NCBI GenBank assembly: GCA_003105035.1
Contig: PQAL01000018.1
Coordinates: forward strand, 62,001 to 126,000
Length of the DNA stretch: 64,000 nt
Origin: Anaerolineales bacterium
GTDB taxonomy: Bacteria > Chloroflexota > Anaerolineae > Anaerolineales > UBA4823
Direction of reading: 5' to 3'
Shown: piece by piece, positions 1 through 64,000 of the stretch
Layout of the letters: each line of letters opens with the position of its first letter
How positions within the stretch are numbered: position 1 is the first letter of the stretch
Notes under the pieces: generated by a model
What the model was told of the DNA's origin: nothing
Database searches by the model: none
What the model saw: only the letters and a program-made list of their open reading frames with translations
Made by a program: the position numbers and the translations under genes

Positions 1-2707
1 CCATTTGGTTGATTAACGAGTCACTTCCGGGGAAATTAACCGCCAAATAAATATAAGCTAGCATACCACCGATAATGGGGAGAAGCGCACCTCTTACACC
101 CCAGCGAAGACCGCTTTTAGAGTTGGAGAACCAGAAGTTCGCCCCGCTGATCAGAGCAGTCACGATCAGAGCGATCATCCAATCGCCGAATTTTACTTGC
201 CCTTGGCTTTTGACGTTCGTGGGAACTGGCGTCTCTTGGGGAGTGGCTGTAACAGTGAAGGTGGGTTGCAAGGTTGGGGTTGACGAAGGCTGCTGTGTTG
301 GGGTTTCCGGGACAGGCGTGGCTGTACCAGCTTCAGGCGGGATTTCGAAAGTTAAGACATCCGAGTTGACCGCCTGACCGCTCACAGCCCGGATGTTGAT
401 CTCCCCAGATTGATCGATGACGAAATTTGCCCTGGCGATACCTTGGGCTGTCTGTCCTTCTACGATTTGAGATGGGACATTCTCCCCGCTATGATAAAGG
501 GAGAAGGTGACTACCGTCCCATCGGGTACCTGGTTACCATTATGATCCAGGATTACACCCGTCACCACTGAAATTGGAGTTCCTACAGTCATTGCTGTCG
601 GGGTTGGCGCAGGTGTCTCAGGTCCTTCACTTATGGGAGTGAATGGTACATCCTGATACACGCGGATGACTTGATTTGGATCGGGCGAGGTAGCGATCAG
701 GATCTCATAGCCGATCCCTGGAACAGACACAGGGAGATGACCCGAAGGTTGGATTTCGTGAAACAATATCCTGGCTGCAATTTCTATGAAGGAACTCGAG
801 CGGCTATATAGCGCATAATATGCAGAAAGTTTGGAGATATCGGTTGAATCCAAGGCGTATGGTTCACTTAGGGCAAAGACGAGTAAACGCTTGCCTTGGA
901 AAAGATCCGGACGGAGATCAAGAAACTGGCGTAAGGCGAGCGATACCGGATTATCGTTGGATACCGTATCCATGGCGAATACGATCCAATCCGCAGCCCG
1001 CAGGTCATTTTCGATCTGCATCTGGCCGATACCGCTATTGAGCATGTCAGTCAGGTCTTGAAACGAGTAGGAAAACAGATTACTGGGGATTACTTGGCCA
1101 CTTGTGCTATACAACCGGATCACCGCGTTTTTCAGTGCATCAACGCTCAATGTGTATTGCTGCTGGCAATTCGTACATTGCTGGTACACCCGCGTATCAC
1201 TGATGAACACGATGTTATCTTCACGTGAAGGGGGTAATGGGATGGCATTGCTCAATTCCTCTGGTGAAGGGCTGATCAGGGTGGCTGCTTGCTGAGCTAC
1301 ACTGAAGGTGACCTGTGAAGAAATCCCAATGGAATTCAAAGCGTCTGTGCTGGGTAGCGTCGATGCAACTGAGAAGGAATTGTTATACAGCTTGTATTTC
1401 AGTTTTAATATTAGAAGCACCGATTGGTCAACGCGCTGGGCAAAGGCAGTGTCTTCCCGGTATTTTTGGGCGAAGAATTCAAGTGTGCGAATATACGATG
1501 TGTACACATCTTCATCCCCGCTGGAAAGGAAGTTATCCAGATACAGTAAGTCGTTCCCAGCCAGGAAGGCATCACGTGCTACCAGCGGGCCATTAAAGGT
1601 TTGACCGCTTGGATCGTAGAAGCGCCTGACGGCACGGCTGCCAAGGTTATCGCTGATCATCACCCCACCCGTCTGTCTCCAGGTGCTAAATTCTGGAAGG
1701 GAGATCAGCTGTGAGAACGCCTGGGGATCGAAACTCACCGGACGGGTAGTGGCACGGATGTTCCCTTGAAATCCCTGGTAGCGGATATGAGACACGATCA
1801 ACGCGTCTGTCATGGATAAGGTATCGGGTGCGTCACCGGTAACCGCGAAAAACGGAGCCAAATCGATCTGCTTCAGCTGTTCCAGGGAAGATAGGACTGT
1901 GGCGACCTCTTCTTCGGGGAGGCGATCCGATCCACCGAAACCGGGGAAATGCTTGGCGGCGACAACCATCTTTCCATTGCTGCCTTCATGCACTCCAGCT
2001 ATGTAAGCCTGCCCTAACTCACCCACCCAAAAGGGATCGCCTCCGAACGTCCTGACGCCCAGGTCACCACCACTATCGGAAGTCGGGACTTCCAGAACAT
2101 CAAGAGACGGACCGAGCAGTAAGTTAAAGCCCAAGCCAGCCAACTCTTTTCCCAGTACATTTCCAACCTGGCGGCTCAGCTCGGTGCGCCAGGTTGCGCC
2201 GAGTGCCATTTGGCTGGGTAGAGGCGTCCTACCACTGAGGATTTGGTCATATGGATAACCGTCGCCTTCCTGGGAAATCCCGATGAGCAACGGAATATAA
2301 GCTGGGGTGAACGTTTCGTTGGTATCAGGGTTCAATTGGGTGGATTGTGAGGCGCTGTACTCGTCCCTCTGTAGCTGGTCTGTCAGGCTTTGGGCGATGG
2401 GTAAGGTCTGGTCAGTCCCGACGAAATTATCATTGCTGAGTGACAGGATCACGCCCCCGACATGATAATTAACGATCAATTCGTAGATTTTTTCGCCGGT
2501 GGTGGAAGCACTGGCGGCTTCAGGACCAGTGAAAGTCACCAGGAAAAGCTGACCTACCCGTTCTTCAGGGGTCAGCCGATTTAGCATGGCCTGGGCAAGC
2601 TCATCCGCAGTGGTTTGGTAAGAAAGCGAGGCTTGTCCGACCGAGCCAGGTACGATCAGGCTCAGGATAAAAACTATGGCGATTAATTTACGCAATCCTG
2701 ATTGCAT
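1..2707 (-). CDS. Secreted glycoside hydrolase family 3 protein (NagZ-like), C-terminus cut by window edge
   Basis: The frame is open from an ATG at 2707 to the left edge (about 902 codons), so the 3' end is missing. Residues 1-25 look like a signal peptide or N-terminal anchor. The GH3 barrel follows, with KHFPGFGGSD at about 252-261 and the nucleophile region MISDNLGS with D353. This is the arrangement of beta-N-acetylhexosaminidase-like GH3 enzymes, which act on amino-sugar glycans such as peptidoglycan fragments. The Asp-Ser-His dyad that NagZ carries after KHFPG is not seen here; the stretch reads GSDRLPEEE. An Ig-like (invasin-type) domain at about 700-780, a Pro/Thr-rich linker and two hydrophobic helices (about 843-860 and 869-888) follow, suggesting an enzyme held at the membrane outside the cell. 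It is the last gene of a minus-strand operon, 33 nt after its neighbour. The substrate is unknown. Confidence 0.82.
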   Translation of the reverse strand, partial: MQSGLRKLIAIVFILSLIVPGSVGQASLSYQTTADELAQAMLNRLTPEERVGQLFLVTFTGPEAASASTTGEKIYELIVNYHVGGVILSLSNDNFVGTDQTLPIAQSLTDQLQRDEYSASQSTQLNPDTNETFTPAYIPLLIGISQEGDGYPYDQILSGRTPLPSQMALGATWRTELSRQVGNVLGKELAGLGFNLLLGPSLDVLEVPTSDSGGDLGVRTFGGDPFWVGELGQAYIAGVHEGSNGKMVVAAKHFPGFGGSDRLPEEEVATVLSSLEQLKQIDLAPFFAVTGDAPDTLSMTDALIVSHIRYQGFQGNIRATTRPVSFDPQAFSQLISLPEFSTWRQTGGVMISDNLGSRAVRRFYDPSGQTFNGPLVARDAFLAGNDLLYLDNFLSSGDEDVYTSYIRTLEFFAQKYREDTAFAQRVDQSVLLILKLKYKLYNNSFSVASTLPSTDALNSIGISSQVTFSVAQQAATLISPSPEELSNAIPLPPSREDNIVFISDTRVYQQCTNCQQQYTLSVDALKNAVIRLYSTSGQVIPSNLFSYSFQDLTDMLNSGIGQMQIENDLRAADWIVFAMDTVSNDNPVSLALRQFLDLRPDLFQGKRLLVFALSEPYALDSTDISKLSAYYALYSRSSSFIEIAARILFHEIQPSGHLPVSVPGIGYEILIATSPDPNQVIRVYQDVPFTPISEGPETPAPTPTAMTVGTPISVVTGVILDHNGNQVPDGTVVTFSLYHSGENVPSQIVEGQTAQGIARANFVIDQSGEINIRAVSGQAVNSDVLTFEIPPEAGTATPVPETPTQQPSSTPTLQPTFTVTATPQETPVPTNVKSQGQVKFGDWMIALIVTALISGANFWFSNSKSGLRWGVRGALLPIIGGMLAYIYLAVNFPGSDSLINQM

Positions 2708-2740
2708 TCTTGACTTTAATAACGCTTTCTCTCTATCAGG

Positions 2741-3553
2741 TCAGGTTATCTTCTCAGCTTGTATGATTTGGTGCAATAACTCACGACGTGCAGGACCGCT
2801 CAGCGTTTCAAGGCGACGGATGTTTAGCGGATCGATCTCATCACGGAGTAAACGAATTTCCTGCTCGGAAGGGGTAGGAGTTTCTTGTAGATCGGGGGCT
2901 ACAACCAGCGGGAACCCTGTATGAGCCTGTATATTTTGCAATGTCACACCGTGATGGTACGAGATTAATCTCAGGCGACCTGCCTCAAAATCAAACTGCC
3001 CGAGGTCGGAGATAAGCCAACGAGGACCACTGCCATGTCTGCGCGCGGAATTATGCCCGAGTCCAGCACAAAAGTCAAGCTGGGTTACGAACGTAACCCT
3101 CGAGTGCCGGGGGACATACAACATAATGTCATTTAAATATGTGGTTACATCAGGGATACCGCCCGTACCGGGCAACCGTAAACGAGGATGGTGATAATCC
3201 TTACCCATAGCGATATTGTTAAAGTTACCCCAGGGATCGATTTGGGCAGGACGGAAAAATTCGAGAGGCTGCAAGGTTGGCAGGACTTCACTCACTGCCC
3301 GGGCAAATCCAATATTCACCAAGGCACGGTCTAGCCACAGGCGCTCCACCTGGCTGAGGCTCATCGGAGCAGGCTGGCGGCAGATACCCTGCCCTATGGC
3401 AGATGAAAAATACAGGTTAGGTGCATGCGTGCGGCGAGCGAGCAGATAGGCAGCTGCCACCAAAGGCGTAGCAATCCCTTGAGCAACCAATTCTCCATCC
3501 CGCACCTGGCGAGACATACAAACGACCATGTATTCATCAGGTGTGATGTCCAT
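2741..3553 (-). CDS. CoA-transferase beta-subunit family protein (GctB/IpdB-like)
   Basis: This 270-residue protein resembles the beta subunit of family I CoA-transferases such as glutaconate CoA-transferase B and actinobacterial IpdB. Visible landmarks are the N-terminal ARRTHAPNLYF segment, SSAIGQG at about residue 50, and GTGGIPDV plus PRHSRVTFV in the middle. The family's catalytic Glu usually sits in an E-N-G motif of the beta chain; at that place I read SSAIG, as in IpdB-like chains, so ordinary CoA transfer is doubtful and a thioesterase or hydrolase role is possible. No alpha subunit is encoded next to it. It starts 3 nt after the threonine dehydratase gene with only a weak ribosome site, which suggests translational coupling. 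Confidence 0.72.
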   Translation of the reverse strand: MDITPDEYMVVCMSRQVRDGELVAQGIATPLVAAAYLLARRTHAPNLYFSSAIGQGICRQPAPMSLSQVERLWLDRALVNIGFARAVSEVLPTLQPLEFFRPAQIDPWGNFNNIAMGKDYHHPRLRLPGTGGIPDVTTYLNDIMLYVPRHSRVTFVTQLDFCAGLGHNSARRHGSGPRWLISDLGQFDFEAGRLRLISYHHGVTLQNIQAHTGFPLVVAPDLQETPTPSEQEIRLLRDEIDPLNIRRLETLSGPARRELLHQIIQAEKIT

Positions 3554-3556
3554 GAG

Positions 3557-4516
3557 TTATTCCATCCGCACTGAACCGGATTCATAGATGATCTTTGTGA
3601 AGTCATCCGGCTCAATATTACCACCGGTGATCACCACCAAAGCAGGCCGAGAGGATACTTTCTGGGAAAGCACCGCTGCCAGGGAGGCAGCTCCGGAACC
3701 TTCAATACGTTCATGATATGTATTCCAGGCATAGTTGATGGCATCGCGGATCTCAGCCTCAGTCACCAGGATGAAATCAGTTACGACGTTCTTCACGATT
3801 GGAATGGTGACTGAGCCTTCTTCCACTGGGCCGGCTAAACCGTCAGCGAGGCTGGGGAGCTCATCCACTCCTTTTTGGGTATTGTGATGGTAGATTTCAT
3901 AGAGAAAGGGGGATGCCACTGATTGGACTGCTACCAGATTTGTGGCAGGTTGCTGCATCTGAAGAACACAACCGATCCCGGATACCAACCCGCCTCCACC
4001 TGCAGGCACGAGCCAGGTAAGTGGGGAGGGGTCGAGATGCTCCTGTAGGATTTCTATAGCTAGGGTCCCCTGGCCAGCGATGATCATCCCATCATTGTAG
4101 GGTGACACCCAGGTAGCTCTGCTTTCCCGGGCATACTCTATGCCGGCTTTTTCAGCTTCACCATAGCCACCTTCCACCAGGTGGACTTTGGCACCCAGCG
4201 CTTGCATCGCCCTGACCTTATTTGGCAAGGCATGGTTTGAAGCAAAAATCGTCACAGAAGCCTGACGTAGTTTTGCAGCCAGGGCAACGCCCTGACCGTG
4301 GTTCCCTGCGGATGCGGTCACAAGCCCCTGCATAATTTTCCAATCCTGTAACGCCAGGATTTTATTGAGCGCGCCGCGAGCTTTAAACGATCCGGTCGCC
4401 TGGTGATTTTCCCATTTCAGGTAAATCTGGTGCCCTGCATCGTACGTCAGCGGTGTTTTGTGGATATACGGGTGTATCCGCTCAGAAGCTTGCTCGATCC
4501 ATGTGTAGGGAATCAT
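3557..4516 (-). CDS. Threonine/serine dehydratase (PLP-dependent)
   Basis: A 319-residue fold-type II PLP enzyme that deaminates threonine or serine to the 2-oxoacid and ammonia in the cytoplasm. The PLP lysine lies in TGSFKARGA (about residues 41-49). TSAGNHGQG and the phosphate-binding glycine loop PAGGGGLVSG are both present, and the protein ends with ITGGN, as in TdcB and IlvA. There is no C-terminal ACT domain, so it is the short, catabolic-type form and probably not feedback-regulated by isoleucine. Serine racemase belongs to the same family and cannot be excluded. It lies 5 nt downstream of the glycerophosphodiesterase gene in the same operon. Confidence 0.85.
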   Translation of the reverse strand: MIPYTWIEQASERIHPYIHKTPLTYDAGHQIYLKWENHQATGSFKARGALNKILALQDWKIMQGLVTASAGNHGQGVALAAKLRQASVTIFASNHALPNKVRAMQALGAKVHLVEGGYGEAEKAGIEYARESRATWVSPYNDGMIIAGQGTLAIEILQEHLDPSPLTWLVPAGGGGLVSGIGCVLQMQQPATNLVAVQSVASPFLYEIYHHNTQKGVDELPSLADGLAGPVEEGSVTIPIVKNVVTDFILVTEAEIRDAINYAWNTYHERIEGSGAASLAAVLSQKVSSRPALVVITGGNIEPDDFTKIIYESGSVRME

Positions 4517-4521
4517 GGTTT

Positions 4522-5301
4522 TCAGAATTGCTCACCCGCCAATACTCTTTGAGCTAACAATGGGTCGGGGGTAAATATGCCATCCACACCTAAATCGAAC
4601 AGTTTTCGCATCCGATTAGGATCGGTGACCGTGTAAGCATGCACCCGGCTTTTCGCGCGGTGGAGCATGGCTAAGATATCCAGGCTGATGTCTTCGTGGT
4701 TTGGATGCAAGGCCAGCAGCGGGCCAAAGTGGATCATCTGGAAACGCACGGAAGCATCAGCAAAACCCAGGAAGGTTAGTAATCCAAGGGGTATCTTTGG
4801 CAATGCCCTGCGTGCCCTGATCAATGCGATCATGTTGAACGATGAAAACATGACTCGCTCATCCAGGTTGAATTTTTTTACCAGTTCCACCACTCTTTCA
4901 GGCAGTTCATCTATTGGAGAAGAGTAATTGGTCAATTCCACATTGATGAAAATCTTCTGGCCCACTTCTTCAAAAACCTGCTCCAGGCTGGGAACGATTT
5001 GTGGTTGAAAATGAGGGGGGTGCTTCGAGCCAGCATCCAGGTTTTGCAGCTCTGCCAGGGTCAGTGATTTAACCCTGCCAGTGCCATTCGTGGTACGGTC
5101 GACCGTATCATCGTGCATCACCACCACCTGGTTATCTGCGCTGAGCTTGGCATCCAGCTCGATGGCGTCGGCGTGTTGCTCAACTGCCTGCTTGAAGGCC
5201 GCCAATGTGTTCTCTGGTGCGTACGCACTACCGCCGCGATGTGCAAATATCACCGGTTTCTTATAATCGGCAAATAAAGAAAGTAAGGTAGATACGGACA
5301 T
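4522..5301 (-). CDS. Glycerophosphodiester phosphodiesterase
   Basis: A 259-residue protein of the GDPD family. It hydrolyses glycerophosphodiesters (deacylated phospholipids) to glycerol-3-phosphate and an alcohol. The catalytic N-terminus is clear: FAHRGGSAYAPENT at about 19-32, ELDAKLS with the metal-binding Glu and Asp, then MHDDTVDRTTNGTG. The end reads VHAYTVTDPNRMRKLFDLGVDG-like, typical of UgpQ. No signal peptide is seen, so it is probably cytoplasmic. It sits second in the minus-strand operon, 9 nt after the AAA+ ATPase gene. Confidence 0.9.
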   Translation of the reverse strand: MSVSTLLSLFADYKKPVIFAHRGGSAYAPENTLAAFKQAVEQHADAIELDAKLSADNQVVVMHDDTVDRTTNGTGRVKSLTLAELQNLDAGSKHPPHFQPQIVPSLEQVFEEVGQKIFINVELTNYSSPIDELPERVVELVKKFNLDERVMFSSFNMIALIRARRALPKIPLGLLTFLGFADASVRFQMIHFGPLLALHPNHEDISLDILAMLHRAKSRVHAYTVTDPNRMRKLFDLGVDGIFTPDPLLAQRVLAGEQF

Positions 5302-5310
5302 AAAAGTGGT

Positions 5311-6645
5311 TTATAGCTCCACGAAATAAGCACTCGCCGCCCGGTCGATAAGATCACGGGTCATGGACGGTTCTACCGATAAATAGCGGGCGATATCCAG
5401 GATTTGGTCGCATAGATCGCGTGGATGGGAGCCGCGCAGCTTGCGGGCGCGCTTGATGTACCATTCCTGGAGCAGGTATGCCAGACCTTCATCATTATAT
5501 TGGACACCCTTGGCTGCTGCAACCCTGGAGAAGATCTCGCGATATTCATCAAATGTCGGATCACCCACTTCAATCTTATGGCGTAGACGGCGCAGGAAGG
5601 CTTCGTCCACCAGGTCGCGCGGCGGGAGATTGGTTGAGAAAACGACCAGCACATCGAAGGGTACTTCGATCTTCCGGCCCGTGTTCAAGGTCATGAAATC
5701 TATGCGGTTTTCTAGCGGCACGATCCAGCGGTTAAGTAAATCGCGCGGACGTACGAGCTGCCTGCCAAAATCATCAATCAGCAGGATGCCGCCGTTGGCC
5801 TTCATCTGGAATGGAGCCTCGTAAAATTTGTGCACATTATCAAAGACCAGGTCTAACCCTGACAGAGTCAGCTCTCCACCGGTGACAATGAACGGCCGGC
5901 GGATGCGTATCCAGCGTAAGTCTTTCCGCCCGGTCATCTTCCCACCAGCCGCTCCACTCGAAGCAGCAGATTCATCAGGTGACAGCTGGTGATTTACCGA
6001 ATCGTATATTTTTATGACCTGGCCATCGATATATATGGCATATGGGATATACATGCTTTCGTGAAGGATCATATTCCCGATTGCCCTGGCCACGCTTGTC
6101 TTGCCGTTTCCAGGCGGCCCGTACATGAAGATCGAGGTACCTGAGTTGACAGCTGGCCCGATACGCTGCAAGGTCGTGTCAGGCAGTACCAGGTGAGAGA
6201 GCCCCTGATGCAACATGCGGTTGGATACGGTCGGGCGACCTTGGGCCTGGCGCAGCACCGATTCATTGTATTCCTGGATAGGCACCGGCGCAGGTCCAGC
6301 ATATTGGCTGCGTTCCATGGCTTCCCTTGCCCGGTCTGCCCCTGCCATGGTGATTGCATACAGGTATGCCCCTTCACCTAAACCTATTTGGGAGGCTTTG
6401 ACTTCAACAAATTTATCGCGTTTCAAATTTTCCAGGAGCTGGTCGATGATCCCCGTGAACGGCAACGCCATTTCCTCGGCAATCTTATAACCTGTCATAT
6501 AGCCTTGGAAATAGAGAATTTTCAGCGCCAGGTCCTGAAGCCAGAGGGTCGAGAGCCCTGTATCCTCGATATTTTCTAGAATTGAAGGGTTGAAAACGCC
6601 ACTCGCGGTCCCCATCATTGGTTTGGCACGTGTTGAAGTATCCAT
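5311..6645 (-). CDS. AAA+ ATPase with N-terminal winged-helix-like region
   Basis: A 444-residue ATPase. Residues about 35-110 are predicted helical and resemble a winged-helix fold. The AAA+ module has Walker A GPPGNGKTS (about 177-185), Walker B GILLIDDFGR, and a sensor region FSTNLPPRDLVDEAFLRR with arginine-finger candidates. An insert rich in Ser, Ala and Gly lies between Walker A and B. I do not recognise a specific partner or substrate; this type is usually annotated as an ATP-binding protein. A strong GGAGG precedes the ATG, and a TGC-TATAAT extended -10 element lies about 45 nt upstream, so this is the first gene of the five-gene operon. Confidence 0.75.
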   Translation of the reverse strand: MDTSTRAKPMMGTASGVFNPSILENIEDTGLSTLWLQDLALKILYFQGYMTGYKIAEEMALPFTGIIDQLLENLKRDKFVEVKASQIGLGEGAYLYAITMAGADRAREAMERSQYAGPAPVPIQEYNESVLRQAQGRPTVSNRMLHQGLSHLVLPDTTLQRIGPAVNSGTSIFMYGPPGNGKTSVARAIGNMILHESMYIPYAIYIDGQVIKIYDSVNHQLSPDESAASSGAAGGKMTGRKDLRWIRIRRPFIVTGGELTLSGLDLVFDNVHKFYEAPFQMKANGGILLIDDFGRQLVRPRDLLNRWIVPLENRIDFMTLNTGRKIEVPFDVLVVFSTNLPPRDLVDEAFLRRLRHKIEVGDPTFDEYREIFSRVAAAKGVQYNDEGLAYLLQEWYIKRARKLRGSHPRDLCDQILDIARYLSVEPSMTRDLIDRAASAYFVEL

Positions 6646-6690
6646 GGTCCAACCTCCATATAAAATGGCTTTTATCAGGTATCAAGGATG

Positions 6691-6699
6691 ATTATAGCA
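6691..6699 (-). promoter_or_regulatory. Extended -10 promoter of the AAA+ ATPase operon
   Basis: On the minus strand the sequence reads TGC-TATAAT, a perfect extended -10 element with no good -35. Transcription would start near 6684 and read the five genes ending in the GH3 gene. Confidence 0.55.
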
Positions 6700-6771
6700 T
6701 GCTGGACTGTTTTGGAAAGTTATAAGTCTCTCAATTATCAGTTAAAATTAAGCTAAAGCGCAGGAGATGCA

Positions 6772-7455
6772 ATGAAATTTTCAGTGATTATCCCAGAATA
6801 TAACGAAGAGAAAACAATCCAGGAGATAATCCGGCGGGTCAAAGCTACCGGTTTGGTGGACGAGATCCTGGTCATCGACGACGGCTCGACCGATGGAAGC
6901 CGAGAAATCCTTAAAACCCTGGTTGAACAGGGGGAGATCAGGCTTATCACCCATGCGCGCAACCTGGGTAAAGGCCGGGCTGTGCGTGATGGGATCGAAA
7001 ATGCCAGCGGTGATCTAATCATCATCCAGGACGCTGACCTTGAATATGATCCGCGTGAGTATCCCCATTTACTAAAACCGGTTCAGGAGGGAATTGCCGA
7101 CATCGTTTATGGTTCGCGTTTCCTTGGGGCAGGGCGCAGGCCTGTTTTATTTTGGAATATGGTGGCCAACAGGATATTAACCTTCATCACCAATATCCTT
7201 TACAATAATATCCTGACCGATATGGAAACTGGATATAAACTCTTCCGCCGTGAGGTGGTTAAAGATATTCCGCTGCATGCCCATGGATTTGAGTTCGAGC
7301 CTGAATTTACAGCCAAGATTCTCAAGCGAAAAATTCGCTTATATGAAGTACCCATTGAGTTTAACCCGCGCGATTACAACGAGGGGAAAAAGATCAAGAT
7401 GCGTGATGCTTTTATTGCCGTGTGGACCCTGCTCAAATATCGGTTTGTTGATTAA
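6772..7455 (+). CDS. Family 2 glycosyltransferase (DPM1-like)
   Basis: A 227-residue GT2 enzyme with the GT-A fold. Motifs in order are SVIIPEYNEEKTI (about 3-15), the nucleotide-binding DDGSTDGS (about 40-47), DADLEYDP with the metal-binding DxD variant, and DMETGYKLFRREV at about 147-159. This pattern matches dolichyl/polyprenyl-phosphate mannose or glucose synthases, which transfer a sugar from a nucleotide to a polyprenyl phosphate. It has no C-terminal membrane helices, so it is the short soluble form. A good ribosome site (AGGAG) lies 5 nt before the ATG. It converges with recJ, leaving only 10 nt between the stop codons. Confidence 0.85.
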   Translation: MKFSVIIPEYNEEKTIQEIIRRVKATGLVDEILVIDDGSTDGSREILKTLVEQGEIRLITHARNLGKGRAVRDGIENASGDLIIIQDADLEYDPREYPHLLKPVQEGIADIVYGSRFLGAGRRPVLFWNMVANRILTFITNILYNNILTDMETGYKLFRREVVKDIPLHAHGFEFEPEFTAKILKRKIRLYEVPIEFNPRDYNEGKKIKMRDAFIAVWTLLKYRFVD

Positions 7456-7465
7456 TCGCGGGAGC

Positions 7466-9163
7466 TTACCCCTGAGTGGCCCGGATATCTTTTACATTAA
7501 GTTGCAGCGATACCTGGCCATTAAATTCATTGACCTCGAAAGTATACATTAAGTCAACCCTGGGAGGCAGCTGGGCGATCCAGTGCCCTTGCCTGAAGGC
7601 GATTGCATCGAAGGTTATCCGGTCGTCGGTGACCACCATTTTTAAATGGGCGTTATCGGTACCGATGGCCTTTTGACGGACCACACGCAAGTCTCTGGAC
7701 ATGAATATCGGCGCTGGATTTCCCATGCCTGTAGGTTGGAGCCATCCGGTGTACTTGAGCAGCTCAGGCCTGAGCTCGGATAATGGGATCTCGAGCTCAG
7801 CGGTAATCTTTGGGCGCAGGTCCAGATCACCCAGCTGTTCAAAAGCAATCGCGCGCAGCCGTTCGATCAAAGTTTGCAGCAGATCGTTGCGTACGGTGAA
7901 GCCGGCAGCCGCAGCATGGCCACCATGATGCTCTAGAAGTTCCTTGCATTGATCCAGGGCATTGGTGATGTGAAACTCCGGGATGCTGCGGCAGGACGCG
8001 CGGGTGTAATCCTCGCCAAAGTGGGCGATGATCGACGGGCGATAATATTGCTCGGTGAGTCTTGAGGCTGCCAGGCCAACCACGCCTGGATTGTATTCCG
8101 CATCAGCTGCAAAAAGGAGCAGCGGGATCTGTTCATCAGTGATGATTTGTGCTTCAGCCTTAGCCTGGATTTCGCGCGTGATCTTTTGCCGCTCACGGTT
8201 TTGGATTTCCAGCCATTGCGCCAGCTGACCTGCTTGTTGAGGGTCCTGGGCGGTGAGCAGGTGCAGAGATGCCAGGGCTGATTCAAGCCTGCCCGAGGCA
8301 TTTAGCCTGGGTGCCAGCATGAAGCTGATATCACCGGTCGTGATCCGGGCGGGTATCAACCCAGAAACGCCGATGAGTGCCATCATCCCCTGGCGGATGG
8401 GTTGGCGGATCAGCTCCAGCCCTGATCTGACCAGGGCTCGATTTTCGCCGGTCAACGGGACCAGGTCGGCGACTGTCCCCAGGGCAACCAGGTCGAGATA
8501 ATCATTCGCGTGCAAGGCAGGGTATTGGCCTGATAACGCTAATGCTTCCACAAGTTTATACGCCAGGCCCACACCCGAGAGATTTTTCTCCGGGTAAACA
8601 TCCCCGGATTGCTTTGGATTGACCACCGCAAATGCGGGAGGCAGCTCATCCAGTGGATGATGGTGGTCGGTGATGATCAAATCAAGGCCGAGAGAACGTG
8701 CATATTCTGCTTCATCCCACGAACGGATACCGCAATCCACGGTGATTACCAGGCGTGCCCCCTTGTCAGATAGGCTGCGGATCGCCTCAAGGTTCAGGCC
8801 ATATCCCTCATCGAAACGGTTCGGGATATATTCTTCCACATCTGCCCCGAGTGATCTTAATGCCAACGTCAAAAGGGCAGTGGCTGTAACCCCGTCGGCA
8901 TCATAATCACCATAGACGATGATCTTCTCCTGATGTTGAATGGCATAGCTTATGCGCTCTGCAGCTTTGGGCACATCGAGCATATTCGCAGGCTCGCAGC
9001 CGGGTGGAGCCTGGGCCTCTAAATAGATACGTGCCTCTTCATGAGTTGTATAGCTGCGGTTAAATAATAACTGGCGTAGTATCGGGGGATACCCGCTCAA
9101 CTCCTGATCGACATCATGCGGGAGTACAGGAGCCACCTCCCATCGCTTGGTGATTATGGGCAT
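7466..9163 (-). CDS. recJ: Single-stranded-DNA-specific 5'-3' exonuclease RecJ
   Basis: A 565-residue DHH/DHHA1 phosphoesterase, close to the usual RecJ length. Motif I VYGDYDADGVTA is at about 83-94, the DHH motif lies in IITDHHHPLDELPPA, and the DHHA1 motif HHGGHAAAAGFTV is at about 414-426. A C-terminal OB-fold region follows. RecJ degrades single-stranded DNA from the 5' end in recombination and mismatch or base-excision repair. Its start overlaps the end of the ROK kinase gene by 10 nt, so the two are probably cotranscribed. Confidence 0.93.
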   Translation of the reverse strand: MPIITKRWEVAPVLPHDVDQELSGYPPILRQLLFNRSYTTHEEARIYLEAQAPPGCEPANMLDVPKAAERISYAIQHQEKIIVYGDYDADGVTATALLTLALRSLGADVEEYIPNRFDEGYGLNLEAIRSLSDKGARLVITVDCGIRSWDEAEYARSLGLDLIITDHHHPLDELPPAFAVVNPKQSGDVYPEKNLSGVGLAYKLVEALALSGQYPALHANDYLDLVALGTVADLVPLTGENRALVRSGLELIRQPIRQGMMALIGVSGLIPARITTGDISFMLAPRLNASGRLESALASLHLLTAQDPQQAGQLAQWLEIQNRERQKITREIQAKAEAQIITDEQIPLLLFAADAEYNPGVVGLAASRLTEQYYRPSIIAHFGEDYTRASCRSIPEFHITNALDQCKELLEHHGGHAAAAGFTVRNDLLQTLIERLRAIAFEQLGDLDLRPKITAELEIPLSELRPELLKYTGWLQPTGMGNPAPIFMSRDLRVVRQKAIGTDNAHLKMVVTDDRITFDAIAFRQGHWIAQLPPRVDLMYTFEVNEFNGQVSLQLNVKDIRATQG

Positions 9164-10104
9164 GGCGTTGGTTCGTCCAGTTTTTCAGCAAGAGCCAGGG
9201 CACCCATTAAGCCTACATCGTCGCCCAGGGAAGCGGTGGTCAAGATCAGGTTCTCAATATACTTTTGAGACAAGACATGCTCTTGCATGGCTTTGCGTAA
9301 CGGCCCAAAGAATATCTCACCACTCATTGAAACCCCACCCCCAATGATCACGATACTGGGGTTAAATATGTGGAGGTAATCTGCGACGGCAATCCCCATA
9401 TAGCAGCCTGCCCGTGCAAGGGCTGATTTGGCAAGCTCGTCCCCCTGGCTAGCTGCCTCCGAGATATCCTTGGCCGTAATCGGATGCTTGACGGTCAGGC
9501 TAGATGGCACACCCTTGGTTATTTCCTGCTCCACCCAGCGTGCGATCGCTGGGCCGGAGCTGACAGCTTCCAGGTGCCCATGCTGCCCACAACTACATAA
9601 GGGTCCATCAGGGATGACAGTGACGTGGCCGAGCTCGGCGGCTAGGCCATGTACACCGAGCAGTAATTGATTATCGATGATCACGCCGCCGCCGATGCCA
9701 GTGCTGACCGTAAAATAAATCAAGTTCTTGTGACCGATACCGGCTCCGAATCGCCATTCACCCAGGGCAGCTAGGTTGGCATCATTGCCAATGGCGACTG
9801 GCACACCGAATCGCTCCTCTACCAGCTTCTTGAGTGGCAGGTTTGTCCAGCCAGGGATGTTGGGTGCCTCAAAGACGATCCCCTCATATGGGTCGGTTGG
9901 ACCTGGAGCTGCAATGGTGATGGCTGCGATTTCATCACCCTCAGGGGCGATGGCAGCGATCAGATTAATGAGCCGTTCATGCGGAGTACCTGGTTCCTTG
10001 GTGCTGATCTTTTTTACATCAATTGGTTTTTGGCTATCAACCGGAATGCAGGCAGTCCGTATGTGAGTTCCCCCAACATCTGCAACAATGAAATTTCGAC
10101 CCAT
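9154..10104 (-). CDS. ROK family sugar kinase (glucokinase-like)
   Basis: A 316-residue ROK protein with the ATP-binding DVGGTHIRTA (about 9-18), the sugar-binding GNDANLAALGEW, TGIGGGVI, and the zinc site region GPLCSCGQHGHLEAVSSG. In that zinc motif the third Cys of the classic CxCGxxGC is His, a known variant. There is no N-terminal DNA-binding domain, so it is an enzyme rather than a repressor. The best guess is glucokinase, feeding the glycolytic genes transcribed divergently from 10171; other hexoses or N-acetylmannosamine are possible substrates. The -10 element ends only 7 nt before the ATG, which predicts a leaderless mRNA. Confidence 0.85.
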   Translation of the reverse strand: MGRNFIVADVGGTHIRTACIPVDSQKPIDVKKISTKEPGTPHERLINLIAAIAPEGDEIAAITIAAPGPTDPYEGIVFEAPNIPGWTNLPLKKLVEERFGVPVAIGNDANLAALGEWRFGAGIGHKNLIYFTVSTGIGGGVIIDNQLLLGVHGLAAELGHVTVIPDGPLCSCGQHGHLEAVSSGPAIARWVEQEITKGVPSSLTVKHPITAKDISEAASQGDELAKSALARAGCYMGIAVADYLHIFNPSIVIIGGGVSMSGEIFFGPLRKAMQEHVLSQKYIENLILTTASLGDDVGLMGALALAEKLDEPTPCP

Positions 10105-10111
10105 GTTTCAC

Positions 10112-10120
10112 AGTATAGCA
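10112..10120 (-). promoter_or_regulatory. Extended -10 promoter of the ROK kinase gene
   Basis: The minus strand reads TGC-TATACT, and only 7 nt separate the hexamer from the ATG at 10104. The -35 is weak. The predicted start of transcription coincides with the start codon. Confidence 0.55.
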
Positions 10121-10130
10121 TAATTTATTG

Positions 10131-10159
10131 TTGACGAGATGCCTAAAGACTGCTATCAT
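10131..10159 (+). promoter_or_regulatory. Sigma-70-type promoter of yvcK
   Basis: TTGACG, a 17 nt spacer, then TATCAT. Transcription should start near 10166, only about 5 nt before the ATG at 10171. It lies back to back with the ROK kinase promoter. Confidence 0.65.
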
Positions 10160-10170
10160 CAAGGGTTGGT

Positions 10171-11505
10171 ATGAGCAAGGCTAAAACGGGCAATCAAAAA
10201 AAGACCTGGAAACGGGTCAATAATCCTCTCGGTTGGTTGGTTCCAGGTTTGGGGGTAAAGCGGTGGATGCTGATCATCCTCCTTGGTATTACACTATTAG
10301 CCGTTGGTCTGGCATTCTTGCTGTTGGAAGTTTACCGCACCGCTCCCGATACCTGGTGGCTTCCGATATTATCTACTGCATCACTGCGTGCCCTTAGCCG
10401 CCCGGTGCGTGTGCTGATCTTCGGGGGGATTGGGGTTGGATTGCTTCTGCTAGGGATATGGGGCATCAACCGCTCGCTATTGGCACCTTACCGCCGGTCA
10501 GGAAAACCTATGCTGGATGAGCTCACCGACCACCGAAGAAAAGAACGCGGGCCGCGCATCGTTGCCATTGGGGGCGGGCACGGCCTGGCCACCCTGTTAC
10601 GCGGATTGAAGAGCCATAGCTACAACATTACTGCAGTGGTGACCGTCGCGGATGATGGTGGTTCTTCGGGCAGGATCAGGCGAGCCAAGGGTATCCCGCC
10701 TCCGGGTGATATCCGCAACTGCCTGGCTGCCCTGTCGAGCGATGAAGCGCTGATGACCCAACTGTTTCAATACCGCTTCACCGATACCAGTGATGAGCTA
10801 AATGGACATCCTTTTGGGAACCTGTTCATCAGTGCCCTGTCAGAAATCACGGGCAGTTTTGAAGAAGCAGTGGTTGAATCCGGTAAAGTTTTGGCAGTTC
10901 AGGGCAAAGTAATTCCTGCTACGTTGCATGATGTCCGTCTGGTTGCCGACGTTCAGCTCCCTCATAACATTGGCGAAGTAAGGGTGGAAGGTGAAAGCTC
11001 CATCCCCACATTCCCCGGGGACGTACGGCGGGTATGGTTGGAACCCAATAACCCGGCTGCATATCCGCTGGCTATCCAGGCTATCCTTGCGGCAGAGCTG
11101 ATTGTGGTTGGACCGGGAAGCCTGTTTACCAGCATTCTGCCTAATTTACTTGTCCCAGATATTGCAGCCGCCATCCGGGCCAGCCGGGCGTTAAAGATTT
11201 ATGTGTGTAATGTGGCAACGCAACTGGGCGAAACTGAAGGCTATAGCTGTGAAGATCATGTTAAAGTAATCAGTGACCATGTTGGGACGACGCTTTTCGA
11301 TCTTGTGGTCACGAATGATAATTTTGAGGCACAATTACCTCCCGGCACAGATTGGGTGAAAACCACACCGGAGCAAGAATTGGAGGTGCCCATCTATCGG
11401 GCAAATTTTGCTGACACGATCCAACCCTGGCGGCATGATTCATCCAAATTAGCCAGAACGTTGGTCGACCTGTATCAAGAACGAACAGGACCTTTGGTAG
11501 AATAA
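10171..11505 (+). CDS. yvcK: YvcK/CofD-family gluconeogenesis factor with membrane anchor
   Basis: A 444-residue protein. Two hydrophobic helices lie at about 30-52 and 88-107, followed by the UPF0052/CofD-like Rossmann domain with [30 protein letters not shown] and [14 protein letters not shown]. In Bacillus, YvcK is needed for growth on gluconeogenic carbon sources and for cell shape, and it binds UDP-sugars. Membrane-anchored versions like this one occur in other phyla. It precedes gap, pgk and tpiA, which fits a role in central carbon flux. The 82 nt before gap show no clear terminator, so read-through is likely. Confidence 0.88.
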
Positions 11506-11587
11506 TCAACGAATATTTTCTATGGGTAAATCACAGGAGCCTGACCGAAAGGCATGCTGCTGAATAATATTTCGGATGGAGGAAAAA

Positions 11588-12643
11588 ATGACAACAAAAG
11601 TAGGAATCAATGGTTTTGGACGGATTGGCCGCCAGGTATTGAAGGCAATCCGTGATTATCATCCAGACACATTGGAAGTGGTGGCATTTAATGACATTGG
11701 TGACCTGAAAACCATGGCTCATCTGTTGAAATATGACAGTAATTATGGGCGATTTGACGGCACTGTTGAAGTTAAGGATGATTCGCTGTTCGTGGATGGC
11801 AAGGAAGTCAAGGTATTCAAGGAAACCGACCCATCGAACATCCCCTGGGGCTCATTAGGTGTGGATATCGTAGTTGAAAGCACCGGACTGTTCACCATCA
11901 AGAGCGATGGGGTAAATAAAAAAGGCAAGACTGTTAAGGGTGCGGAGAACCATATCACCAAGGGTGGCGCTAAAAAGGTTATCATTTCAGCACCTGCTGA
12001 AGGGGAAGACCTGACAGTTGTTTTAGGCGTGAATGATGCCATGTACGATCCCAAGATCCACCATGTAATCTCGAACGCATCCTGCACTACCAATGGGCTG
12101 GCGCCAGCAGTGAAAGTAGTCCATGATAAGTATAGGATCGTGCGCGGGTTCATGACCACTGTGCATGCCTACACCAACGATCAGAAGATCCTGGACCTGC
12201 CCCATAGCGACCTGCGCCGAGCGCGCGCAGCTGCATTGAGCATCATTCCCACCACTACCGGCGCAGCTAAAGCGATCAGCCTGGTGATCCCTGACTTGAA
12301 AGGCAAGATGGATGGCTATGCACTACGCGTCCCGACTCCCACAGTCTCAGTGATTGACTTAACCGTCGAGCTCGAAAATAGCACGACCACGGATGAGCTA
12401 CGCCAGTCATTCCGTGATGCTGCGGCGGGTCCACTGAAGGGCATCCTGCAGGCAGTTGACGAGCCATTGGTCAGTATCGATTTCAAGGGCGATCCTCACA
12501 GCTCTTCCGTCGATCTACCCTTCACTTTGGTACTAGGCAAGGAAAGGAATAATTTCGCCAAGATCGTCGCCTGGTATGATAACGAATGGGGTTATTCTGT
12601 TCGCACTGCTGATTTAGCTGCATTACTCGCTAAATCCCTGTAG
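11588..12643 (+). CDS. gap: Glyceraldehyde-3-phosphate dehydrogenase, type I
   Basis: The protein has 351 residues from the ATG at 11588. That start is chosen over an in-frame ATG at 11576 because GGAGG (11578-11582) sits just before it and homologues begin at this point. NAD(P)-binding [10 protein letters not shown], the catalytic Cys in [12 protein letters not shown] and the C-terminal WYDNEWGYS are all present. The enzyme interconverts glyceraldehyde-3-phosphate and 1,3-bisphosphoglycerate in glycolysis and gluconeogenesis. Two short inserts (around residues 97-104 and 215-225) make it slightly longer than the usual 335 residues. It is followed by pgk 59 nt downstream across a strong hairpin. 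Confidence 0.96.
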
Positions 12644-12654
12644 ACCAAACTCTA

Positions 12655-12683
12655 GAAGCGGATGGCTGACCGCCATCCGCTTC
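12655..12683 (+). other. Perfect 12-bp hairpin between gap and pgk
   Basis: The arms GAAGCGGATGGC (12655-12666) and GCCATCCGCTTC (12672-12683) pair completely around a 5 nt loop. No T-run follows, so it is not a standard terminator. It may be an RNA-processing or stabilising element, or an attenuator acting on pgk. Confidence 0.7.
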
Positions 12684-12702
12684 CTGTATATATGGAGGGA
12701 AT

Positions 12703-13878
12703 ATGTTCAATAAGAAATCCATTACAGATGTCGATATAAAAGGAAAAAAGGTGCTGGTACGGGTAGATTACAACGTGCCCATCAAGGATGGTAAGGTAAC
12801 CGACGACACCCGTATCGTGGCTGCCATGCCAACCGTTAATTATTTGTTGGAACACGGTGCTGCAGTGATCCTCTTTTCCCACCTGGGTCGCCCCAAGGGT
12901 GGACCCGATCCAAAATTTTCCTTGCGCCCTGTCGCAGCTTATTTAAGCGGATTGCTGGGGAAGCCGGTGGCCTTTGCCGAGGATTGCGTTGGCCCAGCTG
13001 CCGAGGCAGCCGCCAAAGCCCTCAAACCCGGTGAGATATTAGTGCTGGAAAATACCCGCTTCCATCCTGAAGAAGAGAAAAATGATCCCGAGTTAGCCCG
13101 CAAGATGGCCTCCCTGGCGGACATTTACGTCAATGATGCCTTCGGGTCAGCTCACCGGGCCCATTCTTCCACGGAAGGTGTGGCCCACTATCTTCCAGCC
13201 GTGGCGGGTTTTCTGATGGAGAAAGAAATTCAATACCTGGGGCAGGCAATTGCAGACCCGAAGCGACCATTTGTTGCCATCCTGGGCGGGGCAAAGATCA
13301 GCGATAAGATCGGAGTGATCCGCAACCTGCTGACCAAGGCTGACCAGATCTTGATTGGCGGTGGCATGGCCAATACATTCTTTAAAGCCCAGGGTTATCC
13401 CATTGGCGATTCCTTATGCGAGGATGAAGCTTTAGATACTGCGCGCGAGCTGCTCAAATCGGGTGCTACCCACCTGCGGTTACCCGTGGATGTAGTTATT
13501 GCAGACAAGTATGATGCCGAGGCTGAAATGAAGGTCATTGCCATGGGGCCAGTTCCCGATGGTTGGCGCATCCTCGATATTGGGCCGAGCACAGTTGCCA
13601 ATTTTGGCAAGGCAATTTCCACTGCTGGCACGATCGTTTGGAATGGTCCCATGGGAGTATTTGAATTCCCACGTTTTGCAGAGGGAACCATCGGGGTTGC
13701 CAAGGCTGTAGCTGCCAGCAAGGCTGTCTCGGTGATCGGTGGGGGTGACTCAGTTTCCGCGGTCAATCAAGCAGGCCTTGCGGATAAAATCACCCACATC
13801 TCGACCGGCGGCGGTGCTTCGCTAGAAATGCTGGAAGGCATCGAGCTGCCAGGCCTGGCTGCGCTACAGGACAAATAA
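12703..13878 (+). CDS. pgk: Phosphoglycerate kinase
   Basis: A 391-residue enzyme of usual length that transfers phosphate between 1,3-bisphosphoglycerate and ADP. Landmarks are [13 protein letters not shown] (about 20-32), [24 protein letters not shown] near the hinge and the nucleotide-binding [11 protein letters not shown] at about 346-356. TATGGAGGGAAT just before the ATG is a strong ribosome site. A 13-bp terminator-like hairpin lies directly after the stop. Confidence 0.97.
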
Positions 13879-13882
13879 CGAT

Positions 13883-13935
13883 AAATCAGCATTTCCCAAA
13901 ACCCAATTGGGGATGGAAGAAATGCTGATTTTTAT
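13883..13935 (+). terminator. Rho-independent terminator after pgk
   Basis: AAATCAGCATTTC (13883-13895) pairs with GAAATGCTGATTT (13919-13931), with a smaller CCCAATTGGGG hairpin inside the loop. The 3' arm runs into a T-rich stretch. The stem is fairly AT-rich, so read-through to tpiA is possible. Confidence 0.7.
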
Positions 13936-14050
13936 CCATTCCTGTTCGAGCAATTCTGCTTGGTAAAATTTGATTGCGTAAGCAAGCAAAATACTAGGTA
14001 TCCAGATAACAAGTCATTATTCTGTAACCATTGATACATACGAGGTGATT

Positions 14051-14809
14051 ATGCGCCGTCCGTTGGTGGCAGGTAATTGGAAGATGTTCAAGACTGTTGG
14101 TGAAGCCCGGGTCTTAGTTTCTGAAATGCTTCCGGGTTTAGCCACAATTCAAGGCGTCGATATCGTTTTATGCCCGCCCTTCACATCGATCCTCCCCGTG
14201 GCGGCCATGCTGGAAGGCAGCGAAATTGCTGTGGGAGCGCAGAACATGCACTGGGAAGTCTCCGGCGCGTACACGGGTGAGGTGGCTCCCCCCATGTTGG
14301 CTGAATTCTGTAAATACGTGATCATTGGTCATTCTGAGAGGCGGCAGTATTTTGGCGAGACTGACCTTTCTGTGAATCGGAAAGTTAAGGCAGCCCTAAG
14401 CCATCAGCTCATCCCGATAATGTGCATTGGGGAGACGCTAGAAGAGAATGAAGCCGGCTCTACTGCAGAGGTGGTGACCAGGCAGTTAACGGCCGGGTTG
14501 GATGGGATAGACGCTACATTGACGCGAACTATCGTGCTTGCTTATGAACCTGTATGGGCGATCGGTACAGGAAGAGCAGCAACTGCAGAAGGGGCTAATG
14601 CGGTCATAGGAGGCCATATCCGGGGTGGACTGGAGCAAGTATATGGCAGGGAAACGGCTCAAGCAGTACGTATCCTGTACGGTGGTTCAGTCAAAGCCAG
14701 CAATGCCGGCGAATTATTCGATCAGCCTGATATTGATGGCGCGCTGGTGGGTGGAGCAAGCCTGAAAGCCAGCGAGTTCGTCCCAATTGTTGCCGCTGCT
14801 TCCCGTTAA
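14051..14809 (+). CDS. tpiA: Triosephosphate isomerase
   Basis: The protein has 252 residues from the ATG at 14051. An in-frame GTG at 14045 lies inside the ribosome site GAGGTG and is less likely. AGNWKMF (about 8-14), the catalytic His in GHSERRQ, the catalytic Glu in AYEPVWAIGTG and the phosphate-binding YGGSVKASN are all in place. It interconverts dihydroxyacetone phosphate and glyceraldehyde-3-phosphate. Its stop overlaps the ATG of the next gene by one base (TAATG), so translation of the two is probably coupled. Confidence 0.96.
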   Translation: MRRPLVAGNWKMFKTVGEARVLVSEMLPGLATIQGVDIVLCPPFTSILPVAAMLEGSEIAVGAQNMHWEVSGAYTGEVAPPMLAEFCKYVIIGHSERRQYFGETDLSVNRKVKAALSHQLIPIMCIGETLEENEAGSTAEVVTRQLTAGLDGIDATLTRTIVLAYEPVWAIGTGRAATAEGANAVIGGHIRGGLEQVYGRETAQAVRILYGGSVKASNAGELFDQPDIDGALVGGASLKASEFVPIVAAASR

Positions 14810-15570
14810 TGCACAATCAGCTCTGGAGCACCTTCCTTTTTTTATTGCTGTTATTGGTGCCCATGGTCTACCTTCCGCGGTTTCTGCAGCGGGAAATACA
14901 GGCGGTTTTTTTGGTAATCACCCGCCAGGCTGACCTATCGATGAGTTTATTTGCCTTGTTATTCCTGCCGGGTGTGCTCTTGCACGAATCGAGTCACTTT
15001 ATCATGGCACAGATCCTGGGCGTCAGAACGGGGCGATTTTCAATCATGCCCAAGAAAATCGATGAAGGACGCATTCGCCTCGGGTATGTGGAGACGGCGC
15101 AGACCGATTTTTTTCGGGACGCCCTGATCGGGATCGCTCCCATGCTCACCGGAGGTGTCTTTGTCTCACTGGTGGGGGTGTACCGGCTTGGTCTCGATAC
15201 GGTCTGGAGCAGTCTTATTCAAGGGCAGCTACAAGCTATCAGCCAGGCATTTGGGACTATTATCCACCAGCCTGATTTCTGGCTGTGGTTCTACCTGGTT
15301 TTCACGGTCAGCAGCACAATGATGCCTTCAGCTTCTGACCGCAGGTCCTGGTTGCCAATTGGACTCATGGTCTTGGGGTTGCTTGGGTTGATCCTGCTAA
15401 TCGGATTGGGACCATGGCTGGCGACTCGCCTGGAAGGGGGGCTAATCCTGGCATTGAACGCCATCAATACGGTGTTCGGTATTACCATCCTGATCCATTT
15501 TCTACTATTGCCACCCACCTGGTTATTCAGGAAATTACTTTCGCGCATCACTGGAATCAAAGTGGTGTGA
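14809..15570 (+). CDS. Multi-pass membrane protein with HExxH, M50-like metalloprotease candidate
   Basis: The protein has 253 residues and about five or six hydrophobic segments. LPGVLLHESSHFIMAQIL at about 52-69 is an HExxH zinc motif inside a transmembrane helix, as in site-2 proteases (M50) and related DUF families. A second metal ligand is not obvious; PSASDRRSWLP near 175-185 could supply an Asp. It overlaps tpiA by one base. Such proteins cleave membrane-bound substrates, but no substrate or regulator can be named from this context. It may instead be a non-proteolytic relative. Confidence 0.6.
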   Translation: MHNQLWSTFLFLLLLLVPMVYLPRFLQREIQAVFLVITRQADLSMSLFALLFLPGVLLHESSHFIMAQILGVRTGRFSIMPKKIDEGRIRLGYVETAQTDFFRDALIGIAPMLTGGVFVSLVGVYRLGLDTVWSSLIQGQLQAISQAFGTIIHQPDFWLWFYLVFTVSSTMMPSASDRRSWLPIGLMVLGLLGLILLIGLGPWLATRLEGGLILALNAINTVFGITILIHFLLLPPTWLFRKLLSRITGIKVV

Positions 15571-15695
15571 AGATATAATGTTTTATAATATTCACTTAAA
15601 TGTGCTTCTTGGAGTGCATGATTATTGGTGAATGAGTTTTGTAAGTACGAGAGTAGATTGCTTAACAAGCTCATTCTGGGAGAAATGTAAGATTA

Positions 15696-16208
15696 ATGCC
15701 TGAACACTGGTATGCACTGCGGAGCAAACCGCAAAAAGAAGAGGTTGTCACCAAGCAGATGCGCGTGCGTGGTTTTGAGGTGTTCTATCCACGCTTACGC
15801 GTCAACCCGGTGAATCCCAGGTCGCGGAAGTATAGGTCATATTTCCCTGGGTACCTGTTCGTGAGAGTGGATATCGACGCAGTTGGACTGTCCACGTTTC
15901 AATGGCTGCCGCACTCGAATGGTCTGGTAAGTTTTGGCGGCGAGCCTTCGACAGTGCCGGATAACTTGATCAACGCCATCATGCGCCGTGTAAAGGAGAT
16001 TGCAGAAGCTGGTGGCGAGGTGTTTGATGACCTGCACAAGGGTGATGTGGTCCGGATTGGTTATGGACCTTTTGAAGGCTACGAAGCGATTTTCGATACC
16101 CGTTTGCCTGGAACAGAACGCGTGCGGGTTCTGCTTCAATTTCTGAGCGATCGTTATGTCCCAATTGAGCTGGATGCAGGCCAGCTTGAGCCCAAAAAAC
16201 ATTCCTGA
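15696..16208 (+). CDS. NusG-paralogue transcription antiterminator (RfaH/LoaP-like)
   Basis: A 170-residue protein with an NGN domain (HWYALRSKPQKEE at about 4-16, FYPRLRVNP, SYFPGYLFVRVD) and a KOW-type domain (GDVVRIGYGPFEGYEAIF at about 112-129). It binds RNA polymerase and changes pausing or termination. The form WYAL-K-KEE with PGYLFV is closer to specialised paralogues (RfaH, UpxY, LoaP) than to housekeeping NusG, and no secE or rplK lies beside it. Such paralogues usually control polysaccharide or natural-product operons, but no such operon follows here. The ribosome site GGGAGA is distant (about 13 nt), so initiation may be weak. Confidence 0.8.
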   Translation: MPEHWYALRSKPQKEEVVTKQMRVRGFEVFYPRLRVNPVNPRSRKYRSYFPGYLFVRVDIDAVGLSTFQWLPHSNGLVSFGGEPSTVPDNLINAIMRRVKEIAEAGGEVFDDLHKGDVVRIGYGPFEGYEAIFDTRLPGTERVRVLLQFLSDRYVPIELDAGQLEPKKHS

Positions 16209-16359
16209 TCAATGCCAGGATTTAAGTGAACCGTAAAACCAAATACTCGCAGTCGGATATATATTTATATAGGATTTAACAAATTCTGGGCATGATGGTT
16301 TTTTATTGATCGAAGGATCGTTCTGGTCGATTAAATCATCTGCCGAACAAAGACAAATT

Positions 16360-16833
16360 ATGCCAGCTATACTCATTGTGTGCACCGCCAATGTTTGCCG
16401 CTCGCCCATGGCAGAAGCGATATTAAAAAAAATCCTGGCAAATCAGCCGGATGCTGACCAGTGGCATGTCGAATCTGCCGGTACCTGGGCAACGGATGGC
16501 CGCGAGCCTGCCTTTCTATCGAAGTATGTCATGGAAAAGATGGGGATGGACATCAGTGAACATCGCTCGCAATCCATCACTCTACGCATGTTAGAGAAAT
16601 TCGATCTTTTACTTACCATGGAGGAAGACCACAAGAGATGGCTTGCAGATCAGTACCGCGATTATGCTGACCGCACGTATATGCTGAGCGAGATGGTCGG
16701 ACAGGTTGCGGATATCTCAGACCCAATTAATGGCGAGTTATCTGATTACGCTGAGACCGCAGCTCTTCTCCAGCGTTTGCTCACCGAGGGCTTGGATGAG
16801 ATTACACGGCTAGCCCAACATGAAGAAGAGTGA
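16360..16833 (+). CDS. Low-molecular-weight protein-tyrosine phosphatase family
   Basis: The protein has 157 residues from the ATG at 16360. The longer TTG start at 16306 would add a tail not found in the family, where the P-loop is N-terminal. The P-loop is CTANVCRSP (about 9-17) and the general-acid Asp lies in DISDPINGELSDYAET (about 120-135). Such enzymes dephosphorylate tyrosine kinases of exopolysaccharide systems or, in the ArsC-like branch, reduce arsenate; the overall layout favours the phosphatase. No Shine-Dalgarno sequence is evident. Coming right after an RfaH-like gene, it suggests a surface-polysaccharide regulatory pair. Confidence 0.83.
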   Translation: MPAILIVCTANVCRSPMAEAILKKILANQPDADQWHVESAGTWATDGREPAFLSKYVMEKMGMDISEHRSQSITLRMLEKFDLLLTMEEDHKRWLADQYRDYADRTYMLSEMVGQVADISDPINGELSDYAETAALLQRLLTEGLDEITRLAQHEEE

Positions 16834-16912
16834 GCGTCATAAAACAACCAGCATGGGAATTGTCTATCCTCATGTATCAAGGCTTAAGAGCATATTCGAC
16901 AAGCATTCATCA

Positions 16913-16921
16913 TGATATACT
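16913..16921 (+). promoter_or_regulatory. Extended -10 promoter of the ECF sigma gene
   Basis: TGA-TATACT, with a poor -35. It would start a leader of about 60 nt ahead of the TTG start at 16988. Confidence 0.45.
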
Positions 16922-16987
16922 CGGTGAAACTTTTTTTCAAAACCGGGGTTCATCTGTATAGAACTCCCGCCTGAAAAGGGTGATTGG

Positions 16988-17557
16988 TTGTCAAACACCG
17001 CTGAAGAATTTAATCTAAATCAGGCCATACACGGAGATCATGAAGCCTTCGGCTTATTGTATGAACAGTATGTCGGGAGGATCTTCAGCTATGTGTATTA
17101 TCGAACGGGTAACCAACATGAGGCGGAAGACCTGACTGCCAAAGTATTCTTTCGCGCCATGCGCAGGATCCCGGACTATGAAGAACGGGGTTTACCGGTC
17201 TCAGCCTGGCTCTACCGGATCGCGCATAACCTGGTGGCTAACTGGCATCGTGATCGTGGCAGACGGCCTGAAATATCATTGGATGAAGGCTATGCAGCGA
17301 TCCCCCATTCTGAGCATCCTGAGGTTACCTTGTTACATATGGAAGAGCAGAATAATCTGCTGCATATCATCCAGGGTTTGCCACCAGAACGCCAGCAGCT
17401 GATCATCTTGAAGTTTGTAGAGCATTTATCAAATGCTGAGATTGGGCAAATCATGGGCCGCACAGAAGGGGCAGTGAAAAGCCTTTATCATCGCACCCTG
17501 CTTGCCCTGCGAGTTGAAATGGATAGCTTATCCATGGATGAAAAACTGGAGAATTAG
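16988..17557 (+). CDS. ECF-type RNA polymerase sigma factor
   Basis: The protein has 189 residues from a TTG start preceded by AAGGGTGA. Region 2 runs through about residues 24-95 (YEQYVGRIFSYVYYRTGN, then EAEDLTAKVFFRAMRRI and SAWLYRIAHNLVANWHRD). Region 4 is at about 135-180 (LPPERQQLIILKFVE, then LSNAEIGQIMGRTEGAVKSL). Region 3 is absent, as in group 4 sigma factors. It directs RNA polymerase to alternative promoters under stress or surface signals. No zinc-binding anti-sigma gene follows. A degV gene comes 11 nt downstream, then a one-helix membrane protein that could be the membrane partner, though this is a guess. Confidence 0.9.
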   Translation: MSNTAEEFNLNQAIHGDHEAFGLLYEQYVGRIFSYVYYRTGNQHEAEDLTAKVFFRAMRRIPDYEERGLPVSAWLYRIAHNLVANWHRDRGRRPEISLDEGYAAIPHSEHPEVTLLHMEEQNNLLHIIQGLPPERQQLIILKFVEHLSNAEIGQIMGRTEGAVKSLYHRTLLALRVEMDSLSMDEKLEN

Positions 17558-17568
17558 AGGACGGATCC

Positions 17569-18411
17569 ATGTTAAGAATTGTCATAGACGGCGCAGGAGA
17601 TATCCCGGACGAGTGGAAAGCGGAGTATCAGGTCGAAGTGATACCGATTAATATTCAATTCGGAGACAAGTCCTACCTGCAAGGTACTGATCTCAGCAAT
17701 GATGATTTTTACCGTCTCGCCGACACGACAGGGGTCATTCCCAAAACCTCCCAGCCGAGTCCGCAACAGTTCGTAGATCTTTATGAGCGCATCGCCCGTG
17801 CTGGAGATACGATTTTATCCTTGCATGTAACCAGCAAGCTCTCGGGGACGTTCGATTCAGCTGTGATGGCAGCCAAGGAGCTTAAAGAAAAACTGGCCAT
17901 TATCCCGATTGATTCTGGTTCGGGCTCGGCAGCTATGGGCTTTATGTGTCAGGAAGTACGGCAGCTCGAAAGAGCAGGTGCCACCATCCAGGCCATCCTT
18001 GAACGGCTGGATGTTATTCGTAAGAACGTCAATATTGTCCTTACCCTGGATTCGCTTGAATATGCCCGCCGAAGTGGGCGAGTCAAGTACTTACCCGCTG
18101 CCCTGGCAGCATTAATCAAAATAAAACCGATCATTATCCTGAAAGAAGGCTTGCTGGACATGAGAGAAATTGTTCGCACCCGCCAGCGATCGCTTGATAG
18201 GGTTTTGGATATCATTCACCAGCGGGTAGGTGACAAGCTGGTGAACGTCGCGGTTGTCCATTCTCAATCACTGGATACAGCCAAAGAGATGATGAACAAA
18301 GTCTCCCTTACTTTGCATATCAATGAGTCGTTCATTTCGGAGTTATCCATTGGAGTGGCAGCTAATTTAGGGCCAGGCACTATTGGTATTGTTGCATATG
18401 CAGTCGCCTAA
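17569..18411 (+). CDS. DegV family fatty-acid-binding protein
   Basis: A 280-residue DegV protein. The N-terminal domain has the pattern IVIDGAGDIPDEW, PINIQFGDKSY and PKTSQPSPQQF at about 63-73. LHVTSKLSGTFDSA supplies the Ser and Thr that hold the fatty-acid head group, and GSGSAAMGF sits at the domain border. The C-terminal domain ends GPGTIGIVAYAV. DegV/FakB proteins bind a fatty acid and present it to the FakA kinase for phosphorylation; no fakA is in the window. The ribosome site GAGGACGG lies before the ATG. It is likely cotranscribed with the upstream sigma gene. Confidence 0.88.
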   Translation: MLRIVIDGAGDIPDEWKAEYQVEVIPINIQFGDKSYLQGTDLSNDDFYRLADTTGVIPKTSQPSPQQFVDLYERIARAGDTILSLHVTSKLSGTFDSAVMAAKELKEKLAIIPIDSGSGSAAMGFMCQEVRQLERAGATIQAILERLDVIRKNVNIVLTLDSLEYARRSGRVKYLPAALAALIKIKPIIILKEGLLDMREIVRTRQRSLDRVLDIIHQRVGDKLVNVAVVHSQSLDTAKEMMNKVSLTLHINESFISELSIGVAANLGPGTIGIVAYAVA

Positions 18412-18416
18412 GTGAG

Positions 18417-18740
18417 ATGACGGAAATGTCTAGTTTATTTCGCCGAAGATCAAAAAAGGGCAAACGGGATCTGATCGATGTGGAATCCATGCTGCAATCA
18501 GGCCTGCAGCCAGTCTCACCTCGCCCAGAATTTATTCAAAACCTGCAAAAAGGGTTGATGAATTACAGCTATCCTGAGGTCGAAGAAACACAACAGGATA
18601 TCCGCAGGCCTCTGGTATTTGCCTTGATCGGGGTGATCGGTTTGTTCTTCCTGTTTTCTTTGTGGATCAGGCTGATGCTGGTAATTCTCAGCGCTCTGGG
18701 TATGATGCAGTCATCCAGGACACGGAAATTAGCCGAATAA
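18417..18740 (+). CDS. Small single-pass membrane protein, unknown function
   Basis: This 107-residue protein begins 5 nt after degV; an alternative ATG is at 18426. The first 20 residues are very basic (FRRRSKKGKRD). A cytoplasmic segment of about 50 residues follows, then one hydrophobic stretch (LVFALIGVIGLFFLFSLWIR and its continuation, about 66-95) and a short basic tail. No known domain is recognised. The pattern SMLQSGLQPVSPRPEFIQNL resembles the linker ahead of the membrane helix in some anti-sigma-like proteins, and it is the third gene in the ECF sigma cluster. That makes a membrane partner of the sigma factor conceivable but unproven. Confidence 0.6.
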   Translation: MTEMSSLFRRRSKKGKRDLIDVESMLQSGLQPVSPRPEFIQNLQKGLMNYSYPEVEETQQDIRRPLVFALIGVIGLFFLFSLWIRLMLVILSALGMMQSSRTRKLAE

Positions 18741-18797
18741 TCGCCTTCGACGGTAATGTAATATTTTATACCCTCGGGCCATATCCACAGATGTGGC

Positions 18798-19580
18798 TCA
18801 AGTTTTTTCTCCAGGTATCTCATCGGATCGAAACCCTGGCGCAATATACTGGATCTTTTTGTATGGCTTTACCTGGTCTGCCACATTGTCTCTCATGATG
18901 TTCCCTGAAATGTGCATCAAGGTATCGCCAAAGTCGATATCCTTCCCCATGCTAGCCAGGCAGGGGTAGTGGTGGTGAGCCATACCTGCTTCATACTCTG
19001 CTACATCGACCGACAACCCTACCAGTTTTTGCGCTACAAAACGGGCACAACCACACACAGCGTCCCTTTTAACCTCCACCGACTTGACCGTCCGGGTTTG
19101 AGGGTCAACGATGATTGAAAACTCCGGTTTCCCAAAGTAATGGGCGAACTCTGCGATCAGAGGACTGTGGTGTTCCAGGCGTTGCCGGCGTGTGACCCCG
19201 TAGTCTGATTCAGTCAGTGAACAGAGTGGCTTAGGGGTGGCGCAGGCAACCCCCATCTTCTCAAGCCAGCCGCGCAGCTGGCGAGCCAGCCCGCGTGGAA
19301 GGCAGTTTTCGTTATCCACTGCGGCAATCACCGCTTGCGCCTCTGTCATTTTGGCAATGTCTGGAATGAGCTCTGCCACTCCTTTGTGTTCAGCGAAGGA
19401 CAGGATCAGGTCTGCAGGCGGAAGATCAGAGGGGATAAATTCTTCGGGGTAATCGATGACCAGGGGAAAGAAAACCGGGGCTCTCCACTGGTTGATAGTC
19501 CAATGTGGAGGAGCATGCTGGGTGATATTGGTCACATGCCTGGTACCATAATCGCTGTTGATGAGTGCTAATATGCGCAT
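18798..19580 (-). CDS. DUF166 family protein
   Basis: A 260-residue protein that I recognise as DUF166-like. These are found mainly in methanogens and some anaerobic bacteria and are sometimes labelled thymidylate-synthase-like without firm proof. Visible features are MRILALINSDYGTRH at the start, PPADLILSFAEHKGVAELIP, a Cys-rich middle (ACATPKPLCSL) and EVKRDAVCGCARFVAQKLVG at about 186-205. The conserved Cys in PLCSL and VCGCA suggest metal, Fe-S or thiol chemistry. It lies 5 nt after the small 114-residue gene and faces the membrane-protein gene at 18740. Its function is unknown. Confidence 0.6.
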   Translation of the reverse strand: MRILALINSDYGTRHVTNITQHAPPHWTINQWRAPVFFPLVIDYPEEFIPSDLPPADLILSFAEHKGVAELIPDIAKMTEAQAVIAAVDNENCLPRGLARQLRGWLEKMGVACATPKPLCSLTESDYGVTRRQRLEHHSPLIAEFAHYFGKPEFSIIVDPQTRTVKSVEVKRDAVCGCARFVAQKLVGLSVDVAEYEAGMAHHHYPCLASMGKDIDFGDTLMHISGNIMRDNVADQVKPYKKIQYIAPGFRSDEIPGEKT

Positions 19581-19585
19581 AGTCG

Positions 19586-19930
19586 TTAGTTTTCGTTGGT
19601 GAGTAAGGTTTTCTTCAGGATCTGGGCGTCTTTTATCAAATCAAGGTCTTGGGCGAACTCGTGATTTTTATTCACCTTGAGCAAAAAATGTTGTGCAATG
19701 ATCTTGAGTCCCTGGTCTACTTCTGGTAAGCGATTAAAAAGCGCTATTCGGTCATAAGCACTATGGGTGAGTTTGGAATAACCGTGTCGCGCCAGATATT
19801 CGCCAATGACAATGCCGGCGGCACGCCTGGCACAAACCCGCGCCATACCTGCATTTCCATTTAAGCGTGCCAGCTCAGCGTGTTCGATTTCTGATTGATA
19901 TTCCTGCTGCCATGTGTGCCGCGAATTCAC
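19586..19930 (-). CDS. Small all-helical protein, HEPN-like, unknown function
   Basis: A 114-residue protein predicted to be entirely helical. It has ARLNGNAGMARVCARRAAG at about 21-39, SAYDRIALFNRLPEV and a charged tail. The RVCARRAAG helix resembles HEPN-type bundles, but the R-x4-6-H ribonuclease motif is not present. It is the first gene of a two-gene minus-strand unit with the DUF166 protein and diverges from the patatin gene. The pairing suggests a shared role, which cannot be named. Confidence 0.5.
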   Translation of the reverse strand: MNSRHTWQQEYQSEIEHAELARLNGNAGMARVCARRAAGIVIGEYLARHGYSKLTHSAYDRIALFNRLPEVDQGLKIIAQHFLLKVNKNHEFAQDLDLIKDAQILKKTLLTNEN

Positions 19931-19949
19931 GGACAGATTTTACCATTCC

Positions 19950-19978
19950 TTGACCAGAGAACCTCCTCTGGATACAAT
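19950..19978 (+). promoter_or_regulatory. Sigma-70-type promoter of the patatin gene
   Basis: TTGACC, 17 nt spacer, TACAAT. The -10 ends 7 nt before the ATG at 19986, so transcription should start at or next to the start codon. Confidence 0.68.
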
Positions 19979-19985
19979 CAGATGG

Positions 19986-20909
19986 ATGAATATTACATTA
20001 GCGTTGAGTGGTGGTGGGGTAAAGGGATTTGCCCACATTGGGGTCATCCGCGTTCTGGAAAAGGCCGGGATACAAATTCGAGGTTTGTCTGGGACAAGCG
20101 CAGGTGGGCTGGTTAGCGCGCTTTATGCGGCTGGGTATTCCCCAGATGAGATGGAGAACCGCCTGAGAGATATCGACCAGGGTAACTTCTTTGCTCACAT
20201 GCATGGTGATGGGCCAGCGCTCTTAGGCTTTGCGGGTGTAGAAGCGATCTTAGGTGAGCTGCTCGGTGAGCGAAGTTTTGATGAGCTGCGCCTGCCCCTG
20301 GCGCTTACGGCTACAGATCTGAACACTGGCCTCCCGGTGGTCATTAAACAAGGGAGATTAATGGACGGGGTATTAGCAACCAGTGCAGCACCGGGCATCT
20401 TTCCTGCCAGGCACATTTCAGGCCATGTGCTGGTGGATGGGGGAGTGATGAATCCTATCCCGGTGGCTGAAGCGCGGGCTTTCAATCCTGATATTCCAGT
20501 GGTTGCGGTGGTTTTATCACCGCCATTGGGCTGGCAGGTGGACGCGGGTATCAATTCGACCACCAATGCCACTCTTCTAATGACCAACCTGCCCCTGGTG
20601 TATCGCTTGGCAGGGAGGTTACGGTTGGCTCAGGCGTTTAATATATTTATCCACTCCATGGACCTTTCCGGTCAGATGCTGATGGATAAACAGCTTCAGC
20701 TTGAACGTCCCGATGTGATCATCCGTCCGAAACTAGGCCAGATAGGCATTGTGGATCGGGTGGACATCCGCCAGGTGATCATGACCGGTGAGCTGGCAGC
20801 TCAGGAAGCACTGCCTGCCCTCCGCAAAGCGGGGGAGTTGAGACGGCGATTTAGCCGGAAGATGTCTCAATTATTAACCTTTGGGCGGAGAGCAAAGCAT
20901 GGGGCGTGA
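19986..20909 (+). CDS. Patatin-like phospholipase family protein
   Basis: The protein has 307 residues from the ATG at 19986. Longer in-frame starts would begin upstream of the promoter. The patatin fold shows the oxyanion glycines in LALSGGGVKGFAHIGV (about 5-20), the nucleophile in GLSGTSAGG (about 34-42, GxSxG) and the catalytic Asp in LVDGGVMNPIP. It should hydrolyse acyl esters of lipids, like bacterial RssA-type proteins. No signal peptide is seen. The next small gene overlaps its last codons and an alpha/beta hydrolase follows, giving a three-gene lipid or ester-hydrolase unit. Confidence 0.88.
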   Translation: MNITLALSGGGVKGFAHIGVIRVLEKAGIQIRGLSGTSAGGLVSALYAAGYSPDEMENRLRDIDQGNFFAHMHGDGPALLGFAGVEAILGELLGERSFDELRLPLALTATDLNTGLPVVIKQGRLMDGVLATSAAPGIFPARHISGHVLVDGGVMNPIPVAEARAFNPDIPVVAVVLSPPLGWQVDAGINSTTNATLLMTNLPLVYRLAGRLRLAQAFNIFIHSMDLSGQMLMDKQLQLERPDVIIRPKLGQIGIVDRVDIRQVIMTGELAAQEALPALRKAGELRRRFSRKMSQLLTFGRRAKHGA

Positions 20910-21129
20910 TCTCCGTAAATACTCCAGGCAGACTAATTTTCGCCTGGTGGCTGGCTTCGTCATTTTGCTGTTCATCGTTGGCGATGGATTGATTTACATT
21001 TTTATTGGGAAAGGAGCAGCTCTGATGGGTTTAGTCTGCCTGATTAGCGTTTTGCTACCTCTCCTTTTGATTGTCCTTTCGTTGTGGTTGATCGATTGGA
21101 TCGCGAAGCGCAATAACCAAGGGATATAG
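20899..21129 (+). CDS. Small two-helix membrane protein, unknown function
   Basis: The protein has 76 residues from the ATG at 20899, which overlaps the patatin stop by 11 nt and has GGAG at about 10 nt upstream. A basic start (MGRDLRKYSRQTNFR) is followed by two hydrophobic helices (about 16-36 and 42-66) with a short IGKG turn and a basic tail (WIAKRNNQG). No domain is recognised. It lies between two hydrolase genes. Confidence 0.6.
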   Translation: MGRDLRKYSRQTNFRLVAGFVILLFIVGDGLIYIFIGKGAALMGLVCLISVLLPLLLIVLSLWLIDWIAKRNNQGI

Positions 21130-21135
21130 CGGATA

Positions 21136-21798
21136 ATGTCGAACGCGGACCACGAAATATCCATCGGTGGCTGGGTGATGCGTGTTCACCAGCCTGAGGG
21201 GACAGGCCCTTTTCCTGTTATCCTGCTGTTGCATGGTTGGACAGGTGATGAACGCTCCATGTGGGTATTTTCACCGCGGCTACCCCGGAATGCACTGATG
21301 ATTGCGCCACGGGGCCTATTTAAAGCCGCTGGTGCAGGTTATAGCTGGTATCCCGAGATCTCAAAACGCTGGCCGTGGATGGCTGATTTTCAACGTGCAG
21401 TAGAGAGATTGCTTCCCGTTTTATCGGAAAAGTATTTCCCCTCAGGGGATTTTTCTAACTTACACCTGGTTGGGTTCAGCCAGGGGGCAGCTTTTGCCTA
21501 TTCGATTGCCATCATGCACTCTGAGCTGGTCACCTCGCTGGCAGGATTATCCGGCTTCCTGGCGGACGGAGCGTCAGACTGGTTACGACCGACTCGCTTG
21601 CAGGGGATGCCGGTATTTATCGCCCATGGAACACAAGACAAGCTTGTCCCGGTCGAGAAAGCCAGGCAAAGCGTGGCTGACCTGGAGAGGGCAGGTGCCA
21701 GCGTTACGTACTGTGAGGATGATGTGGGGCATAAATTAAGCATAAAATGCTTCCATGGGTTGGAAGCATTTTTCCAAAAGACTGCTTGTTCGGGCTGA
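21136..21798 (+). CDS. Alpha/beta hydrolase (phospholipase/carboxylesterase family)
   Basis: A 220-residue hydrolase of the dienelactone hydrolase / carboxylesterase type. It shows the oxyanion-hole HGW in ILLLHGWTGDE, the nucleophile elbow GFSQGAAFAY (Ser at about 118), an Asp in AHGTQDKLVPVE and a His in DDVGHKLS, making a complete Ser-Asp-His triad. There is no signal peptide. Its substrate is unknown; short acyl esters or lysophospholipids are typical. It lies 6 nt after the small membrane-protein gene. Confidence 0.85.
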   Translation: MSNADHEISIGGWVMRVHQPEGTGPFPVILLLHGWTGDERSMWVFSPRLPRNALMIAPRGLFKAAGAGYSWYPEISKRWPWMADFQRAVERLLPVLSEKYFPSGDFSNLHLVGFSQGAAFAYSIAIMHSELVTSLAGLSGFLADGASDWLRPTRLQGMPVFIAHGTQDKLVPVEKARQSVADLERAGASVTYCEDDVGHKLSIKCFHGLEAFFQKTACSG

Positions 21799-21829
21799 CA
21801 GGTTAGTTTCTTACCGGCGAGTTTTTAGA

Positions 21830-22615
21830 TTACAGGATTTTTTCCATGATTCCAGCCACCGCCTGGTATACCTGCGATTCATTTCCCAGCTCTACCAGGG
21901 GTTTCCCACTGAATTCGAAGTTGATCAGGTCGTTATCCGCGGGTACCGTACCCAGGAGGGGGAGATCCAGCTTGTTGATCTCCGTTTTCAGGCTGGCAGG
22001 GAGCTCGCCCGGGAGGCGGTTGATAATCAGGTAGGCGTGCTCGATGCGGATGTCCAGCTCATTGCGGAAGGAGGCAATCCGCTCGGCAGCCACGATGCCG
22101 CGTTGGGTAGGGTCGCTGACCACCAGCAGGTGTTGGACGTCGCGGGTGGTCCTGCGGCTCAAGTGCTCCATGCCGGCTTCATTATCAATGACGATGAAGC
22201 GGTAATTCTTACTGATCGAATCGATCACCTCGCGCAGGTTGTGGTTGACTGCGCAATAGCAGCCCGTGCCTTCCGAGCGACCCATAGCGATCAGGTCGAA
22301 TGCTTCCCCTTCGGCAAGCGATGCCCTGATCTTGTGGTCGAGATAATCATGCTTGGAGATACCCCCCGGCAAGGCACCCATGGCTGCCCCGCCAGCTACC
22401 AGAGAGTTTTTAACCTGGGCCAACATGTCTTCACGGATATCCCCGACAGTCCAATCCAGCTCCAGGCCTAGCACCATATTCAGGTTGCTGCTCGGGTCGG
22501 CATCGATCGCCAGTACCGGGCCGGGCTTGTTTTGAACCAGGTACTTGATCACCATCCCTGCGATGGTGGTCTTACCCACCCCACCTTTTCCAGCCAGTGC
22601 GATTGTGATCGTCAT
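21830..22615 (-). CDS. CooC/AcsF-type nickel-insertion ATPase (second copy)
   Basis: A 261-residue MinD-like P-loop ATPase with GKGGVGKTTIAG at about 9-20, DADPSSNLNMVLG and a C-x-C motif, GTGCYCAVN, with C119 and C121. In CooC, the paired C-x-C of the dimer binds nickel or zinc, and ATP-driven dimerisation helps load Ni into CO dehydrogenase. AcsF is a relative linked to acetyl-CoA synthase maturation. It overlaps the upstream paralogue by 4 nt and is the last gene of the Wood-Ljungdahl block. Which copy serves CooS and which AcsB cannot be told from sequence alone. Confidence 0.88.
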   Translation of the reverse strand: MTITIALAGKGGVGKTTIAGMVIKYLVQNKPGPVLAIDADPSSNLNMVLGLELDWTVGDIREDMLAQVKNSLVAGGAAMGALPGGISKHDYLDHKIRASLAEGEAFDLIAMGRSEGTGCYCAVNHNLREVIDSISKNYRFIVIDNEAGMEHLSRRTTRDVQHLLVVSDPTQRGIVAAERIASFRNELDIRIEHAYLIINRLPGELPASLKTEINKLDLPLLGTVPADNDLINFEFSGKPLVELGNESQVYQAVAGIMEKIL

Positions 22616-23403
22616 TCGGTCATACTCCGCACCAGCTGCTCGTCCAGCTCTTTAGCCATCAGCTCAGCTGCCTTGCGTAATGCAGGGACGTGCTCATACA
22701 CAGGGATCCCCAGTCGATCGGCTTCCTGGACGCCGAGATCAGCCGGCATAATCCCTAAAACAGGCAACCCAGGGGTTTCAGCTTCAAGGAATAGTTTTTC
22801 GTCTTCGTTTAGCACTTTATTCCCCACCAAATAACAGCGTGTCAGGCCAATATCATTTGCCAGCTGCTTGATCTGTGAGGCGGTGCCCAGGCTGCGGCGG
22901 GTCGGTTCCACCACGATTAACATGGCATCCACAAAATCAACGGTGGCGCGGCCGAGATGCTCGACCCCGGCATACATATCCAGGATCAAGATCTCATCTT
23001 TGCGAAAAAGCAGGTGGGTGAACAGGGTTTTTAACATGGCAGCTTCCGGGCATATACAGCCAGAACCACCGGTATCCACAGAACCCATTTCGAGCAGGCG
23101 TACACCTTTGTGCACCACGCTGAATCGCTCGGGGATATCATCCACGCGAGGGTTAAGGGTGAAAAACCCACCGATTGTCCCTGGTTTGGCGCCCGTGCGT
23201 TCTTCGATTAAAGCATCCATCTCAGCGATGGGGTGCAGCTGATCGCGCAATTCCTGCGGGAAACCCAACGCACCTGCCAGGCACGGTGATGGGTCTGCGT
23301 CTGCCACCAATACCTGGCGGCCTGAGTCTGCGTACACCTGGGCCAGCAGGGCTGCCAGGGTTGTCTTGCCAACACCCCCCTTACCACTTATCGCTAGTTT
23401 CAT
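22612..23403 (-). CDS. cooC: CooC/AcsF-type nickel-insertion ATPase (first copy)
   Basis: The protein has 263 residues from the ATG at 23403, preceded by GGGAGATACG; an upstream in-frame TTG lies inside the ribosome site. It has the deviant Walker A SGKGGVGKTTLAALL (about 6-20), ADADPSPCLAGALG, and C-x-C in GSGCICPE (C116, C118), the form best known from CooC. It probably inserts Ni into the C-cluster of CooS, or into the A-cluster of AcsB. It differs strongly from the second copy, so this is an old duplication rather than a recent one. Confidence 0.88.
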   Translation of the reverse strand: MKLAISGKGGVGKTTLAALLAQVYADSGRQVLVADADPSPCLAGALGFPQELRDQLHPIAEMDALIEERTGAKPGTIGGFFTLNPRVDDIPERFSVVHKGVRLLEMGSVDTGGSGCICPEAAMLKTLFTHLLFRKDEILILDMYAGVEHLGRATVDFVDAMLIVVEPTRRSLGTASQIKQLANDIGLTRCYLVGNKVLNEDEKLFLEAETPGLPVLGIMPADLGVQEADRLGIPVYEHVPALRKAAELMAKELDEQLVRSMTE

Positions 23404-23444
23404 CGTATCTCCCAAATAATAAAGTGCCGAGAATTATAACCCAA

Positions 23445-23741
23445 CTAAGGTCGGTTCTCGGGCTTGACCAATCCCCGCTTAATAGCTTCATCCCTCAAAA
23501 TGAGCAGGATTTTTTCCAGGTCCAGCTCACGCGCACAGGCATCTTTCGCTGAACGCAGGACTTCATTGGACCATACAGTCCGTGAAGTAAGGACTTCTTC
23601 ATCATTCATTATAATAAGCTGGACCAGGCTATCCAGTGGGATATCCTGGTCCTGGCTGAATTCTCCGTTACACAGCTGGCAGCCTCGACAGCGCTGCACA
23701 TCTTGCCCGGTTTTATTTAATATCAACCTGCGTAAAGTCAT
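23445..23741 (-). CDS. Small Cys-motif protein (HdrC-like N-terminus) after metVF
   Basis: The protein has 98 residues from the ATG at 23741. A longer reading frame (to 23873) overlaps metVF and is unlikely. RCRGCQLCN gives C18, C21 and C24, the C-x2-C-x2-C start of a 4Fe-4S motif like the one in HdrC; the fourth Cys is missing unless C74 is used. The rest is helical, with SLVQLIIMNDEEVLTS and ARELDLEKILLIL, similar to the helical tail of HdrC-like proteins. Position right after metVF suggests an electron-transfer or assembly role for MetVF. The ribosome site is weak. Confidence 0.6.
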   Translation of the reverse strand: MTLRRLILNKTGQDVQRCRGCQLCNGEFSQDQDIPLDSLVQLIIMNDEEVLTSRTVWSNEVLRSAKDACARELDLEKILLILRDEAIKRGLVKPENRP

Positions 23742-23782
23742 TTGTAAACCAATAATAGATACAACCAGTAAAATCCTTTGGC

Positions 23783-25252
23783 CTATCCTTTCGGTGCCGG
23801 AGCTGGAGGGGGTGTGAAGTCGGGAGGCAGGATGCCTGCTTCGGTGATGATGCGCGGCACGATCTCTTCCCAACCAACGGCCATCAAGTGAATCCCGTTC
23901 ACGCCTTTCTTGTTCTTGACCGCATCGATCAGCTCGAGGGCGATTTGCACGCCTTCTTCATCGGCTTTGTCACCGGCAGCTTCCATCCGCTTGACCAGAT
24001 GATCGGGGATGGTTACGCCAGGTACTTCTTCGTTCATGTACTTGGCCACCTTCAGGCTCTTGAGCGGCGTGATCCCAATCAGGATGTAAACTTTATCCAG
24101 GATGCCGCGCACTTCCAGGGCTTCGAGCCAGTCATCCAGCTTCTGCGGGTCATATACCAGGTTAGTCTGGAAGAACTGCGCCCCAGCATTGATCTTTTTA
24201 TGTTCCCGAATAGCCTGGATCTTCGGATTGGAGGCATAGGGTGAGCCTGCAGCGCCGAGGAAATATTTGGGTGGGAACATTATCGACCGGCCATCCATGT
24301 AAATGGCCTCGTCGCGCATCCGGCGCAGGATCCACAACATGTGGATCGAATCCATGTCGAGGATGTCCATCTTCCCTTTGGGGGTGCTGGACATATTCAT
24401 GCTATCACCCGACAGGCACAGGACATTGCGCACACCTAAAGCATTGGAACCCAACACTTCTGCCTGGAGGCCGATGCGGGTCCGGTCGCGGGCTGCGATC
24501 TGCATGACCGGTTCTGCACCTGCCTGCACGGTGAACGAGCTGCACGCCCAGGAGGACATGCGCGGGCTGGCTGAGGGGCAGTCAGTGAAGTTAATGGCCG
24601 CTACGTATGGCTTGACCAGCTCTATGTTCTTGATCAGCTTGTTGGTGGCAACCGTAGCGGGTGGGGCGACTTCTGTCGTTACCACAAATTCACCGGCTTT
24701 CAGGCGCTTTTCCAGGTTGGAAACTGGCTCGGCATAAGCTGGTGCATGGTATTCGGCATCACCTTTCCACCAATCTGGTTGGCGGATGGGCTGAAAGACT
24801 GCCGACCAGACTTCAGGGCGGGTCTGTTTCTTCAATATCCCGCCGAAAAACTTGCGGCCACCTACTTTTTTAATTTGGTGATACACATCCCCCCAGGTTT
24901 CTCCACCCGTTTTGTCCCAGTCTAGTGGAGGAAGCACTTCCATCAGCATTTCTTCCCGGCCCATCTTGAAGGCACGTTCGTAAATCTTATACCAGACACA
25001 TGGACGGGTCTTATCGACGTAGCAGTACTCGGTAGTGGAGCCCCCGCAAGGTCCGTTACGTTCCCCCTTTGGGCACTCCATTGGGCAAATGAATGCAGTC
25101 TCCTGTAGCAGGCAGTTCCCGCACATGCGGCATCCGAACATCGGTCCTTTAATGAGACGCTCGATTGATTCAAGAACCCGCAGTCCATAGGGATCTCTAC
25201 GGAATGGATAGTAGGGCGGCTGCCATCTTCTAACTGGAGTAAATCCGGGCAT
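23783..25252 (-). CDS. metF: MetV-MetF fusion: methylenetetrahydrofolate reductase with N-terminal zinc/iron-sulfur domain
   Basis: A 489-residue protein. Residues 1-140 form a MetV-like domain (the MTHFR C-terminal-domain family) with Cys at 41, 44, 47, 56, 60, 69, 77 and 85, in CRMCGNC and CPMECPKGERNGPC. From about 178 the MetF barrel follows, with VVTTEVAPP, the catalytic Glu in that segment, FTDCPSASPRMSS and GDSMNMS. The enzyme reduces methylene-THF to methyl-THF in the Wood-Ljungdahl methyl branch. In Moorella metV and metF are separate genes beside hdrCBA-mvhD; here the two domains are one chain. The tail is Pro-rich. GGAGG precedes the ATG. Confidence 0.92.
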   Translation of the reverse strand: MPGFTPVRRWQPPYYPFRRDPYGLRVLESIERLIKGPMFGCRMCGNCLLQETAFICPMECPKGERNGPCGGSTTEYCYVDKTRPCVWYKIYERAFKMGREEMLMEVLPPLDWDKTGGETWGDVYHQIKKVGGRKFFGGILKKQTRPEVWSAVFQPIRQPDWWKGDAEYHAPAYAEPVSNLEKRLKAGEFVVTTEVAPPATVATNKLIKNIELVKPYVAAINFTDCPSASPRMSSWACSSFTVQAGAEPVMQIAARDRTRIGLQAEVLGSNALGVRNVLCLSGDSMNMSSTPKGKMDILDMDSIHMLWILRRMRDEAIYMDGRSIMFPPKYFLGAAGSPYASNPKIQAIREHKKINAGAQFFQTNLVYDPQKLDDWLEALEVRGILDKVYILIGITPLKSLKVAKYMNEEVPGVTIPDHLVKRMEAAGDKADEEGVQIALELIDAVKNKKGVNGIHLMAVGWEEIVPRIITEAGILPPDFTPPPAPAPKG

Positions 25253-25285
25253 AATAAACCTCCATCTTGGCGATTAGATTTGCTT

Positions 25286-25310
25286 GGGGAGTGGCATACA
25301 ACCACTCCCC
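25286..25310 (-). other. Perfect 9-bp hairpin between the TrxR-like gene and metVF
   Basis: GGGGAGTGG (25286-25294) pairs with CCACTCCCC (25302-25310) around a 7 nt loop. On the transcribed minus strand no T-run follows, so it is more likely an RNA-processing or stabilising element inside the operon than a terminator. Confidence 0.6.
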
Positions 25311-25324
25311 ACAGGCATGCTCGT

Positions 25325-26230
25325 TTACATCAATGAAAGCAGGTACTCATAGGCACTCAAGGCTGCCTTGGCTCCCTCACCCACAGCAACTAACACCTGT
25401 TCTGCATACGTGTTGGTCACATCACCAGCTGCAAGGATGCCGGGGATATTGGTGTGGTTATTTTGATCAATGATGATGCGCTTTTGCTCATCCAAGGCAA
25501 CAAAATCTGAAACGATCTGTGAATTGGGTACAAGGGCCATTTCCACGAAAGTCCCGTCTGCCTGCAGCTCGCTTGCCTTGCCAGCCTTATCCTTGACGAT
25601 CAGGCTCTTGGCATAATCATCACCCTTCACTTCAACTACCTGATGCCCCTCCAGGATGGTGACGTTCTTAGCAGTCTTCAAGTTTTCGTTTACATATGAA
25701 ACTTTCAGTTTATCTGCTGGGCAGACCAAAGTCACATGCTTGGCAACGGTAGCCAGCTCAGCGGTCGAGCGCTGGGCCAGGTCACCATCACCAATCACAA
25801 CGGTTGCCTTATCGATGAATAAGGGAGCATAGCTGAGTGCTGAGTAGCACAGCCCACGCATGATGAACTCTTTTTCACCCGGGACGTTCAGTAGCTGCTG
25901 GCGGGTACCCGTGGCGATGATCACCGCTTTAGTCTCCAGGTCACCACCACCGCGTGTCTTGACAATGAAGCCCTTTTCCTTGCGGATGATCTTATCTGCG
26001 GGCTCCATATGGCGGGCAAATTCCAGGTACTCAAGCTCGCTTTTGAATTTATTTACGATCTCAAGGCCTTTGATCACCTGGTAATCTTCTACCCAGGGGA
26101 GGGCCAGGCGGAAATTCGTCTTTCCTCCCAGGTCCTTGGTGATCAGCAGCACGTTCAGGCGTTTACGAATGGCATAGATTGTTGCAGTTAATCCTGCGGG
26201 TCCACCACCGACGACAATTAGATCATACAT
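25325..26230 (-). CDS. Thioredoxin-reductase-like flavoprotein lacking the redox CxxC
   Basis: A 301-residue two-domain flavoprotein with FAD-binding VVGGGPAGLTATIYA (about 6-20), ATGTRQQLLNVPGE and a NAD(P)-domain glycine motif VVIGDGDLAQRS at about 144-155. The C-terminal FAD motif is GILAAGDVTNT. Where thioredoxin reductases carry C-A-T-C, this protein has S-A-L-S (130-133), so it cannot pass electrons through a disulfide there. It could instead be an NAD(P)H:ferredoxin- or protein-type oxidoreductase, as in other CxxC-less members. It lies between malic enzyme and metVF in the Wood-Ljungdahl block, which makes an electron carrier role for MetVF possible. Confidence 0.83.
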   Translation of the reverse strand: MYDLIVVGGGPAGLTATIYAIRKRLNVLLITKDLGGKTNFRLALPWVEDYQVIKGLEIVNKFKSELEYLEFARHMEPADKIIRKEKGFIVKTRGGGDLETKAVIIATGTRQQLLNVPGEKEFIMRGLCYSALSYAPLFIDKATVVIGDGDLAQRSTAELATVAKHVTLVCPADKLKVSYVNENLKTAKNVTILEGHQVVEVKGDDYAKSLIVKDKAGKASELQADGTFVEMALVPNSQIVSDFVALDEQKRIIIDQNNHTNIPGILAAGDVTNTYAEQVLVAVGEGAKAALSAYEYLLSLM

Positions 26231-26257
26231 AGTTCACCTTTTTAATATCCTCTCTGC

Positions 26258-27613
26258 TTATACAGGTGCTTGGCCAATGAAACCGTCTTTCATCATCATC
26301 TGAGTCAGGTTGCGCGATCGTCCGATGATCTCGGTTGCGTTCTTGAATTCCTCCTCATAGGTCATCTGCTTGCGAGCCAGACCTTGTTCCTGACATTTCA
26401 CCGCCACCGCGGCAGCTTCGCGTGGGAATACTTCCCAGTCATCCATGGTGGGCAAAATGTGCTCGTTGGTGAGTGCACTACCAACATGGTCTGCAAGGGC
26501 ATTGGCCGCTGCATAGCACATCTCGTCGGTGATCGTCCGGCCACGCACATCCAGGGTACCACGGAAGATACCCGGGAAGCCGAGTGAGTTATTGACCTGG
26601 TTGTCAAAATCGGAGCGGCCGGTGGCAACGACCGCTGCGCCAGCAGCCTTTGCTTCCCAAGGCCAGATCTCTGGCACTGGATTGGCGCAGGCAAATAATA
26701 CCGCGTCCTTGGCCATGGTCTCGATCCATTCTGGCTGGATCACTCCTGGACCAGAGCGTGAGAGGGCAATTACCACATCAGCTCCCTTAATCGCATCGGG
26801 GATATTACCTTCCAGCTTTTCTTTGTTGGTGGTCTGGCATAATTTCCATTTATCGACATACTCAGCCTTACGCATCTCAAGGTCCTTGCGGTGCATGCCG
26901 AGGATACCTTTGCTATCAACAATGAGGCAATTTTCTGGCCTCACCCCCCAGCTAAAGATCAGGCGCGAGATAGCTACATTGGAAGCTCCACAGCCAATGA
27001 AGGCGATCTTGACTTTCTCCTTGTCTTTTCCGACCACCTTGAGTGCATTGATCAAGCCAGCCAGGGTGACCGTAGCAGTTCCCTGCTGGTCGTCATGCCA
27101 GATGGGGATTTCTGCTTTTTCCCGCAGGGTGTCAAGAATATAAAAGCATTTTGGATTGGAGATGTCTTCCAGGTTCACACCGCCAAAACCTGGTTGAAGC
27201 ATCAAAGTTGTGTTAATGATGGCATCCGGGTCTTTCGTGTCAAGCATGATGGCAACCCCATCCACCCCACCCAGGTACTTATACAGCAAGGCTTTACCTT
27301 CCATCACCGGCAGGCCGGCTTTTGGTCCGATATCACCCAATCCAAGCACGCGCGTGCCATCACTGACTACGATGACCGTATTCCATTTATTGGTATATTC
27401 ATAAACTTTCTCCGGGTCCGCCTCGATGGCGCGGCATGGGGCAGCCACACCTGGCGTATACCAGATGGCAAAATCGTTAAAATCTCGCACGCAGCATTTC
27501 AAAGCCGTTTCGACTTTCCCCCTGTAAAATGGATGCAGGACCATCGCATCTGCTGCGGGCTTTTTTGCCTTTGCTAATAATTGTTCGATTGTCACTTGGT
27601 CTTGATTGGTCAT
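26258..27613 (-). CDS. NAD(P)-dependent malic enzyme
   Basis: A 451-residue MaeB-type malic enzyme without the C-terminal phosphotransacetylase-like domain. It shows [27 protein letters not shown] with the metal and malate sites, [17 protein letters not shown], the nucleotide-binding [14 protein letters not shown] and ANPVPEIWP. It decarboxylates malate to pyruvate and makes NAD(P)H. The cofactor cannot be read reliably. Its place inside the acs/met block, between acsE and metVF, suggests it links C4 acids or pyruvate to acetyl-CoA flux and supplies reducing power. Confidence 0.92.
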
Positions 27614-27622
27614 AATGTTCTC

Positions 27623-28546
27623 CTATTGTGATAAATAGCCATCGGCGTAGATGACTTTGTTGAGCAAGATTTGGATGGTCTTCCAGATTGCTGCCTGTTC
27701 AGGGTCAGACATATCTACGTCTTCCAGTTGAGGTTCTTCCATGGCTGAGATGCGATCTGCAATCTTCAGGTATAGTCTTCCAACAGGTGTGCTGGAATCT
27801 CGTTGTTCAATGATGCGGATGACTTCATTTTGCTCTAGATCAAGTGGATCCGCGATCATCATATTCATACCAACGCCCATCAGCATGGCACAATAAACCC
27901 GGTTGATCAACGGTCTTCCTTCGCGTGGGACTGCATTGGAAACATTGGATAGTCCGACTGATATTTGCGGTGGTGGATCCCAGGCGAACTGAAGTGTACG
28001 GATGGCTTCAATTAGATGAGGGCAATACTGTTGACAACCTGAGACAGTGAGGACTAATGGATCGATGATTAGATCTGTTATTGGGTAATCAATTTCCACC
28101 ATGCGTGGGATGAGCTTCTCTAAGGCAATGTTGACACGCTCATCCGCGGTAACCGGAACTCCACTCGTACTCATCGTCAGGGCAACCAGGCGAGCGTTAT
28201 ATTGCTTCGCCAGCAGTGGCACTTTTTCCAATCGTTCTGGCTCATCAGAAACGGAGTTGATGATTGGCTGAGCTTTGGTGACGGTCTTCAGGGCTGCTTC
28301 GACCCCCAGAATATTGATCGTATCTATGGACAATGGCACATCCACGACCGCTTCCACGGTCTTCACGATCCAGGGGAACATATCCATCCAGTCAACTTTG
28401 CGCGGGCCTAGATTAAGATCCAACGCCTGGGCTCCGGCTTCTACCTGCTTCACTGCCAGTTCTTGAAAGAATTTTGCATCCTTCGTTTTGACAGCTTCTT
28501 TCACCTTATCCGAAAGAATATGGATATTTTCACCAATGATGTACAT
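27623..28546 (-). CDS. acsE: Methyltetrahydrofolate:corrinoid/iron-sulfur protein methyltransferase
   Basis: A 307-residue pterin-binding TIM barrel like dihydropteroate synthase: MYIIGENIHILSDKV, AGAQALDLNLGP at about 37-48, PLSIDTINILGVEAAL, and later VGLSNVSNAVP. It moves the methyl group from methyl-THF to Co(I) of the AcsC/AcsD protein. It is longer than Moorella AcsE (262 residues) because of a tail of about 45 residues after IRIIEQRD. It lies 9 nt after acsV. Confidence 0.93.
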   Translation of the reverse strand: MYIIGENIHILSDKVKEAVKTKDAKFFQELAVKQVEAGAQALDLNLGPRKVDWMDMFPWIVKTVEAVVDVPLSIDTINILGVEAALKTVTKAQPIINSVSDEPERLEKVPLLAKQYNARLVALTMSTSGVPVTADERVNIALEKLIPRMVEIDYPITDLIIDPLVLTVSGCQQYCPHLIEAIRTLQFAWDPPPQISVGLSNVSNAVPREGRPLINRVYCAMLMGVGMNMMIADPLDLEQNEVIRIIEQRDSSTPVGRLYLKIADRISAMEEPQLEDVDMSDPEQAAIWKTIQILLNKVIYADGYLSQ

Positions 28547-28555
28547 ATGGCCTCC

Positions 28556-30523
28556 TTAGGTTTCGCTGGTTTGGGTTATGGTTTTTTTCTCAATCGCCGC
28601 AGCCACACTTGGGAAACTCGCCAAATCGGTATGCGGCAGAAACATGGCTGACATGAAGGCATCATAAAATGTATTGTCTGCTGAGAGCTCAATATAAGTC
28701 ATCTGTGAGGCAATATCCCGAATGCGATCGCGATTACGCCAATCCAGTAGAGCCAGGTAAGCGCCTTGCACGGAGGTATTGCCCAGGAATTTGAAGCGGT
28801 CCCAGGGCATATCGGGTAACAAGCCAATTTGAACGGCTTTTTCAACGTTGATGTATTTGCCAAAGGAACCACCGATCAAGATTTGCTCGACCATGTCCAG
28901 CGGAACACCCACGCTTTGTGCCAGCACGGTGAAGCCGGCATAGATGGCAGCTTTGGCACGCTTCAGGTTATCAATATCGACATTATTGATTGAAATATCT
29001 TTCCCGTTTTCAACCTGGTTGCCCCAGGCAATTACATACTCAGGACCGTGCTCCCCTTCGCGGATGCGCGGGTTAGTACCGACAAGTGATAAATTGATCA
29101 TCCCTCCCTTATCGACTACCCCGGTTAAGAACATTTCGGCCAGCAATGAGATCAGACCACTGCCGCAGATGCCGCGCGGTTTCCCATTGCCGATCACTCG
29201 ATAAGTCGGCTCATACGGATGAGGAGAATTTTCTCCTGATATCCAGCATTCTTCGATAGCACCCCGGGTAGCCCGCATACCGAATAATACCCCGGCACCT
29301 TCGAAGGCTGGCCCTGCGGAGCAAGCACATGTCACCAGCCATTCACGGCTACCCAGCACAGTCTCGCCATTGGTACCCACATCCAGGAAGAGGGTCAGTT
29401 TTTCTGTCTCATCCATGCGGCTAGCCAACACACCCGAGCTGATATCGGCACCCACGTAGCTGGCCACACCTGGCAAGCAATCCACTGTAGCTTCCGAATT
29501 TATCGCCAAGCCGATCGAGCCAGCTGTGACAATCGGGGGCTGGTTAACGGCTGTGATGAACGGGGAAAGCCGGATGCTGGCGGCTGGGATGCCCAGGAAC
29601 AGGTGTGTCATTGTGCTGTTACCAGCCACTGTGGCTTTGACAATATCCTGGGGCCTGGCCTTTGCGTGCTTGCAGGTCTGGTTGACTAGTTTGTTGATCG
29701 TTTCTAATACGCGGTTTTGTAACTCTTCACGACCCCCGTTCTTACCGGAGTAGATAATGCGTGAGATCACATCCTCACCCCGGCTAATCTGGCCGTTATA
29801 TTCCGATGCCTGTGCTTCCACCTTACCCGAGATCAAGTCAACCAGCCACACGGTGACAGTGGTGGTGCCGATATCCACGGCGATGCCGTAGAGCGGGTCG
29901 TCGATGGGCACCTGATCGGGGATCAGGGCTACCAGGCGTTCATCCGTGCGCTGGCCATCCAGCTCCACGTGTGCATCGGTGATTACTGTGACTTGCCAAT
30001 CATTCTCGCGCAAGATATTGCCAAGTTTTTGCAGGAGGTTTAACGAGATACCGATATCTTCGATCCCAGTTTTTTGGCGCAGGGCGGTTTTCAACCGGCT
30101 CCAGTCGTCAGTCTGGTCGTCCATGCGTGGAGGCGCCAGCCTGAGGTTAATCCGCCGAATGGTCTGGACATAGATTGGATCGTAATCGATGGGGATAGAT
30201 ACTTCTATAGCTGTCCTGTCGGTCGTCAGGCGGCGTTCAATCTTTTCTTGAGGCGGGACGGTAATTGAGAGGTCGCCTTCAATAACCGACTGGCAGGCTA
30301 GGGCATATCCCTGAGCAATATCTTCCGCACTAAGGCGGAGAGAGCTGCGCCGGCGGACATCACCTGAGGTGACTTGCACCGCACAACGGCCACAGCGGCC
30401 CTGCCCACCGCACGGCTGCCCGATATCGACGCCAGCCAGGCGCGCTGCCTCACTCAGCAGTGTGCCCGTGGGGACGCGCACTGGCTGTGCTGCGATATCA
30501 AAGGTTACCGAATGTTCAGTCAT
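28556..30523 (-). CDS. acsV: Reductive activator of corrinoid/iron-sulfur protein (RACo)
   Basis: A 655-residue protein with an N-terminal 2Fe-2S ferredoxin domain (C38, C44, C47 and C77, in PCGGQGRCGRC). A linker follows, then an actin-like ASKHA domain (DUF4445) with GIAVDIGTTTVTVWLVDL, VAGNSTMTHLFLG, DVGTNGETVLG and ILIGGSFGKYI. RACo uses ATP and electrons from the ferredoxin domain to return oxidised Co(II) of the corrinoid protein to Co(I). It sits between acsC and acsE. A small GCAGG/CCTGC hairpin lies directly before the ATG. Confidence 0.94.
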   Translation of the reverse strand: MTEHSVTFDIAAQPVRVPTGTLLSEAARLAGVDIGQPCGGQGRCGRCAVQVTSGDVRRRSSLRLSAEDIAQGYALACQSVIEGDLSITVPPQEKIERRLTTDRTAIEVSIPIDYDPIYVQTIRRINLRLAPPRMDDQTDDWSRLKTALRQKTGIEDIGISLNLLQKLGNILRENDWQVTVITDAHVELDGQRTDERLVALIPDQVPIDDPLYGIAVDIGTTTVTVWLVDLISGKVEAQASEYNGQISRGEDVISRIIYSGKNGGREELQNRVLETINKLVNQTCKHAKARPQDIVKATVAGNSTMTHLFLGIPAASIRLSPFITAVNQPPIVTAGSIGLAINSEATVDCLPGVASYVGADISSGVLASRMDETEKLTLFLDVGTNGETVLGSREWLVTCACSAGPAFEGAGVLFGMRATRGAIEECWISGENSPHPYEPTYRVIGNGKPRGICGSGLISLLAEMFLTGVVDKGGMINLSLVGTNPRIREGEHGPEYVIAWGNQVENGKDISINNVDIDNLKRAKAAIYAGFTVLAQSVGVPLDMVEQILIGGSFGKYINVEKAVQIGLLPDMPWDRFKFLGNTSVQGAYLALLDWRNRDRIRDIASQMTYIELSADNTFYDAFMSAMFLPHTDLASFPSVAAAIEKKTITQTSET

Positions 30524-30587
30524 GCAGGATTATCCCTGCTGCACTCACTCCGAACAGTTAAAATCATGAATAGGCAATTAATTGCGT

Positions 30588-31928
30588 TTAGAGTGCCTGT
30601 TTCATGAATGCGGGCAGGTCAACCGCTTCACGCGGCCCCACCCGGATCTCCCAATCGGGTAATTCTCCTTCCAACTCACCTGACAGGACAGCAACATGCC
30701 CCGGCAGGACGATACGCTTACGCGAGACCTTATCGGCAACATTGAAGCCCTTCACCGCTTTGGCGATCCTCTCGGCATCGAATTTGCCGGCCGCCCAGGC
30801 AGTCAGCACGCTCATTCCTTCCGCATCTGTCACCAGTAGCCAGGCAGGCAGACCTGAGCCTTCCACTTCATTCGCCACGCTGAAGTAAGTGATGCTGAAG
30901 TTGGTGGTTACCAGTACGGGCGATTCAGGTTTGGGTGCATTGATCTCATAGATACCGGGCTGGACCTGGATCGGTTTTTGCGGGTCGGTGTAGATATTCT
31001 GGCGCAGGACAAGCAGTGGATAGATGCTCGCCGGGCTGAAATGATCCATCACAATAAACCCGGCATATTTCGTGATCGCCTGCGCAGCGTGGAGTGCTTC
31101 TAGACCGGGGTCACCCACATCACCAGGGAAGGTGATCATCGGGAAGCCAAGGGCGCGGAAATTCTTCTTGATGGCTAATCGCCGGATTGTCGTGCCCAAT
31201 GCCAGGCCAGAACCCAGATCACGGCCACCCGGGTCGATCACCAGATCTTCAACACCTTTGGTTTTTATCTTTTCAGTGAGATCGGCCATCTCAGCCAGTG
31301 AACCGGCGACCACACCCAGGGAAGTCTTGGCTTCCTTGGCCAGGTCTGCGAAAGCTTCCCAATTTGTGGCATCTGCCCCATAGATCAATGGGGTCTCACC
31401 CTGTAGTGCCTTAAGACCTGCTCGGGCAACATTTGCATCGCGGGTCATCAGGATGACAGGACGTTTACTGGCCGCGCGTACTGCCTGGACGGCCGTTGTG
31501 AATGCGTTTGGGTCACCTGCGGTGGAAGCTACAACAAAACCGTCCACGGTCAGGTCCATACCGACATAGTTGACCGCATACGTACTCGCTTCGGTTACCA
31601 CTTCCTTAATGGCGTCAATAGGTTGGTTATCAAACAGCCTGATGAACAACCCTGGCTTGTTGTAGAAGGTTTTATCGTGCCTGAAGAGAACCACCTCGTT
31701 CCCTGCTTTCACTTCATAGCCATCAGATTTCAAGGTAACCAGGCGGATAGGTGGTGCAGCAGATTCAGCAAGTTGAGTCTTGGCTTCAGGGGTCACGTAC
31801 GGGCAGGCGGATAATTCCACCTGCTTGGCAGCCAGTTTCATGGCAAATGCCAGGCAGGTAGGGAAGCCGCACTCTTTACAGTTGGTTTGGGGTAGTAACT
31901 TATAGATTTGAATGCCAGTCAGAGCCAT
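30588..31928 (-). CDS. acsC: Corrinoid/iron-sulfur protein large subunit
   Basis: A 446-residue protein, the same length as Moorella AcsC. The N-terminal 4Fe-4S domain has C17, C20, C25 and C42 (NCKECGFPTCLAF). A TIM barrel and a C-terminal cobalamin-binding domain follow (LVTDAEGMSVLTAWAAGKF, then LPGHVAVLSGELEGELP). With AcsD it carries the methyl group from AcsE to the A-cluster of acetyl-CoA synthase. The ribosome site is GGAGAT. Confidence 0.95.
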   Translation of the reverse strand: MALTGIQIYKLLPQTNCKECGFPTCLAFAMKLAAKQVELSACPYVTPEAKTQLAESAAPPIRLVTLKSDGYEVKAGNEVVLFRHDKTFYNKPGLFIRLFDNQPIDAIKEVVTEASTYAVNYVGMDLTVDGFVVASTAGDPNAFTTAVQAVRAASKRPVILMTRDANVARAGLKALQGETPLIYGADATNWEAFADLAKEAKTSLGVVAGSLAEMADLTEKIKTKGVEDLVIDPGGRDLGSGLALGTTIRRLAIKKNFRALGFPMITFPGDVGDPGLEALHAAQAITKYAGFIVMDHFSPASIYPLLVLRQNIYTDPQKPIQVQPGIYEINAPKPESPVLVTTNFSITYFSVANEVEGSGLPAWLLVTDAEGMSVLTAWAAGKFDAERIAKAVKGFNVADKVSRKRIVLPGHVAVLSGELEGELPDWEIRVGPREAVDLPAFMKQAL

Positions 31929-31970
31929 AGTTCATCTCCGTATTTTTCTTCTTGATCTGCTTTCATCCGC

Positions 31971-32948
31971 TCAGGCAAGTGTATACGCGGCAGCCATCAG
32001 GTCCGTGATGGCAGTCTTTACCCGCCGGACACTCTCTGCATGACGCAGGACGACAATATCTGCTCCTGCTTCGATCAATGTCATGGCAGTTAAGGTTTCC
32101 CAGTTGATGGAACGTTCCAACCAGTCACCCCATCCATCGGGCACACCTGTGTTCACCTTGGCTTCCTTGGTTTTCCAGGCTTCGAATCCAGGGGTTACCA
32201 GCATGGGAAGCTGAGTCATCGCATCACCCTGCAAGGCAGCCTGGCGTAGCCTTTCCATGGCTGAAAAGCCGTATTCGATGCCATAACCGAGGGCGCCGGT
32301 GGTTGGGTCCATCAGGACCCTGTCAAGCGGCATGCCCATGTCGCTGATTAGGATATTCAGCTGCTTGGCCAGGTTGACATCCATGGGGCTGCGCGCGTTC
32401 ACCAAGTGACCATTGGCCATGGCAGTGGCGATGATCGTGCGGTAATTCTTATCTTCGGCAATACCTAGCACGATTTTTTCACCTTTGGTTGCCTCAGCAA
32501 TTGCCACAAGCAGGTTATTGTCTGCTTCAGCTTGCCCCGGACCGAATACAAGTAGCGGCAAACCGGTGTTCGCCAGCACATCCTTTACGGTTTTAACGGC
32601 GGCTTCGGGGCTGGTTGGATTGCCGTTGAGATCATTTAAAGAGAGGGATAGCTCAATCAGGTCTGCGCCTGCAGCTTCAGCGGCCTTAGCCCATTGAACT
32701 GGGTAATTCACCGCCTCTCCCCAGGCGTCGAGCAGCAACGTTGACCAATCTTCCGGTCGGTGGTCTTTGATCTCGATGGCGATCACCGGACGGTTGGGAG
32801 CTTTACTTTCAAAATGCAGGAAAGGTAGATTCTTTTCACCACCCACAGTCACTGTGGAAGTGCGTGTACCACCATCGGCAGCGGTCGCTCCAATGGTCAC
32901 CGTACGGACGGTGCCGGGCCAATTATCCTTAGGTATATCTACAGGCAT
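31971..32948 (-). CDS. acsD: Corrinoid/iron-sulfur protein small subunit (CODH/ACS delta)
   Basis: A 325-residue TIM-barrel protein close to Moorella AcsD in length. Visible are TVTVGGEKNLPFLHFE, AIEIKDHRPEDWSTLL, DLIELSLSLNDLNGNP and MGMPLDRVLMDPTTGALGYG. It pairs with AcsC and helps hold the cobalamin. It lies between acsB (31 nt upstream) and acsC (42 nt downstream). Confidence 0.94.
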   Translation of the reverse strand: MPVDIPKDNWPGTVRTVTIGATAADGGTRTSTVTVGGEKNLPFLHFESKAPNRPVIAIEIKDHRPEDWSTLLLDAWGEAVNYPVQWAKAAEAAGADLIELSLSLNDLNGNPTSPEAAVKTVKDVLANTGLPLLVFGPGQAEADNNLLVAIAEATKGEKIVLGIAEDKNYRTIIATAMANGHLVNARSPMDVNLAKQLNILISDMGMPLDRVLMDPTTGALGYGIEYGFSAMERLRQAALQGDAMTQLPMLVTPGFEAWKTKEAKVNTGVPDGWGDWLERSINWETLTAMTLIEAGADIVVLRHAESVRRVKTAITDLMAAAYTLA

Positions 32949-32979
32949 ATGTTTCTCTCCTTTTTTAGCTGAACAATCC

Positions 32980-35247
32980 TTAGAACATCGGCTCCATGCT
33001 GAGGGCAGGATGTTCGTGCTCTGCCATCCAGTTCAGGAGTTCATCAACTGTGGATACAAGGCGCTCATCGGCGATCTTGTCGAGTAAATCGGGGTCACCT
33101 TCGCGCTGTGCTACGACCTTGAATTCATCTGCCATCATTTCCTTCAGGCAGCTGCTCATCCAAACGATTCGCTTAAAACCGCCATCAGCAGAGATAAACT
33201 TCGGGCTGGTCAGGTAAAATTTGCCTACACCCATTACGCCCGGGGTCTGAAGACCCCCTCCGGCAATCCCAGCCAGGGTACTGAAGGTCATACCCGCGGG
33301 GGTCATACTGGGATCTTCACGGCTAACCACCATGATGCCATTTGCTTCTGGGATAAGCATACAAATACATTCGAAGCACCCGCAAGCCGTCATCGGGTTT
33401 TCCATGATCGAATACATGGTTACTTCGCTCACCACCCCATGTGATCCGACGGTAGCGTAATCGTTGGTCCCGGTCCAATACCCCTTCTGCGGGTCGATCA
33501 GCTTACCCAGCTTAATTGGCTGATTGGGGCCCGTTGGGTTGATGCTATAGGATGCCTTGCAGTCCAACCAGTTATACGCTCCGCACAACCCCAGGCGCTC
33601 GGGGCTGACCACGCAAACGTGGTTGGGGGCAAATGACTGGCACAAGGTGCATGAGTAGAACTCTTCCACTTTGTCATCCGTCAGGTCTGCCAGGCGTTTA
33701 TTCCGGTAATCATACGCCGCCCGAGCTTTACCCAGCCATTCTTCAACCTTCGCCGGGTCGGTGTAAACCGTTACCTGGACCTTGTCCACGATCGCTCCAA
33801 AATCAGCGTGGAAACGCGCATGCAGGATCTTGCCAAAGTGCTCCAGGTTGAAGCCTTTGTCGGCGGCCGCATTTGAGATGCGGATCCAGGTGATGTCGCG
33901 CTGGCCAATATGCTGGATGCCTGAAGCGCCATTGACAAAATAGTGGAACTGGCGCTCGAGCACCGGTTCGAAGTCTTTCTGCATCTGGCGCCCAGCAACC
34001 TGGGCAACCACGCCCATATCCATATAACCCTGGGGTGGGATGTTGGAAAAATCAGGTCCAACGATTTCCACCTTACCGTCCACCACCGCATCCAGATCAG
34101 CCATCTCCAGGTATTCAAAGCAGCGGGCATTCTTGCCGCCGAATTCGACGCGCATGTCATTGCGGCGCACCACTTCACCTTCAAAAGCCGAGCCGTAAGG
34201 CACGGGTACGGGTACCTCGGTCAATTTTAACTTGACCCCACGCACCTCAATGCATTTCTGGACCAGCCGCTCAGCCTTCTCCAGGTCATCCTTGCCGTCA
34301 ATTTCTTCAAAGGGCATGCTGACCACGTGCTCGTAAGTGGTAACGCCGGTGGGCAGGATCTCGGGGATGACCGTATCGGCGATCACCGGGAAGCCGTAGT
34401 TGATGGCCCCGGCGGCGGCGGCGTATTTCAGGTCGTCCACCTCGCCCAGCGCCAGCACGAAGGCGAACACGCGTGCCCGGTTGTAGAGCAGGATCTCACG
34501 CGCTTGCCCCATCTTCAACCCGCCGAAAGTGAGGGCGGAACGGGTGGCAAAACCAAGGGCGTAGATAGCGCTGATCGTATCGGTTCCAAAAGGCACAGTA
34601 TAGGTGTCATACCCCAGCTCAACGCCCTCTTCCATTAATTGATGGATAATGCTCCGACCGTTGACGTTTCCAGAGAGGAAGCACAGGATATTGCGGCGCT
34701 GTAGCTCACGCACGATCTTGACCGCGACTTCATTGTTTTTGGCTGCACCAACAATGGCAGCAAAGCCGGGCATACGGCCATCCACCAGCTGGATGCCCCA
34801 GGATCGCAGGCGGATATCATCGATGGGTCCATTGAGATGACCGGACCCATTCTGATCCCCATACTGGGTGGCGCCAGCCAGGGAGAGCCCCGGCATCGGC
34901 TCGGGCTGCAGCCCGTATATGAACCGCACCACTTCTATGATTTCAGCGGCTAGCAATGTGGCCATACCACTGTCGAGGGTCTCACCCAGATAGGGCGTCC
35001 ACTTATTTACCGATGGGGAGGGGTGCAGCAGGCCGCGGGCATGCTCGATCACCCCTTTGAGCTGCCCTAATTTTTCAACTGTCGCACCGGTCATCCCACC
35101 GATAACTGGGATGTAATAAGCTGTGTTAGGAAAGGAGACAGGGGTGTCTGGTCCTTTTTCCTTCAGGGCCTTGTCTAACATTAATTCTGCTTCGGTTACC
35201 AGGGCATTTGCACCCCGGATTGCTCGTGTGGCTATATAACGTGACAT
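32980..35247 (-). CDS. acsB: Acetyl-CoA synthase, CODH/ACS catalytic subunit
   Basis: A 755-residue enzyme; Moorella AcsB has 729. It has the full three-domain layout, including the N-terminal CooS-binding region. The A-cluster ligands are C536 (in CTLCQSFAP, C533 and C536), then C622 and C624 in CGCFEC; the spacing of 86 between C536 and C622 equals that of Moorella C509 and C595. It joins CO, the methyl group from AcsCD and CoA into acetyl-CoA. The start is supported by GAGGAAGAG before the ATG. The gene begins 14 nt after cooS. Confidence 0.97.
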   Translation of the reverse strand: MSRYIATRAIRGANALVTEAELMLDKALKEKGPDTPVSFPNTAYYIPVIGGMTGATVEKLGQLKGVIEHARGLLHPSPSVNKWTPYLGETLDSGMATLLAAEIIEVVRFIYGLQPEPMPGLSLAGATQYGDQNGSGHLNGPIDDIRLRSWGIQLVDGRMPGFAAIVGAAKNNEVAVKIVRELQRRNILCFLSGNVNGRSIIHQLMEEGVELGYDTYTVPFGTDTISAIYALGFATRSALTFGGLKMGQAREILLYNRARVFAFVLALGEVDDLKYAAAAGAINYGFPVIADTVIPEILPTGVTTYEHVVSMPFEEIDGKDDLEKAERLVQKCIEVRGVKLKLTEVPVPVPYGSAFEGEVVRRNDMRVEFGGKNARCFEYLEMADLDAVVDGKVEIVGPDFSNIPPQGYMDMGVVAQVAGRQMQKDFEPVLERQFHYFVNGASGIQHIGQRDITWIRISNAAADKGFNLEHFGKILHARFHADFGAIVDKVQVTVYTDPAKVEEWLGKARAAYDYRNKRLADLTDDKVEEFYSCTLCQSFAPNHVCVVSPERLGLCGAYNWLDCKASYSINPTGPNQPIKLGKLIDPQKGYWTGTNDYATVGSHGVVSEVTMYSIMENPMTACGCFECICMLIPEANGIMVVSREDPSMTPAGMTFSTLAGIAGGGLQTPGVMGVGKFYLTSPKFISADGGFKRIVWMSSCLKEMMADEFKVVAQREGDPDLLDKIADERLVSTVDELLNWMAEHEHPALSMEPMF

Positions 35248-35261
35248 GTGTCTCTTCCTCT

Positions 35262-37283
35262 TTAATCAGCAGCGGTGCCGTAAATTTTCTCACGGCGTTC
35301 AGAGATGGGTAGTTTTTCAAACTCGAGCATGCGTGTGTCACCACTTCGGCCGAATTTCGCCGGGTCATATACCGGCAAGCCGAGGGAGGCGCGTTTCTTG
35401 TCAATGTGCTCCAGAGATCTGCGAACCATCTCGTTAATGTCGGAGACGAATTCGAGCTTTCCACCATACAGCTTTTCCCAACCCTCGGTGCTAATGTACT
35501 TGAGCACCACATCACTGTCGGAAACACGGTCGGGCATACCGCTGATTGGGCTGGCACCACCAAAAATGACATAAGCACCGGAAGCAACGCAATACGTGGC
35601 AATGGCCAGGGCTTTCTCGCTCATCCACTCAGGTGCGAGACCTACCGCAGGGATCTGGTCGATATCATCACCAAGGCCACCCTCTAACACCATCTGAGTT
35701 AGTACTGTCAGGATGCGGGTATTATCGACACAGGAACCCATGTGCAACACGGGTGGGATACCCACAGTCTCGCATATCTCGCGTAAACCCGGTCCGACCT
35801 TATCCAGTCCGGCTTCACCGAGTAGCAGACCGAGCTTGGCAGCCGCAATGGCACCACAGCCAGTCTCTACCACCAGCACATCCTGCTTGAGCAACTCCTG
35901 AGTGACATAGGTGTGGAGGTAATCTTGTTTGCTGCGGGGGTTGTTGCAGCCGACAATGGCAGCCACACCACGAATACGGCCGGACATGATGGCATCGTTC
36001 AAAGGCCTGAAGGAGGCTCGATAGCTGCCACCCAGCATGTAGTTGATGTACTCATGCGAAAATCCGGGGATAAGATCCTCCCGGATCTGCGGGATGTGGA
36101 TCTTGCCGCGGTTTTTATAATTATCGATGGAAGCTTTTAATATTTGCTTGGCGATGGTAAGGGCTTTGTGCTCATCGAATTCGATATGCATGGCACCCTT
36201 AATTTGCACCTTGGGGGAGGTGGTGATGATCTTGGTGTGGAAATTCCCTGCCAGCTCGACAAGAGCTTGCATGACACATTGCACATCTACCACCATGGAT
36301 TCCACAGCACCAGTCAGGATGGCCAGCTCCTGATGCAGGAAATTCCCTGCAGCGGGGATACCCTGGCGCATTAAGATCTCGTTGGCTGTGCAGCAGATCC
36401 CCGACAGGTTGACACCCTTAGCACCAGCCGCCTTGGCGTATTCGATGATCTCCGGATCTTGAGAGGCGGCAACGATCATGTTGCTCAGCGTGGGTTCGTG
36501 CCCGTGCACGACGACATTCACCATATCATCCTTCAGCACGCCCAGGTTAGCCTGACCAAGCAGGGGTGCCGGAGTGCCGAACAGGATATCCGAGATATCG
36601 GTAGCCATCATGCTTCCACCCCAGCCATCGGCCAGACCGGTGCGGATTGCGTGATGTAAGATGTGCACAGCGTCCTGGTCATCACCGATGTGCGTGCGGT
36701 GGAGGGCTTCAACCACCTCGCGGTCAACACCCCGGGGGACAACGCCTTGTTCCCGCCATAATTTTTGACGCTTTTCGGGTGCCCGCCTGATGCACACGAT
36801 CTCCCCTTTTTGCTGGCCATATTGCGAGAGGTATAAATCTGCCAGGTCATTGGCGATATCGTTGGGTGATCGGCCTTCAATTTTGATACCATATATCGAA
36901 GCGATGTTTCGAAGCTTGGCAACATCGCGAATCATGTAACCTTCGGTTTGACCATTGGCGACGGCTTTCAATGTGAATGCCAGATCGCGACCATGATCTG
37001 AATGGGCGGCTGTACCAGCTGCGATTGCCCTCACCAGGTTACGCGCCTGGATGGTGTCGATGGTCGCACCACATACACCCACCTGGCCTTCCTTGGTTAA
37101 CCGGCATGGTCCCATTCCGCATTGCTTGCAGCACATCCCAGCCCCACCAATATTGCAGGGGACCATTTCTTCAGCCCGGCTAAAGGCAGTGTTAATTCCC
37201 AGTTCATCCGCTCGGATGAGCATCTCCTGGGCCGCAGGATCTGATGTCCTATCCTCGTTGCTTCTTTTACCTTTAAGTACCAT
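35262..37283 (-). CDS. cooS: Ni-Fe carbon monoxide dehydrogenase catalytic subunit
   Basis: A 673-residue CODH. The B- and D-cluster Cys are at 43, 51, 52, 55, 60 and 71 (PCNIGGAGMCCKQCGMGPC, then GVCGA). C-cluster regions follow, with GVNLSGICCTANEIL, VVETGCGAIAAAKLG and LHMGSCVDNTRIL. It reduces CO2 to CO for AcsB, or oxidises CO. It starts 3 nt after the HMA-like gene, and its ribosome site lies inside that gene's last codons. acsB follows directly, so the two should form one CODH/ACS complex. Confidence 0.97.
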   Translation of the reverse strand: MVLKGKRSNEDRTSDPAAQEMLIRADELGINTAFSRAEEMVPCNIGGAGMCCKQCGMGPCRLTKEGQVGVCGATIDTIQARNLVRAIAAGTAAHSDHGRDLAFTLKAVANGQTEGYMIRDVAKLRNIASIYGIKIEGRSPNDIANDLADLYLSQYGQQKGEIVCIRRAPEKRQKLWREQGVVPRGVDREVVEALHRTHIGDDQDAVHILHHAIRTGLADGWGGSMMATDISDILFGTPAPLLGQANLGVLKDDMVNVVVHGHEPTLSNMIVAASQDPEIIEYAKAAGAKGVNLSGICCTANEILMRQGIPAAGNFLHQELAILTGAVESMVVDVQCVMQALVELAGNFHTKIITTSPKVQIKGAMHIEFDEHKALTIAKQILKASIDNYKNRGKIHIPQIREDLIPGFSHEYINYMLGGSYRASFRPLNDAIMSGRIRGVAAIVGCNNPRSKQDYLHTYVTQELLKQDVLVVETGCGAIAAAKLGLLLGEAGLDKVGPGLREICETVGIPPVLHMGSCVDNTRILTVLTQMVLEGGLGDDIDQIPAVGLAPEWMSEKALAIATYCVASGAYVIFGGASPISGMPDRVSDSDVVLKYISTEGWEKLYGGKLEFVSDINEMVRRSLEHIDKKRASLGLPVYDPAKFGRSGDTRMLEFEKLPISERREKIYGTAAD

Positions 37284-37286
37284 TGA

Positions 37287-37682
37287 TTAATCCTCCATTG
37301 GCTTTGAAATAATACCCATACCAGGGCAAGGCCAGAGAGGACGGCCCAGGTAGGCTACATTTTGTGCGAAAGTTACCGTTAATCGAGTCTGTTCGTAGGC
37401 TGCCGTATGGCGAAAATACGGCTTCAAGCCTTCGGTAGAATGGTAGGCTGTAGCACCTGACTCGATGGGTACAGTCCATTCCCCCAGGTATCCCGCCTCA
37501 TCCAGCTTCATAGCAATTTGCAGGTCGTTGATCTTTTCAGGGTCGTAGGTCACCTCTACAACCTGGAAGGCGCTGCTGGCATACACATCTTCCACCCCAG
37601 GCAGCTCCAACAAAATCCGTCTCACCTCGGTAACATGGTGATCCCCGTACAGTGAGGGGGTCTCGAAAGTTACTTTTAGCAT
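37287..37682 (-). CDS. HMA-fold-like protein without CxxC, upstream of cooS
   Basis: The protein has 131 residues from the ATG at 37682, chosen because GGAGG lies 5 nt upstream; a longer ORF adds six residues. Residues 1-65 fit the beta-alpha-beta-beta-alpha-beta pattern of heavy-metal-associated domains (LKVTFETPS, EVRRILLELPGVEDVYAS, VVEVTYDPEKI, LDEAGY). The metal loop, normally M-x-C-x-x-C, reads YGDHHVTEV, with D14, H15 and H16. The second half has EQTRLTVTFAQNVAYLGRP and one Cys (WPCPGMG). I infer a metal-handling or assembly helper for CooS; the function is not established. Confidence 0.6.
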   Translation of the reverse strand: MLKVTFETPSLYGDHHVTEVRRILLELPGVEDVYASSAFQVVEVTYDPEKINDLQIAMKLDEAGYLGEWTVPIESGATAYHSTEGLKPYFRHTAAYEQTRLTVTFAQNVAYLGRPLWPCPGMGIISKPMED

Positions 37683-37798
37683 ATGTTCCTCCAAAGGCAT
37701 TGATAAGATATAGAATTAATGATGAATGCAAAAAAAGTGTATTATTTTAAGAAGTCGTCCTCCAGGATAGAATGTCAGCTTTTTTATGTACAAAACGC

Positions 37799-38365
37799 TT
37801 AAAATTGGTCATCGGTGGCCCGTAAACGCAAGATCAGGTGGGTTACATCGCGTAGCTCCCCATCTGGGAGCATGAAGTAGTCATCAAAAACGGTTTTTGG
37901 CTCAAATCCCAGGTTCTGGAAGGAGCGGATGATGGGTGTCTGGTCGCTGGGGATCTGTGCTTCGATCAGGTACAGATTGTGGCGCTTGGCAAGCTCAATC
38001 AAGCCCTGCAGCAGCCGGCTGCCTACGCCGCGGTGCCGGAAGTCCTTAGGAAGAAATATGCGTACTTCTGCTCGGTGCCGGGCAGGCCCCTGGTTGAGAT
38101 GCAAGCTGGCCAGACCTACGATTCGGCTGCCAAATACAGCCACCAATGGAAATACCTTGGTATAGTCCAATTCATCTACCCACTGGTCGATAACCTTCGT
38201 ATCGATGAGATTATGGCGCATATACTTCAAGTCATCCACTGATACTGGTCCGAATAGATCAATTAATGCCTGGCGATCGTCATGGGTGAGTGGGCGGAGT
38301 AGAATCCGGGCACCATCCTTTAGGGTGAACACCTGGCGGTAGATGAGATCTTCCTTGGTAACCAT
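37799..38365 (-). CDS. GNAT-family N-acetyltransferase (Pat-like)
   Basis: The protein has 188 residues from the ATG preceded by AGGAG (start about 38365); the frame stays open 66 nt further up into the neighbouring gene. The acetyl-CoA-binding motif is FRHRGVGSRLL (about 109-119). A Glu in HRAEVRIFL (E100) sits where Pat-type protein acetyltransferases keep their catalytic Glu. ILLRPLTHDDRQALIDLFGPVS at the start is like the GNAT part of mycobacterial Pat, in which a cyclic-nucleotide-binding domain comes first in the same chain. Here that domain is the gene directly upstream, 28 nt away. A protein-lysine acetyltransferase acting on acetyl-CoA enzymes is a reasonable inference. Confidence 0.8.
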   Translation of the reverse strand: MVTKEDLIYRQVFTLKDGARILLRPLTHDDRQALIDLFGPVSVDDLKYMRHNLIDTKVIDQWVDELDYTKVFPLVAVFGSRIVGLASLHLNQGPARHRAEVRIFLPKDFRHRGVGSRLLQGLIELAKRHNLYLIEAQIPSDQTPIIRSFQNLGFEPKTVFDDYFMLPDGELRDVTHLILRLRATDDQF

Positions 38366-38393
38366 ACCTGCGCTCCTTGGTCTACTAATTGCC

Positions 38394-38864
38394 TTATTTT
38401 GCCCATGCCGCAGCGAGCTGGACGCGTGCATAGGCCAGCCGTTCCATAGCTGCTTTCGCAGTCTCTCGCATTAAAATGCAATACAATCTTGGGTCTTTTT
38501 CAATCAGCTTGTTCAGTTCACCGGCATCGAACTTGATCACCCTGCTAGCCTGCTCTGCCTTGACCGTAGATGTAAACTTGTAGGGCTCGATAAACACGCT
38601 GATGGCGAATACCTCGCCGGGGTTGATTTCACCTACTAAAAAATCTTTGCGGGTGTTTGGGTGGAATTCTTCTTCCGACTTGTAATACAGGCTGACTCCG
38701 CCATCCATGAGTAGGTAAAATGCCGTAGCAGGCTGCCCTTCCTCGCATATAACAGCGCCTTTGGCGAAGGATTCCTCTTCAGCAATCATGGCAAATGCCT
38801 TGATCTGAGCGTCTGATAGTGAACCGAAGAATGGATAACGGCGAATAATTTCAGGTGAAACCAT
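38394..38864 (-). CDS. Cyclic-nucleotide-binding-fold protein without DNA-binding domain
   Basis: A 156-residue protein consisting of one CNB (Crp-type) beta-roll and C-terminal helices. Visible are PFFGSLSDAQIKAFAMIAEE, VICEEGQPATAFYLLMDG and INPGEVFAISVF. There is no helix-turn-helix, so it is not a transcription factor. In the phosphate-binding cassette the GE pair is present but the Arg expected before the next strand is missing (the place reads KFTSTVKAE), so the natural ligand may not be a cyclic nucleotide. It is followed by the GNAT gene, the same order as the domains of mycobacterial Pat. Confidence 0.82.
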   Translation of the reverse strand: MVSPEIIRRYPFFGSLSDAQIKAFAMIAEEESFAKGAVICEEGQPATAFYLLMDGGVSLYYKSEEEFHPNTRKDFLVGEINPGEVFAISVFIEPYKFTSTVKAEQASRVIKFDAGELNKLIEKDPRLYCILMRETAKAAMERLAYARVQLAAAWAK

Positions 38865-38876
38865 CGGGATTCCTCC

Positions 38877-39383
38877 TCAGTTTATAGATTGGTCTATGTT
38901 GGGTGCTTCTTCAGCACCTGATTCTATCAGTAAATCCTGAATAATTCTTAATGCTTGGGGGACAGCGGCAGCCACTGCCGGCGACATTTCATCTGAGAAC
39001 TCGTATATCTTCTGAGATTCAACGGTTACAACCGATATAACCTCGGGCAGCTGAGCTCCGAGGGAAAGACCCATCTGAAGGGCATTCACCAGCGATGTGT
39101 CATGCGCTGAAGTCATATGCCCTGAGGTCAGGTTGGGTAAATCTTCAAGTTTATAGCAGCTAACGCTGCCCACGGGAGCCTGGTGAGTAATGATCGCGTC
39201 TATTAGAATTGCCCTGTCATAACCGATGAGCGCTTCCATTAAGCTAATTCCACCCAGTGCCAGGCATTCGATGGTTACGTTTGATGGAATACCTTGTGTC
39301 TTCTGTAGCTCTTGTGCAATCTGCCAGCCGATTCCATCATCTCCTAATATGGGGTTCCCCAATCCAACAACTAACGTTTTCAC
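38877..39383 (-). CDS. [NiFe] hydrogenase maturation endopeptidase
   Basis: A 168-residue protease of the HycI/HyaD/FrhD family, with the diagnostic start VVGLGNPILGDDGIG (about 5-19) and later SVVTVESQKIYEFSDEMSPA. It removes the C-terminal peptide of the hydrogenase large subunit once nickel is in place. MvhA, just upstream, ends in a DPCxxCxxH motif plus a 27-residue tail, the expected substrate. It lies 67 nt after mvhA. Confidence 0.9.
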   Translation of the reverse strand: MKTLVVGLGNPILGDDGIGWQIAQELQKTQGIPSNVTIECLALGGISLMEALIGYDRAILIDAIITHQAPVGSVSCYKLEDLPNLTSGHMTSAHDTSLVNALQMGLSLGAQLPEVISVVTVESQKIYEFSDEMSPAVAAAVPQALRIIQDLLIESGAEEAPNIDQSIN

Positions 39384-39450
39384 TTGGTTATGGTCTGATA
39401 AATTGAGTGAAGGCTCCAGGAGAGATTCCCAGAGCCTTCACTTCGTTCAT

Positions 39451-40917
39451 TTAGCAATTCTGTTTTAGGATGTTAACGGTCTCGCCGTTGGCATCTTTGA
39501 TGATGATCTCAAGTGGCATCTGACCGGGCAGGCTGTGCGTTGCGCAGCCGAAACATGGGTCGTAGGCTCGGAAGGCCATTTCAACCATATTGAGTATTCC
39601 TTCCGAAACTTCACCGCCCTTCTTGATCAGATTTTGAGCCGCCTTCTTGGTTGACATCTGGATGGGTGCATAATTGTTGGTTGTCCCAACGATCAGGTTG
39701 ACCTTGGTGGTGATCCCGCGCTCATCGGTCCAGTAGTGATGGGTGAGTGTGCCGCGAGGCGCTTCAACGATACCCACACCTTCGGTGGGGGTTTCGGTCG
39801 GGATGGTGCGGAAGTTATCACTGGTGATTTCCGGGTCCGTTGCGAGTTCCACCCACCGCTCAGCTGCATAAAGCAGCTCGATCAGTCGGGCCCAATGGAT
39901 CGCCAGTCGCTGGTGGACCGGTTTTCCGCCCAGGGTGCTATAGAACTTCTCGTATTCAGCCTGGGCTAATGGGGTGGCCATACCATCTGCCGCATTGAGC
40001 CGTGAGAGTGGTGTAGCCATGTAAACGCCCGAATCCTTGCCATCTACGAAACCTTTCCAACCAACTTTCTTAAGGTAGGGGAATTTCAGGTATGTCCATG
40101 GCTCGACATGTTCAGCGATCCAGTCCATATACTCATTGGCTGCGTACTTCCCCAAGCGCTTGCCTTCGGGGTCAACCACACTGACCTTACCGTCGTAGAA
40201 ATTGACTTTATTGTTCTCATCGACGGTACCGATGTAATAGGTGTGGTGAGTGTAGATGTCTCCCAGGATCAGGTCGACGTATTCTTTATTGCCAAGGACG
40301 ATATCGTTGAAGGCTTGCAGGGAGAACTGGGCAAATTCGATCGCCCAGCGGCCCATATTCTCGATCTCTACGCGTTGTTCCTCGGTGATACCTTTGGTCA
40401 ATCCTCCAGGGATCGAAGTGCAGGGGTGAACTTTCCGCCCACCGATCATCTCAACCACGGTGTGGCCGTACTTGCGCATCTGAAGCACCTTGCCACCGAT
40501 CTCCAGGCCCACCTTGTGGATGACACCCAGGATATTGCGCTCAGCAACCGGTGCAGTCGGCCCCATGATAAAGTCTGGGCCGGCCAGGGCATAAAAGTGG
40601 GTGGTATGGTCGGTGCAGTAGAAGGCGCTGTACAGCAGCTCGCGTAGCATCTTGCCAGTGCGAGGTGGATCGACATGGTACACAGCATCGACGGCTTTGG
40701 CACCTGCCATGTGGTGGGCCTCGGGGCACACACCACAGATGCGGTTGGTCAGAATGGGTACTTCTTCGACCTGACGGCCGACACAGAAGCGTTCAAAACC
40801 GCGCAGCTCAGGGATTTGGAAGTATGAGTTGGCGAAATTTCCCTCGTCATCCAGGAATATTTCGATCTTTCCATGGCCTTCCAGCCGGGTGATGGGGTCA
40901 ATTGATATTCTTTGCAT
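39451..40917 (-). CDS. mvhA: F420-non-reducing-type [NiFe] hydrogenase large subunit
   Basis: A 488-residue group 3 hydrogenase catalytic subunit. The N-terminal Ni ligands are in RICGVC (C61, C64) and the C-terminal ligands in DPCFGCATH (C455, C458). After H461 there are 27 residues (SLPGQMPLEI and on) that should be cleaved by the maturation protease. The Mvh context (MvhG, MvhD, HdrABC) points to group 3c. It oxidises H2 and passes electrons through MvhG and MvhD to HdrA. Confidence 0.94.
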   Translation of the reverse strand: MQRISIDPITRLEGHGKIEIFLDDEGNFANSYFQIPELRGFERFCVGRQVEEVPILTNRICGVCPEAHHMAGAKAVDAVYHVDPPRTGKMLRELLYSAFYCTDHTTHFYALAGPDFIMGPTAPVAERNILGVIHKVGLEIGGKVLQMRKYGHTVVEMIGGRKVHPCTSIPGGLTKGITEEQRVEIENMGRWAIEFAQFSLQAFNDIVLGNKEYVDLILGDIYTHHTYYIGTVDENNKVNFYDGKVSVVDPEGKRLGKYAANEYMDWIAEHVEPWTYLKFPYLKKVGWKGFVDGKDSGVYMATPLSRLNAADGMATPLAQAEYEKFYSTLGGKPVHQRLAIHWARLIELLYAAERWVELATDPEITSDNFRTIPTETPTEGVGIVEAPRGTLTHHYWTDERGITTKVNLIVGTTNNYAPIQMSTKKAAQNLIKKGGEVSEGILNMVEMAFRAYDPCFGCATHSLPGQMPLEIIIKDANGETVNILKQNC

Positions 40918-40932
40918 GGTTTCCTCCTCCGG

Positions 40933-41922
40933 TTATCCTTTCCACGCGGGTTTACTGAAGCGCAGCAGCGAGCCTGCCAGGTTGAAGCGGTAGAACTGCC
41001 CGGCTGGGTCGGGGATGCCTTCAAAGATCTTTTCAATCTCTGCCGGGTCGTTGCTATCTACCACCGAAGCTACTGCGGTCATCAGGCGTGATCCGTAATC
41101 TTCAGCACCTTCAGCGGGGCCGTAGCAACCAATGCAAGGGCTACCAGCTTTCGGGCACAGTGCTGAACAGCCACTGCGCGTGGCAGGGCCACTGCACAGC
41201 ACGCCTTGCTCGAGGATGCACAGCTCGGGATCAATCATGATGTGTTGGATGCGCTCGAACTTCTTGATCTTCTTTTCGTTGCGCTTGCGGGTACATTCAT
41301 CACAGACCGTAGAGTTACCCACGCCAATGACCGATCCAGCGGGAGGTAGCTCGGCTTTACCTTGCAGCACCTGGATCACCAGGTCGATCACAGCCGCGAT
41401 CTGGTGAGACTCGGGCGGGCAACCAGGCATGTAGTAATCCACCGGCACGACCTGGTCCAGTGTCCGCACCACCGGGTAGAGCGTGGGGATATGTAGCTCG
41501 CCCTCAGGCACGCTGAATTTGGTGTTGGGGCGGATATTCTGGGGATTGTCAGTCGATGGTGTGCTGAATGCAGTGTCTACGATCTCCTGGATATTGCTCA
41601 GGTTAGCTAAAGCGGGCATACAGCCTTCATTGGCGCAAGAACCGAACGCCACCAGGAGCTTAGATTTCTTCCGTAAAAGTTTGGCGATATGCTCATTCTC
41701 GTCGTTGCGGATAGCCCCGTTGAACAGGGTGAGCAGGATCGAGCCATCTTCCATGGCTTCGACATCCTTGTACTTGGCGTCCATGGCAACCGGCCAGAAG
41801 ACTACCTCGAAATTGGCATCCACATCCAGGATTTTCTCATGGATGTTGAGCACTGCGATCTCACAACCACCGCACGAAGCAGCCCAGTACATGGCAAATT
41901 TAGGTTTTCCGTTACCGCTCAT
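40933..41922 (-). CDS. mvhG: F420-non-reducing-type [NiFe] hydrogenase small subunit
   Basis: The protein has 329 residues from the ATG at 41922, which has GGAGGTG upstream and overlaps the mvhD stop by 4 nt; a longer frame would run 75 nt into mvhD. The proximal cluster ligands lie in SCGGCEIAVL, GSCANEG and YMPGCPPE. Further Cys in VCDECTRKR, CSGPATRSGCSALCPKAG and CIGCYG serve the medial and distal clusters. There is no Tat signal, so the enzyme is cytoplasmic. It relays electrons from the Ni site to MvhD. Confidence 0.94.
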   Translation of the reverse strand: MSGNGKPKFAMYWAASCGGCEIAVLNIHEKILDVDANFEVVFWPVAMDAKYKDVEAMEDGSILLTLFNGAIRNDENEHIAKLLRKKSKLLVAFGSCANEGCMPALANLSNIQEIVDTAFSTPSTDNPQNIRPNTKFSVPEGELHIPTLYPVVRTLDQVVPVDYYMPGCPPESHQIAAVIDLVIQVLQGKAELPPAGSVIGVGNSTVCDECTRKRNEKKIKKFERIQHIMIDPELCILEQGVLCSGPATRSGCSALCPKAGSPCIGCYGPAEGAEDYGSRLMTAVASVVDSNDPAEIEKIFEGIPDPAGQFYRFNLAGSLLRFSKPAWKG

Positions 41923-42398
41923 GCCGACACCTCCTTGACCAGCATTTGCTCTGGCATGGCGAACATCTTCTCCAGGCCACCTCCACTGGTTGGCCACTGC
42001 AGAGGGCCTAGTTCCCTTACCTGCTCGACGAATTTGTTGACCTCATCGGTGAAAATGGCGCCTTCAGCTGCGCTGGCCCATAATAGTTTGATTCGGCCAG
42101 TCTCGATGCCCAACTGCGCCAGGGTCTTCTTGAGGATGACGAAGCGCCGCATGGCTTTATAGTTCTGCTCTACATAGTGGCAGTCACCAGGGTGACAGCC
42201 GGTGATCATCACGCCGTCCGCTCCCCCGGCAAAAGCCTTGAGCACGAAGGTTGGGTCAAGGCGTCCGGAGCACATCAGGCGGATCAGGCGGATGTTGGGT
42301 GAATATTTCATCCTGGCTGTGCCTGCCATATCGGCTGCGCGATAACTACACCAGTTACAGGTGAAACCGATGATTACGGGTTCGAATTGATCGCTCAT
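41919..42398 (-). CDS. mvhD: Hydrogenase iron-sulfur subunit, electron link to HdrA
   Basis: A 159-residue MvhD-type 2Fe-2S protein. The Cys are in FTCNWCSYRAADMAG, RLMCSGRLDP and TGCHPGDCHY. It connects the hydrogenase to HdrA in the electron-bifurcating complex. In acetogens without MvhAG it can link HdrABC to MetVF; here both possible partners are encoded. It sits between hdrA (12 nt upstream) and mvhG. Confidence 0.92.
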   Translation of the reverse strand: MSDQFEPVIIGFTCNWCSYRAADMAGTARMKYSPNIRLIRLMCSGRLDPTFVLKAFAGGADGVMITGCHPGDCHYVEQNYKAMRRFVILKKTLAQLGIETGRIKLLWASAAEGAIFTDEVNKFVEQVRELGPLQWPTSGGGLEKMFAMPEQMLVKEVSA

Positions 42399-42410
42399 AT
42401 CGTTCTCCTT

Positions 42411-44423
42411 TTATGCCGGCACAGGCTCTGGCTCAAGTCGTTTGACATTGAGCAGTAAGAGGCCTTCGAGCTGAGCCAGGATTTGCTGGTCGCTGAAGCC
42501 AGTTCCAGTGATCGCACCGGCCGGGCAGCCTGCAACGCAGGTGCCACAACCCTGGCACAAGGCTGGGTTGACCTCGGATACCATCTTGTCTTCGTGGAAC
42601 AGGATGGCACTGAACGGGCAAAGGTTGTTGCAGATGCGGCAGCCAGAGCACTTATCCTGGTTGACTGTCGCCCGGATGGGTTCCATAGCGACTTCTTTTT
42701 GCTGGATCTTGCCCATCACACGCGCTGCGGCTGCAGCGCCTTGGGCAACGCTGGCTGGGATGTCTTTCGGTCCCTGTGCAACGCCGGCGATATAAATACC
42801 ATCGGTCATCGTAGCCACCGGATCGAGCTTCGGGTGCCTCTCGATAAGCCAGCCATCCGAGCTGCAAGAAAGGCCGAACATCCGTCCGACATCTTTTGCA
42901 TCGTGGCGGGGTTCGAGCCCTGCGGAGAGCACTACCATATCAACCGGAATGCGGCGCTGCTTGCCGATCAGTGTGTCTTCGGCCTGGATGATCAGCTTGC
43001 CTTCTTCACCGGGATTGCGGGCTGCATCCGTCACTTCTGCCACACGCCCGCGGATGAAGTGCGTGCCTTCTTCCATGATGCGCTGGTAGAACTCATCGTA
43101 AGCCTTGGCTGGAGTGCGGATGTCGATGTAGAAATTGTACACTTCAGCGCCTGTCTTCTCATGCGCCAGGTGAGCAAATTTTAAGCTCTGCATGCAGCAG
43201 ATGCTGGAGCAGTAATTGTTGTAATTCTTATCACGACTGCCCACGCAGTGGATGATGGCGATGGATTTCGGTACAGTCACCCCATCGCGTAAGAATACTT
43301 TGCCACCCGTTGGCCCAGCTGCATTGGTCAGGCGCTCAAACTCCAAGCTGGTGAAGACATTCGCCAGGCGCCCATAGCCATACTGGGGGATGCGTCGGGC
43401 GTCGAAAAGGTCATAACCTGTGGCCAGGATGATCTGCCCAACATCGATCTGTAAAGTAGTCTCTTCCTGGTTGAAGTTAATGGCATTGGTGGGGCAGAAT
43501 TTCTCGCATGCCTTGCAAGTGCCTTTCTGGAAGAAGGTGCAGTTTTCCCGATCAATGACTGGAAACTTTGGCACAGCCTGGGGGAAGGGGGTGTAAACGG
43601 CTTTCCGGTAGCCCAATCCAGCTTCGAAGACTTCATCAACCACTTTCTTCGGGCATTTTTCCTGGCAGATACCGCAACCTGTGCAGGTAGCGGTGTCAAT
43701 ATAGCGGGGTTTTTGGCGGATGGTGACCTGGAAATTTCCTACGTAGCCATCTACGTGGGTTACTTCTGCCCAGGTGAGCAGGGTGATGTTGGGGTGATTC
43801 CCAACGTCGACCATCTTGGGGGTCAGGATGCAAGCAGAGCAATCGAGGGTGGGGAAAGTCTTGTCAAACTGGGCCATGTGACCGCCGATAGATGGTTCAC
43901 GCTCGACCATGTAGACATGTGTTCCGCCATCCGCGATCTCAAGGGCCGCCTGGATTCCAGCGATCCCACCACCAACGACCAGCGTCGCAGGGTGAATGGG
44001 GACTCTGAGTGGGGTCAAGGGTTCATGCCAGATGATCCGCTCGACTCCGCCCGCCACGATGGCTTTCGATTTTTCAGTCGCAGCAACCTTATCTGAGTGG
44101 ACCCATGAGACTTGCTCACGGATTGAAACAAGTTCGCACAGATACGGGTTCAACCCAGCGTTTTTACAGGCATTGCGGAAGGTTTTTTCATGCAGGTGGG
44201 GGGAGCAGGCAGCTACCACCACGCGGGTCAGGCCAAGTTCCTTGATATCCTTCTCGATCAGCTCCTGCCCAAGGCTAGAACACATGAACTTGTAATCTCG
44301 GGCGATCACCACTCCACGGTGCTTCAGCTGTTCAGCTGCCCACTTGGCAACATCAGCTACATCAACGGTGCCGGCGATGTTGCTGCCACAGTGACATACA
44401 TATACACCAATTTTCTCTGTCAT
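42411..44423 (-). CDS. hdrA: Heterodisulfide reductase subunit A, flavin-based electron bifurcation
   Basis: A 670-residue HdrA. It has the N-terminal GVYVCHCGSNIAGTVDV, the FAD-binding LVVGGGIAGIQAALEIADGG at about 147-166, and LDCSACILTPKM. It then has ferredoxin-type clusters CTGCGICQEKCPKK, CKACEKFCPT, CSGCRICNNLCPF and CQGCGTCVAGCPAG. Its FAD is the site where electrons from H2 are split between ferredoxin and a higher-potential acceptor. Length and layout match the usual single HdrA. It starts 2 nt after hdrB. Confidence 0.95.
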   Translation of the reverse strand: MTEKIGVYVCHCGSNIAGTVDVADVAKWAAEQLKHRGVVIARDYKFMCSSLGQELIEKDIKELGLTRVVVAACSPHLHEKTFRNACKNAGLNPYLCELVSIREQVSWVHSDKVAATEKSKAIVAGGVERIIWHEPLTPLRVPIHPATLVVGGGIAGIQAALEIADGGTHVYMVEREPSIGGHMAQFDKTFPTLDCSACILTPKMVDVGNHPNITLLTWAEVTHVDGYVGNFQVTIRQKPRYIDTATCTGCGICQEKCPKKVVDEVFEAGLGYRKAVYTPFPQAVPKFPVIDRENCTFFQKGTCKACEKFCPTNAINFNQEETTLQIDVGQIILATGYDLFDARRIPQYGYGRLANVFTSLEFERLTNAAGPTGGKVFLRDGVTVPKSIAIIHCVGSRDKNYNNYCSSICCMQSLKFAHLAHEKTGAEVYNFYIDIRTPAKAYDEFYQRIMEEGTHFIRGRVAEVTDAARNPGEEGKLIIQAEDTLIGKQRRIPVDMVVLSAGLEPRHDAKDVGRMFGLSCSSDGWLIERHPKLDPVATMTDGIYIAGVAQGPKDIPASVAQGAAAAARVMGKIQQKEVAMEPIRATVNQDKCSGCRICNNLCPFSAILFHEDKMVSEVNPALCQGCGTCVAGCPAGAITGTGFSDQQILAQLEGLLLLNVKRLEPEPVPA

Positions 44424-44425
44424 GG

Positions 44426-45394
44426 CTAACTCTCCTCCGGCATTCGTGGCATTGGAAGCTCTTCCTTGGAAGGTTTCTTCTTCTTGGTTGGTTCAGCTTC
44501 CGGCACCTGTACACCGATCTTGGCCAGTGCCTGCCGTGCATCCACCAGCTCTTTGCCAATGCCCAGCTCGCCAGCTGAAAAGCCGAAAGCTAAGCCCATC
44601 ATCTGGGTGAAATACAGGACGGGTATGTGATATTTGGTCTTGAAAAAGCGGTTCACATCTCCCTGGTATGCATCCAGGTTTAGCTGACACATGGGGCACA
44701 GAGTGACGATGATATCCGCTTCATATTCAGCGGCATTCTGGAGTAATTGGCGGATCAACTCAAGCGCCACAGCCTGGCTGATTTGAGTCATGTGTCCACC
44801 GCAACAATGGGCTTTCATGGGGTAATCCACCACGGTTGCCCCGAGGCCCTTCATGATCTTATCGAGAGAGGTCGGATATTCGTAGTCGTCAAATTTCGAC
44901 AGGTACCCCGGTCGGGTGATTAAGCAGCCATAATATGGGGCTACCTTTAAACCGCTGAGTGGTTTCGTGACTTTGGAGGCGATCGCTTCCACCCCGATAT
45001 CTTCGATCATGATCTCCAGCAGGTGCCTTGCTCGAACGGAGCCGGGGGTATAGTGCAAGTCACCGGCAGCCAGAGCCAGATTGACGTTCTTAGCCAGTGT
45101 AGCGTCTTCACTCAGATAGTGATCGGCCTTGGCCATGTTGAGGAAGCACATGCTGCATGGGGCAGCCACCTGTTTCCCGTCGGTGAGCTGTTTCTCTGCC
45201 AGAGCCAGGTTGCGGGTGATGAGGGCATAAGCTGCCATGCGGTTAAGCGTCATGTACTCGGTGGCACCGCAGCAGTTCCAATCTTCCAGTTCCTGGAATT
45301 CGATTCCCAAAGGCTTGGCGACTGCCAGTGTAGACATGTTATATGAAGCTGCGTTTTTCTCAAGCGAGCAGCCGGGATAATATCCGTATTTCAT
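44426..45394 (-). CDS. hdrB: Heterodisulfide reductase subunit B
   Basis: The protein has 322 residues and two CCG domains: YPGCSLEKNA ... DWNCCGATEYM ... PCSMCFLNM, and PYYGCLITRPG ... AHCCGGHMTQ ... LCPMCQLNLD. In methanogens each CCG motif binds a non-cubane 4Fe-4S cluster that cleaves CoM-S-S-CoB. A bacterium lacks that substrate, so the acceptor here is probably different, perhaps MetVF or another disulfide. The tail after about residue 300 is Lys-, Glu- and Pro-rich (EPTKKKKPSKEELP). It overlaps hdrC by 4 nt. Confidence 0.94.
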   Translation of the reverse strand: MKYGYYPGCSLEKNAASYNMSTLAVAKPLGIEFQELEDWNCCGATEYMTLNRMAAYALITRNLALAEKQLTDGKQVAAPCSMCFLNMAKADHYLSEDATLAKNVNLALAAGDLHYTPGSVRARHLLEIMIEDIGVEAIASKVTKPLSGLKVAPYYGCLITRPGYLSKFDDYEYPTSLDKIMKGLGATVVDYPMKAHCCGGHMTQISQAVALELIRQLLQNAAEYEADIIVTLCPMCQLNLDAYQGDVNRFFKTKYHIPVLYFTQMMGLAFGFSAGELGIGKELVDARQALAKIGVQVPEAEPTKKKKPSKEELPMPRMPEES

Positions 45395-45972
45395 ATCTCA
45401 CCTTCCAGTTCCTTGGCCTTTGCCAGGATTGCCTTCAGATTATCCATACCCTTGATCTTCTTTGGGGTGATGTCGATACGGCCTTTGCGGAGCAGTCCCG
45501 TTGCCATGGGCATGATCTTTGGCATATCCAGGGGATGGTACTTGAGATGGTACCAGGTCGCCAGCCCGAGCTCAAAACTTCGGCCGTAATTCTCAACATA
45601 GTGGATGAATGTTTGTGAAAACGGGGGGGCGTCTGCGGAAGACGAATCTTGATAATACTTCTCTTGAATGGAGAATCTCTTGAGTGTGTACATCAGGTCA
45701 GTGACGTGCACTTCTTGAGGGCAGCGTACCGTGCAGTAATAACACGACACACAGTACCAGGGAGTATTGCTGCTCAATACCTGGGTCTCCATACCCGCCT
45801 TGATCATTGCGAACAGGGCACGTGGTGTGTGATCCATATCGGCGCCTGAGGGGCAAGAGCCTCCACAGGTGCCACACTGGATGCACATCTCCAATCGAGG
45901 TGTTCCAGGTGTTGCAGCTACTACTCTGTCAAAAATCGTTGGAGCTCTTGCTTGCGTTGTGGCTTCCGCCAT
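45391..45972 (-). CDS. hdrC: Heterodisulfide reductase subunit C
   Basis: A 193-residue protein with two 4Fe-4S motifs: CIQCGTCGGSCP (C30, C33, C36, C40) and CVSCYYCTVRCPQ at about 73-85. It passes electrons between HdrA and HdrB. As the first gene of the block it has a strong ribosome site, GAGGAGG, and about 290 nt of intergenic DNA upstream that should hold the promoter of the whole Wood-Ljungdahl unit. Confidence 0.94.
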   Translation of the reverse strand: MAEATTQARAPTIFDRVVAATPGTPRLEMCIQCGTCGGSCPSGADMDHTPRALFAMIKAGMETQVLSSNTPWYCVSCYYCTVRCPQEVHVTDLMYTLKRFSIQEKYYQDSSSADAPPFSQTFIHYVENYGRSFELGLATWYHLKYHPLDMPKIMPMATGLLRKGRIDITPKKIKGMDNLKAILAKAKELEGEI

Positions 45973-46172
45973 AGAAACCTCCTCTTAAATTAATACTTCC
46001 GGGTTGCCCGGTGGTTAAAATTTGGTGCTTTTGTCATTTAAATACAATAACCAAGTCTTCAAACTGTTACCAACGACTGTAACATACATTAAAACAATAC
46101 ATCTAAAAGGCGATGAATATATTATTGTCGAACCAGAATATCATTACCAGTGGATAAGTACATACAACATTA

Positions 46173-46186
46173 GTGATAATTGTCAC
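46173..46186. promoter_or_regulatory. Candidate operator, GTGA-N6-TCAC inverted repeat
   Basis: GTGATAATTGTCAC is an almost perfect inverted repeat; only the two spacer bases flanking the AATT core fail to pair. The half-site and spacing resemble Crp/Fnr or Rex operators, but the outer T and A of those consensus sites are not matched. It overlaps the -35 of the tkt promoter candidate. Confidence 0.4.
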
Positions 46187-46208
46187 GGGTATTATTTTGG
46201 AAGATAAC
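46180..46208 (+). promoter_or_regulatory. Candidate promoter of tkt
   Basis: TTGTCA, 17 nt spacer, GATAAC. Its -35 lies inside the inverted repeat, so a bound protein would block it. Confidence 0.42.
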
Positions 46209-46262
46209 TATCTTATTGCTTACGCGGTAAAATTATGCCAATCAAAAGTGCGGGAGGAAGGT

Positions 46263-48281
46263 ATGAAACCATCGCAAGATTTAGAAAATCGCGCCATTAA
46301 CACCATTCGATTTTTAGCTGCTGATGCAGTTCAGAAAGCAAATTCGGGCCATCCAGGGTTACCCATGGGAGCGGCTGCTGTGGCATACACCTTGTGGACA
46401 CGCCATCTTCGCTTTAATCCGCGCAATCCTAAATGGCCAGGTCGCGATCGTTTCATTCTTTCTGGTGGTCACGGATCAGCACTGCTTTATACGCTGCTTT
46501 ATCTAACCGGATATGATCTCCCGCTTGAACAGCTTATGAATTTTCGCCAATGGGGAAGCCAGACCCCTGGACATCCAGAGTACGGTCTAACCCCAGGTGT
46601 TGAAGTGACCACAGGCCCGCTCGGACAGGGTTTTTCCAACGGAGTGGGTATGGCGATCGCTGAAGCTCATTTGGCTGCCGAGTTCAATCGCCCAGGCCAC
46701 AAAGTGATTGACCATTATATTTACGCGATCGTGACGGATGGTGATCTAATGGAAGGCGTATCGTCAGAAGCGGCTTCACTCGCCGGTCACCTGGGTTTGG
46801 GAAAACTTGTTTACCTCTATGATGATAATCACATCTCCATCGATGGTAGCACGGAAATTGCTTTTACTGAAGACAGGGCAGCTCGCTTTGCAGCCTACGG
46901 TTGGCACGTCCAAAAAGTACTGGATGGGAACGACACTGCTGCAGTGCACCGGGCGATCTCGCGCGCCAAGGGCGACCCTCGACCATCATTAATCCTCTGC
47001 CGGACGCACATCGGGTATGGCCTTCCCACCCGCCAGGACACTTCCAAAGCCCATGGTGAGCCTCCCGGCGAGCAGGAGCTGAATGGTGCCAAGGAAAAAC
47101 AGGGCTGGCCACTCGACCCCAAGTTCTTTGTGCCCGAAGATGTCCTGGCGTTCTTCCGAAAGTCGATCCGGCGCGGCAACCGGGCTGAACGATCTTGGCG
47201 TAATGAGCTGAAAGCATACCTGGCTGAATACCCTGAGCTGGATACCGAGCTGGAACGGCGTTTAATGGGTGATTTGCCGGCACAATGGGATACTGATCTG
47301 CCCATCTTCCCAGCTGATCCCAAGGGAATGGCAACCCGAGCTGCATCAGGCAAGGTGATCAATGCACTGGCTCCCAAGCTGCCGGAATTGATCGGTGGCT
47401 CAGCTGACCTGACCCCCTCCAACGATACTTGGATCAAGGATATCCCAGATTTCCAACAAGTGACCCCTGGGGGACGCAATTTTCACTTTGGCGTGCGTGA
47501 GCACGGTATGGGTGGGGTGATTAATGGGATGTCAGTTCATGGTGGTGTCATCCCGTATGGTGGCACCTTCTTGGTCTTTTCCGACTATATGCGGCCGGCG
47601 GTGAGGCTTTCAGCATTATCGCACTATCCCAGCATCTGGATTTATACGCATGACAGCGTTGGACTTGGTGAAGATGGACCCACGCATCAACCGGTTGAAC
47701 ATTTGGCGGCATTACGGGCGATCCCCAATCTGGTTGTTATCCGCCCGGCAGATGCCAATGAGGTGACCGAAGCATGGAAGGAAGCCATCTCCCGTCGTCA
47801 TGCACCGACAGCCCTGATATTAACCCGCCAGGCGATCCCTATCCTTGACCGCACTATTTACGCCTCTACGGAGGGCTTGCATAAAGGCGCATACATCCTG
47901 GCAGACATGGGTGATGAGCGACCGGAGCTGATCTTGATGGCATCCGGTTCGGAGGTGTGCCTGATCACCGAGGCTGGAGCGCGGCTGGCCAGCGAAGGTG
48001 TGAATGTCAGATTGGTCTCATTCCCAAGCTGGGAATTGTTCGAAGCCCAGGATGATGTTTATCGCAACGAGGTGCTGCCCCCAGATATCACGCTACGGCT
48101 TTCTGTTGAAGCCGCGGTAGCACAGGGTTGGGAGAAGTGGGTGGGCGACCATGGAACTAGTATATCCATCGAACACTTCGGAGCCTCAGCACCTTACAAG
48201 ACTATTTTCGAACATTTCGGTTTTACCGTTGATAATGTCATCCAGCGTGCACGCCAGCTTGTGATGGATGGTAAGGTATAG
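46263..48281 (+). CDS. tkt: Transketolase
   Basis: The protein has 672 residues from the ATG at 46263, preceded by GGGAGGAAGG; longer in-frame starts lie in the promoter region. ThDP- and metal-binding parts are visible: [40 protein letters not shown], and in the pyrimidine domain [15 protein letters not shown] and [15 protein letters not shown]. It moves two-carbon units between sugar phosphates in the pentose phosphate pathway. It is the first gene of the tkt-rpiB-tal/pgi operon. Confidence 0.96.
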
Positions 48282-48336
48282 TCGCTTTTCAAAAATTTTT
48301 TAATTGTTCTTGGTTCGAAGAATTTCGGAGCTACTT

Positions 48337-48792
48337 ATGATAATCGCTCTTGCTTGTGATCATGGTGGATTTCCACTGAAAAACATCATAAAGGAGTGTG
48401 TGACGGAGAGCGGTCATGTGTTGCTCGATCTCGGCACAGACAGCACACAGCCCGTTGATTACCCTGATTTTGCTAAAAAATTAGGCCTGGCCATCACGCG
48501 TGGCGAGGCGGAACGCGGCATCTTGATCTGCGGTTCAGGGGTTGGTGCAAGCATCGCTGCCAATAAAATCAAGGGGATTTATGCAGGTCTATGCCATGAT
48601 ACATACTCAGCTCACCAGGGGGTGGAGCATGACAACATGAACGTCCTGTGCCTGGGGGCCAGGGTGATCGGTGATGAATTAGCTAAAGAGCTGGTGGCGG
48701 CATTCTTAATGGCACAGTTCTCATATGGCAAGCGTCATGTCCGTCGCGTAAATAAGGTCTATGAGCTTGAAAAAGGGAGAATTTTAGAATAA
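48337..48792 (+). CDS. rpiB: Ribose-5-phosphate isomerase B
   Basis: The protein has 151 residues from the ATG at 48337, where GGAG lies 7 nt upstream. It shows [23 protein letters not shown], the catalytic Cys region [14 protein letters not shown], and [13 protein letters not shown]. It interconverts ribose-5-phosphate and ribulose-5-phosphate (or allose-6-phosphate). It lies 55 nt after tkt and 10 nt before tal/pgi. Confidence 0.94.
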
Positions 48793-48802
48793 AGGTGGAA
48801 AA

Positions 48803-51583
48803 ATGTCTACAAAGATTAATAAACTAACTGACCTCGGTCAGTCTATCTGGTTGGATTATGTGGAACGCCGTATCCTTGTAAACGGCGAATTAGCACGATT
48901 AATTGATGAAGGGGACGTGAGGGGATTGACTTCAAACCCAAGTATCTTCAATAACGCTATCGCGAAATCGAAGGACTACGATTCTGCCCTGGTCCCCATG
49001 TCTTGGGCGGGATACTCGGACAAGCGCATCCTCGAGCAGCTGATGATCGAGGATATCGAGCGGGTTGCCGACCTATTACGACCATTATTCAATCGTACGC
49101 ACGGCGGCGACGGGTTCGTCAGCCTTGAGGTACAACCTGAGCTTGCCAATGATACCGAAAAGACGATCGCGGTGGCACAGCGATATTGGGAAACCGTCAA
49201 TCGGCCCAACGTGATGATCAAGATCCCAGCTACCCAAGCCGGCCTGCCTGCCATCCGTAAATCCACCGCCGCAGGAATCAATGTGAATATTACCCTGATC
49301 TTCTCAATTGAACGATACAAGGAAGTCATGGAGGCCTATTTATCGGGTTTAGAAGACCGCCTGAAAGCCGGTAAACCTGTTGACCATATCCATTCAGTTG
49401 CCTCGTTTTTCGTCTCGCGCATCGACTCAAAAGTGGATAAATACCTTTCGCAGGTGATTCAAACTTCGCCTGAGCATGCGAAAGTTGCCCAGGCCTTGCA
49501 AGGTAAGATCGCTGTGGCCAATGCCCGGCTTGCCTATCGGGAGTTCCGTGTCGTATTCGAAAGCGAGCGGTTCCGAAGCTTGCAGAAGCAGGGTGCTACC
49601 ATCCAGCGTGTTTTATGGGCTTCGACGAGCACGAAAAATCCCGAGTATCCCGACACGATGTATGTGGACGAGCTGATTGGAAATTACACCGTCAATACTG
49701 TTCCTCCACAGACATTGGAGGCCTTCAAGGACCACGGTAAAGTGGAGCTGACGATTGAAAAGGACCTGGATAAAGCACAAAAAGCGTTTTCGGAACTGGA
49801 AGCTGTCGGTATCTCAATAAAAAAGGTCACAGCGGAGCTTGAGGAAGAGGGGGTGAAGGCGTTTTCGGATTCTTATGAATCATTATTTGCCACGGTAAAA
49901 ACCAGGTGTGAGGTAGCTGTTAACCAACTGGGTGAACTGGCCGAACCTGTTGCTGTCCGAATCTCAAAATTCGAAGCCGAGCAATTCCTTAAGCGCTTCT
50001 ATGCACTGGATGGATCGCTCTGGACTGATGATCCGAAAGGTCAGGAGGAAGTGCGTATTCGCATGGGTTGGCTGGGCTTGCCTGAATCAAGCAAAGCCTT
50101 GCTACCCGGATTAAGTAAATTCACTACACAGGTGAAGGAGGCTGGATACACACAAGCCTTACTGCTTGGGATGGGGGGCTCATCTCTGGCAGCTGAGGTG
50201 ATGAGCCTCATCTTCGAGAATGAAGCTCAGGGGTTGAAGCTCACCATCCTGGACTCCACCGATCCTGGCCAGGTGCTTGCGGCTGCCCGAGGAAACCCAG
50301 TTCCGACCACCTTATATATTGTATCCAGCAAATCTGGTGGAACGGCTGAAGTCAATGCCATGTTCGATTATTTCTGGCAGGTTGCACGGCGTTCTGTCGG
50401 CGAACGAGCCGGTGAGCATTTTATTGCCATCACAGATCCAGGGACGTCCCTGGAGAAACTGGCATTCGAAAAGAACTTCCGTAAGATTTTCCTCGCTGAC
50501 TCGAAGGTGGGTGGCAGATACTCTGCCCTCACCGCATTTGGTCTGGTGCCGGCAGCCTTGATGGGCATCGATATAGCCCAGCTACTCGATTGCGCTGCCT
50601 GGATGTCTTCAGAAAGCAGCTTATCTCAGCCCGTTGGACGAAATCCCGGCGTGGTTCTCGGGACTGTACTGGGTGAAGCAGCCCTGCTCGGTCATGACAA
50701 ACTCACCATACTTTCCGACCCTGAAATTGCACCTATTGGTGCTTGGTTGGAACAACTTGTGGCTGAAAGCAGTGGTAAGCTGGGGAAGGGTATCGTTCCA
50801 GTAGCGGGTGAACCGACATCCAAACCCCAAATTTACGGTTCTGACCGCTTGTTCGTTTACTTCCGCAGGTCTGGGGAGCTTGATCAGAAAGTAAAACAGC
50901 TACGTAAGGCCGGCCAACCGGTGCTGACCCAGGAATTTACCGAAGATTATGACCTGGGGGCCGAGTTCTACAAATGGGAACTGGCGGTGGCGACAGCCTG
51001 TTCCGTGCTTATGGTGAATGCTTTTGACCAGCCTGATGTGCAAGATAGTAAAAATCGGACGGTTGAAAAGATCGCCTATTATCAGAAGCATCACAGCTTT
51101 ATAGAGGAGAAGCGACTCCTCGTAGGTCAGGGTGTGGAGATCAGCGGCAAGCTCAATATCGATGGAAGCGGGTTTGAGACGGTTGTTAAAAAATTTATTC
51201 TCTCTGGGAAACCAGGGGATTACGTAGCAATCAACGCCTACCTTGCTCGAGATCAAAAAAATACCGCCTCCTTGCGAAAGTTACGCCAATGGATATTGGA
51301 ACACTCAAAAATGGCCACGATGGTCGGTTTTGGACCACGCTTCCAGCACTCTACCGGGCAGCTGCACAAAGGTGGATACAATCGGGGCTTATTCCTGGTA
51401 ATCACGGCTACACCCAAGAAGGATATTGAAATCCCTGGCAAGGGCTTAAGCTTCGGCGTGCTTGAATATGGTCAAGCGCTTGGTGATATCGAAGCCTTGG
51501 AAGCACATGGCAGGCGGGTGTTACATATCCACCTGGCCTCTCCAGACTTGTTGCATACTTTTGTAGAAAAGATCACCCGATGA
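48803..51583 (+). CDS. Bifunctional transaldolase / phosphoglucose isomerase
   Basis: A 926-residue fusion. Residues 1-370 are transaldolase, with GLTSNPSIFNNAI (about 36-48), the Schiff-base Lys in PNVMIKIPAT, and NVNITLIFS. Residues from about 375 on form a glucose-6-phosphate isomerase with SIS folds: LLGMGGSSLAAEV, VSSKSGGTAE, and FGPRFQHSTGQLHKGG near the C-terminus. The fused enzyme joins the pentose phosphate pathway to glycolysis through fructose-6-phosphate. Such fusions are known in several bacterial phyla. A strong terminator follows. Confidence 0.95.
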   Translation: MSTKINKLTDLGQSIWLDYVERRILVNGELARLIDEGDVRGLTSNPSIFNNAIAKSKDYDSALVPMSWAGYSDKRILEQLMIEDIERVADLLRPLFNRTHGGDGFVSLEVQPELANDTEKTIAVAQRYWETVNRPNVMIKIPATQAGLPAIRKSTAAGINVNITLIFSIERYKEVMEAYLSGLEDRLKAGKPVDHIHSVASFFVSRIDSKVDKYLSQVIQTSPEHAKVAQALQGKIAVANARLAYREFRVVFESERFRSLQKQGATIQRVLWASTSTKNPEYPDTMYVDELIGNYTVNTVPPQTLEAFKDHGKVELTIEKDLDKAQKAFSELEAVGISIKKVTAELEEEGVKAFSDSYESLFATVKTRCEVAVNQLGELAEPVAVRISKFEAEQFLKRFYALDGSLWTDDPKGQEEVRIRMGWLGLPESSKALLPGLSKFTTQVKEAGYTQALLLGMGGSSLAAEVMSLIFENEAQGLKLTILDSTDPGQVLAAARGNPVPTTLYIVSSKSGGTAEVNAMFDYFWQVARRSVGERAGEHFIAITDPGTSLEKLAFEKNFRKIFLADSKVGGRYSALTAFGLVPAALMGIDIAQLLDCAAWMSSESSLSQPVGRNPGVVLGTVLGEAALLGHDKLTILSDPEIAPIGAWLEQLVAESSGKLGKGIVPVAGEPTSKPQIYGSDRLFVYFRRSGELDQKVKQLRKAGQPVLTQEFTEDYDLGAEFYKWELAVATACSVLMVNAFDQPDVQDSKNRTVEKIAYYQKHHSFIEEKRLLVGQGVEISGKLNIDGSGFETVVKKFILSGKPGDYVAINAYLARDQKNTASLRKLRQWILEHSKMATMVGFGPRFQHSTGQLHKGGYNRGLFLVITATPKKDIEIPGKGLSFGVLEYGQALGDIEALEAHGRRVLHIHLASPDLLHTFVEKITR

Positions 51584-51590
51584 TTAAATA

Positions 51591-51634
51591 AAAAATGCCG
51601 GAGTGTGTAAACCAGCCTCCGGCATTTTTCAGAT
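51591..51634. terminator. Bidirectional terminator between tal/pgi and the acyl-CoA ligase gene
   Basis: AAAAATGCCGGAG (51591-51603) pairs with CTCCGGCATTTTT (51617-51629), with A-runs on one side and T-runs on the other. It can end transcription of both convergent genes. Confidence 0.85.
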
Positions 51635-53340
51635 CAATTTTTGGTTACTACCGCTTGGGCGGCTTGTTTTTCCATGTGCTCTCGCACAAGCTCGCGCCGC
51701 AAGACTTTCCCTACCGTCGTTTTGGGTAGTTCCTTTCTAAATTCCACCTCAGTAGGCACTTTAAATGGTGCCATATTCTTCTTACAATAGTCTCGGATCT
51801 CTGCTTCAGTGGCGGTTTCACCGGGTTTGAGGACTATCCAGGCTTTGACAGTTTCACCCCGATAAGCATCTACTACACCGGCGACACCCACCTCCATCAC
51901 TTTGGGGTAAGTGGAGATCACTTCTTCTACTTCACGCGGCCACACCTGGTAACCACCCGGTTTGATCAATTCTTTCTTGCGGTCCACAATGTAGAAGTAC
52001 CCATCTTCATCCATTTTAGCGATATCACCCGTGTATAGCCAGCCATCCCGCAAAGTGTTGGCTGTTTCGGTGGGCATATTGTGGTAGCCTTTCATCACCT
52101 GCGGGCCTTGAATGCACAACTCACCGACTTCGCCAGGTTTAAGCGGGGTGATGCCATCGTCCAGGCTGATGATCCGGCAGTCAACATCGGATAATGGTAA
52201 ACCGATGGAGCCTGTGCGGATGTCTCCATATAATGGATTGCAATGCGTGGCTGTAGGAGCTTCCGATAATCCATAACCTTCGACCAGTTTTCCACCTGTC
52301 AACGCTTCGAATTTCTCTTTGGTCTCCCTCATCAATGGCGCCGAGCCTGAGATACAGCCTTTGATCGAGCTCAGGTTATATTTTCCGGCGATGACTTCTG
52401 GGTGGTTGTTGATCGCATTGTACATGGTTGGTACGCCGGGGAATATGGAAGCTTTGTATTTCTGGATACTGTCTAGCACATCAGCCATATCGCGTGGATT
52501 GGGAATCATCACCATCGCTGCTCCTGTGCGGATGGCGAACAACATACCTGCCACCATACCATAGACATGGAAGAGAGGAATTGCCATCAAGACGGTTTCC
52601 TTACCGTCTTCAGCAGTGGGCATCCAGCTGCGTACCTGCAGGGCGTTCGCCACCAGGTTGCGGTGTAGGGCAATGGCGCCCTTCGAGATACCAGTGGTTC
52701 CTCCGCTATACTGAAAAATGGCGGTATCTTCCGGGCCAAGATCCAGCTTCGGCCGGTCCTCCACTTTGTGACTGGCAAGGAGGTCTTTGTACCAGATATC
52801 GCCAGCAGCGAGCTCCACTCGGAAGCCGCCTTTTTTTTCCTTGGCAAGCCCAAATAGTACTGCCAGTAATGGAGGCAGGTATTCTTTAATGTTCGTCACG
52901 ATGACTTTCTTTATTTTGGTGTTCGGCTGGGCTTGCTTGACCAGGTTGTAGAAGTTGCTCATCACAAAGATAAATTCGATTCCCGCATCGTTCACCTGGT
53001 GGATGATTTCTCTAGCGCTATAGAGAGGGTTGATCGATACCACTACCCCCCCGGCCTTCAGGATGGCAAAGAAAGTAATGACAAATTGAGGCGTGTTGGG
53101 CATAAATATACCAACCCGGTCTCCTTTTTTAATGCCTAGTTTTGCAATACCTGCCGCCAGGCGATCAGTAATTTCATCCATCTGACGATAGGTGGTTACC
53201 GCCCCCTTGAAAATTGTGCATGGACTATCGGGATATTTTCGTGCCGATTCTTCCAGCAAGCCAAATAATGGAATCGCTGGGTAATCAATATGCTGTGGAA
53301 CACCCTTGTCGTAATGCTTAAACCATGGACGATCATCCAT
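51634..53340 (-). CDS. fadD: Long-chain fatty acid--CoA ligase
   Basis: A 568-residue AMP-forming acyl-CoA synthetase. It has the P-loop-like YSGGTTGISKGA (about 209-220), VEGYGLSEAPTATH, the AMP-binding YTGDIAKMDEDGYFYIVDRKKELIK, and the C-terminal catalytic Lys in KTTVGKVLRREL. It activates fatty acids with ATP and CoA. A near-consensus promoter with a palindrome at the transcription start precedes it, and AAAGGAGG is its ribosome site. Its exact chain-length preference is unknown. Confidence 0.9.
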   Translation of the reverse strand: MDDRPWFKHYDKGVPQHIDYPAIPLFGLLEESARKYPDSPCTIFKGAVTTYRQMDEITDRLAAGIAKLGIKKGDRVGIFMPNTPQFVITFFAILKAGGVVVSINPLYSAREIIHQVNDAGIEFIFVMSNFYNLVKQAQPNTKIKKVIVTNIKEYLPPLLAVLFGLAKEKKGGFRVELAAGDIWYKDLLASHKVEDRPKLDLGPEDTAIFQYSGGTTGISKGAIALHRNLVANALQVRSWMPTAEDGKETVLMAIPLFHVYGMVAGMLFAIRTGAAMVMIPNPRDMADVLDSIQKYKASIFPGVPTMYNAINNHPEVIAGKYNLSSIKGCISGSAPLMRETKEKFEALTGGKLVEGYGLSEAPTATHCNPLYGDIRTGSIGLPLSDVDCRIISLDDGITPLKPGEVGELCIQGPQVMKGYHNMPTETANTLRDGWLYTGDIAKMDEDGYFYIVDRKKELIKPGGYQVWPREVEEVISTYPKVMEVGVAGVVDAYRGETVKAWIVLKPGETATEAEIRDYCKKNMAPFKVPTEVEFRKELPKTTVGKVLRRELVREHMEKQAAQAVVTKN

Positions 53341-53364
53341 CGTTCTCCTCCTTTGGCAGAATGG

Positions 53365-53381
53365 TTGATTGATTGATCAAT
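53365..53381. promoter_or_regulatory. Candidate operator at the fadD start: TTGA repeats plus ATTGATCAAT
   Basis: Three tandem TTGA units (53365-53376) end in the perfect palindrome ATTGATCAAT (53372-53381), which lies just downstream of the -10 element. A repressor bound here would block transcription start. Confidence 0.42.
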
Positions 53382-53384
53382 ATT

Positions 53385-53413
53385 AGTATAGGATTTTAAA
53401 GGGTGGATGTCAA
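53385..53413 (-). promoter_or_regulatory. Promoter of fadD
   Basis: On the minus strand: TTGACA (perfect -35), 17 nt spacer, TATACT. It is among the strongest promoters in the window. Confidence 0.75.
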
Positions 53414-53466
53414 TTAGCAATCCAAAGAGCAACCCAAAGAGTTCTCGTCCACAAGGAGCTAATTTG

Positions 53467-54450
53467 CTAGCTGGTATTATTTCGGCTCAGCCACTCTGTA
53501 ATCTGCCTGGATATCGCCTCGATTGGATCCGCTCCCGATTGAAACCAGTGGATTTCCGGGTCGTTTTCCTTGAACCAATTCGCCTGGCGCCTTACGAATT
53601 CTCTCGTACGGCGCTTCATCAGGATTACCGCTTCATCCAGCGATATTTCTCCTTGCAGGTACGCAACAATCTCCCCATAACCGATAGCCGTCATGGTCGG
53701 CAAGTCGGGTGAATATCCCTGGTTAAGCAATGTTCTGACTTCATCAATCAGACCCGCCTCCATCATTTTTTGGATGCGATCGTCAATTCGCTGGTAAAGC
53801 TCAACCCTCGGATAGGTTAACCCGATAAGTAATGTCTGGTAGAGCTTGTACCCGGTTTCTTTTTGATCCGAAAACCTTTTGCCGGTGGAAAAAATCACTT
53901 CCAAAGCCCGAATCGTGCGCCTGATATTGGTGGGATCAATGGAGTGAGCTGCCACTGGGTCCAGGATCTCGAGCTTGGTGTGGATGGCCTGTGCACCGAT
54001 GGTATCTGCCCAGCGTGAAAGTACGTTTCGCAGCAGGGGATCAGGTTCGACGGCAGGCATTCTCCATCCTTCAACGACTGCCCGGATGAATTGTCCCGTG
54101 CCACCTACCAGGAAAGGCAGATGCCCTCGCGCATGGATCTGGCGAATTGCTTGACTTGCCTCGTATTGAAATAGCCCCAGGCTCCAGGATTGGTCAGGCT
54201 CAGCGACATCGATCAGATGGTGAGGAACGAGTGCTCGCTCAGTTAGTGTAGGTTTGGCTGTCCCGATATCCATACCCTTGTAGAAAAGGCGTGAATCGGC
54301 AGAGACAATTTCCCCTTTATGCATCCTGGCAAGTTTAATGGATATTTCTGTCTTACCCGAGGCAGTGGGTCCAAGAATGACTACAAGGGGAACCGTTGCC
54401 TGTTTGGGTTCTTCTATTGAGATATCTTGGCTCGCTTCAGGAGACGACAT
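53467..54450 (-). CDS. miaA: tRNA dimethylallyltransferase
   Basis: A 327-residue MiaA that adds dimethylallyl to A37 of tRNAs reading UNN codons. It has the P-loop ILGPTASGKTEIS (about 24-36), SADSRLFYKGMDIGTAKP (about 53-70), GGTGQFIRAVVEGW and the C-terminal RRTREFVRRQANWF. The start overlaps the end of yraN by 14 nt, as part of a three-gene minus-strand operon. Confidence 0.95.
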   Translation of the reverse strand: MSSPEASQDISIEEPKQATVPLVVILGPTASGKTEISIKLARMHKGEIVSADSRLFYKGMDIGTAKPTLTERALVPHHLIDVAEPDQSWSLGLFQYEASQAIRQIHARGHLPFLVGGTGQFIRAVVEGWRMPAVEPDPLLRNVLSRWADTIGAQAIHTKLEILDPVAAHSIDPTNIRRTIRALEVIFSTGKRFSDQKETGYKLYQTLLIGLTYPRVELYQRIDDRIQKMMEAGLIDEVRTLLNQGYSPDLPTMTAIGYGEIVAYLQGEISLDEAVILMKRRTREFVRRQANWFKENDPEIHWFQSGADPIEAISRQITEWLSRNNTS

Positions 54451-54805
54451 TCTCGAAATGTTCGATCAAAGGTGGTAAATTGCCGGTCTGTAGCTGGATG
54501 GCAATTGCATCGATGCGCCACTCATTTGTAATTCCCGGATGCTCTGCCATATAGTACTCGGCACTATTACGCATGTGTTCTAATTTACGCGGCGTGATTG
54601 ATACTTCAGGGGGGCCAAATGATTTGCTTGCTCTGGTTTTTACTTCAATAAAGGTGATCACCCCAGCCTGGCTGGCAACCAGGTCGATTTCGCCGTATGA
54701 TGAGTGCCAGTTGGTCTCAAGGATTGTGTAACCTTTATTTTTTAAATACTCGGCAGCGATTGATTCCCCGTGTTTACCTAAAGTACGCAGTCGGGTTGAT
54801 TTCAT
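54437..54805 (-). CDS. YraN/UPF0102 family nuclease-like protein
   Basis: A 122-residue protein with the restriction-endonuclease-like core: GESIAAEYLKNKGYTILETN, then GEIDLVASQAG and FIEVKTRAS, which give the D and E-x-K residues of the PD-(D/E)xK fold. The family is often found beside rnhB or DNA-processing genes, and its role is not firmly established. It overlaps both neighbours (4 nt with the glycosyltransferase gene, 14 nt with miaA). Confidence 0.88.
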   Translation of the reverse strand: MKSTRLRTLGKHGESIAAEYLKNKGYTILETNWHSSYGEIDLVASQAGVITFIEVKTRASKSFGPPEVSITPRKLEHMRNSAEYYMAEHPGITNEWRIDAIAIQLQTGNLPPLIEHFENVVS

Positions 54806-56001
54806 CGAAACCTGTCAAAAAAGCGAGTAAACCTGTAGCGCGGGCTCTTTTTTCGCTTCTTTGTTGATTCGATTAGTCGACAATAATGCTGGAGTGTGGC
54901 GTTGGTTGTGGTCTGAATATCGTACTTTTCGGAGGATTTTATTGCATTTTCCCCCATGGTTCGGCGCATCTCATGGCTGGTCGAGAGCATCACAAGCTTT
55001 GCAGTAAATTCAGCCAGGTCATCTGAGGTTACCAATCCATTTATCCCATTTTCAATGATATCTCCACTTCCCGGTGCATCGATTCCCAAAACAGGCAGGC
55101 CGGCAGCCATTCCTTCTACTGTTGACAACCCGAACGTTTCTGCACTGGAGGGGGTGACGAATATGTCTGCTGATGCCAGGTAGCGCGGGATGTCGCGATA
55201 GTCAACCAGCCCGGTGAAATGCACCTTATTTTCCAGGCTCATATGCCTCACCTGTGCAGCCAGATTCTCATGGTCGGGTCCCTCCCCCACAAGAAGCAAG
55301 CGGACGTTCTTGTAAGTCATCGCCACACCATAAAAAGCGCGCAGAAGCAAGGTGAGATTCTTCTCCGGTGATAAACGGCCCACATAGATCGAGATGACAT
55401 CCTCCTTTGAAAAACCGAATTGCGCCCGATCAACCGGCAGGATTTTCTGCCGATAAGCTGTCAGGTCTACGCCGTTTGGGATAATATCAACGGGTGTAAC
55501 CAGGCCAAAATGATCCTCAAGCACGTGTTTTATGCTCAAGGTCGGGACGATCACCAGGTCACAGGCATTGTAGAAGGGTGATAAATATGCTTTTAATGCT
55601 GCGTCTCCGATGGAATCTGGCAGGATCGGTAGATACGCCTGGGCCATCAGGTCGTAACGGGTATGGTTGGTGAATATGATCGGGATGTTGCGAGGCACGC
55701 AATAGCGCATGGCCAGAGAACCGCTGACGAATGGATGGTGGATATGGCAGATGTCCATGGAGTAAAGCAACTGGCGGGCAGCTTTACTGTAATGCAAGTT
55801 GAGATAGAATCCCGTGTCCACCACGGCAAGGCCACTGGTGCGAATGATGTTTTTTTCATCATCCACCATTTCGTCGTCTCCAAATGTGAAGATGTAGACT
55901 TCATGGCCTTCCTTCTCCAACCAGCGCTTACTCAACTCAATAGAGTTGGTCACACCACTGATATGTGGCTTGTATAGATCAGCCATCATCCCGATTCGCA
56001 T
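54802..56001 (-). CDS. Family 4 glycosyltransferase
   Basis: A 399-residue GT-B enzyme. It shows the N-terminal MMADLYKPHISGVTNSI, PNGVDLTAYR, YVGRLSPEKNLTLLLRAF, and the C-terminal donor-site motif TPSSAETFGLSTVEGMAAG. The overall form resembles glycolipid-forming enzymes such as diglucosyl- or mannosyl-diacylglycerol synthases and PimB-like mannosyltransferases. Lipid glycosylation is likely but not certain. It is the first gene of the operon with yraN and miaA. Confidence 0.85.
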   Translation of the reverse strand: MRIGMMADLYKPHISGVTNSIELSKRWLEKEGHEVYIFTFGDDEMVDDEKNIIRTSGLAVVDTGFYLNLHYSKAARQLLYSMDICHIHHPFVSGSLAMRYCVPRNIPIIFTNHTRYDLMAQAYLPILPDSIGDAALKAYLSPFYNACDLVIVPTLSIKHVLEDHFGLVTPVDIIPNGVDLTAYRQKILPVDRAQFGFSKEDVISIYVGRLSPEKNLTLLLRAFYGVAMTYKNVRLLLVGEGPDHENLAAQVRHMSLENKVHFTGLVDYRDIPRYLASADIFVTPSSAETFGLSTVEGMAAGLPVLGIDAPGSGDIIENGINGLVTSDDLAEFTAKLVMLSTSHEMRRTMGENAIKSSEKYDIQTTTNATLQHYCRLIESTKKRKKSPRYRFTRFFDRFR

Positions 56002-56019
56002 GCTATCCTCACACAGGCA

Positions 56020-56048
56020 ATGCTAAGCTATTGGTAGAAATACGTCAA
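56020..56048 (-). promoter_or_regulatory. Promoter of the glycosyltransferase-yraN-miaA operon
   Basis: On the minus strand: TTGACG, 17 nt spacer, TAGCAT. GAGG lies shortly before the ATG at 56001. Confidence 0.55.
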
Positions 56049-56062
56049 GGCAATCAGGCTTC

Positions 56063-56091
56063 TTGGTAATTTACCGTTGGGGGAGTAAAAT
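56063..56091 (+). promoter_or_regulatory. Promoter of the 56098 membrane-protein gene
   Basis: TTGGTA, 17 nt spacer, TAAAAT, ending 6 nt before the ATG at 56098. No ribosome site fits between them. Confidence 0.55.
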
Positions 56092-56097
56092 CATGCT

Positions 56098-56919
56098 ATG
56101 GAATCTCATCGAGACGCTCAGAATCTGCCTAATATTGATCACCTGAGCGTGTTAGCTGCAATGATCGTAATGGCATATATTCTTGCCCGTTTCATCAACT
56201 TGCCTGCCTGGCAAATATCTCAGCAATTGCCGGGTTTATATATCGGCTTCACCATTAATGTTAATCTGATTACCGCTGTGCTGGTTGCCCTAATGACTGC
56301 TGCTGGGGCAAACTGGCTAATGAGTAGCCACCCGGCGAATGAAGGCAGGCAAAGCCTGGTTCACTCCATCCTCCCTGCGTTGACGGCTCTGGCGATCGGG
56401 ATTCCTCTGGGTGGTGTACCGGTCGGTGTGGGTTGGTGGATAGGGTTGATCAGCGGGGCGGTGATTTTAGTCTTGGTTCTGATCGCTGAGTATATTGCTG
56501 TTGATCTCCAGGATGTACGCTTGCCCTGGGCCAGTGCTGCATTATCAGCTACCTCGTTTGCCTTATTCCTCCTGTTCGCAGGTGCTTTGCGAGGTGCTGA
56601 AGTTCGTCTGCTATTCAATGTGCCTGCCCTGGTGTTTGCTGCCTGGTTAGTGAGCCTACGGGTCACCAATCTTAGGTTGCATGGCATTTGGACTATCTAT
56701 GAATCAGCGATTATCGCCTTCCTTATCGGGCAAGTTGCGGCAGCTTTCAATTATTGGCCCCTGACGCCGGTGGCTTTTGGGTTGGTATTACTGGGTCCTT
56801 CCAATGCACTGATCAGCCTTTTTTGTAATCTTATAGAAGAAAAACCTTTCCGAAATGTGATTATCGAGCCAGTAATTAGCCTGGTTGTTGCCTGGAGCGC
56901 GGCATTGGTCCTGCGATGA
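56098..56919 (+). CDS. Multi-pass membrane protein, unknown function
   Basis: A 273-residue protein with about eight hydrophobic segments and few charged residues (for example LAAMIVMAYILARFI, LITAVLVALMTAAGANWL, LVLVLIAEYIAV). No known domain is recognised. The ATG of the JAMM protease gene overlaps its stop by 4 nt, so the two are coupled. The first residues are soluble (ESHRDAQNLPNIDHL). Its promoter places the RNA start at the start codon. Confidence 0.7.
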   Translation: MESHRDAQNLPNIDHLSVLAAMIVMAYILARFINLPAWQISQQLPGLYIGFTINVNLITAVLVALMTAAGANWLMSSHPANEGRQSLVHSILPALTALAIGIPLGGVPVGVGWWIGLISGAVILVLVLIAEYIAVDLQDVRLPWASAALSATSFALFLLFAGALRGAEVRLLFNVPALVFAAWLVSLRVTNLRLHGIWTIYESAIIAFLIGQVAAAFNYWPLTPVAFGLVLLGPSNALISLFCNLIEEKPFRNVIIEPVISLVVAWSAALVLR

Positions 56920-57341
56920 ACCCGTCTTTTTCCGGGATTATCCTATCCCCCAGCCATTGGGCTCAGCTGTTGGAAGATGTGAAATCTAGGCTATCTGAGG
57001 AAGCCTGTGGTTTTGTGCTCGGCGAGCATAACCAGGCCAGGATGATTATCCCTGTAGAAAACGTGCTACATGACCCATACCGCTTCCGTATGGACCCACA
57101 GGAGGAATTAGAAGCTTTCCTGTTGGCAGAAAAACAGCAATGGGATGTCCTCGCCGTCTATCATTCGCATCCGCAGGGAATCAGTCAGCCATCGGCGACC
57201 GATACTGCCGAACTAACTTTTCCTGGTATCGTCTATTTGATCTTGTATCAATTCAGCAATCATTGGCAGTGTCGTGCCTTCTTGATGGAATCTGGTGCAA
57301 GCGTAAGCGAGGTCCCATTCATTATTTCTAGCAATGCGTAA
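56916..57341 (+). CDS. M67 family (JAMM/MPN) metallopeptidase
   Basis: A 141-residue protein with the JAMM zinc motif AVYHSHPQGISQPSATD (about 75-91: H-x-H, Ser, Asp) and an upstream Glu in EEACGFVLGEH. Bacterial members cut isopeptide-like or C-terminal bonds, for example in ubiquitin-like or sulfur-carrier systems. No ubiquitin-like or sulfur-carrier gene is adjacent. It is coupled to the membrane-protein gene by a 4 nt overlap. Confidence 0.85.
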   Translation: MNPSFSGIILSPSHWAQLLEDVKSRLSEEACGFVLGEHNQARMIIPVENVLHDPYRFRMDPQEELEAFLLAEKQQWDVLAVYHSHPQGISQPSATDTAELTFPGIVYLILYQFSNHWQCRAFLMESGASVSEVPFIISSNA

Positions 57342-57404
57342 CTTTGGAAACTTGCCTGGGTTGATTAAACTACGAGAGAGAGTCAGGAGAAATTCATAAT
57401 CTAA

Positions 57405-58067
57405 ATGGTGCTTTATATTTTTCTTGCTTTACTTTTAGCGTATATCATTGGCTCGATTCCCAGTGGTTTGATCATCGTAAAGCTCTCAACAGGTAAGGAT
57501 ATTCGCTCAGTCGAGAGCGGTCGTACAGGTGGGACGAATGCCATGCGTGCTGCGGGGATCTGGGCAGGACTGGCGACCGCCATCCTGGACGTTCTCAAAG
57601 GTGTGAGTGCAGTCTTTGTAAGTCACCTTCTTGTCCCAGGGGTTCACGTCTGGCTGGAGGTACTGGCTCCCTTTCTGGCAATCATTGGCCATAATTATTC
57701 AGTTTTCCTGATTGAACGAAAGGAAACAGGATGGCTTCGCTTCCGCGGCGGGGCAGGGGGAGCTACTTGCCTGGGTGGATCGATTGGATTATGGTTCCCC
57801 AGCGTACTTATCATCCTGCCGGTTTGCGGTTTGATCTATTATTTCGGGGGATATGCCTCAGTAACCACCTTAAGTGTGGCGCTGCTATCAACTTTGATAT
57901 TCGCTTATCGAGCCTGGATGGGTTTTGGTCCGTGGCAGTATGCTGTCTACGGACTGCTGTCTTTCTGCGCCTTGGCTTTGGCATTAAGGCCAAATATTCA
58001 GCGGCTGATCAATGGAACTGAGCGGGTTGTTGGGTTGCGTGCGAAAAAACGCCGACCTTCACTATAG
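57405..58067 (+). CDS. plsY: Glycerol-3-phosphate acyltransferase PlsY
   Basis: A 220-residue membrane acyltransferase that uses acyl-phosphate to make lysophosphatidate. The signature loops are SIPSGLIIVKLSTGKDIRSV, ESGRTGGTNAMRAAG and GHNYSVFLIERK; a further loop, FRGGAGGATCLGG, deviates slightly from the usual GGKGVAT. About five hydrophobic helices are present. AGGAG is about 15 nt upstream of the ATG, farther than usual. The Gly-Ala-Gly-Gly form in place of Gly-Lys-Gly is notable, and the usual Lys there is missing. Confidence 0.85.
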   Translation: MVLYIFLALLLAYIIGSIPSGLIIVKLSTGKDIRSVESGRTGGTNAMRAAGIWAGLATAILDVLKGVSAVFVSHLLVPGVHVWLEVLAPFLAIIGHNYSVFLIERKETGWLRFRGGAGGATCLGGSIGLWFPSVLIILPVCGLIYYFGGYASVTTLSVALLSTLIFAYRAWMGFGPWQYAVYGLLSFCALALALRPNIQRLINGTERVVGLRAKKRRPSL

Positions 58068-58068
58068 C

Positions 58069-58965
58069 TTATTCTGAAGTTTCTTCCTCTTCATCAAAAT
58101 ACTCTTCATCACCCTCAAGTGGGTTGGCTTTGGGAAGCGCACCATACATCTGGTAGTATAAAGCGCGCAGGTTACGACGATGCAACTCCTCCGCCAGGCC
58201 ACCGATCAACACTCGGCTCTTACCACAGTCTTCCACACCGATCTCCGATAGGATTTCTTGGGGATACTTGCGGCGGGCTGCTTTTCTTACTGCCTTACGC
58301 AGCGCAGATAGATAAGCCAGGTTTTCCTTGACTACCCCGTCGATCTCGCCTCTCAACACAATATCACCGTGGCCTGGAACAACGTTTTCCAGGCCCATTT
58401 TGCTGATTTTTTTCAGGGAAGCGATCGTGTCATCGATATTACCATCCACGATATAGGGCAGCGCCATGAAAGCATCGCCGGCGAATAACACTCGGTCTTC
58501 TTCGACTAACACGCCGATATTATCCGCACACGGGCCGGGGAGTGGGAACATGGATAACGTCTTCTTACCTACTCGGAGAATCAGGTAGCTTTCATCGAAG
58601 GTCAATTGGGGCAGGACGATCTTTACCCTGCGGAAAGAGGGATTTTGCTTGCGCGCTTCCAGCAAAGATTGTTGTCCTTTGCCTGCCAGTTCTTTACGAC
58701 TGAGTGCATGGGCGACAATGGTGGCCCCTGGGAAGAAACAATTTCCCCAGGCATGATCAGCATGATAATGTGTGTCGATCACGTATCGCACAGGTAGATT
58801 AAGATCCTGCTCGATAAAATCCCTGATCTGAAGGGTCTCTTCCGGGATGGCCAGGGTGTCAATCACCACTGCCCAGTTCGGGCCGATCACTGCACCAGCA
58901 GTTACCTGGGCATACACATCGCTTTGAAAATAATATACATTATCAGCTACGCGCTCACGTTGCAT
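58069..58965 (-). CDS. MBL-fold metallo-hydrolase
   Basis: A 298-residue metallo-beta-lactamase-fold protein. It has VIDTHYHADHAWGN (H-x-H-x-D-H, about 56-69), a second His-containing loop ADNIGVLVEEDRVLFAGDAF, and VPGHGDIVLRGE. This family hydrolyses thioesters, lactones or phosphodiesters; no substrate can be fixed. The last 15 residues are very acidic (EGDEEYFDEEEE). It is convergent with plsY, whose stop lies at 58067. A promoter and a leader hairpin lie upstream. Confidence 0.82.
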   Translation of the reverse strand: MQRERVADNVYYFQSDVYAQVTAGAVIGPNWAVVIDTLAIPEETLQIRDFIEQDLNLPVRYVIDTHYHADHAWGNCFFPGATIVAHALSRKELAGKGQQSLLEARKQNPSFRRVKIVLPQLTFDESYLILRVGKKTLSMFPLPGPCADNIGVLVEEDRVLFAGDAFMALPYIVDGNIDDTIASLKKISKMGLENVVPGHGDIVLRGEIDGVVKENLAYLSALRKAVRKAARRKYPQEILSEIGVEDCGKSRVLIGGLAEELHRRNLRALYYQMYGALPKANPLEGDEEYFDEEEETSE

Positions 58966-59029
58966 GGTAACCGATCCTGATCCATAAATATATTATTTCT
59001 CCACCTTCTTATGATGAAAGATGAGAGAT

Positions 59030-59048
59030 GGAGTGACACTGCCACTCC
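59030..59048 (-). other. Leader hairpin upstream of the MBL gene
   Basis: GGAGTG (59030-59035) pairs with CACTCC (59043-59048) around a 7 nt loop, within the predicted leader of the MBL hydrolase mRNA. It has no T-run on that strand. Confidence 0.4.
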
Positions 59049-59064
59049 TTTAATAACGTCCTGT

Positions 59065-59094
59065 AGGATAGCACAAATGAAACCCAAAAGTCAA
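59065..59094 (-). promoter_or_regulatory. Promoter of the MBL hydrolase gene
   Basis: On the minus strand: TTGACT, 18 nt spacer, TATCCT, giving a leader of about 95 nt. Confidence 0.6.
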
Positions 59095-59137
59095 GTCCAT
59101 TTGTCATGAATTCGCAAGGAAGTGCCCGGATATATGA

Positions 59138-59166
59138 TTGACCACCCATTAGAAAATGGGTATAAT
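59138..59166 (+). promoter_or_regulatory. Promoter of the valS T-box transcript
   Basis: TTGACC, 17 nt spacer, perfect TATAAT. Transcription should begin near 59173, leaving a leader of about 310 nt that contains the T-box. Confidence 0.78.
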
Positions 59167-59199
59167 CACGGAAATTAATATCCAGTAGCATTACCAGGA

Positions 59200-59455
59200 G
59201 GAGTAGGCGATTGATGCGCTGTCAGAGAATGTGAGGCCATTGGCTGAAAGCCTCACTCAGCAATTTCCACCGAATGTCGCCTGGTAGAACTGTCGAAGAA
59301 CGTGCCTTCCTGGCTTTAGTAGACCGACACGGGTAAGCCCGTTACAGCGTAACCTGATGTTTGTCAGGGCGAGTGCACCAGGATAGCTGGTGAAGTGAGG
59401 TGGTACCGCGAAAGTTGAGCCTTTCGTCCTCATATGGACGGAAGGATTTTTATTT
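59200..59455 (+). promoter_or_regulatory. T-box leader controlling valS
   Basis: Stem I has GGCGA (59206-59210) facing TCGCC (59277-59281), with an apical hairpin GTGAGGC (59231-59237)/GCCTCAC (59250-59256). GTC at 59276-59278 is a likely Val specifier codon. Stem III is ACGGG/CCCGT at 59329-59342. The T-box AGGTGGTACCGCG is at 59398-59410; its TGGT can pair with the ACCA end of uncharged tRNA. A terminator (CCTTTCGTCC 59420-59429 with GGACGGAAGG 59436-59445, then a T-run) competes with the antiterminator. Uncharged tRNA-Val should switch valS on. Confidence 0.93.
59420..59452 (+). terminator. T-box-controlled terminator
   Basis: A 10-bp stem with a 6 nt loop followed by ATTTTTATTT. It should form when the antiterminator is not stabilised by uncharged tRNA. 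Confidence 0.85.
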
Positions 59456-59486
59456 AAGTAAATGAGCAGTAAAGGAGGTTTTTATC

Positions 59487-62183
59487 ATGATCGATCTACC
59501 GAAAGCATACGATTTTAACTCCACCGAAGACAGAATTTACCGGATGTGGGAGGAGAATGGTTACTTCCCGCCGGTGAATGATCCCAATAAACCCGGCTTC
59601 GATCCGACTCGAAAGCCCTACGTGATCTCTATTCCCCCACCCAATATCACGGGCGAGCTTCACCTCGGTTCCGCATTATTCGTCTCTCTGGAAGATTTGA
59701 TGATCCGTTATCATCGCATGAAGGGCATTCCATCCTTGTGGGTTCCAGGTTCCGACCATGCCAGCATTGCCACACACCTACAGATCGAAAAGGCATTACG
59801 CCGCGAGGGGATCACTCGCGAGCAGATCGGCCGCGAAGAATTCCTTAAACGAGCCTGGGAATGGAAGAACAAGTATGGTGGCATCATTACCAGCCAGATT
59901 CGCCGGCTGGGTGCTTCGTGTGACTGGAGTCGTGAGCGCTTTACCATGGATGAAGGTCTCTCGCGCGCGGTACGTGAAGCTTTCGTGCGTTTATACGAAA
60001 AAGGTTTGATTTATCGTGGTCCGAGGCTGATCAATTGGTCCCCAGGTCTGAAGACGGCCGTGTCTGACCTGGAAGTGGAATATTCAGAAGAGATGGGTAA
60101 GCTGTATTACTTTAAATACATGCTGGCGGGCTCAAAAGACGAATTTATCCCGGTGGCTACCACACGGCCAGAAACCATCCTGGGGGATACGGCTGTGGCG
60201 GTTCATCCCGAAGATGAGCGTTACCGAAAATACGTTGGCCGAAAAGTGATTGTTCCCATCCTGGGGCGAACGATACCCGTGATCGCGGATGAGTATGTTG
60301 ATCGTGAATTTGGAACCGGCGCATTAAAAATCACCCCAGGTCATGATCCAAATGACTACCAGATAGGTCTGAAGCATGGCTTGGAGATCATTTCTGTCCT
60401 GGATCCAGATGCGCGAGTAAATGAGAACGGTGGACCGTACCGAGGCCAGGATCGTTTTGATTGCCGTAAGCATCTGTGGGAAGACATGCAGACTGCAGGC
60501 CTGGTGATTAAAGAGCAGGATTATTTGATGAATATCCCCCGTTCGCAGCGTGGGGGGGAGATCATTGAGCCGATGATCTCAATGCAGTGGTTCCTACGCA
60601 TGGAATCACTGGCAGAACCAGCCCTGGAAGTGGTCAGGTCGGGTCGCATTCGCATCGTACCCGATCACTTCACCAAGGTTTATTACAACTGGCTGGAAAA
60701 TATCCAGGATTGGTGTATATCACGCCAGCTGTGGTGGGGCCACCGCATTCCAGTCTGGTACTGTAAAGCTTGCGGTGATGTGACCGTCTCACGGACTGAT
60801 CCAACCACGTGTGCCCATTGTGGGAGTAAAAACATCGAGCAGGACTCGGACGTCTTGGATACCTGGTTCTCATCCGCCCTGTGGCCTTTCTCCACCCTGG
60901 GTTGGCCAGATGAGACTCCAGATTACTGCTATTTCTACCCGACGACAATGATGGAAACAGGCTACGACATCTTATTTTTCTGGGTAGCTAGGATGATCAT
61001 GTTTGGCCTTGAATTTACCGGCAATATCCCGTTCAGCCAGATCTATTTGCATGGGATCATCCGGGATGCTCAAGGAAAAAAGATGAGTAAATCTTATGAT
61101 AATGTCATTGATCCATTGATCGTCATGGATGAATATGGCACGGATGCGCTCAGGTTTTCCATGCTGGTGGGCTCCACACCCGGTAAGGACATGAATGCCA
61201 GCATCAAGCAGGTTGAACCCAATCGTAATTTCATCAACAAGGTGTGGAATGCCAGCCGCTTCATCATCACCAGCCTGGAAAAGGTGACCGTCAAGCCATC
61301 GACAGAACTGGAGTGGACTCTGGCAGATTCCTGGATCTGGTCACGCACCCAGGAGCTCATCCGCAATGTAGAGCGCTTGTTCCAGACCTACCAATACGGT
61401 GAAGCCGGACGGCAGATCTATGACTTTTTCTGGAGTGAGTTCGCCGACTGGTACATCGAGGTGGCCAAGTTGCAGATGCTGGAAGGCGGAGCGCGTGCTT
61501 ATTCCACTGCTGCAACCCTCGTGCGAGTGTTGGATCTGTCTTTACGCTTGCTTCACCCATTTACTCCGTTTGTAACCGAGGAGATCTGGGACACGTTGCG
61601 AGAGGCCTTACAAGGCAGCCCACTTTCGGATATCTCTTCCAGCTGGGACGAACACCTGATTATCGCTGCCTGGCCTGATGCGCGCCTGACCGAAGGTTGG
61701 GAAGACCAGGTTACTACCGATTTCAGCCTGGTTCAGGAGGTAATTCGTTCAATCAGAAATATTCGAGCTGAAAAGAACGTCAAGCCGAGTAAACGTATCC
61801 CAGCATTGTTGGCTGCGGGTGATAAGACTGAGCTGTTCCTGAAGCAGAAAAATGTCATCTGCTCCCTTGCCCTGGTAGACCCAGGCAAGTTTGAGGTTTC
61901 AGCCAGTCTGCCACCGAAGGGAGAAGATCAAATTGGGCTCGCCATCGGACCCGTGGAGATCCTCTTACCACTCGAAGGTCTGGTGGACAAGGCCGAGGAA
62001 CGTGAACGCATCACCAAGGCGCTAGCTGAAGCTGAATCCCAAGGCAACCGCCTGGAAAAATTGCTTGCCGGCTCGTTTGCTGAGCGTGCCCCGGCAGAAA
62101 TTGTCCTGAAAGAAAGGGAGAAACTGCTCACTTTTAAAGAAACGGTTGAGTTGTTACAAAAACAGCTGGATGCCTTAGGTTGA
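59487..62183 (+). CDS. valS: Valyl-tRNA synthetase
   Basis: An 898-residue class I synthetase. The HIGH-like motif is PPPNITGELHLGSAL (about 51-65), the KMSKS motif is GKKMSKSYDNVIDP (about 530-543), and the editing domain has VATTRPETILGDTAV (about 229-243). A C-terminal coiled coil ends the protein (KALAEAESQGNRLEKLL and after). The ribosome site is AAAGGAGG. Length is normal for bacterial ValRS. A terminator hairpin follows. Confidence 0.97.
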   Translation: MIDLPKAYDFNSTEDRIYRMWEENGYFPPVNDPNKPGFDPTRKPYVISIPPPNITGELHLGSALFVSLEDLMIRYHRMKGIPSLWVPGSDHASIATHLQIEKALRREGITREQIGREEFLKRAWEWKNKYGGIITSQIRRLGASCDWSRERFTMDEGLSRAVREAFVRLYEKGLIYRGPRLINWSPGLKTAVSDLEVEYSEEMGKLYYFKYMLAGSKDEFIPVATTRPETILGDTAVAVHPEDERYRKYVGRKVIVPILGRTIPVIADEYVDREFGTGALKITPGHDPNDYQIGLKHGLEIISVLDPDARVNENGGPYRGQDRFDCRKHLWEDMQTAGLVIKEQDYLMNIPRSQRGGEIIEPMISMQWFLRMESLAEPALEVVRSGRIRIVPDHFTKVYYNWLENIQDWCISRQLWWGHRIPVWYCKACGDVTVSRTDPTTCAHCGSKNIEQDSDVLDTWFSSALWPFSTLGWPDETPDYCYFYPTTMMETGYDILFFWVARMIMFGLEFTGNIPFSQIYLHGIIRDAQGKKMSKSYDNVIDPLIVMDEYGTDALRFSMLVGSTPGKDMNASIKQVEPNRNFINKVWNASRFIITSLEKVTVKPSTELEWTLADSWIWSRTQELIRNVERLFQTYQYGEAGRQIYDFFWSEFADWYIEVAKLQMLEGGARAYSTAATLVRVLDLSLRLLHPFTPFVTEEIWDTLREALQGSPLSDISSSWDEHLIIAAWPDARLTEGWEDQVTTDFSLVQEVIRSIRNIRAEKNVKPSKRIPALLAAGDKTELFLKQKNVICSLALVDPGKFEVSASLPPKGEDQIGLAIGPVEILLPLEGLVDKAEERERITKALAEAESQGNRLEKLLAGSFAERAPAEIVLKEREKLLTFKETVELLQKQLDALG

Positions 62184-62196
62184 TTACCGGATGAGT

Positions 62197-62236
62197 AGAA
62201 GGGCTGCTTGTCTCGATAGGCAGCCCTCTTATTTTA
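62197..62236. terminator. Terminator between valS and the exonuclease-like gene
   Basis: AGGGCTGC (62200-62207) pairs with GCAGCCCT (62220-62227), followed by CTTATTTT on the plus strand. It sits between two convergent stop codons. Confidence 0.7.
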
Positions 62237-63461
62237 ACGCGGTTGATTTTTTTCGCTTCAATCGCTCCAGGCGGTGTTCAAATTCAGATTGCCATTGAAG
62301 CTTCTCGTTGGTCGGAAGCTCAATGACTTCTAGTAGATCTAAAGCCTCCTGGGTCCAACGGAGAGCTAGATCTAAGTCTTCAGCATGGTGTTCGTAATAT
62401 TTGGCCAACTCTTCAAAGGCAAACATCTGTTTTCGTTTGGCTGCTTGTTCCCACAACAGTATGGCGGCCTTGTAATTATTTGTCCGCTTATGTAATAGTG
62501 CCAGGCGGAGTAGGGTGTCGTCAAAAATTCTCTCCGGCAGCCCTTGAGCAAGGCAGGTCTCAAACAAACTCAAAGCCTTATCCGTGTGTCCAAGTTCTTC
62601 CAGCAACCTTGCCACAGCAGCCAGGTCTGCAAATTCTCCGCCTACCCGGACCAGCGGATCTTCCAACAAGGCGGAGGTATGATTCAGGAGCGCAGCGAGG
62701 GAAACTACATCCATAGCATTATGGTAAAACACGCGCTGCAGGGGTCGGGCATCTCCATCCCGCAAATAGTCGAAGTAGATCTGGGGGATCATCCAACCTG
62801 GGATCTCCTCATCTGTCCTGTTGGCATGCAGGATTTGGACTTCCAGGTTCGCCAAAGTCCGGCTGGGTAACCGGTCTCGCCATAAACGGCGGGCCAAATG
62901 TAGAAGATCAACATGGGAGAGATCCATGAAGGGTGATTTCCACCCCTGCAATGTATATCTCGTGTTTAGCAGGGGTACATCGAAAGATTTTCCATTAAAA
63001 CTTACGATGGTTTGGCTGGGTGCCAGGAACTGCTCCAATGCCAGTAACAAGGCTGGCTCATCCAGGGGGTCAGGCATGAAATACTGGGCCAGGTGAAAGC
63101 CTTCAGGGTCCAGCCGGCCAACTCCAATGAGGAAAGCAAAGGTTCCGGTTCCACCCGCCAGCCCTGAAGTCTCAGTGTCCAGGAAAACCAGACTCTCCGG
63201 TTCCTGGTCAGCGATTCCTATTTCACCCGCCCATTCAGCGATCGTCAGTGGCCTGGTATTAATCCGCAATCCGATCTGACCCTGGAGATAGCTGATTGGG
63301 AAGTCTTGCTCAATCACGTACGCCCGGCCATTGCCAGCCTCGATGAAACGTCCAGGTACGATTTCTTCGACTGGATGCTTCCTTCTGGGTTGGGGAGCAG
63401 GAAGATCCTGGGTGCCTACCTTTACTCCCAGGGCTCGTAAACGGTCAGAGAGGGTTGGCAT
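62229..63461 (-). CDS. DEDD-type exonuclease-like (RNase H fold) protein with TPR tail, YprB-like
   Basis: A 410-residue protein. Residues about 85-280 form a DEDDh-like nuclease fold: VFLDTETSGLAGGTGTF (D-x-E at about 95-97), VSFNGKSFDVPLLNTR, VDLLHLARRLWRDRLPS, and HNAMDVVSL with the last His and Asp. Bacillus YprB has this layout. Residues after about 290 are TPR-like helices (DKALSLFETCLAQGLPE, NYKAAILLWEQAAK). It probably cuts or trims DNA or RNA, but the substrate is unknown. Its start is near 63461, and no clear promoter was found. Confidence 0.78.
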   Translation of the reverse strand: MPTLSDRLRALGVKVGTQDLPAPQPRRKHPVEEIVPGRFIEAGNGRAYVIEQDFPISYLQGQIGLRINTRPLTIAEWAGEIGIADQEPESLVFLDTETSGLAGGTGTFAFLIGVGRLDPEGFHLAQYFMPDPLDEPALLLALEQFLAPSQTIVSFNGKSFDVPLLNTRYTLQGWKSPFMDLSHVDLLHLARRLWRDRLPSRTLANLEVQILHANRTDEEIPGWMIPQIYFDYLRDGDARPLQRVFYHNAMDVVSLAALLNHTSALLEDPLVRVGGEFADLAAVARLLEELGHTDKALSLFETCLAQGLPERIFDDTLLRLALLHKRTNNYKAAILLWEQAAKRKQMFAFEELAKYYEHHAEDLDLALRWTQEALDLLEVIELPTNEKLQWQSEFEHRLERLKRKKSTALK

Positions 63462-63750
63462 GGAAGTTTGTACTATTCATCAAATTATTCATTACCATTG
63501 TTAGAACCAGGACTCGGGCGATTCTAATCATTAATGATACTGCATCTCAAACATATGATTCAGATTGACGAAGTCAAGGGTATTTCCAATATCGACGAAT
63601 ACCTCATATTGCGGTTAATAATTAATAACGTTATATTTTATACCCAATCGCAGGTATAATCTTTTTCTCTAAACAACCACGGATGAATTTAATAACAACG
63701 CGATAATCTGCTGGGGATAACCTTTTGGAATTCTTTGGGTTAATGAGTAT
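63462..63750. other. Intergenic region ahead of the SDR gene
   Basis: A 289 nt AT-rich divergent region. TATAAT at 63654-63659 is a good -10 for the SDR gene, but no convincing -35 lies 16-18 nt upstream. No RNA gene or repeat was seen. Confidence 0.35.
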
Positions 63751-64000
63751 ATGAAAATCAAAGCGCAGTTAGGGAAGGGAAAAGTTGCCCTGGTTACGGG
63801 TGGGTCGAGCGGGATTGGTAAGGCTGTTGCCTGTGCGTTGGCAATGAGGGGCATGCACGTATGCCTGTTAGCCCAGCGCCAGGAATTGTTGGATTCTGCG
63901 CTTACCGAAGTAGAAAAGTATCGTGAGAACAAAGAACAGCTAATTGCAACGATATCTGCAGATGTTTCGGATTGGGATAGTGTTCAAAAGGCGATGCAGA
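63751..64000 (+). CDS. Short-chain dehydrogenase/reductase, N-terminal part (cut by window edge)
   Basis: The frame is open from the ATG at 63751 to the right edge (83 codons). It starts with the NAD(P)-binding motif KVALVTGGSSGIGKAVA (T-G-x3-G-x-G), and ISADVSDWDSVQKAM matches the adenine-ribose binding strand. LLAQRQELLDSALTEVEKY resembles 3-ketodihydrosphingosine-reductase-like SDRs, which would fit a sphingolipid or other lipid role. The catalytic Tyr-x3-Lys lies beyond the edge, so the exact type cannot be fixed. Confidence 0.85.
   Translation, partial: MKIKAQLGKGKVALVTGGSSGIGKAVACALAMRGMHVCLLAQRQELLDSALTEVEKYRENKEQLIATISADVSDWDSVQKAMQ

Follow-up and report, generated by a model that had tools for sequence, protein, structure and literature searches.

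The window analysed here, a 64-kb stretch of DNA from an Anaerolineales bacterium, carries a minus-strand run of genes in the order HdrC-HdrB-HdrA-MvhD-MvhG-MvhA-HycI protease-CNB-GNAT-HMA-CooS-AcsB-AcsD-AcsC-AcsV-AcsE. A first-pass annotation had drawn attention to two adjacent genes inside this CODH/hydrogenase block, one for a cyclic-nucleotide-binding-fold (CNB) protein and one for a GNAT acetyltransferase, and this placement was confirmed. Both genes are located where an MvhADG-HdrABC [NiFe] hydrogenase operon meets a CODH/ACS operon, with hydrogenase genes on one side, CODH/ACS genes on the other, and all of them on the minus strand. The features are as follows.

45391..45972, minus strand: HdrC-like subunit (profile matches)
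44426..45394, minus strand: HdrB-like subunit (profile matches)
42411..44423, minus strand: HdrA-like subunit (profile matches)
41919..42398, minus strand: MvhD-like subunit (profile matches)
40933..41997, minus strand: hydrogenase small subunit, MvhG/VhuG-like (profile matches)
39451..40917, minus strand: [NiFe] hydrogenase large subunit, MvhA/VhuA-like (profile matches)
38877..39383, minus strand: hydrogenase maturation protease, HycI/HyaD type (profile matches)
38394..38864, minus strand: CNB-fold protein, 156 aa, without HTH, in a HoxI-like position behind the hydrogenase protease (Pfam, locus survey)
37799..38365, minus strand: GNAT acetyltransferase, 188 aa, of a subfamily of Wood-Ljungdahl gene clusters (Pfam, relatives, model, neighbourhood survey)
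37287..37700, minus strand: HMA-domain protein, 137 aa, upstream of CooS (profile matches)
35262..37283, minus strand: CooS, anaerobic carbon monoxide dehydrogenase catalytic subunit (TIGR01702, 598.4 bits, cut-off 478)
32980..35247, minus strand: AcsB, acetyl-CoA synthase (954.6 bits, cut-off 800)
31971..32948, minus strand: AcsD (profile match)
30588..31928, minus strand: AcsC (profile match)
28556..30523, minus strand: AcsV-like corrinoid reactivator (best model 651.1 bits, under the cut-off of 800)
27623..28546, minus strand: AcsE-like methyltransferase (best model 211.1 bits, under the cut-off of 259)

By coordinates, the protease and CNB genes are separated by 12 nt, CNB and GNAT by 28 nt, GNAT and HMA by 98 nt, and HMA and CooS by 3 nt. 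Promoter and terminator sites across positions 35000-46400 were no more frequent than in shuffled sequences, and none was found on the minus strand between CNB and GNAT; a separate promoter or terminator at that point was therefore rejected. No RNA element reached its gathering score within the 64-kb window. A small HMA-domain protein directly upstream of CooS, as at 37287-37700 of the window, recurs in many Chloroflexota (loci L098, L109, L111, L116, L117, L118, L120, L121 and L127), and is a candidate metal chaperone for CO dehydrogenase.

The protein encoded at 38394-38864 matches Pfam cNMP_binding over residues 31-124 (49.1 bits against a cut-off of 27.5). This is its sole Pfam match at 0.001 and no HTH domain was found, in agreement with the earlier description of a 156-residue CNB-fold protein lacking one; for this reason a role as a transcription regulator was rejected. 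The position of the phosphate-binding arginine is occupied by Phe97, and of the 44 family sequences, counting the window protein, just one has arginine there, which bears out the suspicion that this residue is missing. A plain cAMP receptor was rejected on the same ground. Pro94 and Arg142, by comparison, are kept in all 44 sequences. The predicted structure is middling (pLDDT 75.0), and both the closest solved structure by sequence and the first fold match are PDB 3mdp, Gmet_1532 of Geobacter metallireducens, which is 37% identical over 143 aligned positions. Like the window protein, Gmet_1532 has no arginine in its phosphate cassette, and its KPY corresponds to EPY in the window CNB.

To place this protein we surveyed 298 genomes of the class, 56 of which have a CNB match at 1e-15, and examined the 29 best-scoring loci outside the window's genome with flanks of up to 1.5 kb. 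The HycI protease adjoins CNB at 25 of these 29 loci, with MvhA beyond it at 23 of the 25, and is absent at the remaining 4; a GNAT gene was found within 1.5 kb of CNB at none of the 29. In one genome (G315; L084:412-1434, also L152) the hydrogenase maturation protease and CNB form a single frame of 323 residues. At six loci (L017, L018, L024, L026, L029 and L044) the hydrogenase is followed by a tandem of two CNB genes, and at L017, L018, L026 and L029 the second resembles the CNB of one Burkholderia hydrogenase operon around its PY motif. The window's genome has a second CNB gene (G000:C5:175055-175519; L002, L149), 48% identical to the first; the 14 kb read around it showed no gene recognisable as a hydrogenase component.

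Outside the class, the order of hydrogenase large subunit, protease and CNB in the window is that of Cupriavidus necator pHG1. Matches to plasmid CNB genes comprised 239 records, four of which were opened: two, both from Burkholderiaceae, lie in [NiFe] hydrogenase operons, and the other two (Ilyobacter and Streptomyces) do not. The C. necator gene is hoxI; according to PMC3702609 and PMC3189943, its product sits as a dimer on the diaphorase and has a site for activation by NADPH. PMC12319191 reports a HoxI gene within a group 3b hydrogenase cluster as well. HoxI of the soluble hydrogenase is, like the window protein, a CNB-fold protein (about 165 residues) encoded directly behind the large subunit and the maturation protease. 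The two are 25% identical over 95 residues, with a single-pair E of 8e-7 that may also be within reach of other CNB domains. HoxI is, however, bound to the HoxFU diaphorase, whereas HoxFU is absent from the window operon, which has MvhD and HdrA/HdrB/HdrC instead. Because sequence identity is low, the likeness is one of place and fold and not proven membership. Together, these observations indicate that CNB goes with the hydrogenase, and it looks like a part of that enzyme rather than one half of a split sensor-enzyme.

The GNAT keeps different company. It belongs to a distinct, unnamed subfamily that is tied to the Wood-Ljungdahl pathway. Among the 298 genomes, AcsB is present in 44 of the 46 with a strong GNAT match, compared with 125 overall (Fisher p 6e-17, uncorrected for kinship), where strong means 1e-30 or better, a cut chosen after the list was known; at a looser cut of 1e-12, 45 of 59 GNAT-matching genomes have AcsB. 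The two strong-GNAT genomes without AcsB are incomplete (82% and 70%). Conversely, 81 of the 125 AcsB genomes have no strong GNAT match, so the gene is dispensable for the pathway. GNAT and AcsB share a contig in 21 of the 44 genomes, on the same strand in 21/21 and within 12.4 kb in 20/21; in the other 23 they are on different contigs, the assemblies being often fragmented.

A similar picture was obtained from the gene neighbourhoods of all fetched loci, which yielded 76 non-identical GNATs including the window's. Neighbours were recognised by likeness to 26 window proteins; many flanks measured 1.5 kb, and the shortest only 15 bases. CODH/ACS or MetVF genes lie within 5 kb and on the same strand at 51 of the 76, and the count rises to 67 when CooC, HMA, Hdr, Mvh and HycI genes are included; the remaining 9 have no pathway, Hdr/Mvh or maturation gene so placed, some of their flanks being short. 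The association of the GNAT with CODH/ACS, hydrogenase and acetyl-CoA enzymes proposed from the window alone is thus upheld across genomes and loci. Its position within the clusters varies: the gene is inserted between MvhD and MetVF (12 cases), CooS and AcsB (9), MetVF and MalicE (6), AcsV and AcsE (4) or AcsV and CooC (4), further junctions include HdrA with HdrC and MetVF with HdrC, and it is sometimes found beside CooC, HMA or HycI genes. Since the linkage persists through so many rearrangements, the GNAT has probably been selected to keep the pathway company. Around weaker relatives of the GNAT, a recognised CODH/ACS gene was found in 0 of 21 surroundings and a MetVF-like gene in one, several of these contigs being short.

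The subfamily was also sought more widely. A scan of one genome per species across 84,980 species returned 45 GNAT loci, all titled as Chloroflexi/Chloroflexota or its groups, including two labelled Candidatus Aquidulcis, which NCBI places in Chloroflexota; the scan used a single conserved motif and will miss diverged copies. In a second sample of 400 genomes of the phylum, 11 GNATs scored above 220 bits and 11/11 lie in pathway clusters, seven of them already in the first sample and four new. One of these four, from a genome of another class (G406), stands in the order AcsB-AcsD-AcsC-CooC-GNAT-AcsV-AcsE, with an AcsV only 43% identical.

Two further features of these clusters were observed. 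At L148:6566-11221, an HdrA-like fusion of 1551 aa that combines several flavin and Fe-S modules is encoded upstream of the GNAT in a MetVF-Hdr cluster. In G014, G018, G064, G097, G103, G149, G176, G214 and G232 the AcsB match is split, with breaks near residues 537 or 625 and 619, in open frames of about 990-2380 aa, the pattern that inteins would give.

These surveys bear directly on the idea, put forward in the first-pass annotation, that CNB and GNAT make up a split Pat, each supplying one half of a single ligand-controlled lysine acetyltransferase. Pat acetylates the active-site lysine of acetyl-CoA synthetase, and Pat of the Rv0998 type has CNB and GNAT in one chain, in the same order as the window genes, which are two, with a stop and 28 nt between them. 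The short gap itself speaks for a pair, as does the NCBIfam Pat model, which matches hydrogenase-operon CNBs within positions 3 to 129 and then the GNAT over 132-266. That model has a whole-protein cut-off of 460 bits, however; the window GNAT scores 25.5 bits, and no match to the model was found in the window CNB at 0.001. Pat's CNB also carries the cAMP phosphate-binding arginine that the window protein lacks. Within the window's own family (25 genomes, 13 with GNAT), 7 of the 13 have an intact CNB adjoining the GNAT, one of these pairs having a gap of about 0.5 kb. In G318 it is a molybdopterin oxidoreductase and a formate/nitrite transporter, not Mvh, that precede the pair, which also favours a pairing. 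At another locus (L102) the same oxidoreductase and transporter are followed by a GNAT without a recognised CNB.

Other observations speak against a pairing. CNB is the nearest recognised upstream gene at only 11 of the 76 GNAT loci, all with GNATs at least 56% identical to the window's, and one of the 11 is a remnant: in G308 (L080:2133-2542), all that is matched between MvhA and an intact GNAT is a central portion of the protease and the C-terminal 64 residues of CNB, through either a deletion or an assembly error. At L103 the GNAT follows HycI with no CNB between. Among AcsB genomes the two genes occur independently, GNAT being present in 13 of 40 with CNB and 31 of 85 without (p = 0.69); the CNB set at 1e-15 also includes paralogues that may not lie beside a hydrogenase. 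The fusion observed is of HycI with CNB, the protease being CNB's neighbour at 25/29 loci and GNAT at 0/29, and no CNB-GNAT fusion was seen among the loci read. The two parts that Pat joins thus mostly live apart here. Because the surveyed neighbourhoods separate CNB, with the hydrogenase, from GNAT, with the pathway, a split Pat appears very unlikely, and was rejected as the main reading on gene-neighbourhood grounds. The survey next to cooS/acs in other Chloroflexota that the annotation had called for was strongly positive for the GNAT alone.

What, then, does the GNAT acetylate? The mechanically called frame starts at 38431, and relatives align from the Met at 38365, giving 188 aa. The protein is a member of the GNAT superfamily, having both an Acetyltransf_1 match above the Pfam cut-off (46.6 bits against 20.7) and a GNAT fold (model pLDDT 91.6; Z up to 21.0 to GNAT structures). 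The features described earlier are all present: the start 28 nt after CNB, FRHRGVGSRLL, and HRAEV with Glu as residue 100. Across 71 sequences, His97 is invariant, residue 100 is acidic (Glu or Asp) in 63 and one of Lys, Gln, Trp, Arg or His in the other 8, and the positions of the acetyl-CoA loop R110-x-x-G113-x-G115 are kept in 70, 71 and 70, respectively. Resemblance to the S. lividans Pat extends to the GNAT fold, to a DG then RP N-terminal motif, and to Glu100, which aligns with the AEV glutamate; the glutamate at this position is catalytic in Pat.

In Foldseek, the top-ranked structure is S. lividans Pat, its GNAT domain bound to a domain from acetyl-CoA synthetase, and Rv0998 and PatZ are among the first six. 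By Z, the S. lividans Pat chain is level with RimJ-type and RimL-type proteins and with two structures whose function is not named; scores for antibiotic and polyamine acetyltransferases are almost as good, so that fold lists drawn from the predicted model cannot separate protein from small-molecule acetyltransferases. One alternative is accordingly that the GNAT acetylates a metabolite, a cofactor precursor or a toxic amine arising with the pathway. Its top NCBIfam profile is the arsinothricin acetyltransferase ArsN1, aminoglycoside acetyltransferases are also among the nearest, phosphinothricin-acetyltransferase structures are among the sequence matches, and the would-be general base at residue 100 varies. 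All of these profile scores are far below their cut-offs, however, the top folds include protein acetyltransferases, and it is hard to see what common metabolite would explain insertion into ACS, MetVF-Hdr and Mvh operons alike; we regard a small-molecule substrate as rather unlikely. Another alternative is that the GNAT helps the metalloenzymes to mature or acetylates their N termini, or that it is a non-catalytic sensor of acetyl-CoA. The tie with RimJ- and RimL-type N-terminal protein acetyltransferases for best fold match, the occasional position beside CooC, HMA or HycI genes, and again the variable residue 100 are consistent with such a role, but the 81 AcsB genomes that do without a strong GNAT match argue against it, as does the near-complete conservation of the acetyl-CoA loop, and we judge it distinctly unlikely.

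In a tree of 37 rows, the pathway GNATs group together with support of 98/99. Other families of the class have GNAT domains fused to AMP-forming acyl-CoA synthetases (L135:699-2894 and L137:157-2379), and these fusions hint at protein lysine targets. The domain in the Anaerolineae fusions is related, but no pathway genes lie beside the two that were read. Three of the four fusion rows fall outside the pathway clade; the fourth, acsfus_L138, falls inside it on a branch of 4.18, and we regard it as misread (L137 and L138 entered the tree shortened to 200 residues). A separate GNAT elsewhere in the window's genome (L010) clusters, through a long branch, with S. lividans Pat.

We give an even chance to the combined proposal that CNB is an accessory subunit of the hydrogenase and the GNAT a stand-alone, pathway-dedicated protein acetyltransferase of a Pat- or At2-like kind with acetyl-CoA feedback. 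The two would be of different origin, meeting at the joint of two operons. CNB would be an accessory subunit of the MvhADG-HdrABC hydrogenase, as HoxI is of the soluble hydrogenase; its fold, without the cAMP phosphate clamp, may accommodate a different ligand, NAD(P)H being one candidate, or nothing but a partner protein, and CNB would adjust or stabilise the hydrogenase. For the GNAT, we infer that acetyl-CoA, the product of the pathway, would be the donor for lysine acetylation of CODH/ACS, MetVF or Hdr/Mvh proteins. Such acetylation would throttle CO2 reduction when acetyl-CoA is plentiful, the enzyme sensing acetyl-CoA as its own substrate. The window's genome encodes two SIR2 and one HDAC-type deacetylase, and sirtuin or HDAC-type enzymes of this kind, located elsewhere in the genome, could reverse the modification.

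Precedent for such control comes from Clostridium ljungdahlii, in which, according to PMC7439476, acetylation affects 11 of 13 pathway enzymes, and At2, a one-domain GNAT without a sensor domain, lowers FDH1 activity by 80.9%. The window GNAT is likened to At2 by description, not by sequence: both are one-domain GNATs tied to the Wood-Ljungdahl pathway. At2 differs in being, according to PMC7439476, a global acetyltransferase whose gene neighbours a chemotaxis gene, an antiporter gene and fdhE, whereas the window GNAT lies in a pathway cluster. According to PMC7918482, the share of acetylated proteins in Dehalococcoides grows from 5% to 11% as stationary phase is approached, and a GNAT is itself highly acetylated. 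Searches of open-licence PubMed Central papers, PMC3971608 and PMC5736913 among them, found no account of a GNAT in Chloroflexota CODH/ACS clusters or of CNB in Mvh operons.

Regulation of the Wood-Ljungdahl pathway by lysine acetylation has been reported in a clostridial acetogen, where it proceeds via a global enzyme. More tentatively, a Chloroflexota acetyltransferase family built into Wood-Ljungdahl operons may use what the pathway makes to acetylate its CODH/ACS, MetVF and Hdr/Mvh enzymes, as a hard-wired product feedback, and in the window's family it would also stand beside, and perhaps under, a HoxI-like hydrogenase sensor. If this is true, the GNAT subfamily would be a pathway-dedicated modifier, kept in CODH/ACS, MetVF-Hdr and Mvh clusters despite many rearrangements and as far as another class. 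The analysis also places a HoxI-like CNB protein in MvhADG-HdrABC hydrogenase operons, and it names an enzyme and candidate targets in Chloroflexota that are known mostly from metagenomes.
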